Below are positions 1 through 64,000 of a DNA stretch of 64,000 nucleotides, piece after piece. Source of the stretch: Calothrix brevissima NIES-22 (GTDB lineage: Bacteria; Cyanobacteriota; Cyanobacteriia; Cyanobacteriales; Nostocaceae); assembly GCF_002367995.1 (NCBI RefSeq), contig NZ_AP018208.1, positions 1 to 64,000 of the forward strand, read 5' to 3'. A model generated the notes under the pieces. That model saw only the letters and a list, made by a program, of their open reading frames with translations. It was not told the origin of the DNA and searched no databases. The first letter of the stretch is position 1. The number at the start of each line of letters is the position of its first letter. The translations under genes and the position numbers were made by a program.

Positions 1-237
1 CCTTTTAAACAAGGTGGAGAACATACCTCACCAAGTAATGCAGCTTTTGACGAATATTTACGCGCCCAAAACGAAAAGTGGGGTGTGCGTAACTTGGATG
101 ATGTAGTGGCAGCAGCTAGGTCAGAAGATCTCATCTTAAAACAGATTTATCAAATGCCAGCAAATAATCTTTCAGTAGTATTTGAACGTTCTGCTAATGA
201 AGGAATCATTCTTGAAGATTATAATTGTGTGACTTGA
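1..237 (+). CDS. DUF938 methyltransferase-like protein, C-terminal part
   Basis: Only the last 78 codons are in the window; the gene starts to the left. The readable part begins PFKQGGEHTSPSNAAFDEYL and contains WGVRNLDDV and MPANNLSVVFERS. This is the conserved end of the DUF938 (UPF0585) family, SAM-dependent methyltransferase-like proteins of unknown substrate. The SAM-binding motif I would be upstream and cannot be checked. The end, after NEGIILEDYNCVT, is slightly longer than the family core. Family assignment rests on recognition of the C-terminal block; the function is not known. Confidence 0.75.
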   Translation, partial: PFKQGGEHTSPSNAAFDEYLRAQNEKWGVRNLDDVVAAARSEDLILKQIYQMPANNLSVVFERSANEGIILEDYNCVT

Positions 238-399
238 CTCAAGATGATTCAAAGACTAAATTCAAGCAGCATTTGTTTATAAAAGTACAATTTATCAGTA
301 GTTTTACCGTGGTTGAAAGCTGACTGTATTTTTCATTCTTTCTAGGAAATATCGCTAGTTTCGATTCACAAGAGAAGCATTTCACCTGTTTCGGCTTAC

Positions 400-427
400 G
401 GGTGTTGGGGATAGGGTGTTGGGTGTA
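400..427 (+). repeat. Heptamer tandem repeat (STRR type)
   Basis: Four consecutive 7-mers (GGGTGTT, GGGGATA, GGGTGTT, GGGTGTA) lie in the 445-base gap between the DUF938 gene and the broken MOSC gene. A second short patch of the same kind follows at about 541-556, and its complement at about 575-600. Short tandemly repeated heptamers of this sort are known from heterocystous cyanobacteria. I see no gene in 238-682; the minus-strand frames here run through the repeats and resemble no family. Confidence 0.7.
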
Positions 428-682
428 GGAAACCCCATAATTAAAATCAGGGGTTTCAAATAATGACGCTGTATTTCTCGTACCACGTATCTCAAAATAC
501 ATCTTTTTTCCAATCCATACATAAATGTAGGGGCAAGTAAGGTGTAGGGTATGGGGCAAACAGTCTTTCCCTGCCCCCGAACCTGCAACCCCATACCCTG
601 TTTTCGGTCATGACTGGAGAAAGCGGAAGTTCAGCTTAAATGATTTTCAATGTTCACAGTTAACCGTCAAAACCGATATTTT

Positions 683-1456
683 TCACATTGTTATATTGTT
701 ATATAGATATTTATCAACCTCTACAAAATAGGTATGAGGTTCGCTGTCTATACCCGAATTATATAAAATTTCAATATTTTCGGACTCTAATTTAGATTTT
801 TGATTATTTATATATCTAATTAATTGACCTTGAGAATTTAATATTCTGTGGATTGGATAATCATCAGGAGATGTTTTTTTGAGCTATATCGGCAGCGCTC
901 GCAGATAACTGTTATCTACACCAATTGCAGCAATTATCTGTTTGTAAGTTACTACTTTGCCTAATGGTACTTTAACTATAAAGTCTAGAAAGCGTTCATA
1001 AGGTTGTTCAGATAATGCCGGAAATTTATGAGCCTGAATCCGAAAATTATTGCCGACACGAATTCTACCTGAATTGATAACTACACCTAAAATACCTCTT
1101 TTAGCTTGAATAGTTTTTAAAGAATCAACTAAATAGGCTATGTGCTTACAAGGTTCACAATGGAAAGTTAAACGAATCGCTGCACCACTCTCAAAATTAA
1201 TCAAAGCACCAGGAGTAAAAGTTGCAGAATCAACCCCTGCTATGACTAGATTTTCTCTTAATTCTCCTGGGGAAATTGCTAATTCTCTAATATCTTCATA
1301 CCTCACAACTAAAATTTGTCTAGGGCTGATAGGATTAGCATTAATATCTCCTTCTATACCATAACCTACTTTTAAGTTGAGTTCTTCTACTTCACGCATG
1401 ACTGAACCATGCTGATGCTTAATAAAAAGATATGTAATTGAACTTTTGCTAGACAT
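683..1456 (-). pseudogene. MOSC domain - alkyltransferase-like fusion, interrupted by in-frame TAG
   Basis: The first about 150 residues form a MOSC domain (beta-strand domain of molybdenum-cofactor sulfurase type), with GYGIEGDINANP, the SPRQILVV block and the Cys-containing FHCEPCKHI motif. Then comes a piece of the DNA-binding domain of O6-alkylguanine-DNA alkyltransferases: RFLDFIVKVPLGKVVTYKQI. The frame stops at TAG (884-886). Directly after it, in the same frame, the coding pattern resumes with KKTSPDDYPIHRILNSQGQL, matching the family's PWHRVINSxG block, and continues to TGA at 683-685. The active-site PCHR cysteine is replaced (PIHR), as in alkyltransferase-like proteins. The start at 1456 (MSSKSS) is chosen because the open frame upstream to 1567 is hydrophobic and unlike the family; no good Shine-Dalgarno is seen. 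Confidence 0.75.
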
Positions 1457-1510
1457 ATAGAATTTATTTAAAAACCAAAATATATAAATAATGCTTAAGA
1501 TAAAACTCTG

Positions 1511-1681
1511 ATGCAAAATGGTGAGATACTTGATATTGTAGACGAACAAGATCGCGTTATTGGACAAAAATGGGATGAAAATAATTGCTTTGCGGCATTG
1601 CAGCGGTTAAGCTACAAAAATCTGGAAATAGTTCTGCTTACATTTCATCATCTGCAAGTCACGTTCAGCTTGATTGTTTGA
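1511..1681 (+). pseudogene. Nudix hydrolase N-terminal stub
   Basis: A 56-codon frame begins MQNGEILDIVDEQDRVIGQK, which is the N-terminal strand of Idi-like Nudix hydrolases. The similarity stops after about 30 residues, and the Nudix box (GX5EX7REUXEEXGU) is absent. What follows (from about 1605) is a repeat also found at 12063-12098. The stub is divergent from the MOSC gene and overlaps only that gene's upstream open frame. It is read as a truncated remnant, not a working enzyme. Confidence 0.55.
1605..1638 (+). repeat. Dispersed repeat, copy 1 (partner at 12063-12098)
   Basis: The stretch contains GGTTAAGCTACAAAAA followed by CTGGAAATAGTTCTGCT. The partner copy near 12063 reads GGTTAAACTACAGAAAAA then CTGGAAATAGTTCTGCT. 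The common 17-base end is identical. It marks the point where similarity to Nudix enzymes ends, so it may belong to an element that truncated that gene. Confidence 0.5.
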
Positions 1682-1992
1682 GATAAGGACACTGTGTTTC
1701 TCGCGCTGCACGTCTCGTTACAAATCTTTTTTTAAGTAAGCTTTAAACCTACAACTAAAGTTATTTTTTCTTACTTCCGATTTCCGACCTCTAACTTCCG
1801 ACTTGTTTTGTTGGTAATCAGCCGCCGAATGCTTGAATCAGGCACAAGCTGTTCTATTGGCAACCCGCGTCCAAAGTTAAAGACAATTGCCTCAAACCGA
1901 TGAAAATATTGAAAGCGGCTCCCCAGAATTCTGCAAAGTATTCGCGCCAATGCCACTGATTCCATATTGAGCAATTTTCATAACCAATCTCC
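1682..1992. other. Gene-poor gap with dispersed repeat
   Basis: No gene is supported here. The stretch around 1777-1803 (TCCGATTTCCGACCTCTAAC) is a low-complexity dispersed repeat common between cyanobacterial genes. A 67-codon minus-strand frame (1771-1974) ends inside this repeat and resembles no family I know. Confidence 0.4.
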
Positions 1993-2751
1993 TCAAGTTG
2001 ATATTAATCGCGTCCAGCCACCGTCTACCACTAGTTCTTCACCCAAAACAAACGATGATTCATCGCTTGCTAAAAATAGCACGGCTTTGGCAACCTCTTC
2101 TGGTTCTCCAAATCGTTTCATGGGAATGGTTTGCTGAAGGTTTGTAGCCATTTCTCCTAACTGTTGTTGAGAGAATCCTAGCTTGTCATACAGAGGTGTT
2201 TTAATTGGCCCCGGACTAACGGCATTGACTCGAATTCCACGTCCAATCAGTTCGGCCGCTAACACCCTCACAAGCGATCGCAAGGCAGCTTTAGAGGCAG
2301 CATAGATACCAGAACCAGGCATTCCCATTTGATTGTTGATTGAAGTGTTAAACACAATGCTGCTATTGGCTGGCATCAGGGGAACAGCTTTCTGCACCGC
2401 AAACAGTGACCCCTTAACATTGATATCCATCGTTTCATTGATAAATGCCTCGTCTACATCAAGTAATGGTCTAAACTTGGTCACTCCAGCATTGACAAAC
2501 AAAATGTCGAGTCTACCCCATCGTTCTTTGACTTGGGCAAATACCTTGTCTAAATCAGTCAGCGATCGCGAATCTGCCCTAATTGCAAAAGTCTCTGCAC
2601 CCAGTGTTTTATAAGCCTGATCCAGTCGCGATTGATTTTGACCTGTAATCGCAACTTTGGCTCCTTCTTGTACAAACAGTTGAGCTGTGGCAAATCCAAT
2701 TCCACTCGTGCCACCTGTAATCAGGGCAATTTTATCATTCAATCGAGACAT
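1993..2751 (-). CDS. SDR family NAD(P)-dependent oxidoreductase
   Basis: This is a classical short-chain dehydrogenase of 252 residues, the usual length. The cofactor-binding motif TGGTSGIG is at residues 12-19, NAG at 87-89, and the catalytic set is S137, Y150 and K154 (IYAASKAAL). The C-terminal block SPGPIKTPLYDKLG and the ending FVLGEELVVDGGWTRL are typical of the FabG-like branch. The substrate cannot be told from sequence. The start at 2751 is supported by AAAGGAG about 9 bases upstream. It stands alone on the minus strand; the methyltransferase upstream has the same direction but is separated by about 180 bases. Confidence 0.92.
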   Translation of the reverse strand: MSRLNDKIALITGGTSGIGFATAQLFVQEGAKVAITGQNQSRLDQAYKTLGAETFAIRADSRSLTDLDKVFAQVKERWGRLDILFVNAGVTKFRPLLDVDEAFINETMDINVKGSLFAVQKAVPLMPANSSIVFNTSINNQMGMPGSGIYAASKAALRSLVRVLAAELIGRGIRVNAVSPGPIKTPLYDKLGFSQQQLGEMATNLQQTIPMKRFGEPEEVAKAVLFLASDESSFVLGEELVVDGGWTRLIST

Positions 2752-2929
2752 AGTGATGCTCCTTTAAACAATCACGTCCTGACAACCTGGTGTATTCGTT
2801 CAGAACTGTGCCTTGCGGCTTTAATTAAATCTGCTGCCTTTTCACCAATCATAATTGTAGGTGCAGAGGAAATAAAACAGGGCGAGACTGGTAATTATTG
2901 AAGTCAGCAATTAGAGCTTGTGCAAAAAG

Positions 2930-3532
2930 TCAATGCTTTTCCAGAATACAGAAGAGCGCTTTGGGAAGGGGATCGAGTGTCCCATGATAGACCGTTTGTT
3001 GAGCCAAACGCAGATTAAATCGCTCTTGGAATATCTGCTGAATTTCCTCTGGCGTAAAGCGGTAAGGGCCTTGTTCTCTTGTTTCTAAGTGAGAGAAGCA
3101 TTTCAGTAACAGGTAGCCTTTAGGCTTTAATAAGTTTGCGACTGTTTGCACGTAAGTACCATAGGTATGGGGTGACAGAACATGAAAGCACCCTCTGTCT
3201 AAAATAAAATCGAAATATTGTTCCAGATGACTGTTAAGAATGTCATCTTGTCGAAACGAAATTTCCAATCCCTTTTGGTTTGCTTTTGCTGCTGCTTGAT
3301 TAATGGCCGCCTCTGACAAATCTGTCGCCATCACCTGAAAGCCTCGTTCGGCTAGGGCGATCGCTTGGGTTCCTGGCCCTGTCCCCAAATCCAGCACTGA
3401 ACCATTGTTCAGTTCTAGGGTGAGGAGGGCTGATTCAACATCTGGATCTAAGCTTGGGTTGAACCAAGGCATAGTTTCAACGGCTTGTTCTTGATAAAGC
3501 ACTTCCCAATTAGGAAATTCTCGTTGAGTCAT
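2930..3532 (-). CDS. Class I SAM-dependent methyltransferase
   Basis: The 200-residue protein has SAM motif I VLDLGTGPGT (46-55), the acidic ATDLSEAA strand after it, and FDFILDRGCFHVL as the motif IV region. The pattern, including PWFNPSLDPDV near the N-terminus and the DRGCFH block, is that of the TehB/thiopurine-methyltransferase-like group in which small detoxifying methyltransferases occur. The substrate is unknown. The start is at 3532 (MTQREFPNWE). An upstream gap of 337 bases separates it from the divergent epimerase gene, so promoters for both probably lie there. Confidence 0.88.
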   Translation of the reverse strand: MTQREFPNWEVLYQEQAVETMPWFNPSLDPDVESALLTLELNNGSVLDLGTGPGTQAIALAERGFQVMATDLSEAAINQAAAKANQKGLEISFRQDDILNSHLEQYFDFILDRGCFHVLSPHTYGTYVQTVANLLKPKGYLLLKCFSHLETREQGPYRFTPEEIQQIFQERFNLRLAQQTVYHGTLDPLPKALFCILEKH

Positions 3533-3705
3533 TGTTAGTTACCTTTTGAGCTTATATTAACGCGATGTGCCTCATTCTCTCCCATCACCTGTTAATCAAA
3601 TAACAGACCCAAAAGCGATCGCTCATTATCCTCAACTTTGGGAGCAGGAGCGGTGAAGATCAAACTCAACAGTGTGTTTGTTGATGACCAGGAAAAATGA
3701 GGCTA

Positions 3706-3736
3706 AAGCTTCGCCCTTTTAGGGCGGAGTAAGCTT
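3706..3736. repeat. Strong inverted repeat in the 3533-3869 gap
   Basis: AAGCTT-CGCCCT, a TTT loop, AGGGCG, then GAGT and AAGCTT can fold into a two-part hairpin. It lies between divergent genes, so a terminator role is unlikely; a mobile hairpin repeat or a leader structure for the downstream gene is more plausible. The rest of the gap contains one GCGATCGC (3615-3622) and no gene. Confidence 0.45.
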
Positions 3737-3869
3737 ACTCCAAACCAACTCCAATGGGAGAGGTCAAAATCGCTGCATTGGATGACACTTGTGGTAATTT
3801 CTCTGCTTGGTTGACAAAAGTGGCAAAGCGTAAAGCGTAGCAACTTCTACCTATGATTCATCCTATGCC

Positions 3870-4841
3870 ATGAAAATTCTTGCGATCGGGGCAACAGGTT
3901 TTGTTGGTTCACATGTCACTCACCAATTAATGGCGCAAGGGCATCAAGTCGCCCTGTTTCACCGAGGTAGCACCACTAATAGTGAATTAAATTCGCTGAC
4001 CCATTTCTATGGCAGACGCAATCAACTACCTAACTTCAAAGCCCAATTTGAACAATTTTCTCCCGATGTTGTTCTCGACATCATCCCTTTTACAGAAGCA
4101 CAAGCACAGGATGTTGTTCAGGTGTTTAGCAACTGCACTCAGCGTCTTGTTGCTATCAGTAGTGGAGATGTTTACCGTAACTATGAGGGTTTGCAAGGTC
4201 AGGGAAGCCATCCCCCTGATCCAGTGCCCTTAACTGAAGATGCACCACTGCGGGAAACGCGATACCCCTATCGAGACTTGGAGGCGTTAGACTTTGAGTT
4301 TAAGCAGGATTATGACAAGATCCTGGTGGAACAGATGCTAATGGAGCACCCAGAACTTCCTGCCACAATTCTCCGGTTGCCAGCTATGTATGGTCCTGGC
4401 GAGCGCCAGCATCGATTTCTACCCTATCTTCGGCAGATGTTTGACCAACAACCGATTCTATTGGAGGAGGAACAAGCCCATTGGCGCTTCTCTCATGGCT
4501 ATGTAGAGAATATTGCAGCAGCGATCGCACTCGCTGTCACGGACGAGCGTGCCGCTGGACGCATTTACAACCTGGGTGAAGCATCCACTCCAACTTTACG
4601 GGAGCGAATCCAGACGCTAGGAAATTTGGTGAATTGGCATAGTGAGATAGTAACTCTTCCCAGAGATCAACTCCCCTCTCAATTGCAGATGAATTTACAG
4701 TGGCAGTATCATCTGGCAATTGACACAACTCGGTTTCAAGAAGAGTTAGGCTATGTTGAAGCCATGACTAAAGAGGAAGCGTTGCGGCAAGCGATCGCCA
4801 GGGAACTAGAAAACCTGACCGCAACCAGTCCAGAGTCGTGA
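3870..4841 (+). CDS. NAD-dependent epimerase/dehydratase family protein (extended SDR)
   Basis: The Rossmann motif GATGFVGSH is at residues 7-15. The strand VLDIIPF and the SSGDVYRNYEG block follow, with LRLPAMYGPGERQHRFLPYL in the substrate domain. At 323 residues it has the length of extended SDRs that work on nucleotide sugars or act as RNA-binding CSP41-like relatives. The catalytic YxxxK is not clean: a DYDKILVEQ segment occupies the usual place, so Tyr spacing differs from the classic motif. The substrate is unknown. It is the first gene of a same-strand series with a small membrane protein and a methyltransferase. Confidence 0.85.
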   Translation: MKILAIGATGFVGSHVTHQLMAQGHQVALFHRGSTTNSELNSLTHFYGRRNQLPNFKAQFEQFSPDVVLDIIPFTEAQAQDVVQVFSNCTQRLVAISSGDVYRNYEGLQGQGSHPPDPVPLTEDAPLRETRYPYRDLEALDFEFKQDYDKILVEQMLMEHPELPATILRLPAMYGPGERQHRFLPYLRQMFDQQPILLEEEQAHWRFSHGYVENIAAAIALAVTDERAAGRIYNLGEASTPTLRERIQTLGNLVNWHSEIVTLPRDQLPSQLQMNLQWQYHLAIDTTRFQEELGYVEAMTKEEALRQAIARELENLTATSPES

Positions 4842-4868
4842 TCACTTAGCAGATGATAAAGCGGCGGG

Positions 4869-5204
4869 ATGACAAAACAAGAATTACTCTCTCAGGTTCT
4901 CCTTTTCAGACAAATCAGCATGTTGCGACGTTTTTCTTCCAGTTCCAATTTAGTCAAGATCGGCATAATTTTGATTGCGATCGCCTTCATCGTTCTATTT
5001 TTTCTGCCGTCACTGGTTAACCTTCGTCTCAATTTATTAATCTCCTCACTGGTTAATCAAGGCGGTAGAGTCATCGTAGATAGCCCAGAGATTATTGCTT
5101 TTAGAAGCATGACGGCTGATAGCTATCTCCTTCAAAACGCTTATCTCTTCTTAACGGGTATTGTTTTGCTTGCTGCCGGGCTATTCAAACAAACAAATCG
5201 CTAA
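4869..5204 (+). CDS. Small membrane protein of unknown function
   Basis: The 111-residue protein has two clear membrane segments, around residues 30-52 (VKIGIILIAIAFIVLFFLP) and 89-106 (AYLFLTGIVLLAAGLF). Between them is a loop of about 35 residues with GGRVIVDSPEII. No family is recognised. It begins 27 bases after the epimerase gene and is followed by a methyltransferase on the same strand, so the three may be co-transcribed. The cytoplasmic N-terminal RRFSSSS region is basic. Confidence 0.6.
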   Translation: MTKQELLSQVLLFRQISMLRRFSSSSNLVKIGIILIAIAFIVLFFLPSLVNLRLNLLISSLVNQGGRVIVDSPEIIAFRSMTADSYLLQNAYLFLTGIVLLAAGLFKQTNR

Positions 5205-5253
5205 GGAAAAAATCATAGTCTCCAGATACTTGCGAATCTACCTACTCAAAATC

Positions 5254-6012
5254 ATGTCAAACCATGAAGAGTTTTATGACAATCCAGATGTACGAGCCAA
5301 GTACATTGCCCGTCGTACTCAATCTGACAATCCCAATGACACACTGGAACGTCCGATTTTTCTAGAACTTGCAGGTAACCTCAACCAGCTTGACATCATC
5401 GATCTCGGCTGTGGCGATGCATCGTTTGGAAAAGAAGCGCTCTTACAAGGGGCACGCTCTTACATCGGCATTGAAGCCTCTAGCGCCATGATTGACCTTG
5501 CTTTAGCAACGCTAACCAATACATCAGGCAAAGTGTATCATGAGCGATTAGAAACCTGGAAGGCACAGAGCGAACAGGCGGATCTGGTAGCTTCGCGACT
5601 AGCTTTCCAGTATGTTGAAAATCTTGAACCTGTATTCCGGGAGGCTTATCAAGCCCTGCGTCCCGGTGGTCGCATGATTCTCTCAGTAGAACATCCTGTG
5701 ATTACCTCCAACTTTACGAGTTTAGCAGAGGGTCATCGCACCACATGGCTTGTAGACGATTACTTCAAACCCGGCGCAAGAAGCCATCAATGGCTCGGAC
5801 ATGCGGTGACGAAGTATCACCGCACGCTAGAGGAGTACTTCGATCTGATCAGGATGACTGGTTTTAAACTAGAACATATCCGAGAATCGTGCCCTCAGCC
5901 TCAAAATTTCTCAAGTCAGAAAGAATATGAGCGGCGTATGAGAATTCCTCTTTTCCTGTTTCTTTCAGCACGTCAAGCAATTCACGCTTCCCCAACCCGC
6001 GATAGAACATAA
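5254..6012 (+). CDS. Class I SAM-dependent methyltransferase
   Basis: This 252-residue methyltransferase has motif I IIDLGCGDASFG (48-59), GIEASSAMIDLA as the next acidic strand, and the ALRPGGRMILSVEHP block. It resembles the broad Methyltransf_11/UbiE-like group; the substrate cannot be inferred. The frame is open to 5161, but those codons overlap the end of the membrane protein gene. The ATG at 5254 (MSNHEEFYDNP) is preferred because family members start at this point. Confidence 0.87.
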   Translation: MSNHEEFYDNPDVRAKYIARRTQSDNPNDTLERPIFLELAGNLNQLDIIDLGCGDASFGKEALLQGARSYIGIEASSAMIDLALATLTNTSGKVYHERLETWKAQSEQADLVASRLAFQYVENLEPVFREAYQALRPGGRMILSVEHPVITSNFTSLAEGHRTTWLVDDYFKPGARSHQWLGHAVTKYHRTLEEYFDLIRMTGFKLEHIRESCPQPQNFSSQKEYERRMRIPLFLFLSARQAIHASPTRDRT

Positions 6013-6061
6013 GGAGCACAGTCCGAAATGTTTGATAGCAACTACAGAGCTAAGAATCTCT

Positions 6062-6184
6062 ATGCCATTTCGTGTTTTTATCAGAAAACCAATCGAAGAA
6101 GATTGTCAAGCATTGCTATTTCTTCACCAACGAAGCAAAGAGTTCCATTTCCCCTGGGCTTTAACGGTTGAAGATTGGGTATAG
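6062..6184 (+). pseudogene. GNAT acetyltransferase N-terminal stub
   Basis: Forty codons, MPFRVFIRKPIEEDCQALLF followed by LHQRSKEFHFPWALTVEDWV, match the first helix-strand unit of RimJ/RimL-type N-acetyltransferases. The frame then ends at TAG and the acetyl-CoA binding core is absent. The next recognisable sequence is a deleted cupin. The region between two methyltransferase/acetyltransferase genes appears to be decaying. Confidence 0.5.
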
Positions 6185-6282
6185 GTATGCCAGCAGCCCA
6201 ACTTCGTAGCAGACGGACGAAAGGCATTAGTTGGTTTTTGAGGTTAATTGTTATTCATTCTTACAGCAGGAGTCATCGAATC

Positions 6283-6525
6283 ATGAGTGAAGTCACTTCC
6301 CAAAATATCAACTCAACTTTTGTTGTCCTGGATGATGCTAACAATGCAATTCCAATCGCTAACAGCGATCGCTTTTACGAAAAGCTAGAGCAGCAATTTG
6401 GAGACTTTCAGGGAAAACGGTTGATTTCCCACTACACATTCTGGCATACAGCAAAGGTTTGTACTTCCAGTTCAGTGTTATTTATCACGCCTGGTGAAGG
6501 AACCCAGAGTCGATCGCTTTCCTAA
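6283..6525 (+). pseudogene. Cupin-domain protein with its core deleted in frame
   Basis: The 80-codon frame starts at ATG 6283 with AGGAG about 10 bases upstream. Residues 1-48 (MSEVTSQNINSTFVVLDDAN, then DRFYEKLEQQFGDFQGKRLI) match the N-terminus of a cyanobacterial cupin family. Residues 49-80 (FWHTAKVCTSSSVLFITPGE) match the end of the same family, where the last barrel strands carry WHTAKV and LFITPGEGTQ. The middle, which would carry the metal-binding His/Glu motifs, is missing, yet the frame is intact. An internal in-frame deletion explains this best. It probably does not fold as a full barrel. Confidence 0.55.
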
Positions 6526-6528
6526 AAC

Positions 6529-7101
6529 ATGACTATGGACATTACCACCAAACGATTTCTTCTCCGTGACTTTGTTCAGGAGGATGAGCCTGCATTCCTT
6601 GCTTATCACGCTGATCCTCGTTATGCCGAGTTCTGTTCACCGCAAGAAGTAACCCCGGACTTTAGTTATCAACTGTTTCAACGGTTCATACAATGGGCAA
6701 CCGAAGTTCCTCGATGCAATTACCAGTTGGCGATCGTCGATCGCCGCAATCTGGAGTTAATTGGCTGTGGTGGATTGCGGCAGGATGGCTATGCTGCTGA
6801 GCAGGCAGAACTTGGAATTGAGCTAGCACCCCAGCACTGGGGGCGTTATGCTTATGCAATCGAAGTTGGGAAAGCTCTGATTGATTTTGGGTTCCGCGAT
6901 TTGGGACTAAAGGAAATTATTGGTCTTTCTGTGAGTGCTAACCTGAGAGTATCCAGGCTAGCAGAACGTTATGGATTCCAGACGATTGGTACAGAAACTG
7001 GTTCCAGCTGGATGCATATGCAAGGGTGGAGCCAGATTAAGTGGCAGCTAACTAGAGAATCATGGGAGCATTTATTTCCTTTGACCAGTTCGGTTAATTG
7101 A
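6529..7101 (+). CDS. GNAT family N-acetyltransferase (RimJ/RimL type)
   Basis: The protein has 190 residues. It opens with TKRFLLRDFVQEDEPAFLAY, the typical first strand and helix of RimJ/RimL-like acetyltransferases. The family pattern continues with LIGCGGLR, AELGIELAPQHWGRYAYA (acetyl-CoA binding strand and turn) and NLRVSRLAERYGF, the C-terminal N..S.rl.ek.GF motif. Such enzymes acetylate N-terminal or small-molecule amines; the substrate is unknown. It starts three bases after the deleted cupin frame. Confidence 0.88.
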   Translation: MTMDITTKRFLLRDFVQEDEPAFLAYHADPRYAEFCSPQEVTPDFSYQLFQRFIQWATEVPRCNYQLAIVDRRNLELIGCGGLRQDGYAAEQAELGIELAPQHWGRYAYAIEVGKALIDFGFRDLGLKEIIGLSVSANLRVSRLAERYGFQTIGTETGSSWMHMQGWSQIKWQLTRESWEHLFPLTSSVN

Positions 7102-7314
7102 GCTTTTTGAGAAATTATACTTAAAATTGGAAAGAAGCAGAGGTATTCAGTTAATGCTTGTACTGAACTTATAAGTCAAGAATGAATCATGCATATCCAG
7201 ATTACGCGTAGGCGCGCAGCGGCTTACCTTTGGCATCGCCTGCTCAAAAATTGTGTTTCCAACCCCGCTTTTTAGACATATTTTGAGTACTCTTGCTTAT
7301 TGACATTTTGTGAA

Positions 7315-7947
7315 TCATTGTGAATTCTGATTGAGACTTGCAAGTGCAGCTGCGATTCGCCCAGATGCCTTTGGTCGTTTGTACATTCGTTCCATGTAGT
7401 CCACCAGCGTCGGGAAAGTGGCGAGTAGCTGAACTTCGTTCGCCCAATCCAGTGTGTAAGCAAGCACAAAATCAGCCACTGTGACGTGTTCACCCACTAA
7501 AAACTGCCGATCCAACAGATGCTTCTCTAAAACGACAGCCATATTGGTGAAGTCTTGCCGAGCGAGAGGTATTTCAGCAGGCAATCTCAACTCTTCTGGG
7601 TATATAAACGTGTGGCGAGCGATACGCCATAGCGGCTGTTCTAATTCGGTGGCAGTAAAGAGGAGCCAACGATAAAGCTGTGCTCGCAGAAACAAGTCTG
7701 TCGGTACCAGGTTAGATTCTGGGTACTTCTCACCGAGGTACAAAGCAATGGCTACGGATTCAGTGATGATATGTTCGCCATCAATGAGCACAGGGAGCTT
7801 GCCAGTGGGATTAATGGTGAGAAAATCGGGTGTACGGTGTTCACCTGCCCGCATATTGATGGAGATTGCTTCAAATTCCACCCCAAGTTCCTGGAGAACC
7901 CAGCGAACCCGAATTGATCGTGTGGGAGCAAATTCATAGAGTTTCAT
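7315..7947 (-). CDS. Glutathione S-transferase family protein
   Basis: The thioredoxin-like N-terminal half has MKLYEFAPTRSIRVRWVLQE, the cis-proline strand GKLPVLIDGEH, and the glutathione gamma-glutamyl contact TESVAIALYL. The helical C-terminal half ends with FPTLVDYMERMYKRPKA. At 210 residues it has normal GST length. The first ATG (7945-7947) is used; an upstream TTG would add one residue. The specific substrate is unknown. It is transcribed alone toward the GNAT gene. Confidence 0.92.
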   Translation of the reverse strand: MKLYEFAPTRSIRVRWVLQELGVEFEAISINMRAGEHRTPDFLTINPTGKLPVLIDGEHIITESVAIALYLGEKYPESNLVPTDLFLRAQLYRWLLFTATELEQPLWRIARHTFIYPEELRLPAEIPLARQDFTNMAVVLEKHLLDRQFLVGEHVTVADFVLAYTLDWANEVQLLATFPTLVDYMERMYKRPKASGRIAAALASLNQNSQ

Positions 7948-7981
7948 CAATCAACCTCAGTGATATGCAAATATCTTTAAT

Positions 7982-8178
7982 CGAATGGCACGCTTGTTAT
8001 CGGCAAATTCAATATTCATAAGGCTTTTGGGTGTGGGTGTCGGGTGTAGTGGCGTTCGATGGGGAATTTAGAAGATGTTGAACTCCTTGAGGCAAGTAAA
8101 ATTTAATTGTCTTAAAACTACACCCTACCTCCTACATCCTGTCCTAATGAGGTTTCAGCTTTTCAAGCGTGCCATTCG
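7982..8178. repeat. 197-bp candidate element with perfect 15-bp inverted ends
   Basis: CGAATGGCACGCTTG (7982-7996) is exactly repeated in reverse complement at 8164-8178. The interior holds heptamer repeats (GGGTGTG, GGTGTCG, GGTGTAG at about 8029-8050) and no gene. I see no clear target duplication at the flanks, so it could be a decayed MITE or a chance pair of repeats. Confidence 0.45.
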
Positions 8179-8218
8179 GACAAAGGACAAAGGACGAATG
8201 ACAGATGTTGGTATAGGC

Positions 8219-8629
8219 TCAGATGGTTTGTTCGCAGTTGATCATCCACGGTGTCCCAAACTGATCGCTCAACATGCCAAAGCGCGATGACCAGAACGTT
8301 TGCGCGATCGCCATCTTCACCTTACCGTTTTCTGCTAGAGCGTGAAAAAGCCGTTCTGCCTCAGCAATTTCAGGAACGCTAATTTGTACGTAGAAACCTT
8401 GCGGGGTTTCAAAGTATCCTGGTGGGCAGTCAGATCCCATCAGGAGGCGATCATCTAGTTCAAGGCAAGCGTGCATGATTTTGTCCTGCCATTGGGGTGA
8501 GACATTTTCGGCAGAAGGTGCTTGTTTGTGTGTCATCATCATAGTTATCTTCCCACCCAGACATTGTTCATAGAACTTGAACGCTGCCTCACAGTTGCCG
8601 TTGAACATCAGGTAAGAATTGAGTTTCAT
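8219..8629 (-). CDS. VOC family protein (PhnB-like)
   Basis: The 136-residue protein shows MKLNSYLMFNGNCEAAFKFY followed by EQCLGGKI, the usual opening of PhnB/3-demethylubiquinone-like VOC proteins. It continues with PQWQDKIMHACLELDD, a SDCPPGYF segment and the ending WSSRFGMLSDQFGTPWMINC. The start is supported by AAGGAG about 9 bases upstream. Families of this type commonly sit beside YCII proteins and SigJ-like ECF sigma factors; both are found here, next door. A direct enzymatic role is not established. Confidence 0.9.
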   Translation of the reverse strand: MKLNSYLMFNGNCEAAFKFYEQCLGGKITMMMTHKQAPSAENVSPQWQDKIMHACLELDDRLLMGSDCPPGYFETPQGFYVQISVPEIAEAERLFHALAENGKVKMAIAQTFWSSRFGMLSDQFGTPWMINCEQTI

Positions 8630-8936
8630 TGATTTCTCCTTTTGTAATCGATTCTGGGTTTTGATGAGCGGATCGTTCGCACATGAACATCATTTGCGCG
8701 GTTGCTGATGACCGAATTTTAGATTTTAAATTTTAAATTTTGGATTGTTGGCGCAGCCTCTGTGTCAGGAGAAGATTCAAAATTTAAAAAGGTGACAAGC
8801 CCTGGAATTTATTCGGGTAATAAATCCAAAATCGTTCGACTGAGCGCTCACGACGAAGTCCAAAATCTAAAATTTATTGATAGGTTCCCCTGACTTGATA
8901 GCTTGGGGTCAATCTAAAATCCAAAATTGTGTGACG
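8630..8936. other. Intergenic dispersed repeats
   Basis: The 307 bases carry several copies of the AT-rich words TTTAAATTTTGGATT, AAAATCTAAAATTTATT and TAAAATCCAAAATT. These are common interspersed repeats of heterocystous cyanobacteria. No coding frame with family similarity was found. Confidence 0.5.
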
Positions 8937-9368
8937 TTACTCTTGCTGCTGCGTTTCAAGTTGAGCGCGAATGCGGTCTGACTGCTCCCTTAAGGCAGGT
9001 GTCAGGACTTCACCAAAATCCTCTGCCTCGAATACGGGACGAATCTCAATCTCAGAGTCTCCTGGCATAGGGTTAGGGCAGCGCTTTACCCAAGCAATTG
9101 CTTCTTCCATTGAGTTCACCTGCCACAGCCAGTACCCTGCCACTAGCTCCTGCACTGGAGTGAAAGGTCCCTGGGTGACGGTGCGATCAATTCCTGAAAA
9201 GTGAACTCGCACCCCTTTTGAGCTAGGATGAAACCCCTCAGCGGCGAGCAAGATACCTGCCCTGGCTAATTCTTCGTTGTACTGCCCCATTTGAGTTAAA
9301 AGCTGTTCGCTCGGCATGACCCCAGTTTCGGAGTCTTGGGTTGCTTTGACAAAGACCATGACTTTCAT
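8937..9368 (-). CDS. YCII-related (YciI-like) protein
   Basis: The protein has 143 residues: MKVMVFVKATQDSE, the GILLAAEGFHPSSKG block, GPFTPVQELVAGYWLWQV and a C-terminal IEIRPVFEAEDFGEV. This is the YCII/DGPF group of ferredoxin-like-fold proteins. They are regularly encoded next to SigJ-like ECF sigma factors, here found on the other side of an insertion sequence. AGGAGA lies about 9 bases before the start. Its biochemical role is not known. The VOC gene downstream on the same strand may share the transcript. Confidence 0.9.
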   Translation of the reverse strand: MKVMVFVKATQDSETGVMPSEQLLTQMGQYNEELARAGILLAAEGFHPSSKGVRVHFSGIDRTVTQGPFTPVQELVAGYWLWQVNSMEEAIAWVKRCPNPMPGDSEIEIRPVFEAEDFGEVLTPALREQSDRIRAQLETQQQE

Positions 9369-9485
9369 TGTGAAATCTCCTGTTGAATGGTTTTGAGTTA
9401 GATTGCGAAGGGTTGAGTGTGCTGATTAGCACAAAGCGCAACTTTGAAGGAACCGCTAATCAGCAGCGACACGTTTGAGTTCATC

Positions 9486-10678
9486 ACAGGACTTACGCAT
9501 TGACAAATGGGATAATAAATGCAGTAGAGAAAATCAGAAAAGAATAGGCGATCGCTAATCAGCAAGGGACTGGAAAGACGGATAATTTACGCTGTGTGTA
9601 TTGAGGATATGGGCAATCAGAGTAACTACCAAGCCATCGACCGCAAAGTGTGACCTCAACACTTACACGCTCTTTTTACTGGCAGAATCAAAGTATCCAG
9701 GCTGCACCCGTTTGGCAGATATCATGGAAGATTTGTCTCATGATAGTGTCAACAGATTTTTGCTGCGTGAGCGGTATGAACCGAAAGATTTATTTGATGA
9801 AGCTAGGCTGCACATCAATTTAGTAGGCGGCACATTAAGCGGAGATGACACGGTAATTGATAAGCCTCATAGCGACCCACAATTAACAGAATTAATTGGT
9901 TACTATTATTCTGGAAGACATCATCGTATAGTCAAAGGAATTCAGTTAATTACTTTGTATTACACAGACTTATCTCTTAAGTCTGTACCGATAAATTATC
10001 GCATTTATAACAAACAGGATGGTCAGACTAAAAATGATTATCTACGAGACATGATTACTGAGGTTTTGGTTTGGGGATTGCAACCTCATACAGTGACTAC
10101 TGATGCTTGGTATTCGAGTCATAAAAACCTGAAGTTCTTTAAAAACAAGGAATTAAAGTTTTTAACTGGTATAGCAAAAAATCGCTCGTGTTCAGTTGAT
10201 GGTAAAAATTTTACCCAAATCCAAAATCTAGAAATTCCAGAGACTGGCTTAATGGTGTATCTGAAAAAGTTTGGACAAGTGAAAGTATTTCGGAGAAGTT
10301 TCAAAAACGAAACTTATAGATATTACATCATGTACCTGCCTGATAAAGATGCATTATTTTTAGTTTCTCTGGCAGATTTTCAGGAATTACACTCAATTCA
10401 TTGGGGAATTGAATGTTACCACAGAGCTATCAAACAAGTGTGTGGCATTCAACGATTTATGGTGAGAACATCTGAGGCTATTAAAACTCATTTCTTCAGT
10501 GCCATTCGTGCGTTTACACAGTTAGAATTAATGCGATCTGAAGAATTAATTGAAAACTGGTATGAACTCCAAAGAAATTTATCTCTTCAGGTGGCTCGTG
10601 ACTTCATTCTGGAACATCTTAAACAAAAGGTGGGCTTGAATGCACATGGTCAACTTCCTGTCAATGCGTAAGTCCTGT
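9486..10678 (+). mobile_element. Intact insertion sequence with DDE transposase
   Basis: The 1,193-bp element has near-perfect terminal inverted repeats: ACAGGACTTACGCATTGAC at the left and its complement at the right (about 10660-10678). It is flanked by a 3-bp direct repeat, ATC (9483-9485 and 10679-10681). It contains one transposase gene, whose TAA stop falls inside the right inverted repeat. The element separates the YCII gene from the ECF sigma factor reading frame. The family is judged to be an IS4/IS701-like DDE group from the protein; exact naming needs a database search. Confidence 0.85.
9601..10671 (+). CDS. DDE transposase
   Basis: Up to 356 residues. The recognisable part starts near CDLNTYTLFLLAESKYPGC and includes LSHDSVNRFLLRERYEPKD, a cyanobacterial transposase signature. 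Candidate catalytic residues are the Asp pair in GGTLSGDDTVIDKP, the Asp in VTTDAWYSS, and the Glu in HWGIECYHRAIKQVCG. The start is uncertain: the frame opens at TTG 9601, and the first ATG, at about 9724 (MEDLSH), would remove conserved sequence. The stop codon TAA (10669-10671) is in the same frame as the sigma factor sequence that follows. Confidence 0.88.
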   Translation: MRIWAIRVTTKPSTAKCDLNTYTLFLLAESKYPGCTRLADIMEDLSHDSVNRFLLRERYEPKDLFDEARLHINLVGGTLSGDDTVIDKPHSDPQLTELIGYYYSGRHHRIVKGIQLITLYYTDLSLKSVPINYRIYNKQDGQTKNDYLRDMITEVLVWGLQPHTVTTDAWYSSHKNLKFFKNKELKFLTGIAKNRSCSVDGKNFTQIQNLEIPETGLMVYLKKFGQVKVFRRSFKNETYRYYIMYLPDKDALFLVSLADFQELHSIHWGIECYHRAIKQVCGIQRFMVRTSEAIKTHFFSAIRAFTQLELMRSEELIENWYELQRNLSLQVARDFILEHLKQKVGLNAHGQLPVNA

Positions 10679-11898
10679 ATCGAACTGAATGGGGGCGCAT
10701 TGTCGCTATTCTGATTCGGCTGGTCGGAGATTTTGATGTAGCTGAAGAAGCTGCCCAGGCAGCATTTACAGCGGCAGTGAATCAGTGGGAAAGCGACGGT
10801 ATTCCCCATCGTCCCCGTGCCTGGATTATCCGAACTGCCCGGTACAAGGCGATCGATCACCTCCGACGACGCACGAAACTGACCGAAAAACTGGAGTGGT
10901 ATGCGGCATCTGGCTTAATTCCATCCACTGAAAAACCAACCTATGACAGTGATGAAATTGGAGACGATCGCCTGCGATTAATCTTTACCTGCTGTCACCC
11001 GGCACTGGCAACGGAAACTCAAGTAGCGTTGACCCTCCGAATGTTGGGTGGACTAGAAACCGACGAAATTGCCCGCGCCTTTCTGATACCGACTGCTACA
11101 ATGGCACAGCGGTTAGTTCGTGCTAAACGCAAAATTCGAGACGCAGGCATTCCTTACAAAGTACCTGAGACGACTGATCTCGCTCCCCGGATAGAGGCAG
11201 TTCTGAGAGTCATCTATCTCATCTTCAACGAAGGCTATGCCGCAACCAAAGGAGATGCGATCGTGCGGGCTGACCTTTGCATCGAAGCGATTCGCTTGGG
11301 GCAACTGGTACGGCAATTGCTGGCACCCCAACCCCCATCTGAAGTCACAGGATTGGTGGCGCTGATGTTATTGCACGATTCGCGGCGCAATGCGCGTCTA
11401 GATGAGGCAGGCGATTTGATTTTGCTAGAAGATCAGGATCGCAGTCGTTGGAACCATCTACAGATTGCTGAGGCGTTACCTCTGGTCGAGGAAGCGTTGC
11501 TCTTTGGAACCGGAGTGTATGCCCTGCAAGCGGCGATCGCCGCCCTCCATTGTCAGGCAACCCGTGCCGAAGAAACAGACTGGGCGCAGATCGTGCGGCT
11601 CTATGAGGTGTTGGAACGCTTGCAGCCCTCACCCATTGTGGCCTTGAACCGAGCAGTGGCGATCGCAATGGCAGACAGTCCTCAAGCCGCATTTGGACTG
11701 ATTGATAGCCTTGCTCCACAACTGGACAGCTATCATCTGTTTCATGCCACCCGTGCAGATTTATTCCGGCGTGTTGGAGCATTACAGGAAGCGAAGAGGA
11801 GCTATACACGGGCACTAGAATTAGTGACAAATGACAGTGAGCGTCGTTTTCTGGAACGTCGGTTGCGCGAAGTTCAACCTAACATTCAGTCCGGCTAA
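10678..11898 (+). pseudogene. SigJ-like ECF RNA polymerase sigma factor lacking its start
   Basis: The readable frame starts right at the insertion-sequence end with YRTEWGRIVAILIRLVGDFD, the sigma-2 region, continues through AWIIRTARYKAIDHLRRR (region 2.4), and has region 4 (RLIFTCCHPALATETQVALT, with ETDEIARAFLIPTATMAQRL). The long C-terminal domain with ALYxLIYLIFNEGY-like sequence and a TPR-like end (YHLFHATRADLFRRVG) is typical of the about 410-residue RpoE/SigJ group. The first ATG after the junction (10777) lies inside region 2, and no start is seen between the transposase stop and the sigma frame. A functional full product is therefore doubtful. A product from 10777 would be 373 residues and lack most of region 2.1-2.2. 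Confidence 0.8.
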
Positions 11899-12062
11899 GG
11901 GTTTACAACAGTTTCAATTGGGCAAGCAATGTGAAGGCTGTTTATATTTCGCCTGTCTTAGTTCTGTTTCGGCTCATAATTCAAAACAACAACACCGCAT
12001 TCAAAGTACATTCTGAAAACCATTTAAGTGCCTCAGCCAATTAGAAAAAGCTTGTTTAGATT

Positions 12063-12098
12063 GGTTAAACTACAGAAAAAACTGGAAATAGTTCTGCT
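12063..12098 (+). repeat. Dispersed repeat, copy 2 (partner at 1605-1638)
   Basis: GGTTAAACTACAGAAAAA plus CTGGAAATAGTTCTGCT; the last 17 bases are identical to the copy at 1605-1638. It lies about 40 bases before the MITE-like element. Confidence 0.5.
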
Positions 12099-12136
12099 AT
12101 CTTTGCTTTGGCAGTAGAGATGCCTTCTCCTAATGA

Positions 12137-12365
12137 AACGTGAGTTCGATGAATTATAAAGCCTGAAATCCTTACCCAGTATTATTTGTGAGAACTAAGA
12201 GTTTCTAAAAATATCTATGTTTATTGAGAATAAAATCAATAAACCTTGAATCTGCCAATTATTGACCTTATTCTCAACTATTGGTTGAGAGTTGCTATCA
12301 GCCTTAGTTCCAACAATCCTTGATTTACAAGGCTTTTAGCCCCTAAAATCCGTCGAACTCACGTT
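12137..12365. mobile_element. 229-bp MITE-like element
   Basis: It begins AACGTGAGTTCGA and ends TCGAACTCACGTT, a perfect 13-bp terminal inverted repeat. It is flanked by a 5-bp direct repeat, AATGA (12132-12136 and 12366-12370). The interior has no gene but a second, longer stem: TTGAGAATAAAATCAATAA against TTATTGACCTTATTCTCAA (17 of 19 pair). Terminal repeats, target duplication and absence of coding capacity fit a MITE. The transposase able to move it is not in this window; its ends differ from those of the insertion sequence at 9486. Confidence 0.8.
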
Positions 12366-12438
12366 AATGAATTGTATGATTCAGATACTGCGCGATCGCG
12401 GAGATTCTACATTCACATACTCGCCTAAGAGGTGCAGG

Positions 12439-13887
12439 CTAAATTTTCGATAATGGAAAGGCAGATGCTAATACCCAACCAAAAAATAAAGAACTCCCAA
12501 GAGCATAGCTCCAAGGATTATTTAGCAATGCAGAGCAGAATGAAACAATCGCCATAAATATAGGAAATAATGGCAGCAAAAGGTAAATAAAACTTAGTTG
12601 CGGCAGAAAATAAAGAACTAGAATAAAACCACTAATTAAGACTGTGCTTTGTCCTAGCCACCATAAAACTCGCTCTCCCAAATTAAGATTTTGCTGTGCC
12701 ACTCCAGCAGCTAAAAACCAAGGAAAACAAGCAACTGCCAGGATAGGGAAAATCCGCAAACGCGCCCCAATCAACCACCACTGTAACCATACTACCTGCG
12801 CCATTGCCCCAAAACCAATCCACAAGATGATAAACAAGGTGATGCCAATGACCAAATCTCTGGGTGATGGCAGTTGTAGTTGTGCCATAGCAATCAACCA
12901 ACTTAAACCTGCGACCCCAAACCAAATACTAACTGCTCCACCGACTAATACTCCACCCAAGTTATCAATATCGCCTAGACGGTTAATTAACATCAGTGTG
13001 CCAGTGGCTACCAAAGGTGCTACTAATAAACCCATCCAGCTTTTTAACTGTCCTGCTTTGTCAGTAATAGAAGAAGTCGCTAAAACGCGAGAAACCGCTG
13101 CAAGCAAAGTTAACCATGCTAGCAAGTGTAAAAAATACCATAGCATACGGTAATCAACATAGTTACTCTGGCTGTTGATCCTAAAGGTGCTATTGAGCCA
13201 ATCTTTAGCTGCCTGATGACTATCATGGCGAAACAAAATTGTAATATGTTCGGCATTGGGGATAATCACGAGTTTTCTGGCTCGACCCTGAGCAAATTGG
13301 TGATTTTCGCCACCACCAGCCCTCAGTAAACGCTCTGCATTCGCAACAAATCTACTTTCCCAACTCCCTGCTTGTAATAAAAGGTTTTGAGGTACATTGG
13401 CTGTAATTGAAGCGCCTGTGGGCGAAACTGCCACAGTCGCAGCATAGCGATTGACATTGCCAATAGCCGCAGCCATCACTGCACCACTCCCCATTGAGTG
13501 ACCTAAAGTAGCTAAACGCATTGCATCCACCTCCGGTTGTGCCACCAGTGCTGCATAAGCAATATCCAGATTTTTCTGTAGCGAATTTGTCTCCAAAGGC
13601 AAGCCATTAGATCCATGACCATCAAAATCCCACAGCATTACCGCGTAACCTGCATGGACTAAGACGTATGCATAGCCAAGCATCAACTGCTTAGAACCTG
13701 CATAACCATGTGCTACCAGAACACCAGGTACTTTTAATGCATTCTCTGGCGCTACGTACAATAGTGGTACTCCTTCTCGCTCCAGTTGACGCACTACTAA
13801 ACCAGCCCGTGCCGATACCACACTCCACCAAGAAAGGGCAATCAGCAACAGTGCAAAAATTAGCACCAGCAAACGCTTCTTAGTCAT
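12439..13887 (-). CDS. Membrane-anchored alpha/beta hydrolase with polytopic C-terminal domain
   Basis: The 482-residue protein has an N-terminal membrane anchor (about 5-27). An alpha/beta-hydrolase domain follows, with VLVAHGYAGSKQLMLGYAYV (oxyanion region), the nucleophile elbow LGHSMGSGAV and late AEHITILFRHDSH, where the His may complete the triad. The second half has about seven hydrophobic segments from FLHLLAWLTLLAAV to LGSSLFFGWVLASAF. This soluble-plus-membrane arrangement resembles uncharacterised cyanobacterial dienelactone-hydrolase-like proteins. Substrate unknown. It stands alone on the minus strand. Confidence 0.8.
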   Translation of the reverse strand: MTKKRLLVLIFALLLIALSWWSVVSARAGLVVRQLEREGVPLLYVAPENALKVPGVLVAHGYAGSKQLMLGYAYVLVHAGYAVMLWDFDGHGSNGLPLETNSLQKNLDIAYAALVAQPEVDAMRLATLGHSMGSGAVMAAAIGNVNRYAATVAVSPTGASITANVPQNLLLQAGSWESRFVANAERLLRAGGGENHQFAQGRARKLVIIPNAEHITILFRHDSHQAAKDWLNSTFRINSQSNYVDYRMLWYFLHLLAWLTLLAAVSRVLATSSITDKAGQLKSWMGLLVAPLVATGTLMLINRLGDIDNLGGVLVGGAVSIWFGVAGLSWLIAMAQLQLPSPRDLVIGITLFIILWIGFGAMAQVVWLQWWLIGARLRIFPILAVACFPWFLAAGVAQQNLNLGERVLWWLGQSTVLISGFILVLYFLPQLSFIYLLLPLFPIFMAIVSFCSALLNNPWSYALGSSLFFGWVLASAFPLSKI

Positions 13888-14162
13888 TAAAGTTCAAAGT
13901 AGTTGATTATTAGATCATGTCTAATTTTGCACTTAGCAAGCTATAGGAGTGTGATTTAATTATTGACAAAATTCAAACATTGGAGAATTTTATTTATCTT
14001 GCCATGATCCGGCTCACGATGAGGCGATTAGCATAAAATATTACCTTCAAGAACTTTTCAAACAACCTCTTAGATATTAAGCCGAGATACCAATAGCTCT
14101 TGCTTGGGACATTGGAATTTTTGGCGATCGCAACATTGAAGCAATCGCCAAAATATTGTGAT

Positions 14163-14348
14163 TTAGTTATAAATTTTGTAGATATCGGGTTTCCCCAACT
14201 GGATCATGCGATTCAGGGCAGCACCATAGCAACAATAATTCAACAGCTTGATTGTCAAAAAATCTCGTCTTAACTTACCTCCAAAAATAACTTTGAGGCG
14301 AAACATAGTGGTGTCAGACAGCGAACGCTGATGATATCCGCTTTGTTG
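14163..14348 (-). pseudogene. IS5-type transposase C-terminal remnant
   Basis: Sixty-one codons reading QQSGYHQRSLSDTTMFRLKV, then IFGGKLRRDF, and later CYGAALNRMIQLGKPDIYKI and TAA. This is the end of IS5-family transposases, where the YHxRSLxETTMxRxKxIFG block and ALNRM are conserved and the catalytic Glu is usually nearby. The rest of the transposase is missing. It fills the 530-base gap before the secretion locus; otherwise I see only AT-rich sequence there. Confidence 0.75.
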
Positions 14349-14418
14349 CGACCAAACTCCAAATCAGCCCATTACACCACACCATGAAAGGAGTATATAA
14401 TCTTGACATATACCTTTA

Positions 14419-15183
14419 ATGATAGAGTCTACCGTGTTCTTAACAGCTGATGACCAGCCTATTTTTCTAGGTCAAGCATTAAGATATTTAGAGTCTTCCG
14501 GCAGACTAGAGTCTGTTATCTGGGACATTATTCGCCAGTATATTATAGAGCAAGAAATACAAACAATAGATGAGCTTGATATTGGTACTGATTTAATCGA
14601 TCAAGTAGTGATGGATTTTCGCTTAGAGCATCAGCTAACAGATTACAAAACTTTTCAAGAATGGCTAATAAATGAAGGGTTAGATTATGCTAGCTTTCGC
14701 CAAGAAATTGGTTATAACCTCAAGTTAGAAAAATTAAAAACTCAGATTACAGAACAAAACATTCAGGAATATTTTATTGAACGTAAGATATTTCTGGATC
14801 GGGTTGTGTTGTCGCGTTTAGTGGTAGAAGAGCAAGCACTGGCTGAAGAGTTGAAAAGTCAGATTCTGGAAGATGGCGCTAGTTTTGAGCAACTAGTCCA
14901 AGAGTATTCCATAGAAGATGACCGGATTTTCAATGGGATGATGGGAGCCGTCAGTCGCGGTACAATGCCAGATGTGCTGAGAGCATCTGTTGATGTAGCT
15001 CAACCTAGAGAGTTAATTGGGCCAATAGAAATTGAGCGGCTTTGGTATTTAGTGCGTGTGGAAAAATTTCTCGAAGCTTCATTAGCAGAAGAACTCAAAG
15101 AACAACTAAAAGATGAGCTTTTCGAGCAATGGTTAGAAAAGAAAATCCAAAATATTAATGTCCAGCTTCAGGTAGATTTCTAA
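14419..15183 (+). CDS. Parvulin-type peptidylprolyl isomerase (secretion-associated)
   Basis: The 254-residue protein has an N-terminal SurA-like helical part, with LRYLESSGRLESVIWDIIRQ and FQEWLINEGLDYASFRQEIG. A parvulin-like domain follows: FLDRVVLSRLVVEEQALAEE, GASFEQLVQEYSIEDD, and AVSRGTMPDVLRASV in place of the usual WvsrgelpP.fe. Such genes regularly precede ABC exporters in cyanobacterial type I secretion loci. There is no signal peptide, so it probably acts on the cytoplasmic side. It is 8 bases from the exporter gene and clearly in one operon with it. A PPIase activity is inferred from family only. Confidence 0.85.
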   Translation: MIESTVFLTADDQPIFLGQALRYLESSGRLESVIWDIIRQYIIEQEIQTIDELDIGTDLIDQVVMDFRLEHQLTDYKTFQEWLINEGLDYASFRQEIGYNLKLEKLKTQITEQNIQEYFIERKIFLDRVVLSRLVVEEQALAEELKSQILEDGASFEQLVQEYSIEDDRIFNGMMGAVSRGTMPDVLRASVDVAQPRELIGPIEIERLWYLVRVEKFLEASLAEELKEQLKDELFEQWLEKKIQNINVQLQVDF

Positions 15184-15191
15184 AATGAATC

Positions 15192-17714
15192 ATGAACTTA
15201 CAAGTTTATTTAAAGTGGGAAAGTTTGCCACTGTGCTTGCTAACTCCGCAGCAACAAATTCACTTGAGAAATCAAGCAGAAACTCGGCAATATAAAACAG
15301 GAGAAATCATTTGGTCTACGGAGATTGCTGGGAATCAATTTTTAATTATTTCCGGGAATGTGCGTCTGAGAGAAGAAGGAAAAGCTAAGTCAATAGTAAC
15401 TTTAAAAGCAGGAGATTGGTTTGGGGATTTACTCCAGCTTTCTGGAGAATTCAAAGCTGTAGCATCTAGCAAAGATGTAGTAGTAGTGCGTTGGAATACA
15501 GCAATTTGGCAAGAAGTCTTATCAGCAGAAATTAATCAATTTTGGATGACTTTGCGATCGCGCTATCAGCCAGAAGATATTAATGTACCCCAACCAGTGT
15601 CAGGCTATCCATTTATTTTAAGTCCTAATACTGCTGCTGCTTGCTTAACAATGGCAGCCCAATATTTACAAACTCCTCTGCAATTAGAGTTCGTACAGCG
15701 TCAACTCAGGGGAGAACACCCTCAAGATGTGATGGAAGCTAGCGAAAGATTGGGACTGCAATTAAGACAGATACAAGTTACCACGACTGACTTACTTCAG
15801 CTATCGTTTCCCGCTTTATTACTTTGGCAGCAGGAAGTATGGATTATTATATATGGCGTTAGGGGTAATCGCTTGATTATCGCCAATCCTACCAACCTCA
15901 GCCAAACTTGCGAAAGCATTCCCCAAACGCTGCTAGAAGAAAATTGGAATGGACAACTTTGGTTAATCGAACCAATTCAAAAACAAGATAAGTTTAACCT
16001 AACTTGGTTTGTACCTGCGGTTTGGCGACAACGCAAGTTACTAGGAGAAGTACTGTTAATATCTTTGGCTTTGCAACTATTAGGGTTAGCAACGCCGATT
16101 ATTACTCAATACATCATCGACAAAGTCATGGTATATCAAAACCGTAGTGCTTTGGATGTCATGGTGATCGCTCTTTTGGGTTTTGCGATTCTAGAAGCAA
16201 TTTTGGGGATTTTACGGCTATTCATCTTCACCCACACTGCCAACCGCCTTGATTTAAGCTTATCCTCCCAATTGTTTCGCCAACTGATGCGCCTTCCCTT
16301 AACTTATTTTGAATCGCGGCGGGTAGGTGATACCGTAGCCAGAGTACAAGAACTGGAAAACATTCGCTCTTTCCTAACAGGTACAGCCTTAACGGTCATT
16401 TTAGATAGCATTTTTTCGGTAGTTTATCTAGTATTGATGTTTTTTTATAGTGTCAGCCTGACTTTGGTAGCTTTGGTTGTAATTCCTTTTTTTGTCATTC
16501 TCAATTTAATAGCTACGCCAATTCTCCGTTACTGGCTAAATCAAACTTTTAATCAAGGTGCTGATAGTCAATCTTATTTAGTAGAGACAGTAACGGGAAT
16601 TCATGCTGTCAAAGCTCATGCAGCAGAACGTAAATCCCGCCGCCGTTGGGAAGGCTTATTTGCACGCTACATCCGCACTAGTTTTAAAGCTGCTACTACT
16701 TCTAATATTGGCAGTAATCTCGGGGATTTTTTAACTAATTTTTCCTACTTAATTATTCTGTGGTTTGGAGCCGGACTAGTTATTGAGCAAAAATTAACTA
16801 TTGGCGCATTAGTGGCGTTTCAAATGCTAGCCTCCAAAGTCACAGATCCATTACTGCGGTTAGTGCAACTTTGGCAGGAATTCCAGCAAGTTTTGCTTTC
16901 TGTAGACCGCTTGGGAGATATTCTTAATTCTGCCCCTGAAGCTGAACCAAAAACAGGTGTAGTGTTACCGCCACTACGGGGTCAAATTGCCTTTGAACAA
17001 GTGTTATTTCGCTATCATCCAGACCAGAAAGAAGCTATTCTCAAAGGAATTTCTTTTAATGTCAAACAAGGAATGTTTGTGGGAATTGTTGGACGTAGCG
17101 GTTCTGGTAAAAGTTCCCTTTCTAAGCTGTTACAAAGACTTTATCAACCAGAATCAGGCAGAATTTTTATTGATGAATTTGATATTAAAAATGTTGATAT
17201 TGGCTCTTTAAGGCAACAAATTAGTGTAGTTCTGCAAGAAGATTTCCTATTTAACGGTAGCATTGCCGAAAATATCACCTTGGGTGATTTAGATATTACA
17301 CCAGAGCAAATCATCACAGCCGCGAGGCTAGCAGTAGCCCATGATTTTATTAGTGAACTACCCCAAGGATATGAAACAAACATCGGGGAACGAGGAATCG
17401 CTTTATCTGGAGGACAAAGACAACGTATTGCTTTAGCGCGTTTATTTCTGTCCCATGCTCCTATTTTGATTTTAGATGAAGCTACAAGCGGTTTGGACAG
17501 TGAAACAGAGCAAAAAGTTTTGGAAAACTTACAGGAAGTTGCACAAACTCGCACTGTATTTATGATTGCTCACCGTTTTGCACCTTTAAAGCAAGCTGAT
17601 TTGATTTTGGTATTAGAAAAAGGGGTAATTGTAGAACAAGGTAAACATAATGAGTTGTTAGATAAAAAAGGCGTATACTTTACTTTATATCAACGCCAAC
17701 TTAGTACTGTGTAA
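15192..17714 (+). CDS. Type I secretion ABC exporter with cNMP-binding and degenerate C39 domains
   Basis: The 840-residue protein has, in order: a cyclic-nucleotide-binding-like domain (about 30-115), a C39 peptidase-like domain (about 135-265), ABC membrane domain (about 285-565) and ATPase (about 600-840). Walker A GIVGRSGSGKSS is near 631, the signature LSGGQRQRIALARL near 739, and Walker B ILILDEATSGLD follows. In the C39 domain the catalytic Cys position is T147 (NTAAACLTM where active enzymes have DCGAACLAM) and the catalytic His position is V216 (EVWIII where active enzymes have HFVVL). It is therefore likely a non-cleaving docking domain, as in HlyB-type exporters. The neighbours (PPIase, LysM cargo, HlyD) fit an export locus. 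Confidence 0.93.
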   Translation: MNLQVYLKWESLPLCLLTPQQQIHLRNQAETRQYKTGEIIWSTEIAGNQFLIISGNVRLREEGKAKSIVTLKAGDWFGDLLQLSGEFKAVASSKDVVVVRWNTAIWQEVLSAEINQFWMTLRSRYQPEDINVPQPVSGYPFILSPNTAAACLTMAAQYLQTPLQLEFVQRQLRGEHPQDVMEASERLGLQLRQIQVTTTDLLQLSFPALLLWQQEVWIIIYGVRGNRLIIANPTNLSQTCESIPQTLLEENWNGQLWLIEPIQKQDKFNLTWFVPAVWRQRKLLGEVLLISLALQLLGLATPIITQYIIDKVMVYQNRSALDVMVIALLGFAILEAILGILRLFIFTHTANRLDLSLSSQLFRQLMRLPLTYFESRRVGDTVARVQELENIRSFLTGTALTVILDSIFSVVYLVLMFFYSVSLTLVALVVIPFFVILNLIATPILRYWLNQTFNQGADSQSYLVETVTGIHAVKAHAAERKSRRRWEGLFARYIRTSFKAATTSNIGSNLGDFLTNFSYLIILWFGAGLVIEQKLTIGALVAFQMLASKVTDPLLRLVQLWQEFQQVLLSVDRLGDILNSAPEAEPKTGVVLPPLRGQIAFEQVLFRYHPDQKEAILKGISFNVKQGMFVGIVGRSGSGKSSLSKLLQRLYQPESGRIFIDEFDIKNVDIGSLRQQISVVLQEDFLFNGSIAENITLGDLDITPEQIITAARLAVAHDFISELPQGYETNIGERGIALSGGQRQRIALARLFLSHAPILILDEATSGLDSETEQKVLENLQEVAQTRTVFMIAHRFAPLKQADLILVLEKGVIVEQGKHNELLDKKGVYFTLYQRQLSTV

Positions 17715-17740
17715 TGCTATTTAATTACTATTAAATAGCA
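17715..17740 (+). terminator. Stem-loop directly after the exporter stop codon
   Basis: TGCTATTTAAT, a TACT loop and ATTAAATAGCA form a perfect 11-bp stem beginning right after the TAA. There is no T-run behind it, so it may be a partial terminator or a processing and stability hairpin between exporter and cargo genes. Confidence 0.5.
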
Positions 17741-17970
17741 AATTTGATAAATTAAGATTTATGACAAATTGCCAAATTTACTAAGATTGCTAGGGAGATA
17801 AAAGTAAGCATTTTATGCTTGTTCTTGGTTTTTTCAATAGCTTTAAATTAGTATCATCCTTTGATCAAGAGGCTAAGTTCGGAGCAATTAAAACCCTGCA
17901 TTTCTAGCTTGACCAACAAGCCAGAAGAAGTTATTGCCAGCAAAACTTTTAAAATAGGAGTCTGATAGCA

Positions 17971-19863
17971 ATGCTGAAGTCAGAAGATACTAAAACGATT
18001 CCAAACAAGATTTCTCAGAGTTCTGGTGCAGGGCTAACTACATCACGCCCCCCTATTTCATCCCATACTCGTACAACCTTCAGTAGCACACTTCAGTATA
18101 ATCCTGTCAAACAAAGTTCTATTGCTAGCAAGCCTGTCAATACTACTGTTAGCCTGCGTCAGGGTGATACTCTCTGGGAAGTAGCTCAGAAAAAACTTGG
18201 TAATGGTACTCGTTGGCGGGAATTACGCAAAGCCGATGGTAGTCAGTTTACACAGCAAGAAGTTAGACATCTTCCAGTCGGGACGCTCGTCTCTGTTCCT
18301 TGGACGAAACCGACGATTGCAAAATCTCATAAGGTGAATTCATTTTCTCAGATACAGCACCTAGATAGTGAAAGCAAAAGCATAACTCGCCGTGAGTTGA
18401 GTTCAGGTTCTACTCATCTGACGCGCAGCAAGCTGCTTAATGCTTCACCTAGATTCTTTTCTCAAACCTCTTTAATATCTTCAAAACTGCCAAGTTCTAA
18501 AAGTGTCAAGCCTAGTGAGTATTTCTTGGCTGAAAGTCACCAAAAAAGTAGCACTCAGTCAGGAAATTCATCTAATACCAGGAATAGTCCACTGCTTAAC
18601 GGAACTGTCACAGGAAGTATTGTTGGTTTCAAAACACAAGACTTTTTCTTAGCAAAAAGGCTAGATAACAATCCTAGAGTCCTTCCTGGTGCGAGAAAAA
18701 TTAAAGATTCTAAAGCTCTTGCTCTTGCGGAAAGAAAAATTAGGGCACAACTGGGTGATGATGGGATCAGAGCATTCTATCGCACTAGTCAGGTTGCCTC
18801 GCCTCGCGAAGCTTATACTGTTCTGAGGCGTTATATAGATCATGCTTCTCAGGTAGCTGGTTCTAAGCAGCTTTTAGAAAATCTTGCTTCCGGAAGTAAG
18901 ACTACGGTAAAAGGTGCTATAGGTGAAATTCGGCAGATTCCAAAAAGTAGAATCAGAAGATCTAGAATTGAACTGGTAGCTGATACATTTATCAGTCCGA
19001 AGGATAATAAAACTAAGAACGGTGCAGATAGGGTTTATAAACCCTCTCCTTTTTCTAAAAGCAAGCTGATTGTTGATGTAAAAAATTATGATTTTACTAG
19101 CAAGTATTATCAAAAACCGTCCAATATTTCTCGAAAAAATATAGAATTTTCTGAACAAGTTGCACGCTACAAAAAACAGTTCCCTGGGGCACGAATTAAA
19201 TATGAATTTGTTGGGTCTGGACGTGTACCACGGGAAATAGTTAATAACCTCCACGCGCAAAAAGTTAAAGTCAAAGTACCAACTCGAATCAAGGTACTTA
19301 ATGCTGCTCATACTGTGAAAAATTCTAGACCTGCAACACCATTAATTCGAGGTGCTAACACTGTTAGAAACTCAGTAGTTAAACCAATTCACTTCAAAGC
19401 CCGGGAAACAGCTAACGCTGTGAAAAACTCTAGGACTGGAACAGCAGCAGCTCGCAGCGCTAATATTGTGAGAAACTCTCCAGCCGCTAGTAAGGCACTG
19501 CGCGTCACCAGAACAGTTACACAATCTGGAGTTACTAAAGGTGTGCTTCGAGGAGCTAGTCGAGTAGCTGCACCTGTTGGGATTGCACTTGATACTTGGC
19601 AGTTAGGAAGTGCTTATAAGAAAGATGGATTTGGTAAAGAATTCCGCAAAACAGCAGGTAGTGTTGCAGGTGCATGGGGCGGTGCTGCGGCCGGCGCGGC
19701 TATTGGCTCAGCCATTTTTCCGGGAGTTGGGACTGTTGTTGGCGGTGCTATTGGTGGAATCGCCGGTAGCGCATGGGGCGATGACATAGAGCAAGGTGCA
19801 GAGAAAGCAGGGAAAGCGATCGCTGGCGGAGCGAAGAAGGTATGGAATAAACTTTTTGGATAA
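17971..19863 (+). CDS. LysM protein with PD-(D/E)XK nuclease-like core; probable type I secretion cargo
   Basis: The 630-residue protein starts after an AGGAG. Ser/Thr-rich residues 1-57 precede a LysM domain (58-111: SLRQGDTLWEVAQKKLGNGT), which binds peptidoglycan-type glycans. Residues 120-235 are a Ser-rich linker. Residues 243-415 look like a PD-(D/E)XK fold: KGAIGE (314-319), GADRVY (351-356, D353), IVDVKNY (367-373, D369 and K371) and QVARY (396-400). Residues 443-515 hold four degenerate VKNSR/VRNS units. A glycine-zipper stretch (562-600) and an amphipathic Lys-rich tail follow. No Sec signal or GG leader is seen, consistent with export by the adjacent ABC protein. No immunity gene is evident beside it. 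The nuclease assignment is motif-based inference. Confidence 0.75.
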   Translation: MLKSEDTKTIPNKISQSSGAGLTTSRPPISSHTRTTFSSTLQYNPVKQSSIASKPVNTTVSLRQGDTLWEVAQKKLGNGTRWRELRKADGSQFTQQEVRHLPVGTLVSVPWTKPTIAKSHKVNSFSQIQHLDSESKSITRRELSSGSTHLTRSKLLNASPRFFSQTSLISSKLPSSKSVKPSEYFLAESHQKSSTQSGNSSNTRNSPLLNGTVTGSIVGFKTQDFFLAKRLDNNPRVLPGARKIKDSKALALAERKIRAQLGDDGIRAFYRTSQVASPREAYTVLRRYIDHASQVAGSKQLLENLASGSKTTVKGAIGEIRQIPKSRIRRSRIELVADTFISPKDNKTKNGADRVYKPSPFSKSKLIVDVKNYDFTSKYYQKPSNISRKNIEFSEQVARYKKQFPGARIKYEFVGSGRVPREIVNNLHAQKVKVKVPTRIKVLNAAHTVKNSRPATPLIRGANTVRNSVVKPIHFKARETANAVKNSRTGTAAARSANIVRNSPAASKALRVTRTVTQSGVTKGVLRGASRVAAPVGIALDTWQLGSAYKKDGFGKEFRKTAGSVAGAWGGAAAGAAIGSAIFPGVGTVVGGAIGGIAGSAWGDDIEQGAEKAGKAIAGGAKKVWNKLFG

Positions 19864-19902
19864 CTAATACAACAGGGCGGAAGTCATTCAATTTTGGATT
19901 AA

Positions 19903-19967
19903 CCTCTCCTTATAAAGAAGAGGCTTAAATATTGAAAAATTTTTGTTTTTCTTCTGGGTTAACCCAG
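19903..19967. terminator. Hairpin and palindrome between convergent genes
   Basis: The 211-base gap between the cargo gene and the convergent HlyD gene has a hairpin (CCTCT ... AGAGG, 19903-19923). It also has a perfect 14-base palindrome, CTGGGTTAACCCAG, at 19954-19967, separated by A/T runs. A bidirectional terminator is plausible. The rest is AATCCAAAATCTAAAAT-type dispersed repeat. Confidence 0.4.
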
Positions 19968-20074
19968 AGGCTTGAGACCAAATATTTTAGATTTCAAATT
20001 TTCATTTAATCCAAAATCCAAAATCTAAAATCGCTTCGGTCAAAAGTCAAATTCCAGAGTTTATCTCAACCAAA

Positions 20075-21283
20075 TTACTTCTGAGAAAATACCTCATCAA
20101 ATTTACGGGTAATTGGCTCAATCAACAAACTCAAAATTGACTTCTGCCGCATCACAATTTCTCCTGTAGCCTCCATACCAGGAGTTAATAACTTATCCTG
20201 ACCTCGTGTTTTAATTGCGACTTTATGGAGTTTAATTCTAGTCGGATAAACCTCCTTCAGCGAATTTTTATCCTTCATAACTGCATAGGGGCTAACATAA
20301 ACCACAGTGCCTTCAATCACACCATATTCTTGATAGGGAAAGGCATCTATCTTCACCTTGGCATTCATCTTTTCATCAACAAACCCCCGATATTGATTTG
20401 GTAAATCAACTTCTAGCAAAGGTTCTTTACCTTCAGGCAAAATTGATAATAATTCTTCACCTGATTGCACTGTACCCTGGCTGGAGTTGACTTTGATGTG
20501 ATAAACTCTGCCTGTAATTGGCGCTGTAATAATTTGATTTTGACGCTGATTTTTAGCTTGAGCTAATTGCCTTTCAACAATCTGCAATTCTTCGCGGCGC
20601 TTGCTTAGTTCCGAAAGGGGGCCAGTTTGATAATTTTGTTTGAGTTGCTGGATATTTTGCTCTTTGGCAGCAATACTTTTTTCTAAATCTCTGACTTTGT
20701 CTTGAGCGTATAGATAATCTTGACGTGGGATAACAGTACCGCTGAGACTCCGCAACCTATTGACATCCCGTTGAGCTGCTTTGAGATTAACTCGCAAAGC
20801 TGAAAGTTCAATTTCCGCCTGGTTAATGCTTGCTTTCTGGCTGGCTGCTGCTGCTTGGCTACGAGTCTGGATATCTTGCTTAATCAATACAGCTTGATTG
20901 TTGAGTCTTTCAATATCAACTAAGGATGATTCAGAATCAAGTGCTAGTAATATGTCACCCTGTTGTACCTGCTGACCTTCTTTTACCCTCGTTTCATTGA
21001 TAAATTTAATTTTGCCACTACTAGGCGATCGCACTGGTTGCACTTCTTCACCAGGTATCAACTTCCCATGAGTTTCAGCGACTTCATCTACTTTACTCAA
21101 ACCTGCCCAGGCAACGGTACCCAATACTGCCAAACTTAAAGTTACCCCTACCAATCTTGTATAAAGTGGTGGTAGCTCTTGCACCGCTTTACCTAATTCA
21201 TAATCTAAGTAAGCGTCAGGGTTAGCAAATTGTTCTCTAGTCTGCCGAGATTGAGCCGGAGAAGAATCCAAAGACAGTTTCAT
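20075..21283 (-). CDS. HlyD-family membrane fusion protein
   Basis: The 402-residue protein has a cytoplasmic N-terminus with FANPDAYLDYELGKAVQELP, one membrane helix (about 43-62), and a biotinyl-lipoyl-like half (GKLIPGEEVQPVRSPSSGKI). A long coiled coil follows (about 115-250), then the second lipoyl half with ITAPITGRVYHIKV, and a beta-barrel end (TRGQDKLLTPGMEATGEIVM, the family signature). It links an inner-membrane ABC exporter to an outer-membrane TolC-like channel. It is convergent with the cargo gene rather than in the exporter operon. No TolC homologue is present in the window. Confidence 0.93.
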   Translation of the reverse strand: MKLSLDSSPAQSRQTREQFANPDAYLDYELGKAVQELPPLYTRLVGVTLSLAVLGTVAWAGLSKVDEVAETHGKLIPGEEVQPVRSPSSGKIKFINETRVKEGQQVQQGDILLALDSESSLVDIERLNNQAVLIKQDIQTRSQAAAASQKASINQAEIELSALRVNLKAAQRDVNRLRSLSGTVIPRQDYLYAQDKVRDLEKSIAAKEQNIQQLKQNYQTGPLSELSKRREELQIVERQLAQAKNQRQNQIITAPITGRVYHIKVNSSQGTVQSGEELLSILPEGKEPLLEVDLPNQYRGFVDEKMNAKVKIDAFPYQEYGVIEGTVVYVSPYAVMKDKNSLKEVYPTRIKLHKVAIKTRGQDKLLTPGMEATGEIVMRQKSILSLLIEPITRKFDEVFSQK

Positions 21284-21722
21284 ATCTTTTACTTAATTAA
21301 AACTGGTATCGTTTCCCTACCAAGAGCTAAGAGGAGTCAGTTTGATGGCAGGCAGCTTGTCAAATTCAGGACTATTTACCATAGTATGTGATCGCATCTG
21401 TAAAATGAAAAACTATTTGTTGCGTTAACACATGAGTGTCGTTCGATTACCCGCTCTCCAAATAAGACCAGATCAAGGATTAGCCCATAATCAGATTTTT
21501 AGGTATCGCTCTGTGAGCGATCGCAGAACTTTTCGGTCTACTGAAATTAACTGGCGGTAGGTAATGAGCCGCTGTACCCAGACTGTGCGAGCGCTGTGAC
21601 TGTTGTTCAAGATTATATTAGTTCTGTGGATGGTATTTGACCGTAAACTGGGGGTGAGTGCGTAGCCGCAAGGCGGCTAGTCGTAGACATCGCTGTTGCT
21701 CAAGAATGAGGGGGGTGTAGAG
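21284..21722. other. 439-base gap with cyanobacterial dispersed repeat
   Basis: No gene is supported. It includes AGCGATCGC (about 21516) and, at about 21659-21694, a GCGTAGCCGCAAGGCGGCTA-type repeat ending in CATCGC. A related copy is near 7205-7240. Promoters for the HlyD gene and for the flavin reductase probably lie here, but I cannot place them. Confidence 0.4.
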
Positions 21723-23126
21723 ATGGAAACCGCAGATTTAATCGTCATTGGTAGCGGACAAGGTGGCATTCCTTTCGCCGCAGATTTTGCCAAAGCCGGA
21801 CACAAAGTTGTACTTTTTGAGCGAGATGCATTAGGCGGCAGTTGCGTTAACTATGGATGTACTCCTTCTAAAGCGTTTTTAGCAGCTGCTCATGCCGTAG
21901 GACGCGCCCGTCAGGCTGCCAAACTGGGGATTCACACTCAGGTTCAGGTTGACTTTCCTCGAGTAATGGAGCGAGTTAGAGATATTCGCGATCGCTTTAA
22001 TCAAGGAGTGAGTCAGCGTTTAGAGGATGCCGGAGTGCAAGTAGTTTGCGCTGAAGCCTCGTTCACTGGAGAACGCATCGTCACAGGCAAGGATGTCACT
22101 GTAGAAGCACCACTGATTGTCATTAATACTGGTACATCTTCACTAATCCCAGATATACCTGGTTTAGCTGGCACTCCCTATCTCACTAATCGCAACTTCT
22201 TTGATTTACAGGAACTACCGAAGCGATTATTAGTGATAGGTGCAGGTTATATTGGGCTGGAATTGGGACAGGGGTTAGCTCGTTTAGGAAGTGAAACTCA
22301 CCTAATTGTACGCGGCGATCGCGTGTTGGCACAAGAAGAAGCAGATGTTAGTCAAACCTTGGCACAAGCATTACAGCTTGATGGCATTTCTGTGCACTTT
22401 CAGGTCAATGTAGAACAAGTTGACTACAACAATAATATATTTACGCTCACCCTGAGTAACGGCGAAACCCTTAAAGGTGAAGCTTTAATGGTGGTGATTG
22501 GGCGCAAACCAAACACGGATGCATTGAATGTTGCCGCCGCAGGGGTAGAACTGGATCAAAAAGGCTTTATCAAAATCAATGACCAATTTCAGACAACAAC
22601 TCAAGGAATTTACGCCATCGGCGATGCTGCCGGACAACCAGCCTTTACCCATGTTTCTTGGGAAGATTACCGTCGCTTAAAAGCCATTTTATGCGGGGAA
22701 CAACGTACCCGAAGCGATCGCGTTCTTGGTTATGCCGTGTACACAGAACCACAAGTCGGACGAGTTGGGATGACGCTAGAGCAAGCAACCAAGCAGGGCA
22801 TTAACGCCCGTGCTGTCACCCTACCAATAGCTCAGATTGCCCGTGGAATTGAATGGGGACATGACTTGGGGTTTTACCGCATGGTAATCGATCGCGATAC
22901 CAACAAAATCTTAGGCGCAACCCTGGTTGGCTATGAAACAGCAGAACTAGTGCATGTATTTTTATCTCTGATGGAAGCGGATGCAACTTGGCAGGTGTTA
23001 GAACAATCGGTGCATATCCATCCAACTTACGGTGAGGCATTACCCAGTCTGGCACGACTCCTGATTGAAGATGATATGCCCCTATGCCCAAATCTTTATC
23101 CCAACTTGGGAGGAGATAGTCATTGA
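21723..23126 (+). CDS. FAD-dependent pyridine nucleotide-disulfide oxidoreductase (mercuric reductase-like)
   Basis: The FAD motif GSGQGG lies at residues 10-15 and the redox-active pair GGSCVNYGCTPSK has C41 and C46. The second nucleotide motif is VIGAGYIGLELG, the second FAD strand is GIYAIGDAA, and the C-terminal HIHPTYGEAL supplies the His-Glu pair of the partner active site. The 467-residue protein lacks the N-terminal heavy-metal domain and the C-terminal Cys pair of true MerA, so dihydrolipoamide or another disulfide is a more likely substrate than mercury. The start at 21723 is set by GAGGGGG about 9 bases upstream. A peroxiredoxin fusion follows 83 bases later. Confidence 0.9.
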   Translation: METADLIVIGSGQGGIPFAADFAKAGHKVVLFERDALGGSCVNYGCTPSKAFLAAAHAVGRARQAAKLGIHTQVQVDFPRVMERVRDIRDRFNQGVSQRLEDAGVQVVCAEASFTGERIVTGKDVTVEAPLIVINTGTSSLIPDIPGLAGTPYLTNRNFFDLQELPKRLLVIGAGYIGLELGQGLARLGSETHLIVRGDRVLAQEEADVSQTLAQALQLDGISVHFQVNVEQVDYNNNIFTLTLSNGETLKGEALMVVIGRKPNTDALNVAAAGVELDQKGFIKINDQFQTTTQGIYAIGDAAGQPAFTHVSWEDYRRLKAILCGEQRTRSDRVLGYAVYTEPQVGRVGMTLEQATKQGINARAVTLPIAQIARGIEWGHDLGFYRMVIDRDTNKILGATLVGYETAELVHVFLSLMEADATWQVLEQSVHIHPTYGEALPSLARLLIEDDMPLCPNLYPNLGGDSH

Positions 23127-23209
23127 TTATTCGTAAGTAATCAATTACCAAAGATAGATGACGTTTCAATCGCTCCAATGCAATGGTGAAAAGTTACAAG
23201 GACTGACTG

Positions 23210-24043
23210 ATGACAACTACGCTAACCATCGGTGGCACATTTCCTGATGCAGAATTGCCCAATCACGAAAATGAAGTAGTAAAGCTTTCCAGCTTTACTC
23301 AACCTGGTCTAGTGGATCGTTATCTGGGCTTTACCGATGGCTATCCACTGATTGTAGTTTTCTACCGAGGTTTTTTCTGTCCCAGAGATCGCCAACAACT
23401 GCTTCAATTGGTGCAGTTTCAGAATGAGCTAGCTGTGAACTATTGTCAACTTGTCACTGTTGGTGTTGATGCCTCAATTGTGCAAGCTGCATTCCGAGCT
23501 GGATTGGGGGCACAATGGCAATTTTTATGTGATGAGGCGAGATCGCTTGTCAAGCAGATCAATATTCTAGATGAAACAGAAGGTGAGTATGCCTATCGTC
23601 CTCAACCCTACACCTTTGTCTTGTGCCCAGACCTAACTATTCACAGCATCTATAATGGTTGGTTCTTTGTTGGACGACCGACAATTGAGGAATTACGGCA
23701 GGATTTACGTGCGATTATGCAACTACGAGCGGACTACCTTTATGAAGCATACGACACACCTGCTGTTAAACAAATCCGTATTCCGCAGCAAGAATGGGCC
23801 AACGGAGCACCAACCTTGGGAGCTAATGGTTTACCAGTAGGGCGAGGGGTAGTGCGCTGGTTTGACCTCAAAACAGGTAATGGCATGATTGCTACAGATC
23901 AGGGAGGAGAAGATGTGTTCTTTAACTTTACTGCCATTCCTGGAGAAGGATATCGCACCCTGCTTGCAGGTACGCTCGTGCAGTTTGAAATTGTTTCCAA
24001 TCGGTTTGGAATAACTGCCCGCAATGTCCAGCGTGTCAATTAA
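23210..24043 (+). CDS. Peroxiredoxin (AhpC/TSA) fused to a cold-shock domain
   Basis: Residues 1-175 are a thioredoxin-fold peroxiredoxin: FYRGFFCPRDRQQLLQL carries the peroxidatic-type C57, with FLCDEARSLVKQI and PYTFVLCPDLTIHSIYNGWF further on. Residues 213-277 are a cold-shock/OB domain: GVVRWFDLKTGNGMIATD, the RNP2-like VFFNF, and FEIVSNRFGITARNVQRV. The RNP1 aromatic residues are lost (TGNGMI where KGFGFI is usual), so nucleic-acid binding may be weak or changed. The GG-containing linker between them is short. The upstream flavin disulfide reductase could recycle it. It is not a standard 2-Cys peroxiredoxin. Confidence 0.85.
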   Translation: MTTTLTIGGTFPDAELPNHENEVVKLSSFTQPGLVDRYLGFTDGYPLIVVFYRGFFCPRDRQQLLQLVQFQNELAVNYCQLVTVGVDASIVQAAFRAGLGAQWQFLCDEARSLVKQINILDETEGEYAYRPQPYTFVLCPDLTIHSIYNGWFFVGRPTIEELRQDLRAIMQLRADYLYEAYDTPAVKQIRIPQQEWANGAPTLGANGLPVGRGVVRWFDLKTGNGMIATDQGGEDVFFNFTAIPGEGYRTLLAGTLVQFEIVSNRFGITARNVQRVN

Positions 24044-24382
24044 AGTCAAGGATGGATTTCGCAAACATTTTTATTTAATCCCTAATAGTTGTGTTTTCAG
24101 TACGTTAATTGCGGTACAAACACAAGTGTGTGGGGATTGGAACGGGATTATCGCCGATCGTTAGGCGATGAACGGGTGGTCGTGTATCAGATTCTTTTGA
24201 AGATTGCTTTTTATGCGATCGCGCAGATCGACAAATCTGTATCGGCTCCTATGTTAAGTCCAGCATTGTTTGCTCGCTTCAGCTTCCCGTATTCAAGCAG
24301 ATTTTGCTGATAAACTGTTGTCAGCCATGCGCTATCAGTTTGGCGGCCATCATCAAAAAGCTAATTCCTCAAGAGGTTCGTC
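24044..24382. other. 339-base gap, no gene seen
   Basis: Several GATCGC-rich words lie here (for example TATGCGATCGCGCAGATCG near 24212). A plus-strand frame (24089-24310) has no family similarity. AAGAGG about 8 bases before 24383 serves as ribosome-binding site for the next gene. Confidence 0.4.
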
Positions 24383-25762
24383 ATGGAAAATCTTCATTCA
24401 GACGCACTGGTATTTTTCGGGGCAACAGGTGACCTGGCATACAAGAAAATCTTTCCCAGCCTTCAGGCAATGGTGAAGCGGGGTAATCTCAATGTGCCGG
24501 TGATTGGTGTTGCCGGACGACCTTGGACGACGGATCAACTTAGGGAAAGGGCACGTGATAGCCTGGAACATCATGGCGGTGTCAATCAACCAGCATTTGA
24601 TCAACTTTCCTCATTGCTTCAGTATGTCTCTGGTGACTACAACAAACCAGAAACTTACGAAAAATTACGTCAAGCCCTGGGTAATGCCAAAAGTCCTCTC
24701 TACTATCTGGCAATTCCGCCTAGCCTGTTTGCACCAGTAGTAGAAGGATTGGGCAAGTCAGGTTGTGCTAAAAATGCCCGTGTAGTCATTGAAAAACCAT
24801 TCGGCCGGGATTTGCAATCAGCACGCGAGTTAAACCAAATTCTGGCATCGGTTTTTCCCGAATCTTCTATCTATCGCATCGACCATTATCTGGGCAAAGA
24901 ACCACTGCTGAATTTACTCTATTTTCGGTTTGCTAACTCTTTTCTTGAACCAATCTGGAATCGTAACTATGTTGAAAGCATCCAGATTGTCATGGCAGAA
25001 AACTTTGGCATTCAAGGACGGGGGCACTTCTATGAAGAGACTGGTGCGATTCGGGATGTGGTGGAAAACCATATGCTGCAAGTATTAGCTTCAGTTTGCA
25101 TGGATGCACCCGCTAGTAACGCTCCTGATGCTATTCGAGATGAAAAAGAGCGTATTCTCAAAGCTATACGTTCACTGCAACCCGATGATATTATTCGCGG
25201 TCAATTTCGCGGTTACCGCGATGAAGAAGGTGTTTCTCCCCAATCCCAAGTCGAAACTTTTGTTGCCGTGCGGCTATTTATTAATACTTGGCGGTGGTCA
25301 GGAGTTCCTATCTACATCCGCGCGGGGAAGAAATTGCCTGTGAAAACGACTGAAGTGATGGTCAAGCTCAAGTGTCCACCTCTCGATGTGTTTAAAGAAG
25401 GGGTAAAAGAAAACACTCATTATGTTCGGTTTTTACTAGATCCTGAAGTAATCGTCGGGCTGGGTGCGCGTACTAAAATCCCCGGCGAAGACATGATTGG
25501 CTCTGCGGTTGAACTGTTGGCCTTTTATGGCGGCGGGGACGAGATGGAACCCTATGAACGTCTGTTGGGTGATGCGATGCGGGGCGATCCCACCTTGTTT
25601 GTACGCGAAGATACCGTAGAAGAGGAATGGCGGATTGTCCAGGCAATTCTCGATAACGTCACACCCGTTTATGAATATGAGCCAAATACATGGGGCCCAC
25701 CTGAGTCAGATAAATTGCTCTTGCCCAGCGATCTCTGGTACAATCCCTTGCCGAGGGAGTAG
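24383..25762 (+). CDS. zwf: Glucose-6-phosphate dehydrogenase
   Basis: It oxidises glucose-6-phosphate to 6-phosphogluconolactone with reduction of NADP+, the entry to the oxidative pentose phosphate pathway. The cofactor motif [10 protein letters not shown] is at 13-22, the active-site signature RIDHYLGKE near 164-172, EKPFGRDL precedes it, and [18 protein letters not shown] binds structural NADP in the family. It is 459 residues, about 50 shorter than the usual cyanobacterial housekeeping enzyme (about 509), so it is likely a paralogue of a different subgroup. With the reductase and peroxiredoxin upstream it could form an NADPH-supplied redox unit; that link is inference from gene order. 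Confidence 0.95.
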
Positions 25763-26103
25763 TACATATTGCCCAGCTATGACTGTAGATGAGTCGCTCC
25801 CAGTGAATCTTCATCTCCAGCTTAGTTTTGCTAGGTGGAAAACGTGAGTGTTCAACTGCAGATTTTACAGATGACGTACTACTTGCGAGAGTACAGTTAC
25901 AATCGGTAGCAGTACTCTAGGAGCGAATTGCACTTTAATTGTTGTCTGTTAATACTCAATTGCTTACTTTAAAAGACCGAACAGATTACCTTGTTTTCAC
26001 TACTTGTGAAAGACTATTCAATCACTCACTATAGATGAGGCGTTAACACAATTTTTAGCTACATCTGTTTTTCTGCTATCAAGCTTTTGGCACCGAGATA
26101 AAC
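25763..26103. other. 341-base gap, no gene seen
   Basis: No coding frame or clear RNA structure is recognised. It is AT-rich toward the right end and leads into a small hypothetical gene. Confidence 0.35.
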
Positions 26104-26376
26104 ATGAAACCTATCAAAAAACCGGAACTACTGATTGTCAAAAAGTCCGTTGCTTCACAGCCAGCAATTGAGGAAGTTGCGCCTATCGAGACAGTCTCTG
26201 CTGATGAACCTATCATTGACCAGCAGCCAGATATGAAGGTAGAAAGCCAATTGACAGAATATCTTCACGTCTACGCTCCGGTGCAAGACGCTCTAGTTCT
26301 CCAGTCTGTAGGTAACACTGGTTGGCAGGTTTCTGACATCTGGCGAGATTTACGTATTGATAATTTTTGTGATTGA
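26104..26376 (+). CDS. Hypothetical protein, 90 residues
   Basis: The product starts MKPIKKPELLIVKKSVASQP, is acidic in the middle (IEEVAPIETVSADEPIIDQQ) and ends VGNTGWQVSDIWRDLRIDNF then CD. There are no membrane segments or known motifs. It lies alone between noncoding stretches, and its codon use looks ordinary, so a real small gene is plausible but not certain. Confidence 0.4.
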   Translation: MKPIKKPELLIVKKSVASQPAIEEVAPIETVSADEPIIDQQPDMKVESQLTEYLHVYAPVQDALVLQSVGNTGWQVSDIWRDLRIDNFCD

Positions 26377-26481
26377 TATTTTCTCTATGGTTACTTGCAA
26401 CAAGTATTGTACTTTTGTGCAGTTGCAATATAGGACTAGTGTTTGATTTCTAAAACAACTCCGTACATTTGAACAGACATA

Positions 26482-27006
26482 CTAATCAAAATCCGCGTAT
26501 TGAGGAGGGCTAGCCCCAACTCGCTTGGTGATTCTAGGATACTTGCCCGTTGGGGCCTTATCTAAGATGTTTGTGACATCAATCTGATGCCACCAATCAT
26601 CCCCAAAATCGAACCAGTAACCAAAAGCCTCATCAATTGATAAGCCTAGATCAGCAATTGAAGTACTCGATACATCGCCTGTAGGCGTTGGTGTCAAACC
26701 GGAACTGGAAAATGCTTGTTTCAAACCGTACCTTCTGGCATTTGGATCTTGCGGGCCATTTCCACCAATTTGAAATTCATACATATGCTCTTCTTCGCGG
26801 TCGAATGCCTTGAAGATGATTTTATGAAGCTCCTCCAAAGTATTACTGCCTTTAATCTCAATAGTTCGAGACACTACTGGATTATCAGCAATAAACTCCT
26901 CGGTAATGGGGCCATCAATTAAAAATACATCCAGCACATATAACCCATCTGCAGAAGAGTTAACTACTTTTTTAGCAACATTTTCTGATTTTTTAGTTTT
27001 ACCCAT
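26482..27006 (-). CDS. Plasmid pRiA4b ORF-3-like family protein
   Basis: The protein has 174 residues from MGKTKKSENVAKKV; the frame is open four codons further up (27018). Family features are IKGSNTLEELHKIIFKAFD, EEEHMYEFQIGG, and the aromatic-acid block YWFDFGDDWWHQIDVTNI, the hallmark of the pRiA4b ORF-3 family. The function is unknown; members often occur on plasmids and in IS1096-like elements. It is divergent from the parAB operon, with the palindrome cluster in between. Confidence 0.88.
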   Translation of the reverse strand: MGKTKKSENVAKKVVNSSADGLYVLDVFLIDGPITEEFIADNPVVSRTIEIKGSNTLEELHKIIFKAFDREEEHMYEFQIGGNGPQDPNARRYGLKQAFSSSGLTPTPTGDVSSTSIADLGLSIDEAFGYWFDFGDDWWHQIDVTNILDKAPTGKYPRITKRVGASPPQYADFD

Positions 27007-27170
27007 AATTTCTTGCACTATGCTGATAGGAGCATTTTTTCAGAATTGCTTTTGAATCCCCAAGCAATTGTAATAGAGAGCCTCTCTCAATCACAATTTT
27101 TAACTAGCACACTAACAACCGATTCCAAGAGATGTTATTGATGGCATTAGCAAATTTAATATTTCTGAGA

Positions 27171-27192
27171 TGTCGTATTTTAAAATACGACA
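27171..27192. promoter_or_regulatory. Perfect 22-bp palindrome upstream of parAB
   Basis: Half-site TGTCGTATTTT followed at once by its exact reverse complement. It shares the frame TGTCG-ATTTTAAAAT-CGACA with the palindrome at 27533-27556. It lies in the 549-base intergenic space between the divergent pRiA4b-like gene and parA, the place expected for a partition centromere or operator. The ParB or ParA binding role is inference. Confidence 0.65.
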
Positions 27193-27378
27193 TAAGATTT
27201 ATCTAAATCCAGGCTACAGATAATTCTCACTTTGTCCCTGCCCCTCTGTTGCCTATATATAGCGATATTTTTGAGAATTGATATAACTAAAAGTTTTAAT
27301 AATGGTTAGAATATTGATTTTACAAGCATTTATTTTAAGTAAATCTTGTCAGATATTAATACATTAGTATTATATTGT

Positions 27379-27401
27379 CTATTTTGACAATGTCAAAATA
27401 G
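27379..27401. promoter_or_regulatory. 23-bp palindrome with one-base centre upstream of parAB
   Basis: CTATTTTGACA, an A at 27390, then TGTCAAAATAG. It shares TGACA/TGTCA and an A/T run with the two other palindromes but not the TTTTAAAA centre. It contains a TTGACA that could be a -35 box, although no convincing -10 box follows at the right distance. Confidence 0.5.
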
Positions 27402-27532
27402 TAGCTAGGCACTTTTCGTAAGACATGATATGGTAGCAGACAAAACTGCGTACCTTAGCTCTAAAGACAACTGTCTACAATTAAGGGCATTTTCACCAGT
27501 AACATCTTTAAAAGTAAATATTAAATCGATCA

Positions 27533-27556
27533 TTGTCGAATTTTAAAATTCGACAA
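27533..27556. promoter_or_regulatory. Perfect 24-bp palindrome just before parA
   Basis: Half-site TTGTCGAATTTT and its exact reverse complement, ending 11 bases before the parA ATG at 27568. A protein bound here would cover the ribosome-binding region or the start of the operon, as for autorepression by partition proteins. It is closely related to 27171-27192. Confidence 0.65.
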
Positions 27557-27567
27557 AAAGCAATCTT

Positions 27568-28374
27568 ATGAAGCAGATAGTTATCTCACTTTTGGCAAAT
27601 GCAGGTGGTGTAGGGAAAACTACGCTTAGTGTACATCTTGCTTATGAAATGAGCCGACGTGGCTTTTCAGTAGCAATGATTGATCTAGATCCACAGCGTT
27701 CTTTAGATGTATTTTGTGGACTAGCCCCAGCAGAAGCATCCAAGACTTTAGTAGAAGTTTTATCGAAGGATTTCAAAGGAAATTGGTCTCTTGTTCCAGT
27801 CTGGAAAGATTTTAATATCAATGTAGAAGTTTGCCAAGGACATCCACTATTAGCTGAGATAGCAAACGAATTGGTAATTAGGAAACGAGGAGAGTACGCA
27901 CTAAGCGATCGCCTCAAGAGTTTTCCACTACCCCATAACTTAATAATTTTGGATTGTCCAGCTACCTTGGGAATGCTCAATGTCAATGCTTTAGCAGCGT
28001 CAACGCATATTTTGGTACCAGTACAACTGGAAATGAAAGCAATTTCTGGTTCAGCCGAGCTAGTAGAATGGTGTATTTCCACAGCAGAAGAATTACATCT
28101 TGACCCTAGACCACCTATTTTAGGTTTTGTACCAAGTATGTACGATGAGTCAGTGGCCATGCATCGACAGTATTTGGAGCAATTGCCAGAAATTGCTAAT
28201 CAGTTACACTTGAAGCTTTACCCCAAGGTTCGTAACTCAAATGAATTCAAAAATGCTAGCGCTCACGGCTTGCCTTTACAAGGCTACCGTCCCAAGCATC
28301 CTGCTTGTAAAGATTTCAAACCAATAGCAGACGATTTAGCAGCTTTGCTCAAAGATAAAAAGGAGAAAAAGTAA
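27568..28374 (+). CDS. parA: ParA-family partition ATPase
   Basis: The 268-residue protein starts MKQIVISLLANAGGVGKTTL. The ATP-binding P-loop AGGVGKTT (12-19) is of the ParA/MinD type, but the first signature lysine of KGGxGKT is replaced by Ala (A12). The aspartate strand MIDLDPQRSLDVFC, NLIILDCPATLGMLN (switch II, with Asp) and VPVQLEMKAISGS follow. ParA forms ATP-dependent gradients on DNA that move ParB-bound centromeres. It is the first gene of a two-gene operon; the parB start is 2 bases after its stop. The palindromes upstream are likely control or centromere sites. Confidence 0.92.
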   Translation: MKQIVISLLANAGGVGKTTLSVHLAYEMSRRGFSVAMIDLDPQRSLDVFCGLAPAEASKTLVEVLSKDFKGNWSLVPVWKDFNINVEVCQGHPLLAEIANELVIRKRGEYALSDRLKSFPLPHNLIILDCPATLGMLNVNALAASTHILVPVQLEMKAISGSAELVEWCISTAEELHLDPRPPILGFVPSMYDESVAMHRQYLEQLPEIANQLHLKLYPKVRNSNEFKNASAHGLPLQGYRPKHPACKDFKPIADDLAALLKDKKEKK

Positions 28375-28376
28375 CT

Positions 28377-29489
28377 GTGGCTTTACCAAAAATTGCTGAC
28401 AGATTCAATGGCGCAATTCAAAAGACAGATCAAGAACAGAAAATTGCCGAACTTCAGGCAGAAGTGGAGCGCCTAAGAGCTAGTCAATCCCCAGATTTAG
28501 AAATAGAACTGCAAAAACTTCGCTCCCAGCTACAAAATCAATCAGGAGAAGTTGAAATCGACTTAGACCTGATTGATCCCAATCCCAACCAACCTCGGCA
28601 GACAATTACATCAGAATCAATTCAAGCAAAAGCACGCCTACTAAAAAAGCATGGGCAAATTTCTTCAGTTATCCTGGTACTTCAGGAAAACGGACGCTAT
28701 ATGCTGCTTGATGGTCAGTTGCGTACTGAGGGTGCAAGGGTTCTAGGATGGAAAACCATTCGTGCTGTAGTGGTTCCAATGCCTAAAGACTTAACCCAAT
28801 CTGCACTTATTACTTTTCTTGGTTTTGAGGATTTAAACCCTTTAGATAAGGCAGAGGCAGTATTTAAAGAAGTAACTAAGTCTACAGATTTAACAATAGA
28901 TGAAATATTTACACTTTTAGGAACAGTACTTAAACGAATAGAAAGAGATGGTAACAGTAAAGAACTAACAAATCTCATCAATGTTAGTACTGAAAAGCAG
29001 CAACAAGGTTTAGAACAGTTAGGAGTTATAGATACAGAGCAAAGTCTACTTTTAGCACTGTTAGAACTAGGCTTAAATCCAAGTTCTGTAAAAGCTAATC
29101 TTATGCCAATGCTATTCTTACCTCAAGATTTGAAAGATGCAATTAGGCAAAGGGGCTTGAAGGGCGCTCATGCTTTAGCATTGGCAACACTTTCAGCAAA
29201 AGGACTTGACATAAAAGAAGAACAAGCAACTTCTGAGCGAATTGTCGCCACAAATAAAGTATTAAACGAAAACCTAACAGTCCCAGAAACCCGTGAACTG
29301 ATTAAAGCAATTAAGGATAAATATTTAAAGCACAAAAAATCTGAATCGAAAGAAGTGAAAGCTGTAATTCAAAAAATAAAGGAACTATCTGAGGATTCGC
29401 TACAGGGAGCTAGCCATGAACAGCTTCAACAGTTACGAACACTGCTAGAACAAAAGTTAGTAGCGCTCTCTAAAGTTCTCAATGCTTGA
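28377..29489 (+). CDS. parB: ParB-like partition DNA-binding protein
   Basis: It starts at GTG 28377, with AGGAG at 28361-28365. Residues 15-60 are a predicted coiled coil (IAELQAEVERLRASQ). The ParB/Srx CTP-binding fold follows: IDLDLIDPNPNQPRQTI, HGQISSVILVLQENG and LLDGQLRTEGARVLGWKTI, where the box C-like GERR is replaced by GQLRTEGAR. Then come the helical DNA-binding middle (LNPLDKAEAVFKEVTKST) and a C-terminal helix rich in Lys and Gln. At 370 residues it is a typical plasmid-type ParB. It would bind the palindromes or another parS site. A terminator follows. Confidence 0.9.
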   Translation: MALPKIADRFNGAIQKTDQEQKIAELQAEVERLRASQSPDLEIELQKLRSQLQNQSGEVEIDLDLIDPNPNQPRQTITSESIQAKARLLKKHGQISSVILVLQENGRYMLLDGQLRTEGARVLGWKTIRAVVVPMPKDLTQSALITFLGFEDLNPLDKAEAVFKEVTKSTDLTIDEIFTLLGTVLKRIERDGNSKELTNLINVSTEKQQQGLEQLGVIDTEQSLLLALLELGLNPSSVKANLMPMLFLPQDLKDAIRQRGLKGAHALALATLSAKGLDIKEEQATSERIVATNKVLNENLTVPETRELIKAIKDKYLKHKKSESKEVKAVIQKIKELSEDSLQGASHEQLQQLRTLLEQKLVALSKVLNA

Positions 29490-29606
29490 ATTTAACCTTG
29501 CTACTTTGAAAACCTGAATTTTGCTAATTAAGCTCAAGCTGACAGAAAAAATGGAAGTAATATAGTCTGAAAAATTTCAGCTACTAACTTTACAGTTGAT
29601 ATTGCC

Positions 29607-29663
29607 AAAAAGCGCGGTCTAGTTGCAAAGATTTTTATAATCTTGCAAAAACCGAGCTTTTTT
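29607..29663 (+). terminator. Rho-independent terminator after parB
   Basis: Nested hairpin: outer arms AAAAAGCGCGGT and ACCGAGCTTTTTT, inner arms TTGCAAAGATT and AATCTTGCAA with a TTTAT loop, ending in a T-run. It sits 118 bases after the parB stop and 48 before rarA. Confidence 0.8.
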
Positions 29664-29710
29664 AATGACTCAGATTTTTTTAAATTTGCTTCTACAGGGA
29701 TTGCCAATTT

Positions 29711-30832
29711 ATGGACTTATTCGATCAGCATTTAGCCCAAATCACAGCAGTGGAAGCTCCACTCGCAGCGCGAATGCGTCCTCAAACTCTTGATGAATTT
29801 GTTGGTCAAGACCATATCCTCGGCACTGGAAGGCTGCTAAGACGTGCCATAAGTTTAGACCAAATATCCTCACTAATATTCTATGGGCCACCAGGCACTG
29901 GTAAAACAACTTTGGCGCGTGTGATAGCTAATACAACTCGCGCTCATTTCATTGCTATTAATGCCGTACTCTCTGGAGTTAAAGAAATTCGCGCTGCTAT
30001 TGAAACCGCACAAGAGCAACGCAAATTCCACAACCGCAGGACTATCCTGTTCGTCGATGAAGTTCATCGGTTCAATAAGTCTCAACAAGATGCACTGCTG
30101 CCTTGGGTAGAAAGTGGCACAGTCATTTTAATTGGCGCAACCACAGAAAATCCCTATTTTGAAGTTAATAAAGCGCTAGTCAGTCGTTCGCGGATTTTTC
30201 AGCTTAAACCATTACAGGGTGAAGACTTGCACCGGATTGTTGAGCAAACACTAAATGATTCTCAACGTGGTTACGGCAAGCTGAAAGTGCAGATTGATGA
30301 TGATGCGTTATCTCACCTAGTTAATGTTGCCAATGGTGACGCTCGTTCACTATTGAATGCTTTGGAATTAGCTGTAGAGACAACACCAGCTAATTCCAAT
30401 GATGTTATTCATATCACCTTGGCAGTGGCCGAAGAATCAATTCAGCAGCGAGCGGTTTTATACGATAAAGAAGGTGATGCTCATTTTGATACCATTAGCG
30501 CCTTTATCAAAAGCTTACGCGGCTCAGACCCAGATGCTGCACTGTATTGGCTGGCAAACATGGTCTATGCAGGTGAAGACCCACGCTTTATCTTCCGTCG
30601 AATGTTGATTCTGGCTAGTGAGGATGTGGGACTAGCTGACCCCAATGCTGTTGTGGTAGTCAATGCTTGTGCAGAAGCATTTGATCGCGTCGGTATGCCA
30701 GAAGGACGATATCACCTAGCGCAAGCAACACTTTATTTGGCAACTGCACCAAAGTCAAACAGCATTATCAAACAGAATTCAGGAGTCAGGAGCCAGAATT
30801 CTCCAATTGAATTCTGTGCGACTGGTGGATGA
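29711..30832 (+). pseudogene. rarA: RarA/MgsA-like AAA ATPase half of a split RarA-methyltransferase gene
   Basis: Residues 1-353 are RarA (clamp-loader-like AAA+ ATPase acting at stalled replication forks). PLAARMRPQTLDEFVGQDHI opens it, with Walker A GPPGTGKTT (59-67), Walker B TILFVDEVHRFNKSQ, sensor GATTENPYFEVN and the DARSLLNALELA block. After ATLYLATAPKSNSII, sequence unrelated to the family begins (30772) and the frame ends at TGA. In cyanobacteria the protein normally continues into a second, methyltransferase-like domain, which here resumes after the 181-bp insertion in another frame. The AAA and tetramerisation part may still be made as a shortened 373-residue protein. Confidence 0.85.
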
Positions 30833-30952
30833 ATAAACGGGTTTAAGACCCCGTCCAAATCGTAGATTTGGTGGTCTCCAATTAGTGGTGGGTCTGAATC
30901 CCCCACTAATTGATTCTGACTCCTGAATTCTGACTTCTGAATTCTTCTTCAA
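30772..30952. repeat. 181-bp inverted-repeat insertion splitting the RarA fusion gene
   Basis: The insert begins with CAGAATTCAGGAGTCAG and, near its right end (about 30912-30930), has the exact reverse complement CTGACTCCTGAATTCTG. TCAA occurs at both junctions (30768-30771 and 30949-30952) and is the probable target duplication. Removing 181 bases rejoins KSNSIIK to GFFDALASVE in one frame; 181 is 1 modulo 3, which is exactly the frame difference between the two halves. Interior GGGTTTAAGACCCC and GGTGGGTCTGAATCCCCCAC are further hairpins. This repeat type (CAGGAGTCAGGAG) is widespread in Nostocales genomes. Confidence 0.75.
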
Positions 30953-32117
30953 GGGCTTTTTCGATGCTTTGGCATCTGTTGAGAGGGAAAGGTCAGCAGA
31001 TATCCCCAATCACCTCAAAGATGCTAATCGAGATAAAAAAGGATTTGGGCATGGAGCAGGCTATCTATACCCTCATGCTTACCGAGACCATTGGGTGGCC
31101 CAGCAATACTTGCCTGCTAGCTTGCAAGGACAAGTATTTTATCAGCCATCAATGCAGGGATTTGAGGAAAAAATTAATGCTCAAGTTGCCAGTCGCCGTG
31201 AAGCTCAATTAGCTGCTTTAGTAGAAGGAATGGGTGTTGCTCCTCTAGAAATTCTCACTTATGGCAGTATCGACCGAACTACTGAATTATGGCTACAACG
31301 TACTCTCTCGCAAGTAGGTACGCAATTAGCAGCAATACGCGATCGCATTTTCACCTTAGCTAAATTACAACGTCATCATCTGGTACTAGATTTAAATGCA
31401 GGTAGTGGTCTACTCACCTGGGAAGCAATCCGCCGCGTCTCCGAAGGTGGAGTTTATGCTTGTGTTCATACTCAAAATGATGCTCTTGCTCTCATTGAAC
31501 AAGCAGCAGCACTTCCAGAACTGATGCGTCCAGTGATATTAAATGCTCAAATCACTGAGCTACCTGCTGTGTTAGCTTCACAAACGCCAGGAGTAATATT
31601 TGATTACATTATCGGACGCAATGTGTTGTTTGCCCAAGCGGATAAAGCGATCGCAGCCCAAATCATAGCTAAATTACTGCCTTTGTCAGGAAAAATACTG
31701 CTGGTAGAGTCGATACCACGCCACACACAAAGGCTTTATCGTTTACTTGACCCACAAAAATTAGATAAAAAATTGTATCAGCGTTTAGTTATGGCTGAAG
31801 AAGCTATCTACTCAAATCAGTCAGACCCGATGTTGAACTGGGATGCTTTTGATTTGCAGCAAGCTTTTGAAGATTCGGGGTTAGCAGTTGAAGTATCAGT
31901 TGAGCAGAACACAACACCAATACACATTACCTCAGGCTTTATTCATCGCTTGTTTAGAGCTAATGCAAATCGACCCAGTTATGGTGAGAGACTAGCTCAG
32001 AATCTAACATCTCTTGAAATACATTCTCTCAACGAAATATTTATTCGCTCCTTACTTAATCAAACAGTCAGTTGGATGAGTTCTACTGCTTTTTTGAAAG
32101 CAGCGTACAAAATTTGA
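30951..32117 (+). pseudogene. Methyltransferase-like C-terminal half of the split RarA fusion gene
   Basis: The frame continues RarA with GFFDALASVERERSADIPNH then LKDANRDKKGFGHGAGYLYP and HAYRDHWVAQQYLP, the conserved end of RarA. A domain of about 280 residues follows with a SAM-binding-like LDLNAGSGLLTWEAI strand-turn, typical of the cyanobacterial RarA/unknown-domain fusion. There is no ATG with a ribosome-binding site at the start; the frame opens at TTG 30969. Translation would need an internal start. The function of the methyltransferase-like domain is not known. Confidence 0.75.
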
Positions 32118-32156
32118 CATCGTTAGCAGTCTATAAAGATTTATAGGGCATAAGTA

Positions 32157-32244
32157 GGGGCTATATATACCCCAGAAATACCTGAGAATTTTTATGTTCA
32201 ATTTAACTCCTATTTAGGGTATATATAGGTAGTACTTAGGGTAT
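32157..32244. promoter_or_regulatory. Iteron-like repeats upstream of parM
   Basis: GGGGCTATATATACCCC (32157-32173, a nearly perfect dyad) is followed by two direct copies of TTAGGGTAT (32214-32222 and 32236-32244), spaced 22 bases start to start, two helical turns. The region lies in the short gap before the actin-like partition gene, where a ParR-bound parC centromere and promoter would be. Binding by the ParR-like protein is inference. Confidence 0.45.
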
Positions 32245-32264
32245 TTTTGACTCACTAATACTTT

Positions 32265-33224
32265 ATGCCCCACTTGACCCCCATGACCAACATTCACACC
32301 TTACAAAAAATTTTTCCCGCCGGCTTTGATAACGGTTACGGTAGCATCAAACTTTTAGTCGATGGCTTTGATGTTGTTCGCGTCCCCAGTTATATTTCTT
32401 CTGTTGATATGGAAGATGTCCCAGGTAGGGTAGTTTTCAATGGTACTGCCTACACCGTCGGCGAATCTGCTTTTCGTACAGGTTATCATTTTGAACGCAA
32501 TACTGACAGCAATGAAAATAAAGTCAATAATGCATTGATTACATTATTGGGTGCATTGGCACATCTGCCACACCGTAAGGCTTGGCATTTAAAGTTAGTC
32601 GTCAGCCTACATGATGTTGGTTTGGCATCTGAATTAAAACAAGTACTCAACGGTGAATACCAACCAATACTTGCTGGCAAACTTTCCGAAGTAAAGATAG
32701 AAGTACTCAAAGTCGTCCCAGAGGGTATGGGTGCATTGTTTGGGCAACAACTTCCCCCAAAATTAACCGTTTTAGATTTTGGCAATGGTACCACTCTGTA
32801 TTCTCGGTACAACCAAGGTAAGCGTGAAGTTCACACTCCTTATCCCACAGGTGTAGAAGTCCTCATAGAGGATATCTCCCAAAAGATGAAACATCTTAAT
32901 GGCGGGAAAATCGGTGACCCCTCAAAGATTCGATTTTGTCTAGAAATGGGACATACCAGGTATAGCCGTGACATTGATATCAAAGATGTCTACAGTGCTT
33001 GTTTAAAGGACTGGTACGAAAAATACTTGAAGAAAGTTGTGAATCTCACACTTGATGCCAAACACGCTGGAGACGAAATTTGGGCGATTGGTGGCGGTTG
33101 TCTTTTACCTGGATTTAAGAAGTTATTAGAGAAGAATGGGTTCAGAATTCTGGATAATCCGGTAGAAGCTAATGCCTTTGGGCTATTAGAAATGGCTAAA
33201 GCGATTGTCAAAAAGAATACCTAA
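32265..33224 (+). CDS. parM: ParM/StbA-family actin-like plasmid segregation protein
   Basis: The 319-residue protein shows the actin fold: phosphate-1 loop AGFDNGYGSIKLLVDG, FGNGTTLYSRYNQGK as phosphate-2, and GDEIWAIGGGCLLPGFKKLL as the adenosine-binding segment. Also seen are VPSYISSVD and VGESAFRTGY, typical of ParM/Alp7A-like plasmid actins. These polymerise to push replicon copies apart via a ParR adaptor on parC. The start is uncertain between 32265 and 32283 (the second ATG). It lies 112 bases before a small ParR-like gene. Confidence 0.88.
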   Translation: MPHLTPMTNIHTLQKIFPAGFDNGYGSIKLLVDGFDVVRVPSYISSVDMEDVPGRVVFNGTAYTVGESAFRTGYHFERNTDSNENKVNNALITLLGALAHLPHRKAWHLKLVVSLHDVGLASELKQVLNGEYQPILAGKLSEVKIEVLKVVPEGMGALFGQQLPPKLTVLDFGNGTTLYSRYNQGKREVHTPYPTGVEVLIEDISQKMKHLNGGKIGDPSKIRFCLEMGHTRYSRDIDIKDVYSACLKDWYEKYLKKVVNLTLDAKHAGDEIWAIGGGCLLPGFKKLLEKNGFRILDNPVEANAFGLLEMAKAIVKKNT

Positions 33225-33335
33225 TACCAATTTGAAAAAAGAATGCGACAGATATACAGCCCTAAATGCTTGTCCTGTCTTGATTTTGAATTTTGAATTT
33301 TGAATTGGGATAAGCATACTTTGTAGAAGATAACA

Positions 33336-33641
33336 ATGGCAGACAAACAAGACTCAACCCCAGAAAAAATTCGCATTAAAGACAGCTACCGTGAACGCAT
33401 ATTTGCAGAATCACAACAATTAGATAAAAGTTACCTAGAGACGCTTTACTTTATCATTGATTGCTATTTTGCGTTCAAAAAAGGTGCATTCCCGATATAT
33501 CCAGCAGTCACACATACACCTGTTGTTACTCCTGTGACTACAAACCAAAGTATTGTAGAGCAGTCTCCAACAACTTCATCTACACATAAGCAACAAGAAA
33601 ATTCAGACGGCGAAACTTTCACTCTTGATTTTGATTTGTAA
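33336..33641 (+). CDS. Small ParR-like adaptor candidate
   Basis: The 101-residue protein begins with a short positively charged ribbon-helix-helix-like segment: KIRIKDSYRERIFAESQQLD, then KSYLETLYFIIDCYF (about 11-45). After that come a Pro/Thr/Val/Ser-rich linker and an acidic tail, GETFTLDFDL. An N-terminal DNA-binding RHH and an acidic C-terminal tail that touches the filament is the layout of ParR adaptors. Position directly after parM supports this. Sequence similarity to named ParR families was not established. Confidence 0.5.
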   Translation: MADKQDSTPEKIRIKDSYRERIFAESQQLDKSYLETLYFIIDCYFAFKKGAFPIYPAVTHTPVVTPVTTNQSIVEQSPTTSSTHKQQENSDGETFTLDFDL

Positions 33642-33920
33642 CCAAGTGGCGTGTGTGGGGTTCGCACCCCCAGCTACCTCGTTCTCTTCTTCACCCAGCT
33701 TTGGCGAAAGAAAAAACTAAGAAACACTTACTCTATGAAATCTATGATCTGCTCACAGCAAGGGTTTATAGTAGGTAATGCTGCATAACACTTTTGCGTA
33801 GTAATGGCTCAAAAATTGAGGGTGTGACAACTGAAAACTAATAACCCAAAGCCGATTAGTGGCACTTGCTAGTACACCACACCATACGCCGTCAGGACTG
33901 ATAACTGATAATTGATTTAC

Positions 33921-34889
33921 TTAACCTTCACCAATAGCAGTAACAGTGGCTTGACCATTAAAGATAATATTACCTTTAACATCAATTGAGCCAAATAAAG
34001 TTGAACTTCCATTATAAGTAAAGTTTTTCGCAGCCAGGAACGTTCCCCAAGTATTAGCAGAGCCATTGTAAGTCAAATCTCCTTGCGAAATCACCTGCAA
34101 ATTGCTGCTAGAATCTACTGTCAATGTCGCCCCATTAAAAGTAATATTACCTTGGCTACTACCATTTGCAAGTATTGTATTGCCTGCAAACCTAGCGCCA
34201 CCATTCATATTAATCGAACCAGAAACCAACACCGACAAATCCCTAGCCTGTACGGTTGACAAATTGACATTACCATTGTTTGTCACCAACACGACATTAT
34301 TGAGATTATGTCCACTGCCGTTGAAATTGATATCTCCTTGTTCGACAATAATCACATAGTTGTTCAGGCTGACATTAGCAGGGATATTTAGTCCTCCTCC
34401 TGTCACCCGCACCACAGTAGGATTGCTTGCAGTACCAGAAGGTGGAAACTTCTTCAACCAATCAGCAGCATTGTTCATCGAGTTTTGCTGAATATTGAAA
34501 GTGAGTGTAGTTGCACCCGTCGGAATTCTTCGTTCTAGTTCCTGCTGTTTTACTGATGCATAAGCTGGCACAATAATAGTCTGCGGCTCGACGATTTGTG
34601 GAGGAATTAAGTTGGCATACTGATTGCCATTAGAAGCATTACTAACCGTATACCCTGGTGCTACTGCCACAGCATTTTCTATGAGAATCAGCTTACCTTG
34701 AGTATCTCGCATAGGATTACCTTGAGCATCTCGTTTTACAGGTAGTACGGGATTACCATTGATATTGAACCCCTTGGCTGCATAAATTAATGTATCATCA
34801 TACACATCAAGGGAATTGCCGTCAAAATCGCCACTACCATTGATAGTGACTGTGCCTTCGGCTCGAATCGCAAATCCATCAATTCGGTC
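33921..34889 (-). other. Giant protein: beta-helix-like C-terminal domain
   Basis: The last about 320 residues contain regular Gly/Asn-rich turns such as IIVEQGDINFNGSGHNLNNV, VLVSGSINMNGGARFAGNTI and FGSIDVKGNIIFNGQATV. This pattern resembles bactofilin-like or polymer-forming beta-helices. It is the last part of the protein, where an anchoring or export role is possible. Confidence 0.6.
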
Positions 34890-37800
34890 ATCGTCAACAA
34901 TGATACCGAGTCCTTGAGCATCGCCGATCGCCGCATTGGTGGCGTTACTCAGATTAATCGCGAAGGTTTCATCAGCACCCCGGAGGCGATCGCCTATTAC
35001 CTCAACAATAATTGTTTGACTGGTTTCACCAGGAGCAAAGGTGAGCGTACCGCTAGTTGCTTTATAATCACTACCAGCGATCGCAGTACCATTAGCGGTG
35101 GTGTAGTCTACAGTTATTGGTTTAGCACTGGCTACTGACAGACTGACTGTAAAGCTCATGTATGTAGTGCCATTGTCACCTTCAGTAATAGTTTTGTCGT
35201 TAATCGTCAGTACAGGTGGTGCATCGTTGTCTAAAATTGTTCCTACTGCTTGAGCATCAGTAATGGTAGCATTGCTAGCATCACTCAAGTTGAGGAAGAA
35301 GGTTTCGTCATATTCATCAGTAATATCGCCTAGAACTTGGACGGTAACGGTTTTGGTTATTTCTCCTGGTGCAAAAGTGAGTGTACCATTGGTGGCGGTG
35401 TAGTCAGTTCCGGCAGTTGCAGTACCATCTGCTGTAGCATATTTTACTGAGATGGGTTTGGCGCTGGCTGCATTGAGGTTAACGGTGTAGGTGAGTGCGA
35501 TCGCGCCGTTATCTCCTTCAGTGATAGAGCGATCGCCTATCGTGATGCTTGGTGGTACATCATTGTCCAAAATTGTCCCCACACCTTGAGCATCAGCAAT
35601 GGTAGCGTTGGTAGCATCACTCAAGTTGATTTTGAAAGTTTCGTCAAATTCATCAATGCGATCGCCATTTATTGCCACTGTAATTGTTTGCGTAGTTTCA
35701 CCAGGGTTAAAGGTAATCGTTCCAGTTGTGGCTAGATAATCGCTGCCTGTAGTCGCAGTGCCGTCAGCGGTGGCGAAGTTAGCAGTTACAGTCCGCAGGC
35801 TGGCTTCTGATAAGCTGGCAGTGAATACGGCGTAAGCGTTGCCATCATCGCCTTCAATGAATGAGATATCGTTGACAGACAGTGTAGGTGGTTTATTCAC
35901 TGTCACAGTTAATGTAATGTTGGTTACGGCACCGTCATCATCGGTGACAGTTAAGGTAACGTTGTATGTACCGTTACTATTGTAGATATGGGTTGGGCGT
36001 AAAGTGCCAGCAACAGTGTTATTATCGCCGAAGTCCCAAACAACGGTATGGGTATCTAATATACCAGGGTCGGTAAACTGTCCCCAGAAGGCGACTGTTT
36101 CGCCAATGTACATAATTTGATTGTCACCTGCTGCCACTGTGGGTGCAACATTGTTTACCTTGGTGGAAAGTGTCTTTGTTGTGGAAGCGCCGTCAGAATC
36201 GCTGACAGTCAGGGTGACGGTGTAAATGCCGTTATCTACAAAAGTGTGATTGACATTTTGTCCAACTACTGCATCTGTACCATCGCCAAAATTCCAAGTG
36301 TAGGTAAGGGTATCGTTGCCTGGATCGGTAGCAGTAGCGCTAAAGTAAGCTTTTGTGCCTTCATCCACATTTGTATCGCCGGAAATATCGGTGATAGTGG
36401 GGCCGACATTGTTGACAAGTACTCTCAGGGTATCTGTGGTAACGCCACCGTCGTTATCCCGGACTGTGAGAGTAACGTTGTAGATGCCGTTATCTGCATA
36501 AATGTGCGTTGGTGTCAAGTATGATAAGGCAGGGAGTGTCGCAGTGTCGGGATTGTATTCTAGGGTGGTATCGTCGCCAAAGTCCCAAATGATGGTGTGG
36601 GTGTCAAGAATACCAGGGTCGGTGAAGTTACCGTTGAATGTGACTGCACTACCTTCATCCGTTGTGAAATCTGCGCCTGCGTCTACTCTGGGTGCGACGT
36701 TGCTGACACTTACTGTTAGAGTTTGCTGGGTGGCTGCACCATCCGAGTCTTGTACTGTCAGGGTGACTGTGTAGTTCCCGTTGTCGGCGAAGATGTGATT
36801 GACATTTTGTCCAATTACTGCATCTGTACCATCGCCGAAGTTCCAGGTGTAGGTAAGCGTATCGTTGCCTGGATCGGTAGCAGTAGCAGAAAATGTGGCA
36901 GTAGCACCTTCATTAATATTAATGTCACCTGCAACATTAGTAATGGTGGGTGCGACATTATTCACGCTTACTGTCAGGGTGTCGCTATTTTCACCACCGT
37001 CATTGTCTTTGACTGTGAGTTTGACAGAGTAAACGCCGTTGTTGAAAAATACATGGTTGGGGGTGAGTGTACCTTCTGCTGTTGTACCGTCGCCAAAGTC
37101 CCAAGTGATGGTGTGGGTATCAAGAATGCCAGGGTCGGTGAAGTTACCGTTGAAGGTAATGGCAGTACCTTCGTCAGTTGTTAAGTCTGCGCCTGCGTTG
37201 ACTCTGGGTGCGACGTTGCTGACATTAACGGTGAGGGTTTCCTGGGTGGCTGCACCATCGATGTCTTGTACTGTCAGGATGACATTATAAGTGCCTTCAT
37301 CGGCAAATACATGGCTGACATTTTCACCTGTCAGTGTAACACCATTGCCAAAGTCCCAGGTGTAGGTGATGGTATCATTGCCTGGGTCGGTGGCTGTGGC
37401 TGTGAAGTTGGCTGTTGCACCTTCATTAATATTGGTATCGCCAGAGATGTTGGTAATTATGGGTGCAGCGTTGTTGACAAGTACTGTCAGGGTTTCGCTG
37501 GTAATACCGTTACTTGTATCGGTAACGGTGAGGGTGACGGTATAATTACCATCTTGGGCGAAGATATGGTTGACTGTTTGCCCAACTACTGGGTCTGTAC
37601 CATCGCCGAAGTTCCAGGTGTAGGTGAGGGTATCATTACTGGGGTTAGTAGCGGTGGCTGTGAAGTTGGCGGTTGCACCTTCATTAATATTGGTGTCGCC
37701 GGAAATTTCGTTGATAATTGGGTCAATGTTGTTGACGGTAACAGTCAAGCTGTTGCTGTTAGTAGCGCCATCATTATCGGTGACGGTTAGTGTGGCAGTG

Positions 37801-40800
37801 TATACACCATCTTTATTATAGGTGTGGGTGGGGTTGAGGATGCCTGTGGCTTTCGTGCCGTCGCCGAAGTCCCAAGTAATTGTATGGGTATCTTTGATAC
37901 CTGGGTCGATGAAGCTACCGTTGAAGGTAATGGCTGTACCTTCATCTGTTGTGATGTCTGCGCCTGCTTGAGGTATGGGGGCAATGTTGTTGACATTTAG
38001 CAACAGTGTTTCTACGGTAGATGCACCATTTGTGTCGGTGACGGTGAGGATGGCGGTGTAAGTGCCGTTGTCGGCGAAGGTATGGTTGACTTGTTTTCCG
38101 ATGACGGGGTTGGTATCATCGCCAAAGTTCCAGGTGTAGGTGAGGTCATTACCAGGGTCAGAGGCAGTGGCGCTAAAGTTGGCTGTTGTACCTTCTCTAA
38201 TATTTGATTCTACTGTAATGCGGTCGATGGTGGGGGCGATGTTGTTGAGGGTGATGGTGACTGTAGCTTCGTTTGAAATGGCGTTATTGTCAAGGACAAT
38301 GTAGGTGAAGGTATCTGTGCCGACGAAGGTGTTGTTGGGGGTGTAGGTGAGGGTGCGGTCATTGTTAATAATGATGCTACCGTTAGTTGGGGCAGCGCCT
38401 AGTTGTACTGTGCCTTGTGTGCTGTCATTAGCTAGGACGTTGATGGCTACGGGTTGTGCTTGGTTGGTGGTGGCGGTGTCGGAGTTGGCGATGGGGGTAA
38501 TGAGGTTGTCGTCAAGCAGCATGACGTTATCGATGATGATTTTAGCATCTTTTGCACCGAAGCCCAGGAGGTCGAAGTACAGAGTGGCGGCGGTTCCAGG
38601 GGTGATGCTGCTGATGTCGATTTTGACGGTGCGGGGTGTGTTGAGGGCTATTTTGTCGCCGGAGGTGTTTGCACCTGCTATCTTGACTTGATTGCTGAAG
38701 TATGCATTGCCGGATTGCTGGAGGTTGAGGAGGGAGTCGGTTTGGGTAAGTCCGGTGGATGTGCCGAGTAGGGGGGTGAGGGTGCGGGCATCGAGGAGGG
38801 CGACTTCAAAAGCGTCGCTGGGGGCGAAGGTGTTGGTTCCCAGGTGGGTGTCAAGGATGGTGAATTGCAGGTATTTGGCGTGTTCTGGGATGATAAAGGA
38901 TTGAGTGAAGTTGCTGTTAAAGGGGGAGTCTTCGGTGAGGACGGCGGCAGAATTGAGGATGGTGGCTGCACCGCGTGTTGTCCAGCCAAATTCGGGTTTG
39001 GTGGGGTCTGTTTGGTCGAAGTTGCCGTTGGTGATGTCGGCTAGGAGTATTGCGGTTAGCGGTGCTTGCAGGGTATTCCCCGACTCTCCCCCTGTCCCAC
39101 TCCCCGACTCCAAGGAACGGATGGCGGTGAGCATTTGCAGGTTGAGCCATGATGGTAGTTTACGCACGCCTGGGGCGAGGGTGTTGTTCATCAGGTCGTA
39201 GGGGTGTACTTTGGAGTCGAGGTGGCTGCCGTCTCTTGTGAGGGTGGCGGTGAAGTTGTTGCCGATAAAGGTTTTGGTGTTGTTGATGGTTTGGATGTAG
39301 CGGTCGAAGCCTGGGTTGCCGGAGATTATACCTAGTAAGTGTCCGGTTTCGTGGAGAATGGTGGTGAGGAGGTCGTATTTGCCTGCGGCTTCGCCTGTGG
39401 TGGCGCGGTAGGCTGTGTCGGTGAGGGAGGTGGTGAATTCGGTGTTTTCCCAGGGGGTGGGGTCGATGAACCAGCCGATTCCGTTAGCGTCGTTGTCGAT
39501 GAGGATGGTGCCACCGTTGGGGCGACCAAGGGAGTCGTATTTGGTAATTTGGGCTTCGGCTAGTTGTCCGGTGGGGAGGTCGGTGATTTGAAAGTTGATG
39601 TTGAAGGTGGGGTCGGAGAGAGTAGACCAGAGGTTGAGTGGGTTATCTTTATATGTATTATTTGAGGCGGAAGGTAAATTATGGATGCTGAAGAGTTGCT
39701 CCAGCGATATACTGCTGGGGAGCGAGATTTCAATGGGGTTGATTTGAGTGGGATTAATTTGAGTAGAGATTCCGCTTTGATTCGGCAATATGAGGTTGGA
39801 GAAAGCGCTTGGTCTGGTAGAGCTAATCTTAGTGGTATTAACCTCTGTGGGGCTAACTTGGAATTGGCTAACCTGGAAGGGGCTATCTTGATTGGAGCTA
39901 ATTTGATTAGTGCTAATTTGACTGGTGCTAGATTGGATGTTGTTCGGTTGAATGGAGCTGATTTGACTGGTGCTAACATCAGGAATGGTAAATTCCGTAG
40001 TGCCAGTCTGCACCAAACCAACATGAGTGGTGCGATCTTGGAAGAGGCAGTTTTGACTGATGCCGAATTGATAGGCACGCTTCTGAAAGGAGCCAAGCTC
40101 AGATGGGCTGGTTTGGAAACTGCTAGTTTGATTGAGGTTGATTTCAGAGGCGCTGACTTGAGAGAGGTGTCGATTGGACCTGCTACTGTGGAAAGATGTA
40201 ATTTTAGTAAAGCCAACTGGAATAGAGGAGATATCTGGCACTGCCACTTCTTTGATTGCAATATGACCAATATCAGTTTTAGGAAAGCGAGATTGATTGA
40301 AATGAGATTTGTTCGTTGTAATTTGACTGGTGCGAAACTCAGGGGAATTGAAATGGGCGATGCCACATTTGAGGAAGTTATTCTCCCAGATGGGAGTCGA
40401 ATCAACAAAGCTACTGATTTCTTCCGTTAAGCTATCTAAATTTGGGGAAGAATCCGCTAAGAGATTAGCAGATGGCAAACGCTCAAATATTTGATTTTTA
40501 ATATCTTCTTTATCTGGCGAATCTGGTAGATTAGATAAAAATTTGTATTTGGGTGATATCTCCTGCGAGTCCCCATTAAGCAGGTCTTCAATGTTTTGGA
40601 TTGATTGCTTCTGATATGTAATTCTTGAATCATTTCCTAAGTAGACACCATAGTGAGCGTACTCTGGCAGTGCAGAATTTTTATCTTTCGTAAGAACTAC
40701 CTTCCATAGACCAAGTGGGTATTGGATTAAAGGATCTAAATTTGAATTAGGTGAAATGCTTGTGTAAGGACGCATTAGAAAATCATCAGTATACCCGTAA

Positions 40801-43800
40801 CCACCAGCAAAAACGTAAGTTTCTAACGAATCTGTTTTTGGTGACTTATTTATTACATCCCTCACTTGTTTTTCAAGATTTTCCCAAACATCCCGATTAT
40901 TATTACGTTGTTGCGGTAATAAATTAGTTGTCAAAAAGGTAGCATAATAGTCTTTCAAATTTCTGTTTCTATCAGCTGCCGGAGCCATGTGTCCTCGGTC
41001 TATATCTAATATAGATTCAGGTATTGGCTGGTTATTTTCATTCAATTTCAGAGAACCATCTAGGTTTGTTTGATAAATAATATTTCCTAATGCATCTTTT
41101 TGGATGTTTTCTACTAGTTGACCGTTTCTATTTCTAAGATAAAGTGCTTGATAATCATTATCTTGTACTTTGTATGCTCCTGTGTTGTTAAGGGACGGAT
41201 CTTCAGCAAATCCACTAACTCCAGATTCTTTTCTTGTAACGTCACCAAGCCAAGTTTTATCTAGTTTCCAGGCAACCCAGTTAATAGTGTTCTTCTGAAA
41301 ATTATAGGAAAGTGAATACTGCGGTTTTTCAATCAGATAATTAGTGTCAAATTTAGGATCAGTTCTTGCCTCAGTAGGATTCCCCCATTTGAGAACCTCA
41401 CTCTTAAAGAATACGTTATCTATATATACTGGGTCGCTACCTTCTAACTTCAGTTTTAGTGTTGCAACTTTACCTCTCAAGGACGGAGATACATTAAAGT
41501 AAAAACTTTCAAAGCCAGTTGAACCATAACCAATAGTGTACTCATCATATTCATAGTTACTAGGTATATTAACTTTGTACGTTGAGCCATCTACTCTGGT
41601 TCTCGTAACTTTTTCTGTTTGAGGATCAGCTTCTTCTAGCGAAATTTCTCCTATTTCTATGTTGTCAGGTGAATTTGTATCCTCTAGATAAACTTTAAGT
41701 CTTCCACCATTGTTCAAGGATGATTGTGGAACATGAATATCTAAACGTAATACTCCCCAATCAGACACAACAAACTGGTTATGGGTTATCTCACTTAGAC
41801 CATCTCCTAACTTGAGGGCATAATTATTTTGAGAGCGATTAATCCCCAATTTATCCAACTCTCCAGACAAGGCTGGAGCATCAGTAATTTTATTGACATT
41901 AACTAAATACTTTTGCGATGCATTAGTATTATCAGCACCATTATAGAAAGACCAACCAGGGATATCTTGATCTAATCGGGTAGAGATCGCATCAAAATTA
42001 CCATTAAACAGCGTAGGAACAGCATAGTCGCCGCGCATTCTCGCAACAGAAGTATTATCTTCACTAACAAGTGTGCGAGGAGTACTTGATTGAAGCCGTT
42101 TATCTTGACCCCCACCTAAAACTGAATAAAACCAGCCAGTACCAATGCCTTCCCAAGGAGCATTTTGATTATTACTATGATCTAATTCATATCCTGGGTA
42201 AGGTATGTACCATGTCTTACTAGTATTGTTGTTTCTGTCAGCAGGTTCTAAATCCCCTAGTCTTCGGTAAATCGTCTCCCCACCAAGTGAAGGAAGTGTA
42301 CTTCCACTAAGATTCAAAGTGCCAGCATACCAAGCCAAAGTGCGATCGTGAAGACGACCAGAAAGGTCGTCAATACCAAATCCAACAAAATTACTCAAAT
42401 TAAGATTTAAATCTGCACCTGCAATTTCCTGTCCAAGACGAGTATCGGTTTGATCAGAAACTTGAAACTCTTGGTAATAATTATCCGCAAAAGTAATATT
42501 TTCCCAAACTTTAATCTTTGGTTCATTAAGACTTGTGAAATTTATATTTAAAGAAGGCTGCCTGCTGTCGTAAGGATCAATTGTTGTCATTTGCAAATTG
42601 CCTCGAATGACATTGCCCTTGTCATCCAATTTTGCACCACCAGCCAAAGGATAATCAGTCCCTAAACGCTGAATAATCTCATCATTAATAACAGCACCTT
42701 GACCAAAACCTATGAAGTGCAGATATGAATTGAATAGTTCACTTTGATTACGGATTAATTTTCCGGTGTCGTCATATATGCGATTATTACTACCAATACT
42801 ACCACCCAATGTTAAATCTAACCCCACGAGTGAAGCATAGAAAGTATCTGCTGCCGCTTCCGAAAAACCAGAATTGTTTTTGGTTTGTTCTGGTAACATT
42901 TCCCAGCCCGGAAGCAGTACTAAAGATTTACCAAAATACGAATCTAAATCATTTTCATTATTAACTAACGTATTAGTAATAATATTCTTCCACTTACTAG
43001 TGACTGTATCATATTTGAGAATCACACCTTGAGCGTTAGGACTGACAAGATTTGAATCGTTTACATCCAACTGAGCAATATGCCTAGCCATTGCCTCAAA
43101 TTCATTGTCAATATCACTGCCATTTTTCTCAGTACCACGAGTCAGAATCGTTACGCTACTAAATGTGTTACTCTTAAAAGTTGGTAAAGGAGTGTGGAAT
43201 TTACCAATGGCAGGGTCTGGTTCATTATCAGCTTTCACAGCCCAATAATACGTTTGACCAGCAGTTAACTTCCGCTTATCGGTAAGCTCAGACATATCAA
43301 ACAGATCATTGGTACCATATGTACTACCACCATTCCAAGTCCAAGTACCAAGATTATTTAAAGGCTTTGTTAAATCCTTAGTCCAATGGACAGTAATAAT
43401 ACGGTTAGGATTGTAGTCATATAACGCTGGGTTACTTGGTAGCAGTCCACGCCAACTATCTCTTGGTAGCAGTCCCTGACCTTCCTCAAACACGCTAACG
43501 TAAAGGTCTACAGACTGAACATTATTCGGGTCAACAGGAAGAGAACATATATCACCGTCATCATCTTTTTGACCATTAAAATTCCATTTAAATGTAGGTG
43601 TTAAACTTTCTGCATTTTCAACTTTTTCTAAATTTACAAATTGGTGAACTGATGCAGAAGTTAAACCACCAGGATTTGCCCCCCTACCAATAGGAGCATA
43701 AATAGAGCCATCTGGTACGCCAAAGGTAAACTGGTTATACCTCCAATCTCCCTGAATAATCTGGAAGTCTGCGGCAACAAGATCAATTTGTGGATTAATG

Positions 43801-46800
43801 TCGTCAATTGGGACATAAGATAAATCGTTAGAAGTAGCTTGACGCACAGTTAACGGATTGAAAGCAGAACTACCTATACCTCTATCAAAACTGTCAAGCC
43901 AATAATTACCAGGATTCTCTAAAGTAGTAATCATTTGCTGAACATCGAAGGTGAAAGTAGCACCCACGCCATTAGAAGCAACCGTGTTGCCTGCCATTCC
44001 TACACCAGGATAAGAAACAGTCAGAAATTTATCATCGCTGGAGAGTACTACATCATTACCCAATCCCATAGGAATTGGACGAGTAGCAGCGACCAGTTTG
44101 GCATGGTCAGTTAACGGATCTTGAATAATACCAATATTACTGCCAGCCCGTATTCCATCAATGCTTTCAAACCCACTACCAAACAACCTGCCGTTACGAC
44201 CAACAACAAAAGCGTATTTGCCATCTTTTGTAACAGTTGCAGCAATGTTTTCATTGACATCGAAGTAATCGTTTGAACTGCCTAAATTTAAAGCAACGTA
44301 ATTTGTAGTCGCATTAAATGTCAGAGGATCATCATTGTTAATCGTCAGTACACCAAAGCCATGTGCATCATTTTTGCGGTTAGTGAATACAAGTTTGCTG
44401 GGGTCAGAAGTGACAGAAATTCCCTCTAATCCTAAATCTCCCTCAATAGCAGCAATTTGCTGATTCCACTTGCGTGGGTTTTGGCTTGGATTTTTGGGTC
44501 GGTCTTTGGGGTCGATGTTGAAAACGAGAATTTCTCCATTACCAGAAATTGCACCATCAGGAGTAGTAACAAACAGCTTGCGACCATCATTGCTGATAGC
44601 AATTTCACGCAGTCCGTGGGGGGCTGGTTTGAGTGTTGGGATTGTTTGGATAACTTGATTGTAAGTTAGCGAGTTGGTGTTAATATCCAGGACGTAAATA
44701 GCCCCAAGTCGCCCATCAGCAATGTAAGCATAATGATTGTCATGGTCAATGACAATTGAGTGAGGTGAAGCACCTGTTGGTAAATCGATGGGGTCGATGT
44801 CTGCCGTATCAGCTTTGGTGTCTACTTGTTGTAGTGTCATCAAATCAACCAGTGCCACACGACCAGAAGTTTCAAGAGTAACGTAAGCACGAGTACCATT
44901 GTTCGTTGCCGCAATTGCTCTGGGTCTATCTGCTCGGTCAGGTGTGCCTACTGGAATACCAGCTAATAGTAAATCGTTGCTTGTATTGACTAAGTTTGGA
45001 TGTTGGAGATTAACAACGTCGATAGTATCAGCCCATCGTCGTGCTGTTAATTGATATTCAACGCATGTTGGTATTATCTGGATTTCTTTTTCGGTAATAA
45101 GTACAATTTCTTTTTCATCTGAACCATCTGGTCCACTAAGTTCTTTTTGTCGCCGCAGCAAAGAAATTTTTGATTCGCCAAGAACTACGGTTTCAGGAGG
45201 TTTGACAAGAAGTTTATACTGATTATTGCCCAATTTTTCGCTCAAATCGGATAGTATAGTACCTTCGTAAGTTTTACCACCGTAACGAAAGTCTACAATT
45301 AAATCCTCAAAACGGCTACCTTCAGAGTTAGTGTTATTGAGGAAATTACTGCCTGTTAAGCTGACAATAGGCTCATTATTGATAAAGTTTAATTCGGCTT
45401 TTTGTAGCACTGGAGGGGCTAGTGGGTCTGCTTGTCCTCTGGGTGGTGTATCCAAAACTGCATTAAAGGTAGGAATACCCTGTGGATTTAGCTCGACACC
45501 TGCTGTAGTGATAACAGGCAGCCCGATCCTGGGGATTCCCATGACGGTCACTGAGGGTTGATGAAGATATACTGCATAGAGTACTAAGATAGGAAATGCA
45601 GCAGCTGTTGCTGCGATCAAACCTAGCCCAAGTCCAGGTAAGCTGGCTGCTAAGTAAGGGTAGAGGCTGGCAGAACTACCAATTAATGCCGCTGTGGCAC
45701 TTCCTTCAATGGCAGCCGTAATCGCAAGTTCTTTTTGGCTAAATGTAACAGCTGTGTATACGCCAGATTCCACAAAACCAGTTAATGGTGGAGAGGAAGT
45801 ACGAATCATTCCGTCTGTGCCGACTTTGCCTGATTCTTGGATAAGCCAGATTGGATTCCACTGACCAGTTGCGTCAGGTAATTCTCCTTGACGTAGGAAT
45901 AAGACTTCAGTCCCCGCAGTCAGTCCAGTTGGTGCTTTAATTGCTATCTGCGCGGGTAGATTTAGCGAATCGCTCCCTACATCCAACTTGAATGCACCGA
46001 CTGTTGAGAAGACATCTGGCACAGGTGGTGGCAATGTCAGATCATTCAGCGTCAACGGAGTAATATTTACAGTGGCATCATGAGTGAGCGCCCCCTGAGC
46101 TAACATGACCATCGATCCATCACTACCTTCTACAACCCCACCATTACTACCTAAGACAGTTGCACCAAGGTGTGGCTTCTCTACCTGCACTGGTACTACC
46201 GCTTCTGTTCCACCGTAAATTACAGTTACATTTGCTACACCATTATCTAGCGATGTAATTACTCCATCCGGCGTAACACTAATAACATTTGGATTACTGA
46301 TAAAATACCTTGTACCATTAGAAGCTGCTTGCAGTTGTGGTGAATTAACTTCCCCATTCAACCTTACCAACAGTCTCCGGTCAACTCCAACTGGTAGTAT
46401 TACAGCATGAGGGTATAAATCTAGACCATTATCTTCAGCAGTCGCAATATTTAATTGTTCTTGAGTTGTCGGGTCGCTTAATGCACCCACTCGCATTACA
46501 GTAAATGCACTAATCCCATTCCGCCCAGCACTCAACACCGACACCCCATCACTTAACCCCATCACCTTACCAGCAGACACCGCAGCTACCGCAGTATTAT
46601 CCGATGCCAACTGCAAATACGAGTACGGCAGAATCACATTCTCTTGGTCAACAAAATCCCCAACCACAACCAACTCAGTACTTTCACCCGCATCCAAGCG
46701 TAGTCCGCGCCGTGCAAAATCCAAATTCACCAACGCCGCATTGCTAACATCCACCGTCACTATCGCTGGTGCAGAACTACTGTACCCATCATCAGCAACC

Positions 46801-49800
46801 ACCTCAAAACTCGCTGTTCCCGAATACCCAGCATTTGGTGTAAACCTTGCAGAATGCCCATCTGGAGTAAACGTTACCGTCCCATTCACCGGATTAATAA
46901 CCCGGTAAAAGATGCGATCGCCTTCAGCATCAGTAGCTAATTTATCCAGTGCAATGCTAGTTTCTAAATCAGTATGCGTCAGCACAGATGCTGGTGTAAC
47001 CACAGGCGCACGATTAGCAGTAAACCCATAATTACTACCTAAAATCTGCACATCAGCAGCATTTAACACCCCATCGCGGTTGAAATCGTAAGTAACATCA
47101 TAATTGCCAGAAGCGATCGCCCCCCTTAACAACCCACTATCAACCCCATCAACCAAACCATCGCGGTTAACATCCCCAGCAACAGATACTTGCAACGAAT
47201 ATGCACCATTTACACCACCTAACTGAAGTAAATTCAACCCAGCAGAGGAGACAGCAAACAAAGCAAACGCACTATCAGCATCACTTTGACTAACAATTGG
47301 TGTCAAGCCGCTAATCAACGGTATAGCCGGATTTAGCGCATCATTTACTGACACCGCTAACAGCACAGTACCAGTAGCAGTAGACCGTAATTCAGAATCT
47401 CTCAGACTAAAAGTAAAGCGATCGCTCTCACCCACACCCAGATTTTCATTGATCGTCTTCCCAGTAAACTGCGCCGCACTCCCCAAATCAGCCAACACAG
47501 GCGATAAAAGTGGAGTTGTAGAATAAGCGATCGCTTCCCCTGCTGTACCCGGTGTTCCCGTTGCTAACGTCAGCACAGAAGAGGAATAACCATAACGACT
47601 CGATTCACCAGAAGCAAGATTACGAGCTGAGACCAAATTACCTTGAGTATCATAGCCGTAAACCACCAAACTACCATCAGGTGCAGTAATTTGAGTTAAT
47701 CTTCCAGCAGAATCTTTGACAAAACGCACCGTTTCCCCTGTGGAACTGGTAATCCCGCTATCACTGTAAACCAACCTTGTACCATTAGCAGCAATCTCCT
47801 CAGTCACGCCACCAGCAGAACTCAAATGATAAACAGTACCATCAACAGCAGTCAGCGTATACTCAGCATCAGAGTAACTTCCCCTGCCAGGATTATAAGC
47901 TAGACCCGTTTTCAAGTCATACAAGCGGTTACCAGCCAAAGTCAATTTTGCATCCGCCGACTCAAGCTGATAATTTACTCCAGAATCTGCCACCCAAGCA
48001 GGCGTGTAATATGTAAGACCAGGAATTGTGTGTTTCTGCGGTGCAAAAGTAAACCCAACCCTTTCCCCAGTGGAAGTAGTCAAGTAAAGCCTTGTTCCCA
48101 CACGGAATGGTTCGTAAACACCTAATGATTCCCGCCCAGTTAGTGGTACATTAGTTTGAATATTGGTATCCAGCGTCGCCCATTGCCAACCATTACCAAA
48201 GCTACCGACTTCATCAGAATTGAGAGAACTGTAGGTGCGTATAAGGTTGAGGGTGTAGGGTGTAGGGTGTGGGGTATAGGGAGAAGAAAAGGTGATAGAT
48301 AAATCGCTTTGGGTTCTGGTATAAGCGCTTGGTTTTGTGGGAGTATTTACTTCGACTATTACCTGAGTTGATGAAATGCGATCGCTAATATCACTCGCCC
48401 TCAAGCGTAACTGATAGAAACCATTCTCTAACTTATTGGGGTCAAATTGAGCCAGAGTGCGATCGCTTACCGCACCAAAACCACTAGCCAGCGTCTTATA
48501 TACATTTTCCCCAAAATCAGCGATTTCCAGCACCCAGTTATCAAGATTGACATCGCTAACACTACCAATAATATTAGTAACATTAGTTAACTTCGCCCCA
48601 TCCAAACCAGGTGCAAAAGCAACTATGGGTGCAGACAAATCTTGTGGATCTCGCACCTTCACTACAGTACTATTGTGACCAACACGACCATCAGCATCAG
48701 TAGCAGTAACATCAACAACCAAGCGCCCAGGCGTAGTTGGGATAATCTCAATTCTGCCTTGAGTATCAACAATTACAGGATTTCCATCAATAGTTGCACT
48801 CAAATTAGCGATCGCCGCTAACCCATTCGCGAGAGTCTGCACTATTACCTTTTGTCCGGGAACTGCGGGGAAACTGGGAGTAAGGTCAAAATTCACAGTT
48901 GGTGGAGTTGGTGAGATCGCCACCCGCACAGCAGATGTCTGCGTTACTGTAATTTCGCCATCACTCACAGCATAAGTTACAGCATAATCCCCAACTTGTC
49001 CGGGATTGGGTGCCCAAGTAAACATTCCTGTCGCCGCATCCAATACCGCACCTTCAGGTAAATTTGCGGCTGTGTAGGTAAGATTTGTGTTGTAATCTGG
49101 GTCAGTACCAACAACTTGAAATTGCAGCTTTTCACCCAACGCCACAGCATGGGGAGACACAGAGATGACTGGACTGCGGTTAACATTGGCAACCCGCAGA
49201 GTCACATCACTCTGACTAGTAGCATTTTGGGTATCTTTGACAGCAAACTTTAATACATATTCACCAGCTTGTTCATAATTTGGCTTCCAAGTAAACTTGC
49301 CAGTGCGCGGGTCAAGTACAGCACCAGTAGGCAAAGAAGAAACAGCCGAGTAAATTAATGAATCATTATCAATGTCTCCCGCCGCCAGAGTAAACTGGAT
49401 GAGGTTATTTTCTTGGGCTGTTTGAATGGGTAACGGTGCTAATACAGGAGCCTGATTTGTATTGTTAACTGTAATTGCGAAAGTTTGAGAACTGCTTCGA
49501 TTGCCATCACTAGCAGTTACACTGATGTTATTGTAAGTTCCCGCCTGGGATAAATTAGGTGTCCAAGTGAGTATACCCTGTACTGGGTCAAGCACTGCAC
49601 CTGGAGGCAGATTGGTTGCGGAATAAGTCAGCGAGTCCCCATCAGCATCACTGGCTGATAATAGCAAATTGAGAGTTTGCCCTTCCGCCACAGAGGAATT
49701 GCTAATTGTTGCCAATACAGGTGTTGTGTTAGCAGTGCGTACAATTAAATTGAACTGTTGCTGACTGACAAGAACTTCATTGGGGTTGCCATTACCACTG

Positions 49801-52800
49801 TCGCTTACAGCAATTGTCACAGGGTATGTATTAATATCAGCAGCAGTCGGTGTCCAACGGAACTGTGCTTCACCATAAATTCCAGTGGGTGTGAGAGTGG
49901 CACCAACAGGCAAACCGCTTAAATTAAAGCTTAAATTATCTTGGTTACGATCGCCTGCTTTAACAATAAATTCCAAAGTCTCACCCACTACTGCAACCTT
50001 GTTACCAATAACAGGTAATATTGGCGGGTCATTAAGTGCATTTACTGAGACTACAAAGGTATATTCATCTGATTGAATGGCATTTGCACCAACGCCATTA
50101 CCATTATCAGTTGCGGTGAGAGTAAAGGAGTAATTGCCGCCATCATTTATACCAGGGGACAAGCGTAAAGTAGCAGTGCGATCGCCATTATCTATAAATC
50201 TCACAAAATCAGGAATACCGTATCCCGCAGATTCTGCTTTCAATTGCAGTACCAAAGAATCGCCATCTGCATCTGTTGCTTGTAATACCAGTTCTTTTAC
50301 TTCACCCCGGTTCAGAGTAATGTTGCTAAACTCGTTAATTTCGGGTGCGCGGTTGCTATTGAGAACAGAAATCGGTACAGTCAGGGAAGTTGCTTTAGTT
50401 ATTCCCGTACCATTGCCATCATCAGTAGCAGTAAAGCTGACATTGTATGTACCTGCACTGGTATACCCTGGTGTCCAGACAAACATTGCTGTGATTGGGT
50501 CAAAAGTAGCACCAACTGGCAAACCAGAGACAGTATAAATAACAGATGGGTCACTACCTTCTAGTATAGTGAGTTGACCGTCAGCATTGCGGTCTTGAGG
50601 TACAAAGCCTGGGTTATCAGGGTCAAAAGCAAAAGCACGGAAGCGGACTGATTGTCCTTCCTGTACCTGCCAAGTACCGATATTATCAAAAATCGGTGCA
50701 GCGTTAGCGTTGAGGACAGTAATTTTGGTAGTTTGGGTAGTAACCGATTCGCCATCGCTGACAGTGAAGGGAATTTCAAACTCTCCTGCTTGGAAGTAAG
50801 CTGGTGTCCACTCAAATAATCCAGTGCGCGGATCTAGGGTGGAACCGCCAGGGAGAAGATTGCTATTGTAGGTGAGGCTTGAAGTCGGAAGTGGGGGAAT
50901 AGAAGCGATTATGTCTGCGTCGGTTGCTTGTAATTGGATGCGGACTTTTTCACCTTCGCGGACAATTTTATCAGCAGGGCGGATGAGGGTGGGTGCTTGG
51001 TTGATGTTTGCAATCAGGATGGTTGCAGTCTGCGTTACTTTTTCTACACCATCGCTGACGGTGAACTGCACATTTTCATATGTACCAGCCGCATTGTAGT
51101 TAGGACTCCAAGTAAGAATACCTGTATATGAATCAAAAATCACACCATTAGGTAGATTATCAGCCCAATATGTTAGTTTGTTGCGGTCAGCGTCGGTTGC
51201 AGAAAGCTGAATTTGTAGCGATTTTCCTTCTGCACCTTTGATAGTAATGGGAGTAGCAGAAGAACTAGAAACTGTTCCGTCAGCAGATGAAACGATAATT
51301 CCACCACTGACAACAGGAGTATTAAATACAGGTTTGTGATTACCACCCACCACATTTAAACTAAACGATTGTGTCGTGTGAGCACCGCGCAGGTCGTATA
51401 CTTGCAAAGTCACATCAGCACTCACTGGACTTTGCTGTGTTGGCGACCAAGTAATTAAACCAGTATTTTGGTCAACAGTCATTCCAGATGGTGCATCATA
51501 TAGCAAATATCCCAGCACCGCACCATCTGGATCGTTAGCTGTCACCTGATAACTATATGCTTGACCCGTATAAGCTGTTAATACAGGATTAGAAGTAATA
51601 ATTGGTGCTTGATTCGGATAAGGAAGCGCATAAATTCCCGGCGTAAACTCCACCCGCAGCGCGTCTGGGTTGTAAACTGTAATTGTATGTGCAGTAGTAG
51701 ATTGGCCTGCCTTGAGGACACCTTGAGCTAAATTATCCTTTAAATCTACCATATATGCCCCAGATGTATCGCGTGTTGCACCTGTCGGGACACCTGTAAA
51801 GTACTGTGCTGGATCGAGTAACAGCATCACTGGTAGCAGTAAGTCATAACTCGCCTTACTGGTAAGAGTGACATCGTAGGAAATTGTTTGATTTTGCCGA
51901 AGAGAACGGGGATTGGTAAACTTAAAGTCTACTAAAGCTGAAAAATCGGAAATTGCTGTAAACTGCTCTTGATAACCACCAGTTAATCCCACCCCAGCAG
52001 TACTCTTGAGATTTTCAGACACCCGCAGTTCATAATGGTCAGGGGTAAGGGTGTTAAAATCCAAAAGTACAGTCCGGGTATTAGCATCGTAACGGACTGA
52101 CTGTGGTGTTAAAGTACCGTTAGCACTTACCAATTCAAAGTTAGCCGGATTGAGAACTGAAGAGGTGTCATTAGCAGCCCCAGCATACATGTCAGAATCA
52201 AAGGTAATGCTAATTGTACCTTGAGGCAAAGCTACAATCGCATCAGGTGCAGGGTTTGTCGCCGCCACTTTCGGTGCAATGACCGGGCTAAATATATCAA
52301 TTTGCTGCGACTGTGAAATTAAAATGCGACCGTCATCAGTGGTTGTGATATTTTCACCACGACTACCACCATTAGCAACTTTAATGTGTTGCAAGGTTGC
52401 TAAATCAACCATTTGCAAACCGCCATTGTTGTTAGAAACAAACAACAATCCCGCCAAGCGGCTACCAACTTTACCAAAAGCAATAGAATCTACAGGCGAA
52501 TCAAACTCAAGCATTCGCTCTGGTTTACCATTTTCATTAAAGCGGACAATATCGCCCCGTTGAGGCCAGGTAGTTGCCCAGAGTTTTCCGTCTGCGTCAA
52601 ATGCTAAACTATCAACACGCAAATCGCTGTAGTGAGTAAAAGTTTCATTGATGGGATTAAAGATTTCAATACCCTTACCCGAAGAAACATAAATTAATCC
52701 CGTACTAGCTTGAATTGCCAGCGCTTGCGTGATACTATCGCCGTACTGATTGACAATTCTGCCTGTTTGTCTATCAAGTTGGAGTAAAGGGCCGCCACCT

Positions 52801-55800
52801 GTAGTTGCCCAGAGAGTACCGTTACTATCTACAGTCATGTCGAAAATCGGATACTCTAAGGTAACAAAAGGAGTCGGTGAATTTTGTCCGTCATTCGGTT
52901 GACCAGTTTGAAGGAAGCGGTACAGGGAACCCCGGTTAGCACCACCGCTAGCTAGTACCGAACCATCTTTAAGAACTGTAATTGCCAAAGGTGCGATATT
53001 AGCATGGCTGGTGGGAATACCCGTAGCAAAAGCTTGGGCAGTGAAGGGACGCAAAACACTGCTAAACTCAGATGGGCGAGTTGTGGGGAAAGCCGCAGGT
53101 ATACCTTGTTTTGCTGCTAGGAATAGTTGATTTGTTGATGGTTCGGGGTTCGGTTGGGGAGGAGTACCTAAATCAGGTTGCGTGGTCTTCTCAACTGTCG
53201 GTAGAGTTCCCAGATTCACCACAGAACCATCATTGGGTGCAGCAATTCCTAAACCTGGTTTTTCTCTATTCCCGGCATTATCTGTCGCTAATGCTAAGAA
53301 TTCATAGGTGTGTCCGGGACGACCAACATAAACACCAGAATTTTCCGTAGTTTGTTGTTGCCAAATCTTAAAGTCCCCAGCATCTTCTGCGACATACACA
53401 GTTACGTGCTTGATTCCAGAACCAGCCGCATCATCAGTTGAGTGCCATTTTACTAAGTAGTCGGAGCCTCCTGCTACTAATGGTGTCACAGTCAGCGCGG
53501 TGGTTGGGGCACTACCATCAATAATGTTAGTAACTCTTGCCGTATCTATGGGGGCAGCAGTGTTGTAAATAACTCTAGCTTCACTAGTAATTTCCGTACC
53601 TGTAGCGCTACCAACTTTGGGGAGGACGGTGTAGCTAACAAAGCCACTACCTGCGCCATTGGCGTTATTGGGTGGTAATAGACCAATATCGCGATTCTGC
53701 ACTACCTCCCCAGTATTGGGATCTATTGCTTGAATCAGCCAAGTAGCAGTGTTAGAAATTACATCTAATCCAGCTGCCACTCTCAGAATAAATCCCTTAG
53801 TGCGGGTAAAGTCAAAGTCGCCAGAGAAAGTACCGCGTCCTGTGGGAATGTGAACTTGAATATCACCCAGACGTAAAGAACCTAACTGGAAGTTGCGCGG
53901 GTCGAGGTCATCATCGAGTTTTGTAACAATTCGCACTTCCCCAACTGTTGTTGCGGCACTGGCTGCATTTTCAAAGCGGATGGTGTAGGGTAGTGCTGTA
54001 CCCAAAGGTATGATGTTTTCTGTACCGTAACCCAATGGCCCAGTAAGGGTAGCCAAGTTACTGACTGTACCAGCGGCGTTGAAGAAACTGCCAAAACTTG
54101 GTGGAGGTACAGTCACGCCTTGCGGTAGTTCCACCCTGGCTTCCCCAAAGGGAACGTAGACGTTAAAGGATTGAACGTGGGTTTTGTGCGACAGTCCCAA
54201 GTCGTATTGTTGCGCGTTAGGAGCCTGTTGTTCTCCTGTTAAACTGGGGTTATGACCGTACCACTTGCGGACTTGTTCAAAGAAGCTGACTAGGTTGTTA
54301 CTAGAGATTATTTGATTGCCCGCCGGGCCTAGTAACAAACCAGTGGCCAGGGTTGCCATTAAGCTAATTACTTGAGGATTTTGGCGAATTGGTGGTGCTT
54401 CGTTTTCCGGGCGCAGCAGTCCTGCTTCTTCTAATGCTGCCAAATATGCATTCGTCCAGGTGTTAGCATCAGCCGCCAGCACAGTCAGTGAAACTGAAGC
54501 TGTTGAGTCTTTGAGGATAGCATCTCGCAACCGCAGTGCTACATTTGTTTGTTGGGCGATGAACTCAGCACGAGTCATTGCCGTTGCTGTGGCTAGGATA
54601 TGGAATTTAAAAGCAATTGCGTCGTCGGGAACGTCCTCTAAACCTTTGGGGTCTTTTGCCAGTTCCGCTTGCAGTCCTGGATAAGTTTGGATGTTGAATG
54701 TGCGACCGACAAAGGAGGCGTTGGGGAAGTCAAGTACGTAGCCTGGTGCTAGAATTTCGCCGTTGGTATTGACATCAGAAATAAGACTGGCCCAAGGTAC
54801 GTCTTGTAAAGTATTTTCCGGATTGCCCCGCAGATTGGAACTGAACTCTGTGTAAGGCAGATTGAAGACATCTGAGTTTGTCCCCAATTCCGGACTGCCA
54901 ATGGAGAAATGTACGTAAGGTGTGTCAATGTTGGTTAAACTTTGTACTGATACACCATAAGTGCCTGCATCTCCTGGGGCGAGGATATTTGGCCCTCCCA
55001 GTCCGACGGTGACATCTGGTTCAATTGCCCGTTCTACTAAATAGCGGTAGGGTACAATTGCCACCCGACCATCTGGATTGATAACTTTGACATCGTAGAG
55101 ACCGTGAGGTGCTTCTGTCAAGTCGAAGATGGCAGTAATTTTCGTACTGTCAATGACTTGGTATCTAACTGGGTTATATTCAGCAATTCCCGGACGTACT
55201 AATTTGACAATTGCCCCTGGCTGGAATTGTGCGCCTAAAATATTGGTAGTGACGTAGCGGCTATCTCCACCTTTGTCGGTGATGACATCAGTAATTTCAA
55301 AGGGTAAGACATCAGCCAACAGGGTGAGGGGTGTGTTGTTGGTAGGTTCAAAGTAACCGCGTACCAAGACGTAGTAAGTGCCGCTTTGGGTGGTGGGAAT
55401 GATTACTGATTGATTTGGCCCTAGTATTCCAGTGTAAGCTGCGTCATAAGCAATACTTGTAGGTGCTTGCTGGTAGCGGACGAATATTTCGTTAGCAGCT
55501 TCCTTAGTATCCGAGTTAGCATTAATTCGTAGGGTTTGTCCAGCTTGGAGATTGATTGCAAATAGTCTTTCAAGTCCGGTACTCAGGGTTGTTTGTTTGG
55601 CTACACCTAACTGTAACTGCTCAACGGTAACATTGAGAGAGTCAGCAGAAGTAGTGCGGTTGTTAGCTTCGTTTTCGGCTTCGTAAACTTGATTGAAGAT
55701 ATCTGGTCTAACAATAATGCGATACTGTCCGGGGGTGGCTGGTGGTAGGATAGCTGCCAGGGTTGAAGTGTATTCAGCACCGCTTGCCAAGTTACCACTG

Positions 55801-58800
55801 TAGGAAACTCGCCCGATGGGACGGTCATTAATATCCCAAACTGCATCAGCAGATAGGTATACTGCATCACTCCACTGACCGCTAGCTGGGTTATCGCCGT
55901 AGTTAGTAACTTTCCAACTAATTTGCACCGATTCGCCAGATTTGGCATTACTGGGGAGGGTAATTTCGTCAACTTGCAAATCTGCTGGCGGTGGTAATTC
56001 TAGCACCAAGGGTTGGAGACTGGGTGTAGCATTGTTGCCTTCATTATTACCTTCAAATACTAGACCACGAGCGCTAGATTGAGGAGCATCGGTGATGACA
56101 AATACGTAGTAGGAACCAACTAAGTCATTGGGCAATTGTAGTGTTTGATTAACTGTATAGCTACTGCCAGCAGTTAAACCTCCAGTATGTTCTACATATC
56201 CCAGATAGCGATCGCTTTGTAAATCTAAAAATCCATCTCTAGACAGATAAATTAAATCGTGCCAACGATTTTGTCTGGTAGGTGTGTTGCCAGTACCTTG
56301 ATTTTCTACTGTGTATTCTATATTAAAGCTTTGTCCGCTGGTGGCGCGTTCGGGGATAATAACTGAAGTTACTTGTAAATCTGGTGGTGGTTGCAATACA
56401 ACTTTCATTGGTGCAGCCGTAATATTGTTACCTTCATCCCGGAATTCAAGCACGCGAGCAAAGGTCGAGTTGCCCTCAAAGCCAAGTTTATTGTATTGTT
56501 GATTAATATTCGAGTCAGTAAATACCAGTAGGTAAAAGTTACCTGCGATGCCATCTGGCAGAGTAATTTGGCTGCTTCCGGTGTAAGATTGACCTTGTTG
56601 CAAGCCGCCGCGCCGAGTAAATTCTCCTAAAAATGTGTCATTGAAGTCTAAAGATTCGTCGCGGGAGAGATAAACGCGGTCGTACCAAGAAGATTCTCTG
56701 GTATCGCGTGTACCTATGTTTTTCACAGTCCAGCTAACACCGAGGGTCTGACCAGATGTGGGTGATGTTTCTCTTACTACCAGATTAGTAACTTGCAAAT
56801 CTGGTTCTTGGTAGATAACAGGAATGGTGGCGCTGCCTAAATTATTGCTTGGGTCTTCAAATACGCGATATTCAAAGCTTTGCCGATAGGAATTGTTATC
56901 GCCACTGTTGGGGATTTCACCTCGGAATTTTTCGGTGTTGCGATCGTAACTGTAATTTGTACTAACGTAGATATAGTATTCGCCATCAATCCCCGCAGGT
57001 AAGGTAATATCTTGCCTTTGGGTATAACTTTCTCCAGTACGCAATGGCTGTTGGGAACTGTAGGGAACGAATCCAACTTTGGTTGCGCGGTTGAGAATAA
57101 AGGTGGGGTCAGGCGAAACCCAAATTTCGTCATACCAGTACCGCGTTAGAGACGAAATATCTGCACCTATATTTTTTACTGTCCATTCAACGGTAGTGCG
57201 TTCTCCAGAAAAGTTTTGTGGTAGAGTTTTTACCTTCGCTACAATTAAGTCGGCTGGCGTGCTGGTGACGTTAGTTTCTGCTGAACGTTGATTATTGTCA
57301 GTATAAGGCCCTTCCCAAATGCTATTGCCATAGTTAGTCTGAACGATGATGTAGCGACCGCTAGCCCCAGGTGTCAGGATAGTCTCAAGCTGTCCAGTAT
57401 AGGTTCCACCAACTCCTAAACTACCATCATGTCCAACGCTACCGAGGAACCACCGTTTAGCTCCTGGTGCGTTGAGTGTGGGACTATCAGATAAGTAAAC
57501 GTTGTCAACCCAATTACTTTGTGCTGTGGCGTTCGCGCCCTGGTTTTGTACTGTCCAGGTAACGCTAAATGGCTGTCCACCCAATGCTTGTGTTGTGGGT
57601 GTAACTGAAGTTACGACCAAATCTGGTGGTGGTGTTAGCAGGATTGTAATTGGTCTAGCTTTGTAGTTATTGTTGTCTAGTTCGTTGGGGTCGTCTGGGT
57701 TGTTATTGATAGATAAGGTATCTTCTAAAACAATATTGTATGCATCCGACCAAGGTGTGATATACCATTCTCCAGTAACTTGGCTGGGTAAGGTGAGTTC
57801 AACTTCTGTTTCATAGCTTTCACCCACCTTGAGGGAACCACTATGCCCGACACTGGTCAGGAGAATATCTTCTGCGCCTCCTTCTCTATTTGCAGGGAAT
57901 GGTCGATTTTTGTCACGAGTCAACCAGATGGTGTCAGTCCAGACTTCGCGGTCGGTTTCGCCAATACCCAAGTTGGTGACGGTGTAGCGCACCTTAATTT
58001 TAGAACCTTCAAATGCAAGGGTGGGCGCAATTACTTGACTAGTCACCAAATCGGCAGGTGGTAGAGAATTGATATTTATCTCAATTGCTTGAATATTGTT
58101 GGATTCTTGGGGATATTCATCAACTTGCCCAGCCGCATCAGTTTGGACAATTAGGTATGCTTTACCTCGGAAATACTTGGGAATTACCAAGGTATTAGCT
58201 TGGGTGCGGTAACTTTCGCCAGATCCTAAGGCAGCTGCATTGCTAAAGCTACCTAAAGACAGGTCATCGTAGCTAATTTTGTTATCTAAAGATAAATAAA
58301 CTCGGTCTTGCCAGTTGGGGGTGGTAGTGCCAACAGTGCCTTCATTGGCAACAACAAATTCTAAGGAGATTGTGCCACCAGCATTAGCAGTTGTAGGTGC
58401 GGTAATAGACTTGACTTGTAGGTCAGGACGGGGAGTCAGGCTGACCAAAAGGTTGTTGGGATTGGTACTGCTAGTGTTGTTATTAATGGCACCATTCTCG
58501 TAAAGAGAATTGCTGGTGTTGGTTTTAACTATAACTTCGTACAATCCTTGAATTGTCGATGGCAGAGTAAACTGTTCAAAGCGGGAGTAAAATTTCCCAG
58601 CTTGCAAACCATTGCCATAATTAAATGTTCCTAAGGAAATTAATTGTTCGCTACCGCCTACTTGTTTGAGGAATACCTGGTCTGTCCAACTACCAACTGC
58701 ATCACCTGTGCCGGAGTTGGCTACTGTCCAAGATATGTCAATTTTATTACCAGATTGAGCATTGGTTGGAGAAGTTACATTGGTGACTGTGAGGTCTGGA

Positions 58801-61800
58801 GGAGGTGTAAAGGTGACAGCGATGGCGTTGGAGATGCGGCTGTTGTTGTTAGTGTAGATGAATTCAAACGGTCCGCCTGTGGTGACTAGTATATAGTAAT
58901 TACCAGAAATGCCGTTAGGGAGGGTAACATCTACAGAACGGTTATAATTGCCACCTATTGCTAGTGCGCCTGCGTGTTCAAAGCTTCCCAAGTCGGCAAT
59001 GATATTTTGACCTTCTGGGTCGCTGGTGAGAAAAACGCGATCGCTCCAGGAATTACTATTGGTTGTACCAATGCCAGAGTTAGTCACACTCCAGGATACT
59101 TGCATTTGTTGACCGCTACTAGCGGTTGCTTGTGCCTGGACTCTAGAAACCAGCAAGTCTGCGTAGGGAATGGGGACAACGCTGAAGGTATTAGGGGCAG
59201 AGGCGGTATTATTTGTTTCTAAGTTGTTCTCGAATACCTGGGCGGTGGCATCTGTTTGCACAAATAATTTATACCAACCTTGGAAACCTGGGGTCAATCG
59301 CAGTTTTTCAGTACGAGTGTATTTTTCGTTGTCATTCAAAAATCCTTCGTGGGTGAAGTTAGCTAGTACAATGTCGTCTGTGTTACCGAGTTTTTCGTCG
59401 GTTGAGGCAATAATTCTGTCAGTCCATGTGCTAGTTTTACCGCTACCCTTGCCAAGGTTGGTTACTGTCCAACTAACGGATACTGTTGCTGGGTCGCCAA
59501 TAGTCAATTCTTCTACTGTGACGTTGTTAACGGCTAAGTCTGCGTATGATGCTAGTTCAAGTTGAATAAACTTGTCAGCATTGTTATTTTCTTCACCACC
59601 AAGTTCTTTGATTTGGTTGTCAGCATCGGTTACTACTAGTAAGTAGCGATAGCGATCGCTGCTAACGTCTAATGGTATGGCAATGTTAAGTTCTAATTCA
59701 TCAGTGGTGGCACCAGAGGAGAGCGAGCCATTATACTTGCGTTCTGTGAGGAGTAAATCGCTGGGATCAAATTTTGTATCTGAAGATAAATATATGCGGT
59801 CAACCCAGCCGCCTACAGTATCAGCTGAACCATTATTGGTTACAGACCACTTTAGGGGTATTGTTGTACCGGATGTAGCTGTAGCGGGAGAATAAATAAT
59901 TGTTGGTACAAGGTCAACGTGACCAATTGATAAGACTTGCTCAGAAACACGAAGGTTGTTTTCATCTTTCCCTTCAAGTATTGAGTTGTCAAAATCAGTG
60001 ATAACAACAATTCGATAGTCACCATCTTCTACTTCTGGCAGCAGTACTTTTCTGACAGGAGTGGTGTATTCGTCATTAGCTGCTAGACTAGTCTCATGGC
60101 GTAATATATCTAGGAATATTGCACTTGAGGGTAATGTTACACCATCGAAGGTTCCATTTGTGTTCTCTTTGATGAGATATACTCGGTCAGTCCACGCTTG
60201 GGTAACTGATAATGAACCTGTGTTTGCTACAGTCCAGCTGATATCAGTAGTTTGGCCGATACTCGCTGTGGGTGGAGTAAATACTGATTTAACTATTAGA
60301 TCTGGTGCCTTTGTCTGAGAATTGAGTGTATAGGTTCCTGTAACATCAGAAAAATCACTAGTAACTCGCACTTTATAATTAATGCCAGACTCAGGAGTGA
60401 AAACAATAGAAGAATTTGAGTTATTATTTATTTGCGTGTAATAGCTTTCAGTTATTACTTTCTGGGTATTTGCATTAATCAGTTGTAAACGGGTATTAAA
60501 GTCGGGAGAGGATAGGTTAAGGTTTACAGGTTGACCAACTGTGAAATCTCTTAGTTGGTACTCATCACTGAATTTATGTGGATAACTAATGTAATAATTA
60601 GACTGAGGTGGAATCGCATTATAAAAATCATTTTGAGTCAGTGCGCCATTAACTGTACTATTAACAGCAGAAATTGTTGGTAATTCTGTAGTATTTAAGG
60701 TGTATTTTCCCGTTTGATTATTGTTGTAGCTGGTAACCCTTACTATATAGTTAATCCCAGACTCAGGAATAAAAAATACTGGCGTTCGCTCATAGTTATA
60801 GTAAGTTGCAGACTGAGTAATTACGTTAGTGGTATTTGCATTAACTATCTGTAAATAGGTTGTAAAATCAGGAGAAGATAGCTGAATACCAATTTCTTGT
60901 CCAACAGTGAAATTAGTCAGTCGATAATCATCACTGAATGTTGCCCAACGAGCAGGATTAATAAAATCATCTTGACTCAGTTGTTCATTAACTTTATCAT
61001 CGGTTGCTGAAATCGTAGGCAACTCTGATAAAGAAATTGCTTGTAATTTGTAGTCTCCTATTTGATTTGAGTAATCACTGCTAACTTGAACTCTATAGTT
61101 TATTCCAGCTTTAGGATTGAAAATAATAGAAGAATAGGAGTCATAATTTATTAGCGTCTCATCACTATAATTGATAAATTCATGAGTATCAGCATTAAAC
61201 AGTTGTAGACGGGTTTGAAAGTCGGGAGAGTAGAGATTAAGCCTTACAGGTTGACCAACTGTTAAATCGCTCAGTTGGTACTCATCGCTGAATTTACCTG
61301 AGTATTGATTATAAAAATCATTTTGATTCAATGCACCATTAACTCTGCTATTAACACCAGATATTGTAGGTAATTCTGTAGTAGTTAAAGTGTAATCTCC
61401 TATTCTATTTGAGTAATAACTAGTAACTCGGACTATATAGTTAATGCCAGATTTAGGAGTAAAAAATAATGGTGATACCTCATAGCCATAACCATAACCA
61501 TCATAAGAATTAGCAATGACTTCCTGCGTATCTGCATTAATTATTTGTAGATAGGGGTCGTAAAAGTCGGGAGAAGATACCTCAAAACCAATAGCATGAC
61601 CCACTAGAAAATCTGTCAATCTATAATCATCACTAAACGTATTATAGCGAGTAGTATCAAGAAAATCATCTTTACTTAGTTTTTCAGCAACTTCATCCCC
61701 GGCTGCTCTTATTGTAGGTAATCCTGAAAAAGTGATTGCTTTTATTGTGTAGTTTCCTAGTTGATAGGAGTCGCTACTGGTAACCCGTATTATATAATTT

Positions 61801-64000
61801 ACATCAGACTCAGGAGTGAAAGTTAGTTGTAAACGATAAATATTATTTGAAAAGTTAGAATAACTAGAGCTAATGACTTCCTGTGTATCTGCATTAATCA
61901 ATTGTAAATAGGTGGAAAAGTTGGGAGAAGATAGGTTAAGTGTAACCCTTTGACCAACAATGAAATCAGCTAGTCGGTAATCGTCACTATAACTTCCTAA
62001 GCGATTTGGATTATCTGCATCAGTTTCAGTTAAGCTCTCATTAACTGTACCATTGGCAGCAGAGATAGTAGGCAAGTCTGAGAAAGATGTATTAGATAAA
62101 TGCCCAAGGTTAGCATTGAGAGTGTAAGTTCCTTGTTCACCATAGTTATAAGTAGTAACTCGTATTATATAGTTTATGCCAGACTCAGGAATAAAAGTTA
62201 GTAGTGAGTGATAGTTATTATTTGCAAACGAATAATGACCATATTGGATGGTTTCTTGAGTATTTGCATTAACCAATTCTAGATGGATTTCAGAGTTGGC
62301 AGAAGATAGGTTAAGCCTTACAGCTTGACCGATACTGTAATCGGTCAATCGGTAATCATCACTGTAAGTTCCCAAATCATTAGGGTTATCTGCATCAGTT
62401 TCATTTAAGTTGTCATTAACTGTACCATTGGCAGCAGAGATTGTAGGTAAGTCGGCAAAAGAAGTAAAATATCCAGGGTTTGCATTGAGAGTGTAAGCTC
62501 CTTGTTCACCATAGTAGTAACTAGTAACCCTTACTATGTAGTTAATACCAGACTTAGGAATGAAAGTTAGTAGTGAGCGATAGTTATTATCGCTACCATA
62601 TTCGATGACGCTTTGAGTATCTGCGTTAACCAACTCTAGATAGATTCTAGAGTTAGGAGAAGATAGGTTAAGTCTTATAGGTTGACCGATACTGTAATCA
62701 GTCAGTCGGTAATCATCGCTGTAATTTCCTAAATAATTGGGATTATCTGCATCAGTTTCACTTAAGTTGTCATTCACTGTACCATTGACAGCAGAGATAG
62801 TAGGCAAGTCTGAAAAAGATGTATTAGAAAAATGTCCGGGATTTACATTAAGAGTATATGTTCCTTGTTGACCAGAAGCACGACTGGTAACTCGTACTAG
62901 ATAGTTGATACTAGATTCAGGAACAAACGTTAGTAGTGAGTGATAATTATTATTTAGAAACGAATAACTACCAGATTGGATGACGCTTTGAGTATCTGTA
63001 TTAACCAACTCTAGATAGATACTAGAGTTAACAGAGGACAAGTTAAGTCTTACAGGTTGACCGACAGTTAAATCAGTTAGTTGGTAATCATCAATAAATG
63101 AAGTTTTCCAGTAAGTATAATTAATAAAATCGTCTTGATTTAGTTGTTCATTAACTTCATCACCAGATGCTCTTATTGTAGGTAATCCTGAAAAATTAAC
63201 AGCTTTGAGAGTATAAGTTTCTACAGGATAAACAGAGTTGCTGTTAACTCGTACTATATAATTAACACCAGACTCAGGAGTGAAAGTTAGCAGTGAGTAA
63301 TAGTTATTATTTAGAAACGAATAAGTACCAGATTTGATGACACTTTGAGTATCTGCATTAACCAACTCTAAATAAATGCTAGAGTTGGCAGAGGATAAAT
63401 TAAGTCTTACAGATTGACCGACAGTAAAATCGGTCAATTTATAATCATCACTGTAGGTTCCTAATTGATTAGGGTTATCTGCATCAGTTTCACTTAAGCT
63501 ATCATTAACCGTAGCGTTGGCAGCAGAGATTGTAGGCAAATCTGAAAAAGAAGTAAAATGCCCAAGATTTGCATTTAGAGTGTAGGTTCCTTCTTGACCA
63601 TAGCCATAACTAGTAACTCTTACTAGATAGTTAACGCCAGACTCAGGAATGAAAGTTAATAATGAGTGATAGCTATTATTTGAAGACACAAGAAAACCAG
63701 ATTTAACTACTTTCTGGGTATCTGCATTGACCAATTCTAGATGGATGTCAGATTTGGCAGAAGCAGAAGATAGGTTAAGCCTTACAGGTTGACCGACAGT
63801 GTAATCGGTCAGTCGGTAATCATCACTATAACTTCCTAATCGATTTGGATTATCTGCATCAGTTTCACTTAAGCTGTCATTAACTGTGCCGCTGTCCGCA
63901 GATATAGTAGGCAAATCTGAAAAAGAAGTAAAATATCCAGGCTTTGCCTCAAGAGTGTAAGTTCCTTGTTCGTAATAGTAGTAACTGGTAACCCTTACTA
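33921..64000 (-). CDS. Giant multidomain extracellular protein, C-terminal >10,000 residues
   Basis: The frame is open from TAA at 33921 to the right window edge; the real start lies outside. Approximate residue order, counted from the codon at 63914: PPC-like repeats (1-1200), 12 CARDB (1200-2766), PPC- and TIG-like parts, a propeller (3640-3880), 9 cadherin/He_PIG-like domains (4100-5000), RHS-like YD stretch (5200-5450), dockerin-like (5575-5630), ZU5-like and a hydrophobic segment (about 6070-6110), YVTN-like propeller (6290-6670), lipase-like fold (6930-7245), NucA-type nuclease (7544-7775), S/T/Q-rich stretch (7829-8078), metzincin (8106-8267), 9 PKD, 3 Calx-beta, beta-helical tail. No RTX nonapeptides, so the export route is unclear. 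A surface adhesin or degradative matrix protein is the best guess. Confidence 0.9.
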   Translation of the reverse strand, partial: VRVTSYYYYEQGTYTLEAKPGYFTSFSDLPTISADSGTVNDSLSETDADNPNRLGSYSDDYRLTDYTVGQPVRLNLSSASAKSDIHLELVNADTQKVVKSGFLVSSNNSYHSLLTFIPESGVNYLVRVTSYGYGQEGTYTLNANLGHFTSFSDLPTISAANATVNDSLSETDADNPNQLGTYSDDYKLTDFTVGQSVRLNLSSANSSIYLELVNADTQSVIKSGTYSFLNNNYYSLLTFTPESGVNYIVRVNSNSVYPVETYTLKAVNFSGLPTIRASGDEVNEQLNQDDFINYTYWKTSFIDDYQLTDLTVGQPVRLNLSSVNSSIYLELVNTDTQSVIQSGSYSFLNNNYHSLLTFVPESSINYLVRVTSRASGQQGTYTLNVNPGHFSNTSFSDLPTISAVNGTVNDNLSETDADNPNYLGNYSDDYRLTDYSIGQPIRLNLSSPNSRIYLELVNADTQSVIEYGSDNNYRSLLTFIPKSGINYIVRVTSYYYGEQGAYTLNANPGYFTSFADLPTISAANGTVNDNLNETDADNPNDLGTYSDDYRLTDYSIGQAVRLNLSSANSEIHLELVNANTQETIQYGHYSFANNNYHSLLTFIPESGINYIIRVTTYNYGEQGTYTLNANLGHLSNTSFSDLPTISAANGTVNESLTETDADNPNRLGSYSDDYRLADFIVGQRVTLNLSSPNFSTYLQLINADTQEVISSSYSNFSNNIYRLQLTFTPESDVNYIIRVTSSDSYQLGNYTIKAITFSGLPTIRAAGDEVAEKLSKDDFLDTTRYNTFSDDYRLTDFLVGHAIGFEVSSPDFYDPYLQIINADTQEVIANSYDGYGYGYEVSPLFFTPKSGINYIVRVTSYYSNRIGDYTLTTTELPTISGVNSRVNGALNQNDFYNQYSGKFSDEYQLSDLTVGQPVRLNLYSPDFQTRLQLFNADTHEFINYSDETLINYDSYSSIIFNPKAGINYRVQVSSDYSNQIGDYKLQAISLSELPTISATDDKVNEQLSQDDFINPARWATFSDDYRLTNFTVGQEIGIQLSSPDFTTYLQIVNANTTNVITQSATYYNYERTPVFFIPESGINYIVRVTSYNNNQTGKYTLNTTELPTISAVNSTVNGALTQNDFYNAIPPQSNYYISYPHKFSDEYQLRDFTVGQPVNLNLSSPDFNTRLQLINANTQKVITESYYTQINNNSNSSIVFTPESGINYKVRVTSDFSDVTGTYTLNSQTKAPDLIVKSVFTPPTASIGQTTDISWTVANTGSLSVTQAWTDRVYLIKENTNGTFDGVTLPSSAIFLDILRHETSLAANDEYTTPVRKVLLPEVEDGDYRIVVITDFDNSILEGKDENNLRVSEQVLSIGHVDLVPTIIYSPATATSGTTIPLKWSVTNNGSADTVGGWVDRIYLSSDTKFDPSDLLLTERKYNGSLSSGATTDELELNIAIPLDVSSDRYRYLLVVTDADNQIKELGGEENNNADKFIQLELASYADLAVNNVTVEELTIGDPATVSVSWTVTNLGKGSGKTSTWTDRIIASTDEKLGNTDDIVLANFTHEGFLNDNEKYTRTEKLRLTPGFQGWYKLFVQTDATAQVFENNLETNNTASAPNTFSVVPIPYADLLVSRVQAQATASSGQQMQVSWSVTNSGIGTTNSNSWSDRVFLTSDPEGQNIIADLGSFEHAGALAIGGNYNRSVDVTLPNGISGNYYILVTTGGPFEFIYTNNNSRISNAIAVTFTPPPDLTVTNVTSPTNAQSGNKIDISWTVANSGTGDAVGSWTDQVFLKQVGGSEQLISLGTFNYGNGLQAGKFYSRFEQFTLPSTIQGLYEVIVKTNTSNSLYENGAINNNTSSTNPNNLLVSLTPRPDLQVKSITAPTTANAGGTISLEFVVANEGTVGTTTPNWQDRVYLSLDNKISYDDLSLGSFSNAAALGSGESYRTQANTLVIPKYFRGKAYLIVQTDAAGQVDEYPQESNNIQAIEININSLPPADLVTSQVIAPTLAFEGSKIKVRYTVTNLGIGETDREVWTDTIWLTRDKNRPFPANREGGAEDILLTSVGHSGSLKVGESYETEVELTLPSQVTGEWYITPWSDAYNIVLEDTLSINNNPDDPNELDNNNYKARPITILLTPPPDLVVTSVTPTTQALGGQPFSVTWTVQNQGANATAQSNWVDNVYLSDSPTLNAPGAKRWFLGSVGHDGSLGVGGTYTGQLETILTPGASGRYIIVQTNYGNSIWEGPYTDNNQRSAETNVTSTPADLIVAKVKTLPQNFSGERTTVEWTVKNIGADISSLTRYWYDEIWVSPDPTFILNRATKVGFVPYSSQQPLRTGESYTQRQDITLPAGIDGEYYIYVSTNYSYDRNTEKFRGEIPNSGDNNSYRQSFEYRVFEDPSNNLGSATIPVIYQEPDLQVTNLVVRETSPTSGQTLGVSWTVKNIGTRDTRESSWYDRVYLSRDESLDFNDTFLGEFTRRGGLQQGQSYTGSSQITLPDGIAGNFYLLVFTDSNINQQYNKLGFEGNSTFARVLEFRDEGNNITAAPMKVVLQPPPDLQVTSVIIPERATSGQSFNIEYTVENQGTGNTPTRQNRWHDLIYLSRDGFLDLQSDRYLGYVEHTGGLTAGSSYTVNQTLQLPNDLVGSYYVFVITDAPQSSARGLVFEGNNEGNNATPSLQPLVLELPPPADLQVDEITLPSNAKSGESVQISWKVTNYGDNPASGQWSDAVYLSADAVWDINDRPIGRVSYSGNLASGAEYTSTLAAILPPATPGQYRIIVRPDIFNQVYEAENEANNRTTSADSLNVTVEQLQLGVAKQTTLSTGLERLFAINLQAGQTLRINANSDTKEAANEIFVRYQQAPTSIAYDAAYTGILGPNQSVIIPTTQSGTYYVLVRGYFEPTNNTPLTLLADVLPFEITDVITDKGGDSRYVTTNILGAQFQPGAIVKLVRPGIAEYNPVRYQVIDSTKITAIFDLTEAPHGLYDVKVINPDGRVAIVPYRYLVERAIEPDVTVGLGGPNILAPGDAGTYGVSVQSLTNIDTPYVHFSIGSPELGTNSDVFNLPYTEFSSNLRGNPENTLQDVPWASLISDVNTNGEILAPGYVLDFPNASFVGRTFNIQTYPGLQAELAKDPKGLEDVPDDAIAFKFHILATATAMTRAEFIAQQTNVALRLRDAILKDSTASVSLTVLAADANTWTNAYLAALEEAGLLRPENEAPPIRQNPQVISLMATLATGLLLGPAGNQIISSNNLVSFFEQVRKWYGHNPSLTGEQQAPNAQQYDLGLSHKTHVQSFNVYVPFGEARVELPQGVTVPPPSFGSFFNAAGTVSNLATLTGPLGYGTENIIPLGTALPYTIRFENAASAATTVGEVRIVTKLDDDLDPRNFQLGSLRLGDIQVHIPTGRGTFSGDFDFTRTKGFILRVAAGLDVISNTATWLIQAIDPNTGEVVQNRDIGLLPPNNANGAGSGFVSYTVLPKVGSATGTEITSEARVIYNTAAPIDTARVTNIIDGSAPTTALTVTPLVAGGSDYLVKWHSTDDAAGSGIKHVTVYVAEDAGDFKIWQQQTTENSGVYVGRPGHTYEFLALATDNAGNREKPGLGIAAPNDGSVVNLGTLPTVEKTTQPDLGTPPQPNPEPSTNQLFLAAKQGIPAAFPTTRPSEFSSVLRPFTAQAFATGIPTSHANIAPLAITVLKDGSVLASGGANRGSLYRFLQTGQPNDGQNSPTPFVTLEYPIFDMTVDSNGTLWATTGGGPLLQLDRQTGRIVNQYGDSITQALAIQASTGLIYVSSGKGIEIFNPINETFTHYSDLRVDSLAFDADGKLWATTWPQRGDIVRFNENGKPERMLEFDSPVDSIAFGKVGSRLAGLLFVSNNNGGLQMVDLATLQHIKVANGGSRGENITTTDDGRILISQSQQIDIFSPVIAPKVAATNPAPDAIVALPQGTISITFDSDMYAGAANDTSSVLNPANFELVSANGTLTPQSVRYDANTRTVLLDFNTLTPDHYELRVSENLKSTAGVGLTGGYQEQFTAISDFSALVDFKFTNPRSLRQNQTISYDVTLTSKASYDLLLPVMLLLDPAQYFTGVPTGATRDTSGAYMVDLKDNLAQGVLKAGQSTTAHTITVYNPDALRVEFTPGIYALPYPNQAPIITSNPVLTAYTGQAYSYQVTANDPDGAVLGYLLYDAPSGMTVDQNTGLITWSPTQQSPVSADVTLQVYDLRGAHTTQSFSLNVVGGNHKPVFNTPVVSGGIIVSSADGTVSSSSATPITIKGAEGKSLQIQLSATDADRNKLTYWADNLPNGVIFDSYTGILTWSPNYNAAGTYENVQFTVSDGVEKVTQTATILIANINQAPTLIRPADKIVREGEKVRIQLQATDADIIASIPPLPTSSLTYNSNLLPGGSTLDPRTGLFEWTPAYFQAGEFEIPFTVSDGESVTTQTTKITVLNANAAPIFDNIGTWQVQEGQSVRFRAFAFDPDNPGFVPQDRNADGQLTILEGSDPSVIYTVSGLPVGATFDPITAMFVWTPGYTSAGTYNVSFTATDDGNGTGITKATSLTVPISVLNSNRAPEINEFSNITLNRGEVKELVLQATDADGDSLVLQLKAESAGYGIPDFVRFIDNGDRTATLRLSPGINDGGNYSFTLTATDNGNGVGANAIQSDEYTFVVSVNALNDPPILPVIGNKVAVVGETLEFIVKAGDRNQDNLSFNLSGLPVGATLTPTGIYGEAQFRWTPTAADINTYPVTIAVSDSGNGNPNEVLVSQQQFNLIVRTANTTPVLATISNSSVAEGQTLNLLLSASDADGDSLTYSATNLPPGAVLDPVQGILTWTPNLSQAGTYNNISVTASDGNRSSSQTFAITVNNTNQAPVLAPLPIQTAQENNLIQFTLAAGDIDNDSLIYSAVSSLPTGAVLDPRTGKFTWKPNYEQAGEYVLKFAVKDTQNATSQSDVTLRVANVNRSPVISVSPHAVALGEKLQFQVVGTDPDYNTNLTYTAANLPEGAVLDAATGMFTWAPNPGQVGDYAVTYAVSDGEITVTQTSAVRVAISPTPPTVNFDLTPSFPAVPGQKVIVQTLANGLAAIANLSATIDGNPVIVDTQGRIEIIPTTPGRLVVDVTATDADGRVGHNSTVVKVRDPQDLSAPIVAFAPGLDGAKLTNVTNIIGSVSDVNLDNWVLEIADFGENVYKTLASGFGAVSDRTLAQFDPNKLENGFYQLRLRASDISDRISSTQVIVEVNTPTKPSAYTRTQSDLSITFSSPYTPHPTPYTLNLIRTYSSLNSDEVGSFGNGWQWATLDTNIQTNVPLTGRESLGVYEPFRVGTRLYLTTSTGERVGFTFAPQKHTIPGLTYYTPAWVADSGVNYQLESADAKLTLAGNRLYDLKTGLAYNPGRGSYSDAEYTLTAVDGTVYHLSSAGGVTEEIAANGTRLVYSDSGITSSTGETVRFVKDSAGRLTQITAPDGSLVVYGYDTQGNLVSARNLASGESSRYGYSSSVLTLATGTPGTAGEAIAYSTTPLLSPVLADLGSAAQFTGKTINENLGVGESDRFTFSLRDSELRSTATGTVLLAVSVNDALNPAIPLISGLTPIVSQSDADSAFALFAVSSAGLNLLQLGGVNGAYSLQVSVAGDVNRDGLVDGVDSGLLRGAIASGNYDVTYDFNRDGVLNAADVQILGSNYGFTANRAPVVTPASVLTHTDLETSIALDKLATDAEGDRIFYRVINPVNGTVTFTPDGHSARFTPNAGYSGTASFEVVADDGYSSSAPAIVTVDVSNAALVNLDFARRGLRLDAGESTELVVVGDFVDQENVILPYSYLQLASDNTAVAAVSAGKVMGLSDGVSVLSAGRNGISAFTVMRVGALSDPTTQEQLNIATAEDNGLDLYPHAVILPVGVDRRLLVRLNGEVNSPQLQAASNGTRYFISNPNVISVTPDGVITSLDNGVANVTVIYGGTEAVVPVQVEKPHLGATVLGSNGGVVEGSDGSMVMLAQGALTHDATVNITPLTLNDLTLPPPVPDVFSTVGAFKLDVGSDSLNLPAQIAIKAPTGLTAGTEVLFLRQGELPDATGQWNPIWLIQESGKVGTDGMIRTSSPPLTGFVESGVYTAVTFSQKELAITAAIEGSATAALIGSSASLYPYLAASLPGLGLGLIAATAAAFPILVLYAVYLHQPSVTVMGIPRIGLPVITTAGVELNPQGIPTFNAVLDTPPRGQADPLAPPVLQKAELNFINNEPIVSLTGSNFLNNTNSEGSRFEDLIVDFRYGGKTYEGTILSDLSEKLGNNQYKLLVKPPETVVLGESKISLLRRQKELSGPDGSDEKEIVLITEKEIQIIPTCVEYQLTARRWADTIDVVNLQHPNLVNTSNDLLLAGIPVGTPDRADRPRAIAATNNGTRAYVTLETSGRVALVDLMTLQQVDTKADTADIDPIDLPTGASPHSIVIDHDNHYAYIADGRLGAIYVLDINTNSLTYNQVIQTIPTLKPAPHGLREIAISNDGRKLFVTTPDGAISGNGEILVFNIDPKDRPKNPSQNPRKWNQQIAAIEGDLGLEGISVTSDPSKLVFTNRKNDAHGFGVLTINNDDPLTFNATTNYVALNLGSSNDYFDVNENIAATVTKDGKYAFVVGRNGRLFGSGFESIDGIRAGSNIGIIQDPLTDHAKLVAATRPIPMGLGNDVVLSSDDKFLTVSYPGVGMAGNTVASNGVGATFTFDVQQMITTLENPGNYWLDSFDRGIGSSAFNPLTVRQATSNDLSYVPIDDINPQIDLVAADFQIIQGDWRYNQFTFGVPDGSIYAPIGRGANPGGLTSASVHQFVNLEKVENAESLTPTFKWNFNGQKDDDGDICSLPVDPNNVQSVDLYVSVFEEGQGLLPRDSWRGLLPSNPALYDYNPNRIITVHWTKDLTKPLNNLGTWTWNGGSTYGTNDLFDMSELTDKRKLTAGQTYYWAVKADNEPDPAIGKFHTPLPTFKSNTFSSVTILTRGTEKNGSDIDNEFEAMARHIAQLDVNDSNLVSPNAQGVILKYDTVTSKWKNIITNTLVNNENDLDSYFGKSLVLLPGWEMLPEQTKNNSGFSEAAADTFYASLVGLDLTLGGSIGSNNRIYDDTGKLIRNQSELFNSYLHFIGFGQGAVINDEIIQRLGTDYPLAGGAKLDDKGNVIRGNLQMTTIDPYDSRQPSLNINFTSLNEPKIKVWENITFADNYYQEFQVSDQTDTRLGQEIAGADLNLNLSNFVGFGIDDLSGRLHDRTLAWYAGTLNLSGSTLPSLGGETIYRRLGDLEPADRNNNTSKTWYIPYPGYELDHSNNQNAPWEGIGTGWFYSVLGGGQDKRLQSSTPRTLVSEDNTSVARMRGDYAVPTLFNGNFDAISTRLDQDIPGWSFYNGADNTNASQKYLVNVNKITDAPALSGELDKLGINRSQNNYALKLGDGLSEITHNQFVVSDWGVLRLDIHVPQSSLNNGGRLKVYLEDTNSPDNIEIGEISLEEADPQTEKVTRTRVDGSTYKVNIPSNYEYDEYTIGYGSTGFESFYFNVSPSLRGKVATLKLKLEGSDPVYIDNVFFKSEVLKWGNPTEARTDPKFDTNYLIEKPQYSLSYNFQKNTINWVAWKLDKTWLGDVTRKESGVSGFAEDPSLNNTGAYKVQDNDYQALYLRNRNGQLVENIQKDALGNIIYQTNLDGSLKLNENNQPIPESILDIDRGHMAPAADRNRNLKDYYATFLTTNLLPQQRNNNRDVWENLEKQVRDVINKSPKTDSLETYVFAGGYGYTDDFLMRPYTSISPNSNLDPLIQYPLGLWKVVLTKDKNSALPEYAHYGVYLGNDSRITYQKQSIQNIEDLLNGDSQEISPKYKFLSNLPDSPDKEDIKNQIFERLPSANLLADSSPNLDSLTEEISSFVDSTPIWENNFLKCGIAHFNSPEFRTSQITTNKSHFNQSRFPKTDIGHIAIKEVAVPDISSIPVGFTKITSFHSSRSNRHLSQVSASEINLNQTSSFQTSPSELGSFQKRAYQFGISQNCLFQDRTTHVGLVQTGTTEFTIPDVSTSQISSIQPNNIQSSTSQISTNQISSNQDSPFQVSQFQVSPTEVNTTKISSTRPSAFSNLILPNQSGISTQINPTQINPIEISLPSSISLEQLFSIHNLPSASNNTYKDNPLNLWSTLSDPTFNINFQITDLPTGQLAEAQITKYDSLGRPNGGTILIDNDANGIGWFIDPTPWENTEFTTSLTDTAYRATTGEAAGKYDLLTTILHETGHLLGIISGNPGFDRYIQTINNTKTFIGNNFTATLTRDGSHLDSKVHPYDLMNNTLAPGVRKLPSWLNLQMLTAIRSLESGSGTGGESGNTLQAPLTAILLADITNGNFDQTDPTKPEFGWTTRGAATILNSAAVLTEDSPFNSNFTQSFIIPEHAKYLQFTILDTHLGTNTFAPSDAFEVALLDARTLTPLLGTSTGLTQTDSLLNLQQSGNAYFSNQVKIAGANTSGDKIALNTPRTVKIDISSITPGTAATLYFDLLGFGAKDAKIIIDNVMLLDDNLITPIANSDTATTNQAQPVAINVLANDSTQGTVQLGAAPTNGSIIINNDRTLTYTPNNTFVGTDTFTYIVLDNNAISNEATVTITLNNIAPTIDRITVESNIREGTTANFSATASDPGNDLTYTWNFGDDTNPVIGKQVNHTFADNGTYTAILTVTDTNGASTVETLLLNVNNIAPIPQAGADITTDEGTAITFNGSFIDPGIKDTHTITWDFGDGTKATGILNPTHTYNKDGVYTATLTVTDNDGATNSNSLTVTVNNIDPIINEISGDTNINEGATANFTATATNPSNDTLTYTWNFGDGTDPVVGQTVNHIFAQDGNYTVTLTVTDTSNGITSETLTVLVNNAAPIITNISGDTNINEGATANFTATATDPGNDTITYTWDFGNGVTLTGENVSHVFADEGTYNVILTVQDIDGAATQETLTVNVSNVAPRVNAGADLTTDEGTAITFNGNFTDPGILDTHTITWDFGDGTTAEGTLTPNHVFFNNGVYSVKLTVKDNDGGENSDTLTVSVNNVAPTITNVAGDININEGATATFSATATDPGNDTLTYTWNFGDGTDAVIGQNVNHIFADNGNYTVTLTVQDSDGAATQQTLTVSVSNVAPRVDAGADFTTDEGSAVTFNGNFTDPGILDTHTIIWDFGDDTTLEYNPDTATLPALSYLTPTHIYADNGIYNVTLTVRDNDGGVTTDTLRVLVNNVGPTITDISGDTNVDEGTKAYFSATATDPGNDTLTYTWNFGDGTDAVVGQNVNHTFVDNGIYTVTLTVSDSDGASTTKTLSTKVNNVAPTVAAGDNQIMYIGETVAFWGQFTDPGILDTHTVVWDFGDNNTVAGTLRPTHIYNSNGTYNVTLTVTDDDGAVTNITLTVTVNKPPTLSVNDISFIEGDDGNAYAVFTASLSEASLRTVTANFATADGTATTGSDYLATTGTITFNPGETTQTITVAINGDRIDEFDETFKINLSDATNATIADAQGVGTILDNDVPPSITIGDRSITEGDNGAIALTYTVNLNAASAKPISVKYATADGTATAGTDYTATNGTLTFAPGEITKTVTVQVLGDITDEYDETFFLNLSDASNATITDAQAVGTILDNDAPPVLTINDKTITEGDNGTTYMSFTVSLSVASAKPITVDYTTANGTAIAGSDYKATSGTLTFAPGETSQTIIVEVIGDRLRGADETFAINLSNATNAAIGDAQGLGIIVDDDRIDGFAIRAEGTVTINGSGDFDGNSLDVYDDTLIYAAKGFNINGNPVLPVKRDAQGNPMRDTQGKLILIENAVAVAPGYTVSNASNGNQYANLIPPQIVEPQTIIVPAYASVKQQELERRIPTGATTLTFNIQQNSMNNAADWLKKFPPSGTASNPTVVRVTGGGLNIPANVSLNNYVIIVEQGDINFNGSGHNLNNVVLVTNNGNVNLSTVQARDLSVLVSGSINMNGGARFAGNTILANGSSQGNITFNGATLTVDSSSNLQVISQGDLTYNGSANTWGTFLAAKNFTYNGSSTLFGSIDVKGNIIFNGQATVTAIGEG
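34890..35900 (-). repeat. Giant protein: three Calx-beta domains
   Basis: Each unit carries an ITEGDNG-type Asp/Gly turn, an ATADGTATAGTDYTATNGTL block and a FAPGETTKTV strand, and ends with a NATIADAQGVGTILDND-like segment. Calx-beta domains bind calcium through acidic turns. The third copy has the IVDDD end. Confidence 0.88.
35901..38250 (-). repeat. Giant protein: nine PKD domains in two alternating types
   Basis: The motif TYTWNFGDGT or ITWDFGDGT marks each copy. Type A has INEGATANFTATATDPGND; type B has TDEGTAITFNGNFTDPGILD. The protein order is A B A A B A B A B, suggesting duplication of an A-B pair. PKD domains are Ig-like folds of surface proteins and extracellular proteases. Confidence 0.88.
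39110..39640 (-). other. Giant protein: metzincin-like zinc protease domain
   Basis: TTILHETGHLLGIISGNPGF gives HExxHxxG (first His codon at 39351-39353, Glu 39348-39350, second His 39339-39341). It is preceded by IDNDANGIGWFIDPTPWENT and followed by HPYDLMNN as a possible Met-turn. The third zinc ligand of the usual HExxHxxGxxH/D is not where expected: GISGNP follows the Gly, so catalysis is not certain. Confidence 0.75.
39681..40430 (+). CDS. Pentapeptide-repeat protein encoded antisense to the giant gene
   Basis: The 249-residue protein starts MDAEELLQRYTAGERDFNGV, a typical beginning of cyanobacterial pentapeptide proteins, after GGAAGG about 8 bases upstream. At least 20 A(N/D)LxG-type units follow, such as ANLSGINLCGANLELANLEG and ANLISANLTGARL, forming the right-handed quadrilateral beta-helix. 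It lies wholly inside the giant gene on the other strand, with codon boundaries in register (both 0 modulo 3). Its 30 leucines are 20 TTG, 5 CTC, 3 CTG, 2 CTT and no TTA or CTA; no serine is TCA. Hence no stop appears in the antisense frame. Function unknown; pentapeptide proteins are often structural or inhibit gyrase. Confidence 0.75.
   Translation: MDAEELLQRYTAGERDFNGVDLSGINLSRDSALIRQYEVGESAWSGRANLSGINLCGANLELANLEGAILIGANLISANLTGARLDVVRLNGADLTGANIRNGKFRSASLHQTNMSGAILEEAVLTDAELIGTLLKGAKLRWAGLETASLIEVDFRGADLREVSIGPATVERCNFSKANWNRGDIWHCHFFDCNMTNISFRKARLIEMRFVRCNLTGAKLRGIEMGDATFEEVILPDGSRINKATDFFR
40590..41300 (-). other. Giant protein: NucA-type DNA/RNA non-specific endonuclease domain
   Basis: The domain opens YSLSYNFQKNTINWVAWKLD. 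The catalytic block DIDRGHMAPAADRNRNLKDY has the general-base His codon at 40989-40991. TTNLLPQQRNNN supplies the conserved Asn residues, and WENLEKQVRD the metal-site side. Order and spacing match NucA of Anabaena and related NUC enzymes. All key residues are present, so the domain could be active against DNA and RNA outside the cell. Confidence 0.9.
42180..43140 (-). other. Giant protein: lipase-like alpha/beta-hydrolase fold without the nucleophile Ser
   Basis: SLVLLPGWEM, HFIGFGQGAVINDEII, TTIDPYDSRQP and GRLHDRTLAWYAGTL follow the order of extracellular lipase-like folds. At the nucleophile elbow G-x-S-x-G the Ser is replaced by Gln (GFGQGA), so hydrolysis by the normal mechanism is unlikely. 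The assignment of the fold is tentative. Confidence 0.45.
43900..45060 (-). other. Giant protein: YVTN-type beta-propeller
   Basis: Repeated blades such as ARPRAIAATNNGTRAYVTLE (approximate), VALVDLMTLQQVDTKAD, SPHSIVIDHDNHYAYIADGR and LREIAISNDGRKLFVTTPDG have the YVTN pattern of surface-associated propellers. A degenerate first propeller lies at about 52270-53010 (SLYRFLQTG, LWATTGGGPLLQLDRQTG, LWATTWPQRGDIVRF). Confidence 0.75.
47030..47190 (-). other. Giant protein: dockerin-type module
   Basis: VAGDVNRDGLVDGVDSGLLR and YDFNRDGVLNAADVQILGSN are two F-hand-like calcium loops (D-x-N-x-D-G), the signature of dockerin type I. Cohesin partners are not seen in the window. Confidence 0.8.
47560..48320 (-). 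other. Giant protein: RHS/YD-like stretch
   Basis: LIRTYSSLNSDEVGSFGNGW, LTAVDGTVYHLSSAGGVTEE, GRLTQITAPDGSLVVYGYDT and GNLVSARNLASGESSRYGY follow the YD-repeat shell motifs of RHS proteins. Only a few turns are present, and no core toxin follows. A heptamer-derived insert, PYTPHPTPYTLN, precedes LIRTYSS. Confidence 0.7.
48251..48281. repeat. Heptamer repeat inside the giant coding sequence
   Basis: GGGTGTA, GGGTGTA, GGGTGTG, GGGTATA and GGG on the plus strand. On the coding minus strand it reads PYTPHPTPYTLN, a Pro/Tyr/Thr insert that resembles nothing else in the RHS-like region. It is the same repeat class as at 400-427 and 8029-8050. Confidence 0.75.
48910..51620 (-). repeat. Giant protein: nine cadherin/He_PIG-like Ig domains
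   Basis: Nine copies have the form APxIxxxxxxxVxEGQxxxFxLxAxDxDxDxL followed by GAxLDPxTGxFTWxPxxxxAGxYxxxxxVxDG. Examples are VAEGQTLNLLLSASDADGDS and GAVLDPVQGILTWTPNLSQA. Such domains are common in extracellular adhesins. Confidence 0.85.
55617..60309 (-). repeat. Giant protein: twelve CARDB domains
   Basis: Twelve copies begin PxPDLxVxxVxxPxxAxSG and continue WTVxNxGxGxxxxxWxDRVYLS, with LPxGxxGxYYxxVxTDxxxxVxExxExNN at the end. CARDB (cell-adhesion-related, found in bacteria) domains are Ig-like spacers. Several copies include the same insertion after the first DRVYLS strand, suggesting block duplication. Confidence 0.9.
60310..64000 (-). repeat. Giant protein: PPC-like repeat array continuing past the window edge
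   Basis: Ten complete units, each of about 110-125 residues, and part of another at the right edge. The unit has FSDLPTISAANGTVNDxLSE, DDYRLTDYTVGQPVRLNLSS, IYLELVNADTQ and LLTFIPESGVNYIVRVTSY then GTYTLNA. The pattern resembles bacterial pre-peptidase C-terminal domains. Two subtypes alternate toward the CARDB side (SDLPTISA-DADNPN and ELPTISAVNSxVNGALNQND). The sequence before the codon at 63914 shows the same repeat, so the apparent start there is not a real start. Confidence 0.88.

Follow-up and report, generated by a model that had tools for sequence, protein, structure and literature searches.

Several genes of Escherichia coli (nog1/citC, asa, laoB, ano and pop/ompA) are known to lie wholly or almost wholly within a gene of the opposite strand, an arrangement shared by the locus described here. 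The antisense embedded genes found so far are typically relatively young, though for many embedded ORFs conservation extends past the genus, and the existence of long, old antisense gene pairs in bacteria is debated, the reported cases being mostly young (PMC7457138, accessible part of the text). In comparison with the E. coli examples, both products are of recognized kinds here, the arrangement recurs in at least 13 named genera, and it carries a strong codon signature accompanied by non-nested controls. The question of old antisense pairs thus becomes directly testable, because dozens of loci show traces of codon-level selection on both strands, with such controls at hand.

A second likeness is with the polymorphic toxin systems carrying Tox-NucA, which, in the accessible part of their description (PMC3482391), also combine a large modular protein, a NucA-type nuclease, an in-protein peptidase domain and a neighboring partner gene. 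The immunity families named there for Tox-NucA are Imm36, SUKH and NTF2, and the word 'pentapeptide' was not met in that part of the text (Zhang et al., 2012, PMC3482391), while the neighbor in the present case is an opposite-strand pentapeptide-repeat (PPR) gene, either convergent or nested. The nuclease domain also relates the locus to the NucA/NuiA pair of Anabaena, its closest structures in the PDB being 2o3b and 1zm8, both named Nuclease. Both entries are of NucA, with NuiA included in 2o3b, and NuiA is not known to be a PPR protein. In contrast to the nuclease of this locus, stand-alone NucA-like genes had a PPR gene nearby in 0 of 13 cases, within stretches of 3.2–3.5 kb.

The repeat and the fold of the PPR protein are common to Alr5209, HetL, Qnr, MfpA and AlbG; several PPR proteins bind or protect DNA gyrase (PMC8145042). 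In the accessible part of that review the words immunity and antisense are absent, and neither a nested gene nor a nuclease partner was met. The literature search, with subscription papers mostly outside it, gave among the matches listed no report of PPR genes nested in giant genes or of PPR immunity to NucA-type nucleases. PPR proteins are proposed here as partners of giant-borne nucleases, which, if true, would provide a function for part of a very large cyanobacterial family.

The window, i.e., the whole analyzed stretch of 64,000 nucleotides, contains the following features:

33921..63998, minus strand: giant gene, an open frame of 10,482 codons that runs on past the window end
40521..41366, minus strand: Endonuclease_NS (NucA-like) domain of the giant (NUC), PF01223 E 1.7e-30, with a DRGH motif
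39681..40430, minus strand: S/T/Q-rich linker of the giant, sharing its codon register with the PPR gene on the opposite strand
39063..39635 (limits approximate), minus strand: metallopeptidase-like domain of the giant (MP), HExxH at about 39339-39353
39681..40430, plus strand: PPR gene, 249 aa, predicted beta-helix, without any TTA, CTA or TCA codon
39669..39674, plus strand: Shine-Dalgarno-like GGAAGG, 6 nt ahead of the ATG of the PPR gene

The order in the giant, read along the minus strand, is NUC, S/T/Q-rich linker and MP. The original prediction of a PPR gene lying antisense and in register inside the giant was borne out by the coordinates: the plus-strand ORF is contained in the minus-strand frame and, since 39681-33921 is a multiple of 3, the codon boundaries are common to both. 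The giant frame runs unbroken across the PPR gene as a Ser/Thr/Gln-rich stretch, as had been claimed, with TSQISTNQISSNQ present in its translation. The embedded gene indeed encodes an A(N/D)LxG-type pentapeptide protein, with tandem A(N/D)LxX repeats and a PF00805 match at E = 4e-39. The ribosome-binding site attributed to it is in place, with GGAAGG 6 nt ahead of the ATG, but its strength is moderate (SD match length 4). Taken together with the comparisons below, the locus is probably a nested antisense pair with dual coding, in which one strand encodes the PPR protein, a proposed partner of NUC, and the other the S/T/Q-rich NUC-MP linker of the giant; the latter would be translated through the linker.

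The plus-strand frame behaves as a gene also in the related loci. PPR starts were ATG in 37 of 40 cases, and a Shine-Dalgarno match of at least 4 preceded 38 of the 40, compared to 19.2 in shuffles; the test covered 39 named loci (broken-MP ones included) plus the window, and picked the best start per gene, which favors the real set. The model of the window PPR protein was a beta-helix with a pLDDT of 82.8, for which PPR structures and designed solenoids led the structure search and HetL had the best E-value, while the Alr5209 family was the only NCBIfam model above its cut-off. For the giant segment the model was of low quality (mean pLDDT 40.1, with 21–37 over the linker and mostly 30–42 over MP), so a disordered linker is only weakly supported by it, because MP scores poorly too.

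The absence of codons giving antisense stops was complete in the window gene. Neither TTA nor CTA occurs among the 30 Leu codons of the window gene and TCA is missing from its 15 Ser codons, in agreement with the original counts. From the codon frequencies in 40 other PPR genes of this genome, 17.4 antisense-stop codons were expected and none was seen, giving a probability of none of about 10^-10, so that the avoidance is marked, as had been suggested. The PPR family is spread throughout this genome according to the profile search, and 43 other members, taken from the best 150 of 301 candidates with weaker genes missing, were compared: 41 of them contained in-register antisense stops. The two stop-free exceptions, C1:2681494 and C1:2682566 (L018), adjoin short remnants of the downstream domain of the same giant and have S/T/Q-rich antisense ORFs. 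The openness is therefore tied to the nested arrangement and not to PPR genes generally, since the great majority have stops and the exceptions adjoin giant pieces. A 478-codon PPR gene of the same genome (L043, C5:47256-52780; C5:50086) has one half of 218 codons open in antisense and 21 stops overall.

The same picture was obtained outside this genome. PPR genes of other genomes that were not picked for nesting had antisense stops in 19 of 19 cases (4 to 17 each), and opposite-strand, non-nested PPR genes near a giant-borne NUC had them in 29 of 29 (2 to 42 each), amounting to 384 stops per 7,837 codons; the latter 29 are stop-to-stop frames that include a few pre-start codons, one PPR per NUC, two of them at 863 and 1,436 bp from NUC and one cut by a contig end. 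Neither the PPR family nor the vicinity of NUC explains the openness, while nesting does, because all these controls have stops. Chance is rejected as its cause on these counts. It might be supposed instead that a PPR subfamily merely prefers T- or G-ending codons, so that the antisense frame is open by accident. Such a preference would fit the predominance of TTG among the Leu codons of nested genes (57%), the stop-free state of 13 copies next to a broken MP, and the already low GCA (15%) and high GCT (49%) of the non-nested NUC neighbors; as a sufficient cause it is contradicted by the stops in all 29 of those neighbors, and it appears very improbable also from the codons discussed below.

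The codons of nested PPR genes were compared with the giant frame of the same locus in a stratified analysis of 23 loci, namely those with a giant frame of at least 700 codons and not among the loci with antisense stops; the other codon controls pool genomes. Codons read as Cys in antisense were avoided: GCA made up 5 of 378 Ala codons (1.3%) in nested genes against 1611 of 5481 (29%) in the same giants (z -11.7), and ACA 5 of 217 against 1862 of 7916 (z -7.1). The codons with antisense Tyr, GTA and ATA, were lowered as well (z -4.6 and -4.1), as were GAA (antisense Phe, z -3.5), weakly CCA (Trp, z -2.0), and also GCG (Arg), GTG (His), GGC and CGC (Ala). GCT (antisense Ser) was favored, with 263 of 378 nested against 1956 of 5481 in the giants (z +13.2), and so was GGA (antisense Ser, z +7.7), along with ACT and AGA (Ser), GGG (Pro) and TTC (Glu).

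Against the non-nested PPR neighbors of NUC the effect was smaller than against the giants. GCA was at 1.3% in nested genes versus 15% (121/800), ACA at 2.3% versus 23% (89/393) and GCT at 70% versus 49%, while GGA and AGA hardly differed (43 and 39% nested versus 39 and 36%). A-ending codons thus drop where the antisense meaning is Stop, Cys or Tyr, and less so for Phe (GAA) and Trp (CCA), which speaks against the codon preference mentioned above; GGA and AGA, with antisense Ser, do not fall, which is at odds with a general loss of A-ending codons. Since nested PPR codons shun antisense Cys and Tyr and favor Ser, the antisense product appears to be under selection for a hydrophilic make-up with little Cys and Tyr, and the comparison supports selection at the third codon positions of the PPR gene. 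Lys and Arg, too, are scarce in the linker. Of 50 pooled genes that are or once were nested, 47 lacked any antisense stop, and GCA accounted for 1% of 889 Ala codons; from the pooled set of 53 loci L211, L222 and L234 were dropped as unsure, and seven were without a counted PPR candidate frame. A second antisense frame is open over the window PPR gene (39560..40408, minus strand, 282 aa, K/S/A/P/L-rich); it may be intrinsic to PPR codons because similar frames are present over some non-nested PPR genes (L085).

In giants of other cyanobacteria the NUC-MP site again holds an antisense, in-register PPR gene, most often not the one seen here. A scan of named cyanobacterial genomes with the MP alignment yielded 53 loci, of which 28 had an intact MP, 24 a broken MP and one was at a contig edge; matches of a profile built largely from open members were excluded from the openness counts. 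An in-register antisense PPR gene with no stops was present in 26 of the 28 intact-MP loci, spanning at least 13 named genera, although L219 offers only 35 PPR codons before the contig end and in L212, L220 and L221 no more than 32 to 43 codons of giant frame lie upstream of the PPR gene. The other two, L204 (isolated, beside a transposase-like ORF) and L211 (contig end), had neither a PPR gene nor the S/T/Q segment in the available sequence. Among the 24 broken-MP loci 13 had an in-register PPR gene with no antisense stops, three were in register with 1, 5 and 1 stops, two were out of register and six were without a PPR gene. The contig-edge locus was in register and stop-free. Openness apparently either needs no full giant or outlasts it, because 13 broken-MP loci are stop-free and the frames of L212, L220 and L221 are short.

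Among the giants examined, none carried the S/T/Q segment without a PPR gene, the case that would have spoken against the original proposal; in G154, where MP is present and PPR is absent from the site, the S/T/Q segment is absent too. The maintenance of both frames, as initially suggested, is therefore supported both by this search and by the own-genome codon control, and the comparison points to a complete overlap of two opposite-strand frames that are both open and under selection. A single recent insertion of the PPR gene does not account for the arrangement, which is present in at least 13 named genera. A second NUC with an antisense PPR gene was found elsewhere in the giant G041, with other domains following it.

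Annotated plasmid loci were nested in 7 of 7 cases, four of which were new to the set: two plasmids of Gloeothece verrucosa and one each from Aulosira laxa and Anabaena cylindrica. Among the strains that carry a nested locus are Anabaena cylindrica PCC 7122, Stanieria cyanosphaera PCC 7437 and Calothrix sp. PCC 7716. Six of the seven were counted, with no antisense stops, while L302, where one giant CDS is annotated across the PPR gene, was judged nested by eye. Eight plasmid records reached 80% coverage, of which the one left aside (H3) is apparently the plasmid of L203. In the incomplete PLSDB gene table the overlap is represented by the PPR gene alone in Nostoc sp. TCL26-01 and by the giant alone in Stanieria cyanosphaera PCC 7437 (L300, L303); annotation tends to show only one strand at such overlaps.

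The two strands differ in what is held constant. In close pairs the third position of the PPR codons was the most variable in 6 of 6, and sense identity exceeded antisense identity. Conservation of the linker at the sequence level was sought in the same pairs and not found: four-fold divergence in the PPR gene matched that of the giant's flanking parts in its range, and no constraint on the sequence of the linker is therefore visible. These comparisons support the PPR amino acid sequence as the conserved product, with the antisense strand being held only to composition. They also bear on the possibility that the giant is the sole gene and the PPR frame a by-product of an S/T/Q repeat on the opposite strand. 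The S/T/Q segment does have the same five-residue period in the nested giants examined, but the variable third positions of the PPR frame, its start codons and SD sites, the occurrence of similar PPR genes that stand by themselves close to the same NUC and have no antisense frame, and its persistence in L241, L245, L246, L249 and L251, all with a broken MP and an antisense frame that contains stops or is not in register, make this extremely improbable. Another possibility, that the antisense ORF persists for a small protein of its own even after loss of the giant, would account for the stop-free antisense frames in 13 of the 18 PPR-bearing broken-MP loci; it is nevertheless quite improbable, given no linker conservation beyond composition and given that three such loci gained stops and two are out of register, while recent escape from giants could explain the remaining open copies.

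The window NUC belongs to the Endonuclease_NS/NucA group by its profile match and DRGH-type active site, and its G137 and H138 are invariant in a 20-row alignment; 3 of 10 giant NUCs gave no match to the simple [DN]xGH pattern. In the same alignment the HExxH residues of MP, H684, E685 and H688, are invariant, while MP had no Pfam match and only a weak NF038122 score (28.3 bits against a cut-off of 80), and it is possibly an undescribed peptidase family. PADLOC gave no match for the locus. Wherever a nested locus had 150 or more codons of frame upstream, NUC was present (29 of 29).

In non-nested giants an opposite-strand PPR gene lay within 600 bp of the NUC end for 27 of 32 NUC domains, none of them nested, where split domains were merged by hand and at least two pairs are near-duplicates. 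The 32 domains came from 23 of 26 stretches, 20 of which were picked from matches to the nuclease region and not to PPR, plus six earlier ones. For the remaining five NUCs the PPR gene was farther off (L090, L287), on the same strand only (L089, L294) or lacking (L294). An effector domain with an adjacent partner gene, a feature of polymorphic toxin-immunity systems, is thus seen in NUC and PPR. PPR genes occur several in a row, mostly downstream of NUC-tailed giants, in L282, L283, L286, L299, L085 and L092, recalling multi-immunity arrays.

The identities of NUC and PPR were weakly correlated over the 26 nested loci (rho 0.25, Mantel p 0.007), and those of MP and PPR were not (rho 0.02, p 0.41). 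All four pairs with a PPR identity of at least 0.70 also had NUC at or above 0.70, with MP near 0.60 in three and one same-genome pair alike throughout. Conversely, when pairs were ranked by the likeness of MP, 12 of the top 13 had NUC at 0.26–0.43 and PPR at 0.28–0.43. In 21 convergent loci the NUC-PPR rho was 0.28 (p 0.004), and the segment upstream of NUC also correlated with PPR (0.21, p 0.021); the covariation is partly expected from adjacency. From this pattern, NUC and PPR may form a cassette that is inserted into different giants, the breakpoint lying close to the conserved start of the PPR gene.

On these grounds the PPR protein may tentatively be paired with the nuclease as its cognate partner, most likely inhibiting it inside the cell (immunity protein), at a little less than an even chance. 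A passenger of the nuclease cassette that serves some unrelated function in the cytosol, such as the regulatory one of HetL, is a possible explanation to be taken seriously, if not a favored one: PPR proteins are varied in role, HetL and the Alr5209 family head the structure and family matches, and linkage alone can produce covariation, while the specificity of the linkage for giant-borne NUC and its absence beside the 13 stand-alone nucleases argue against it. A passenger is compatible with dual coding and conflicts only with the immunity part.

For the dual-coding pair, the ancestral state would have been a giant ending in the nuclease and followed directly by a convergent PPR gene, which is the usual arrangement in the other giants examined. 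The giant would then have been extended through the PPR complement into MP, and both frames kept thereafter by selection on the third bases of PPR codons. Sequence comparison supports that the giant needs only an open, hydrophilic linker poor in Cys and Tyr, which A(N/D)LxG repeats, read in antisense as roughly S/T-x-Q-I/V-S, give almost free; a PPR gene and a giant would thus be unusually easy to overlap, because the antisense of PPR repeats is naturally S/T/Q-rich. A more specific and rather doubtful version is that the giant is read through the complement of the gene for its own immunity protein, with PPR as the inhibitor of NUC, and that the overlap acts as a genetic lock during cassette exchange, often on plasmids. 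Effector and immunity would then be inseparable by deletion without breakage of the effector, because the PPR complement would be a required linker of the giant.

Besides the nested gene, two further plus-strand ORFs are antisense to the giant in the window, at 36723-37184 (153 aa) and 37266-37790 (174 aa). Similar small transposase-like ORFs (MEYRRAK.EGGTFFFTVVTH) are located beside the escaped copies of the PPR/MP unit in the same genome (L018, 981-1562) and beside the isolated MP copy of Nostoc spongiaeforme (L204, 9181-9756); such an ORF may help to spread the PPR/MP pieces.
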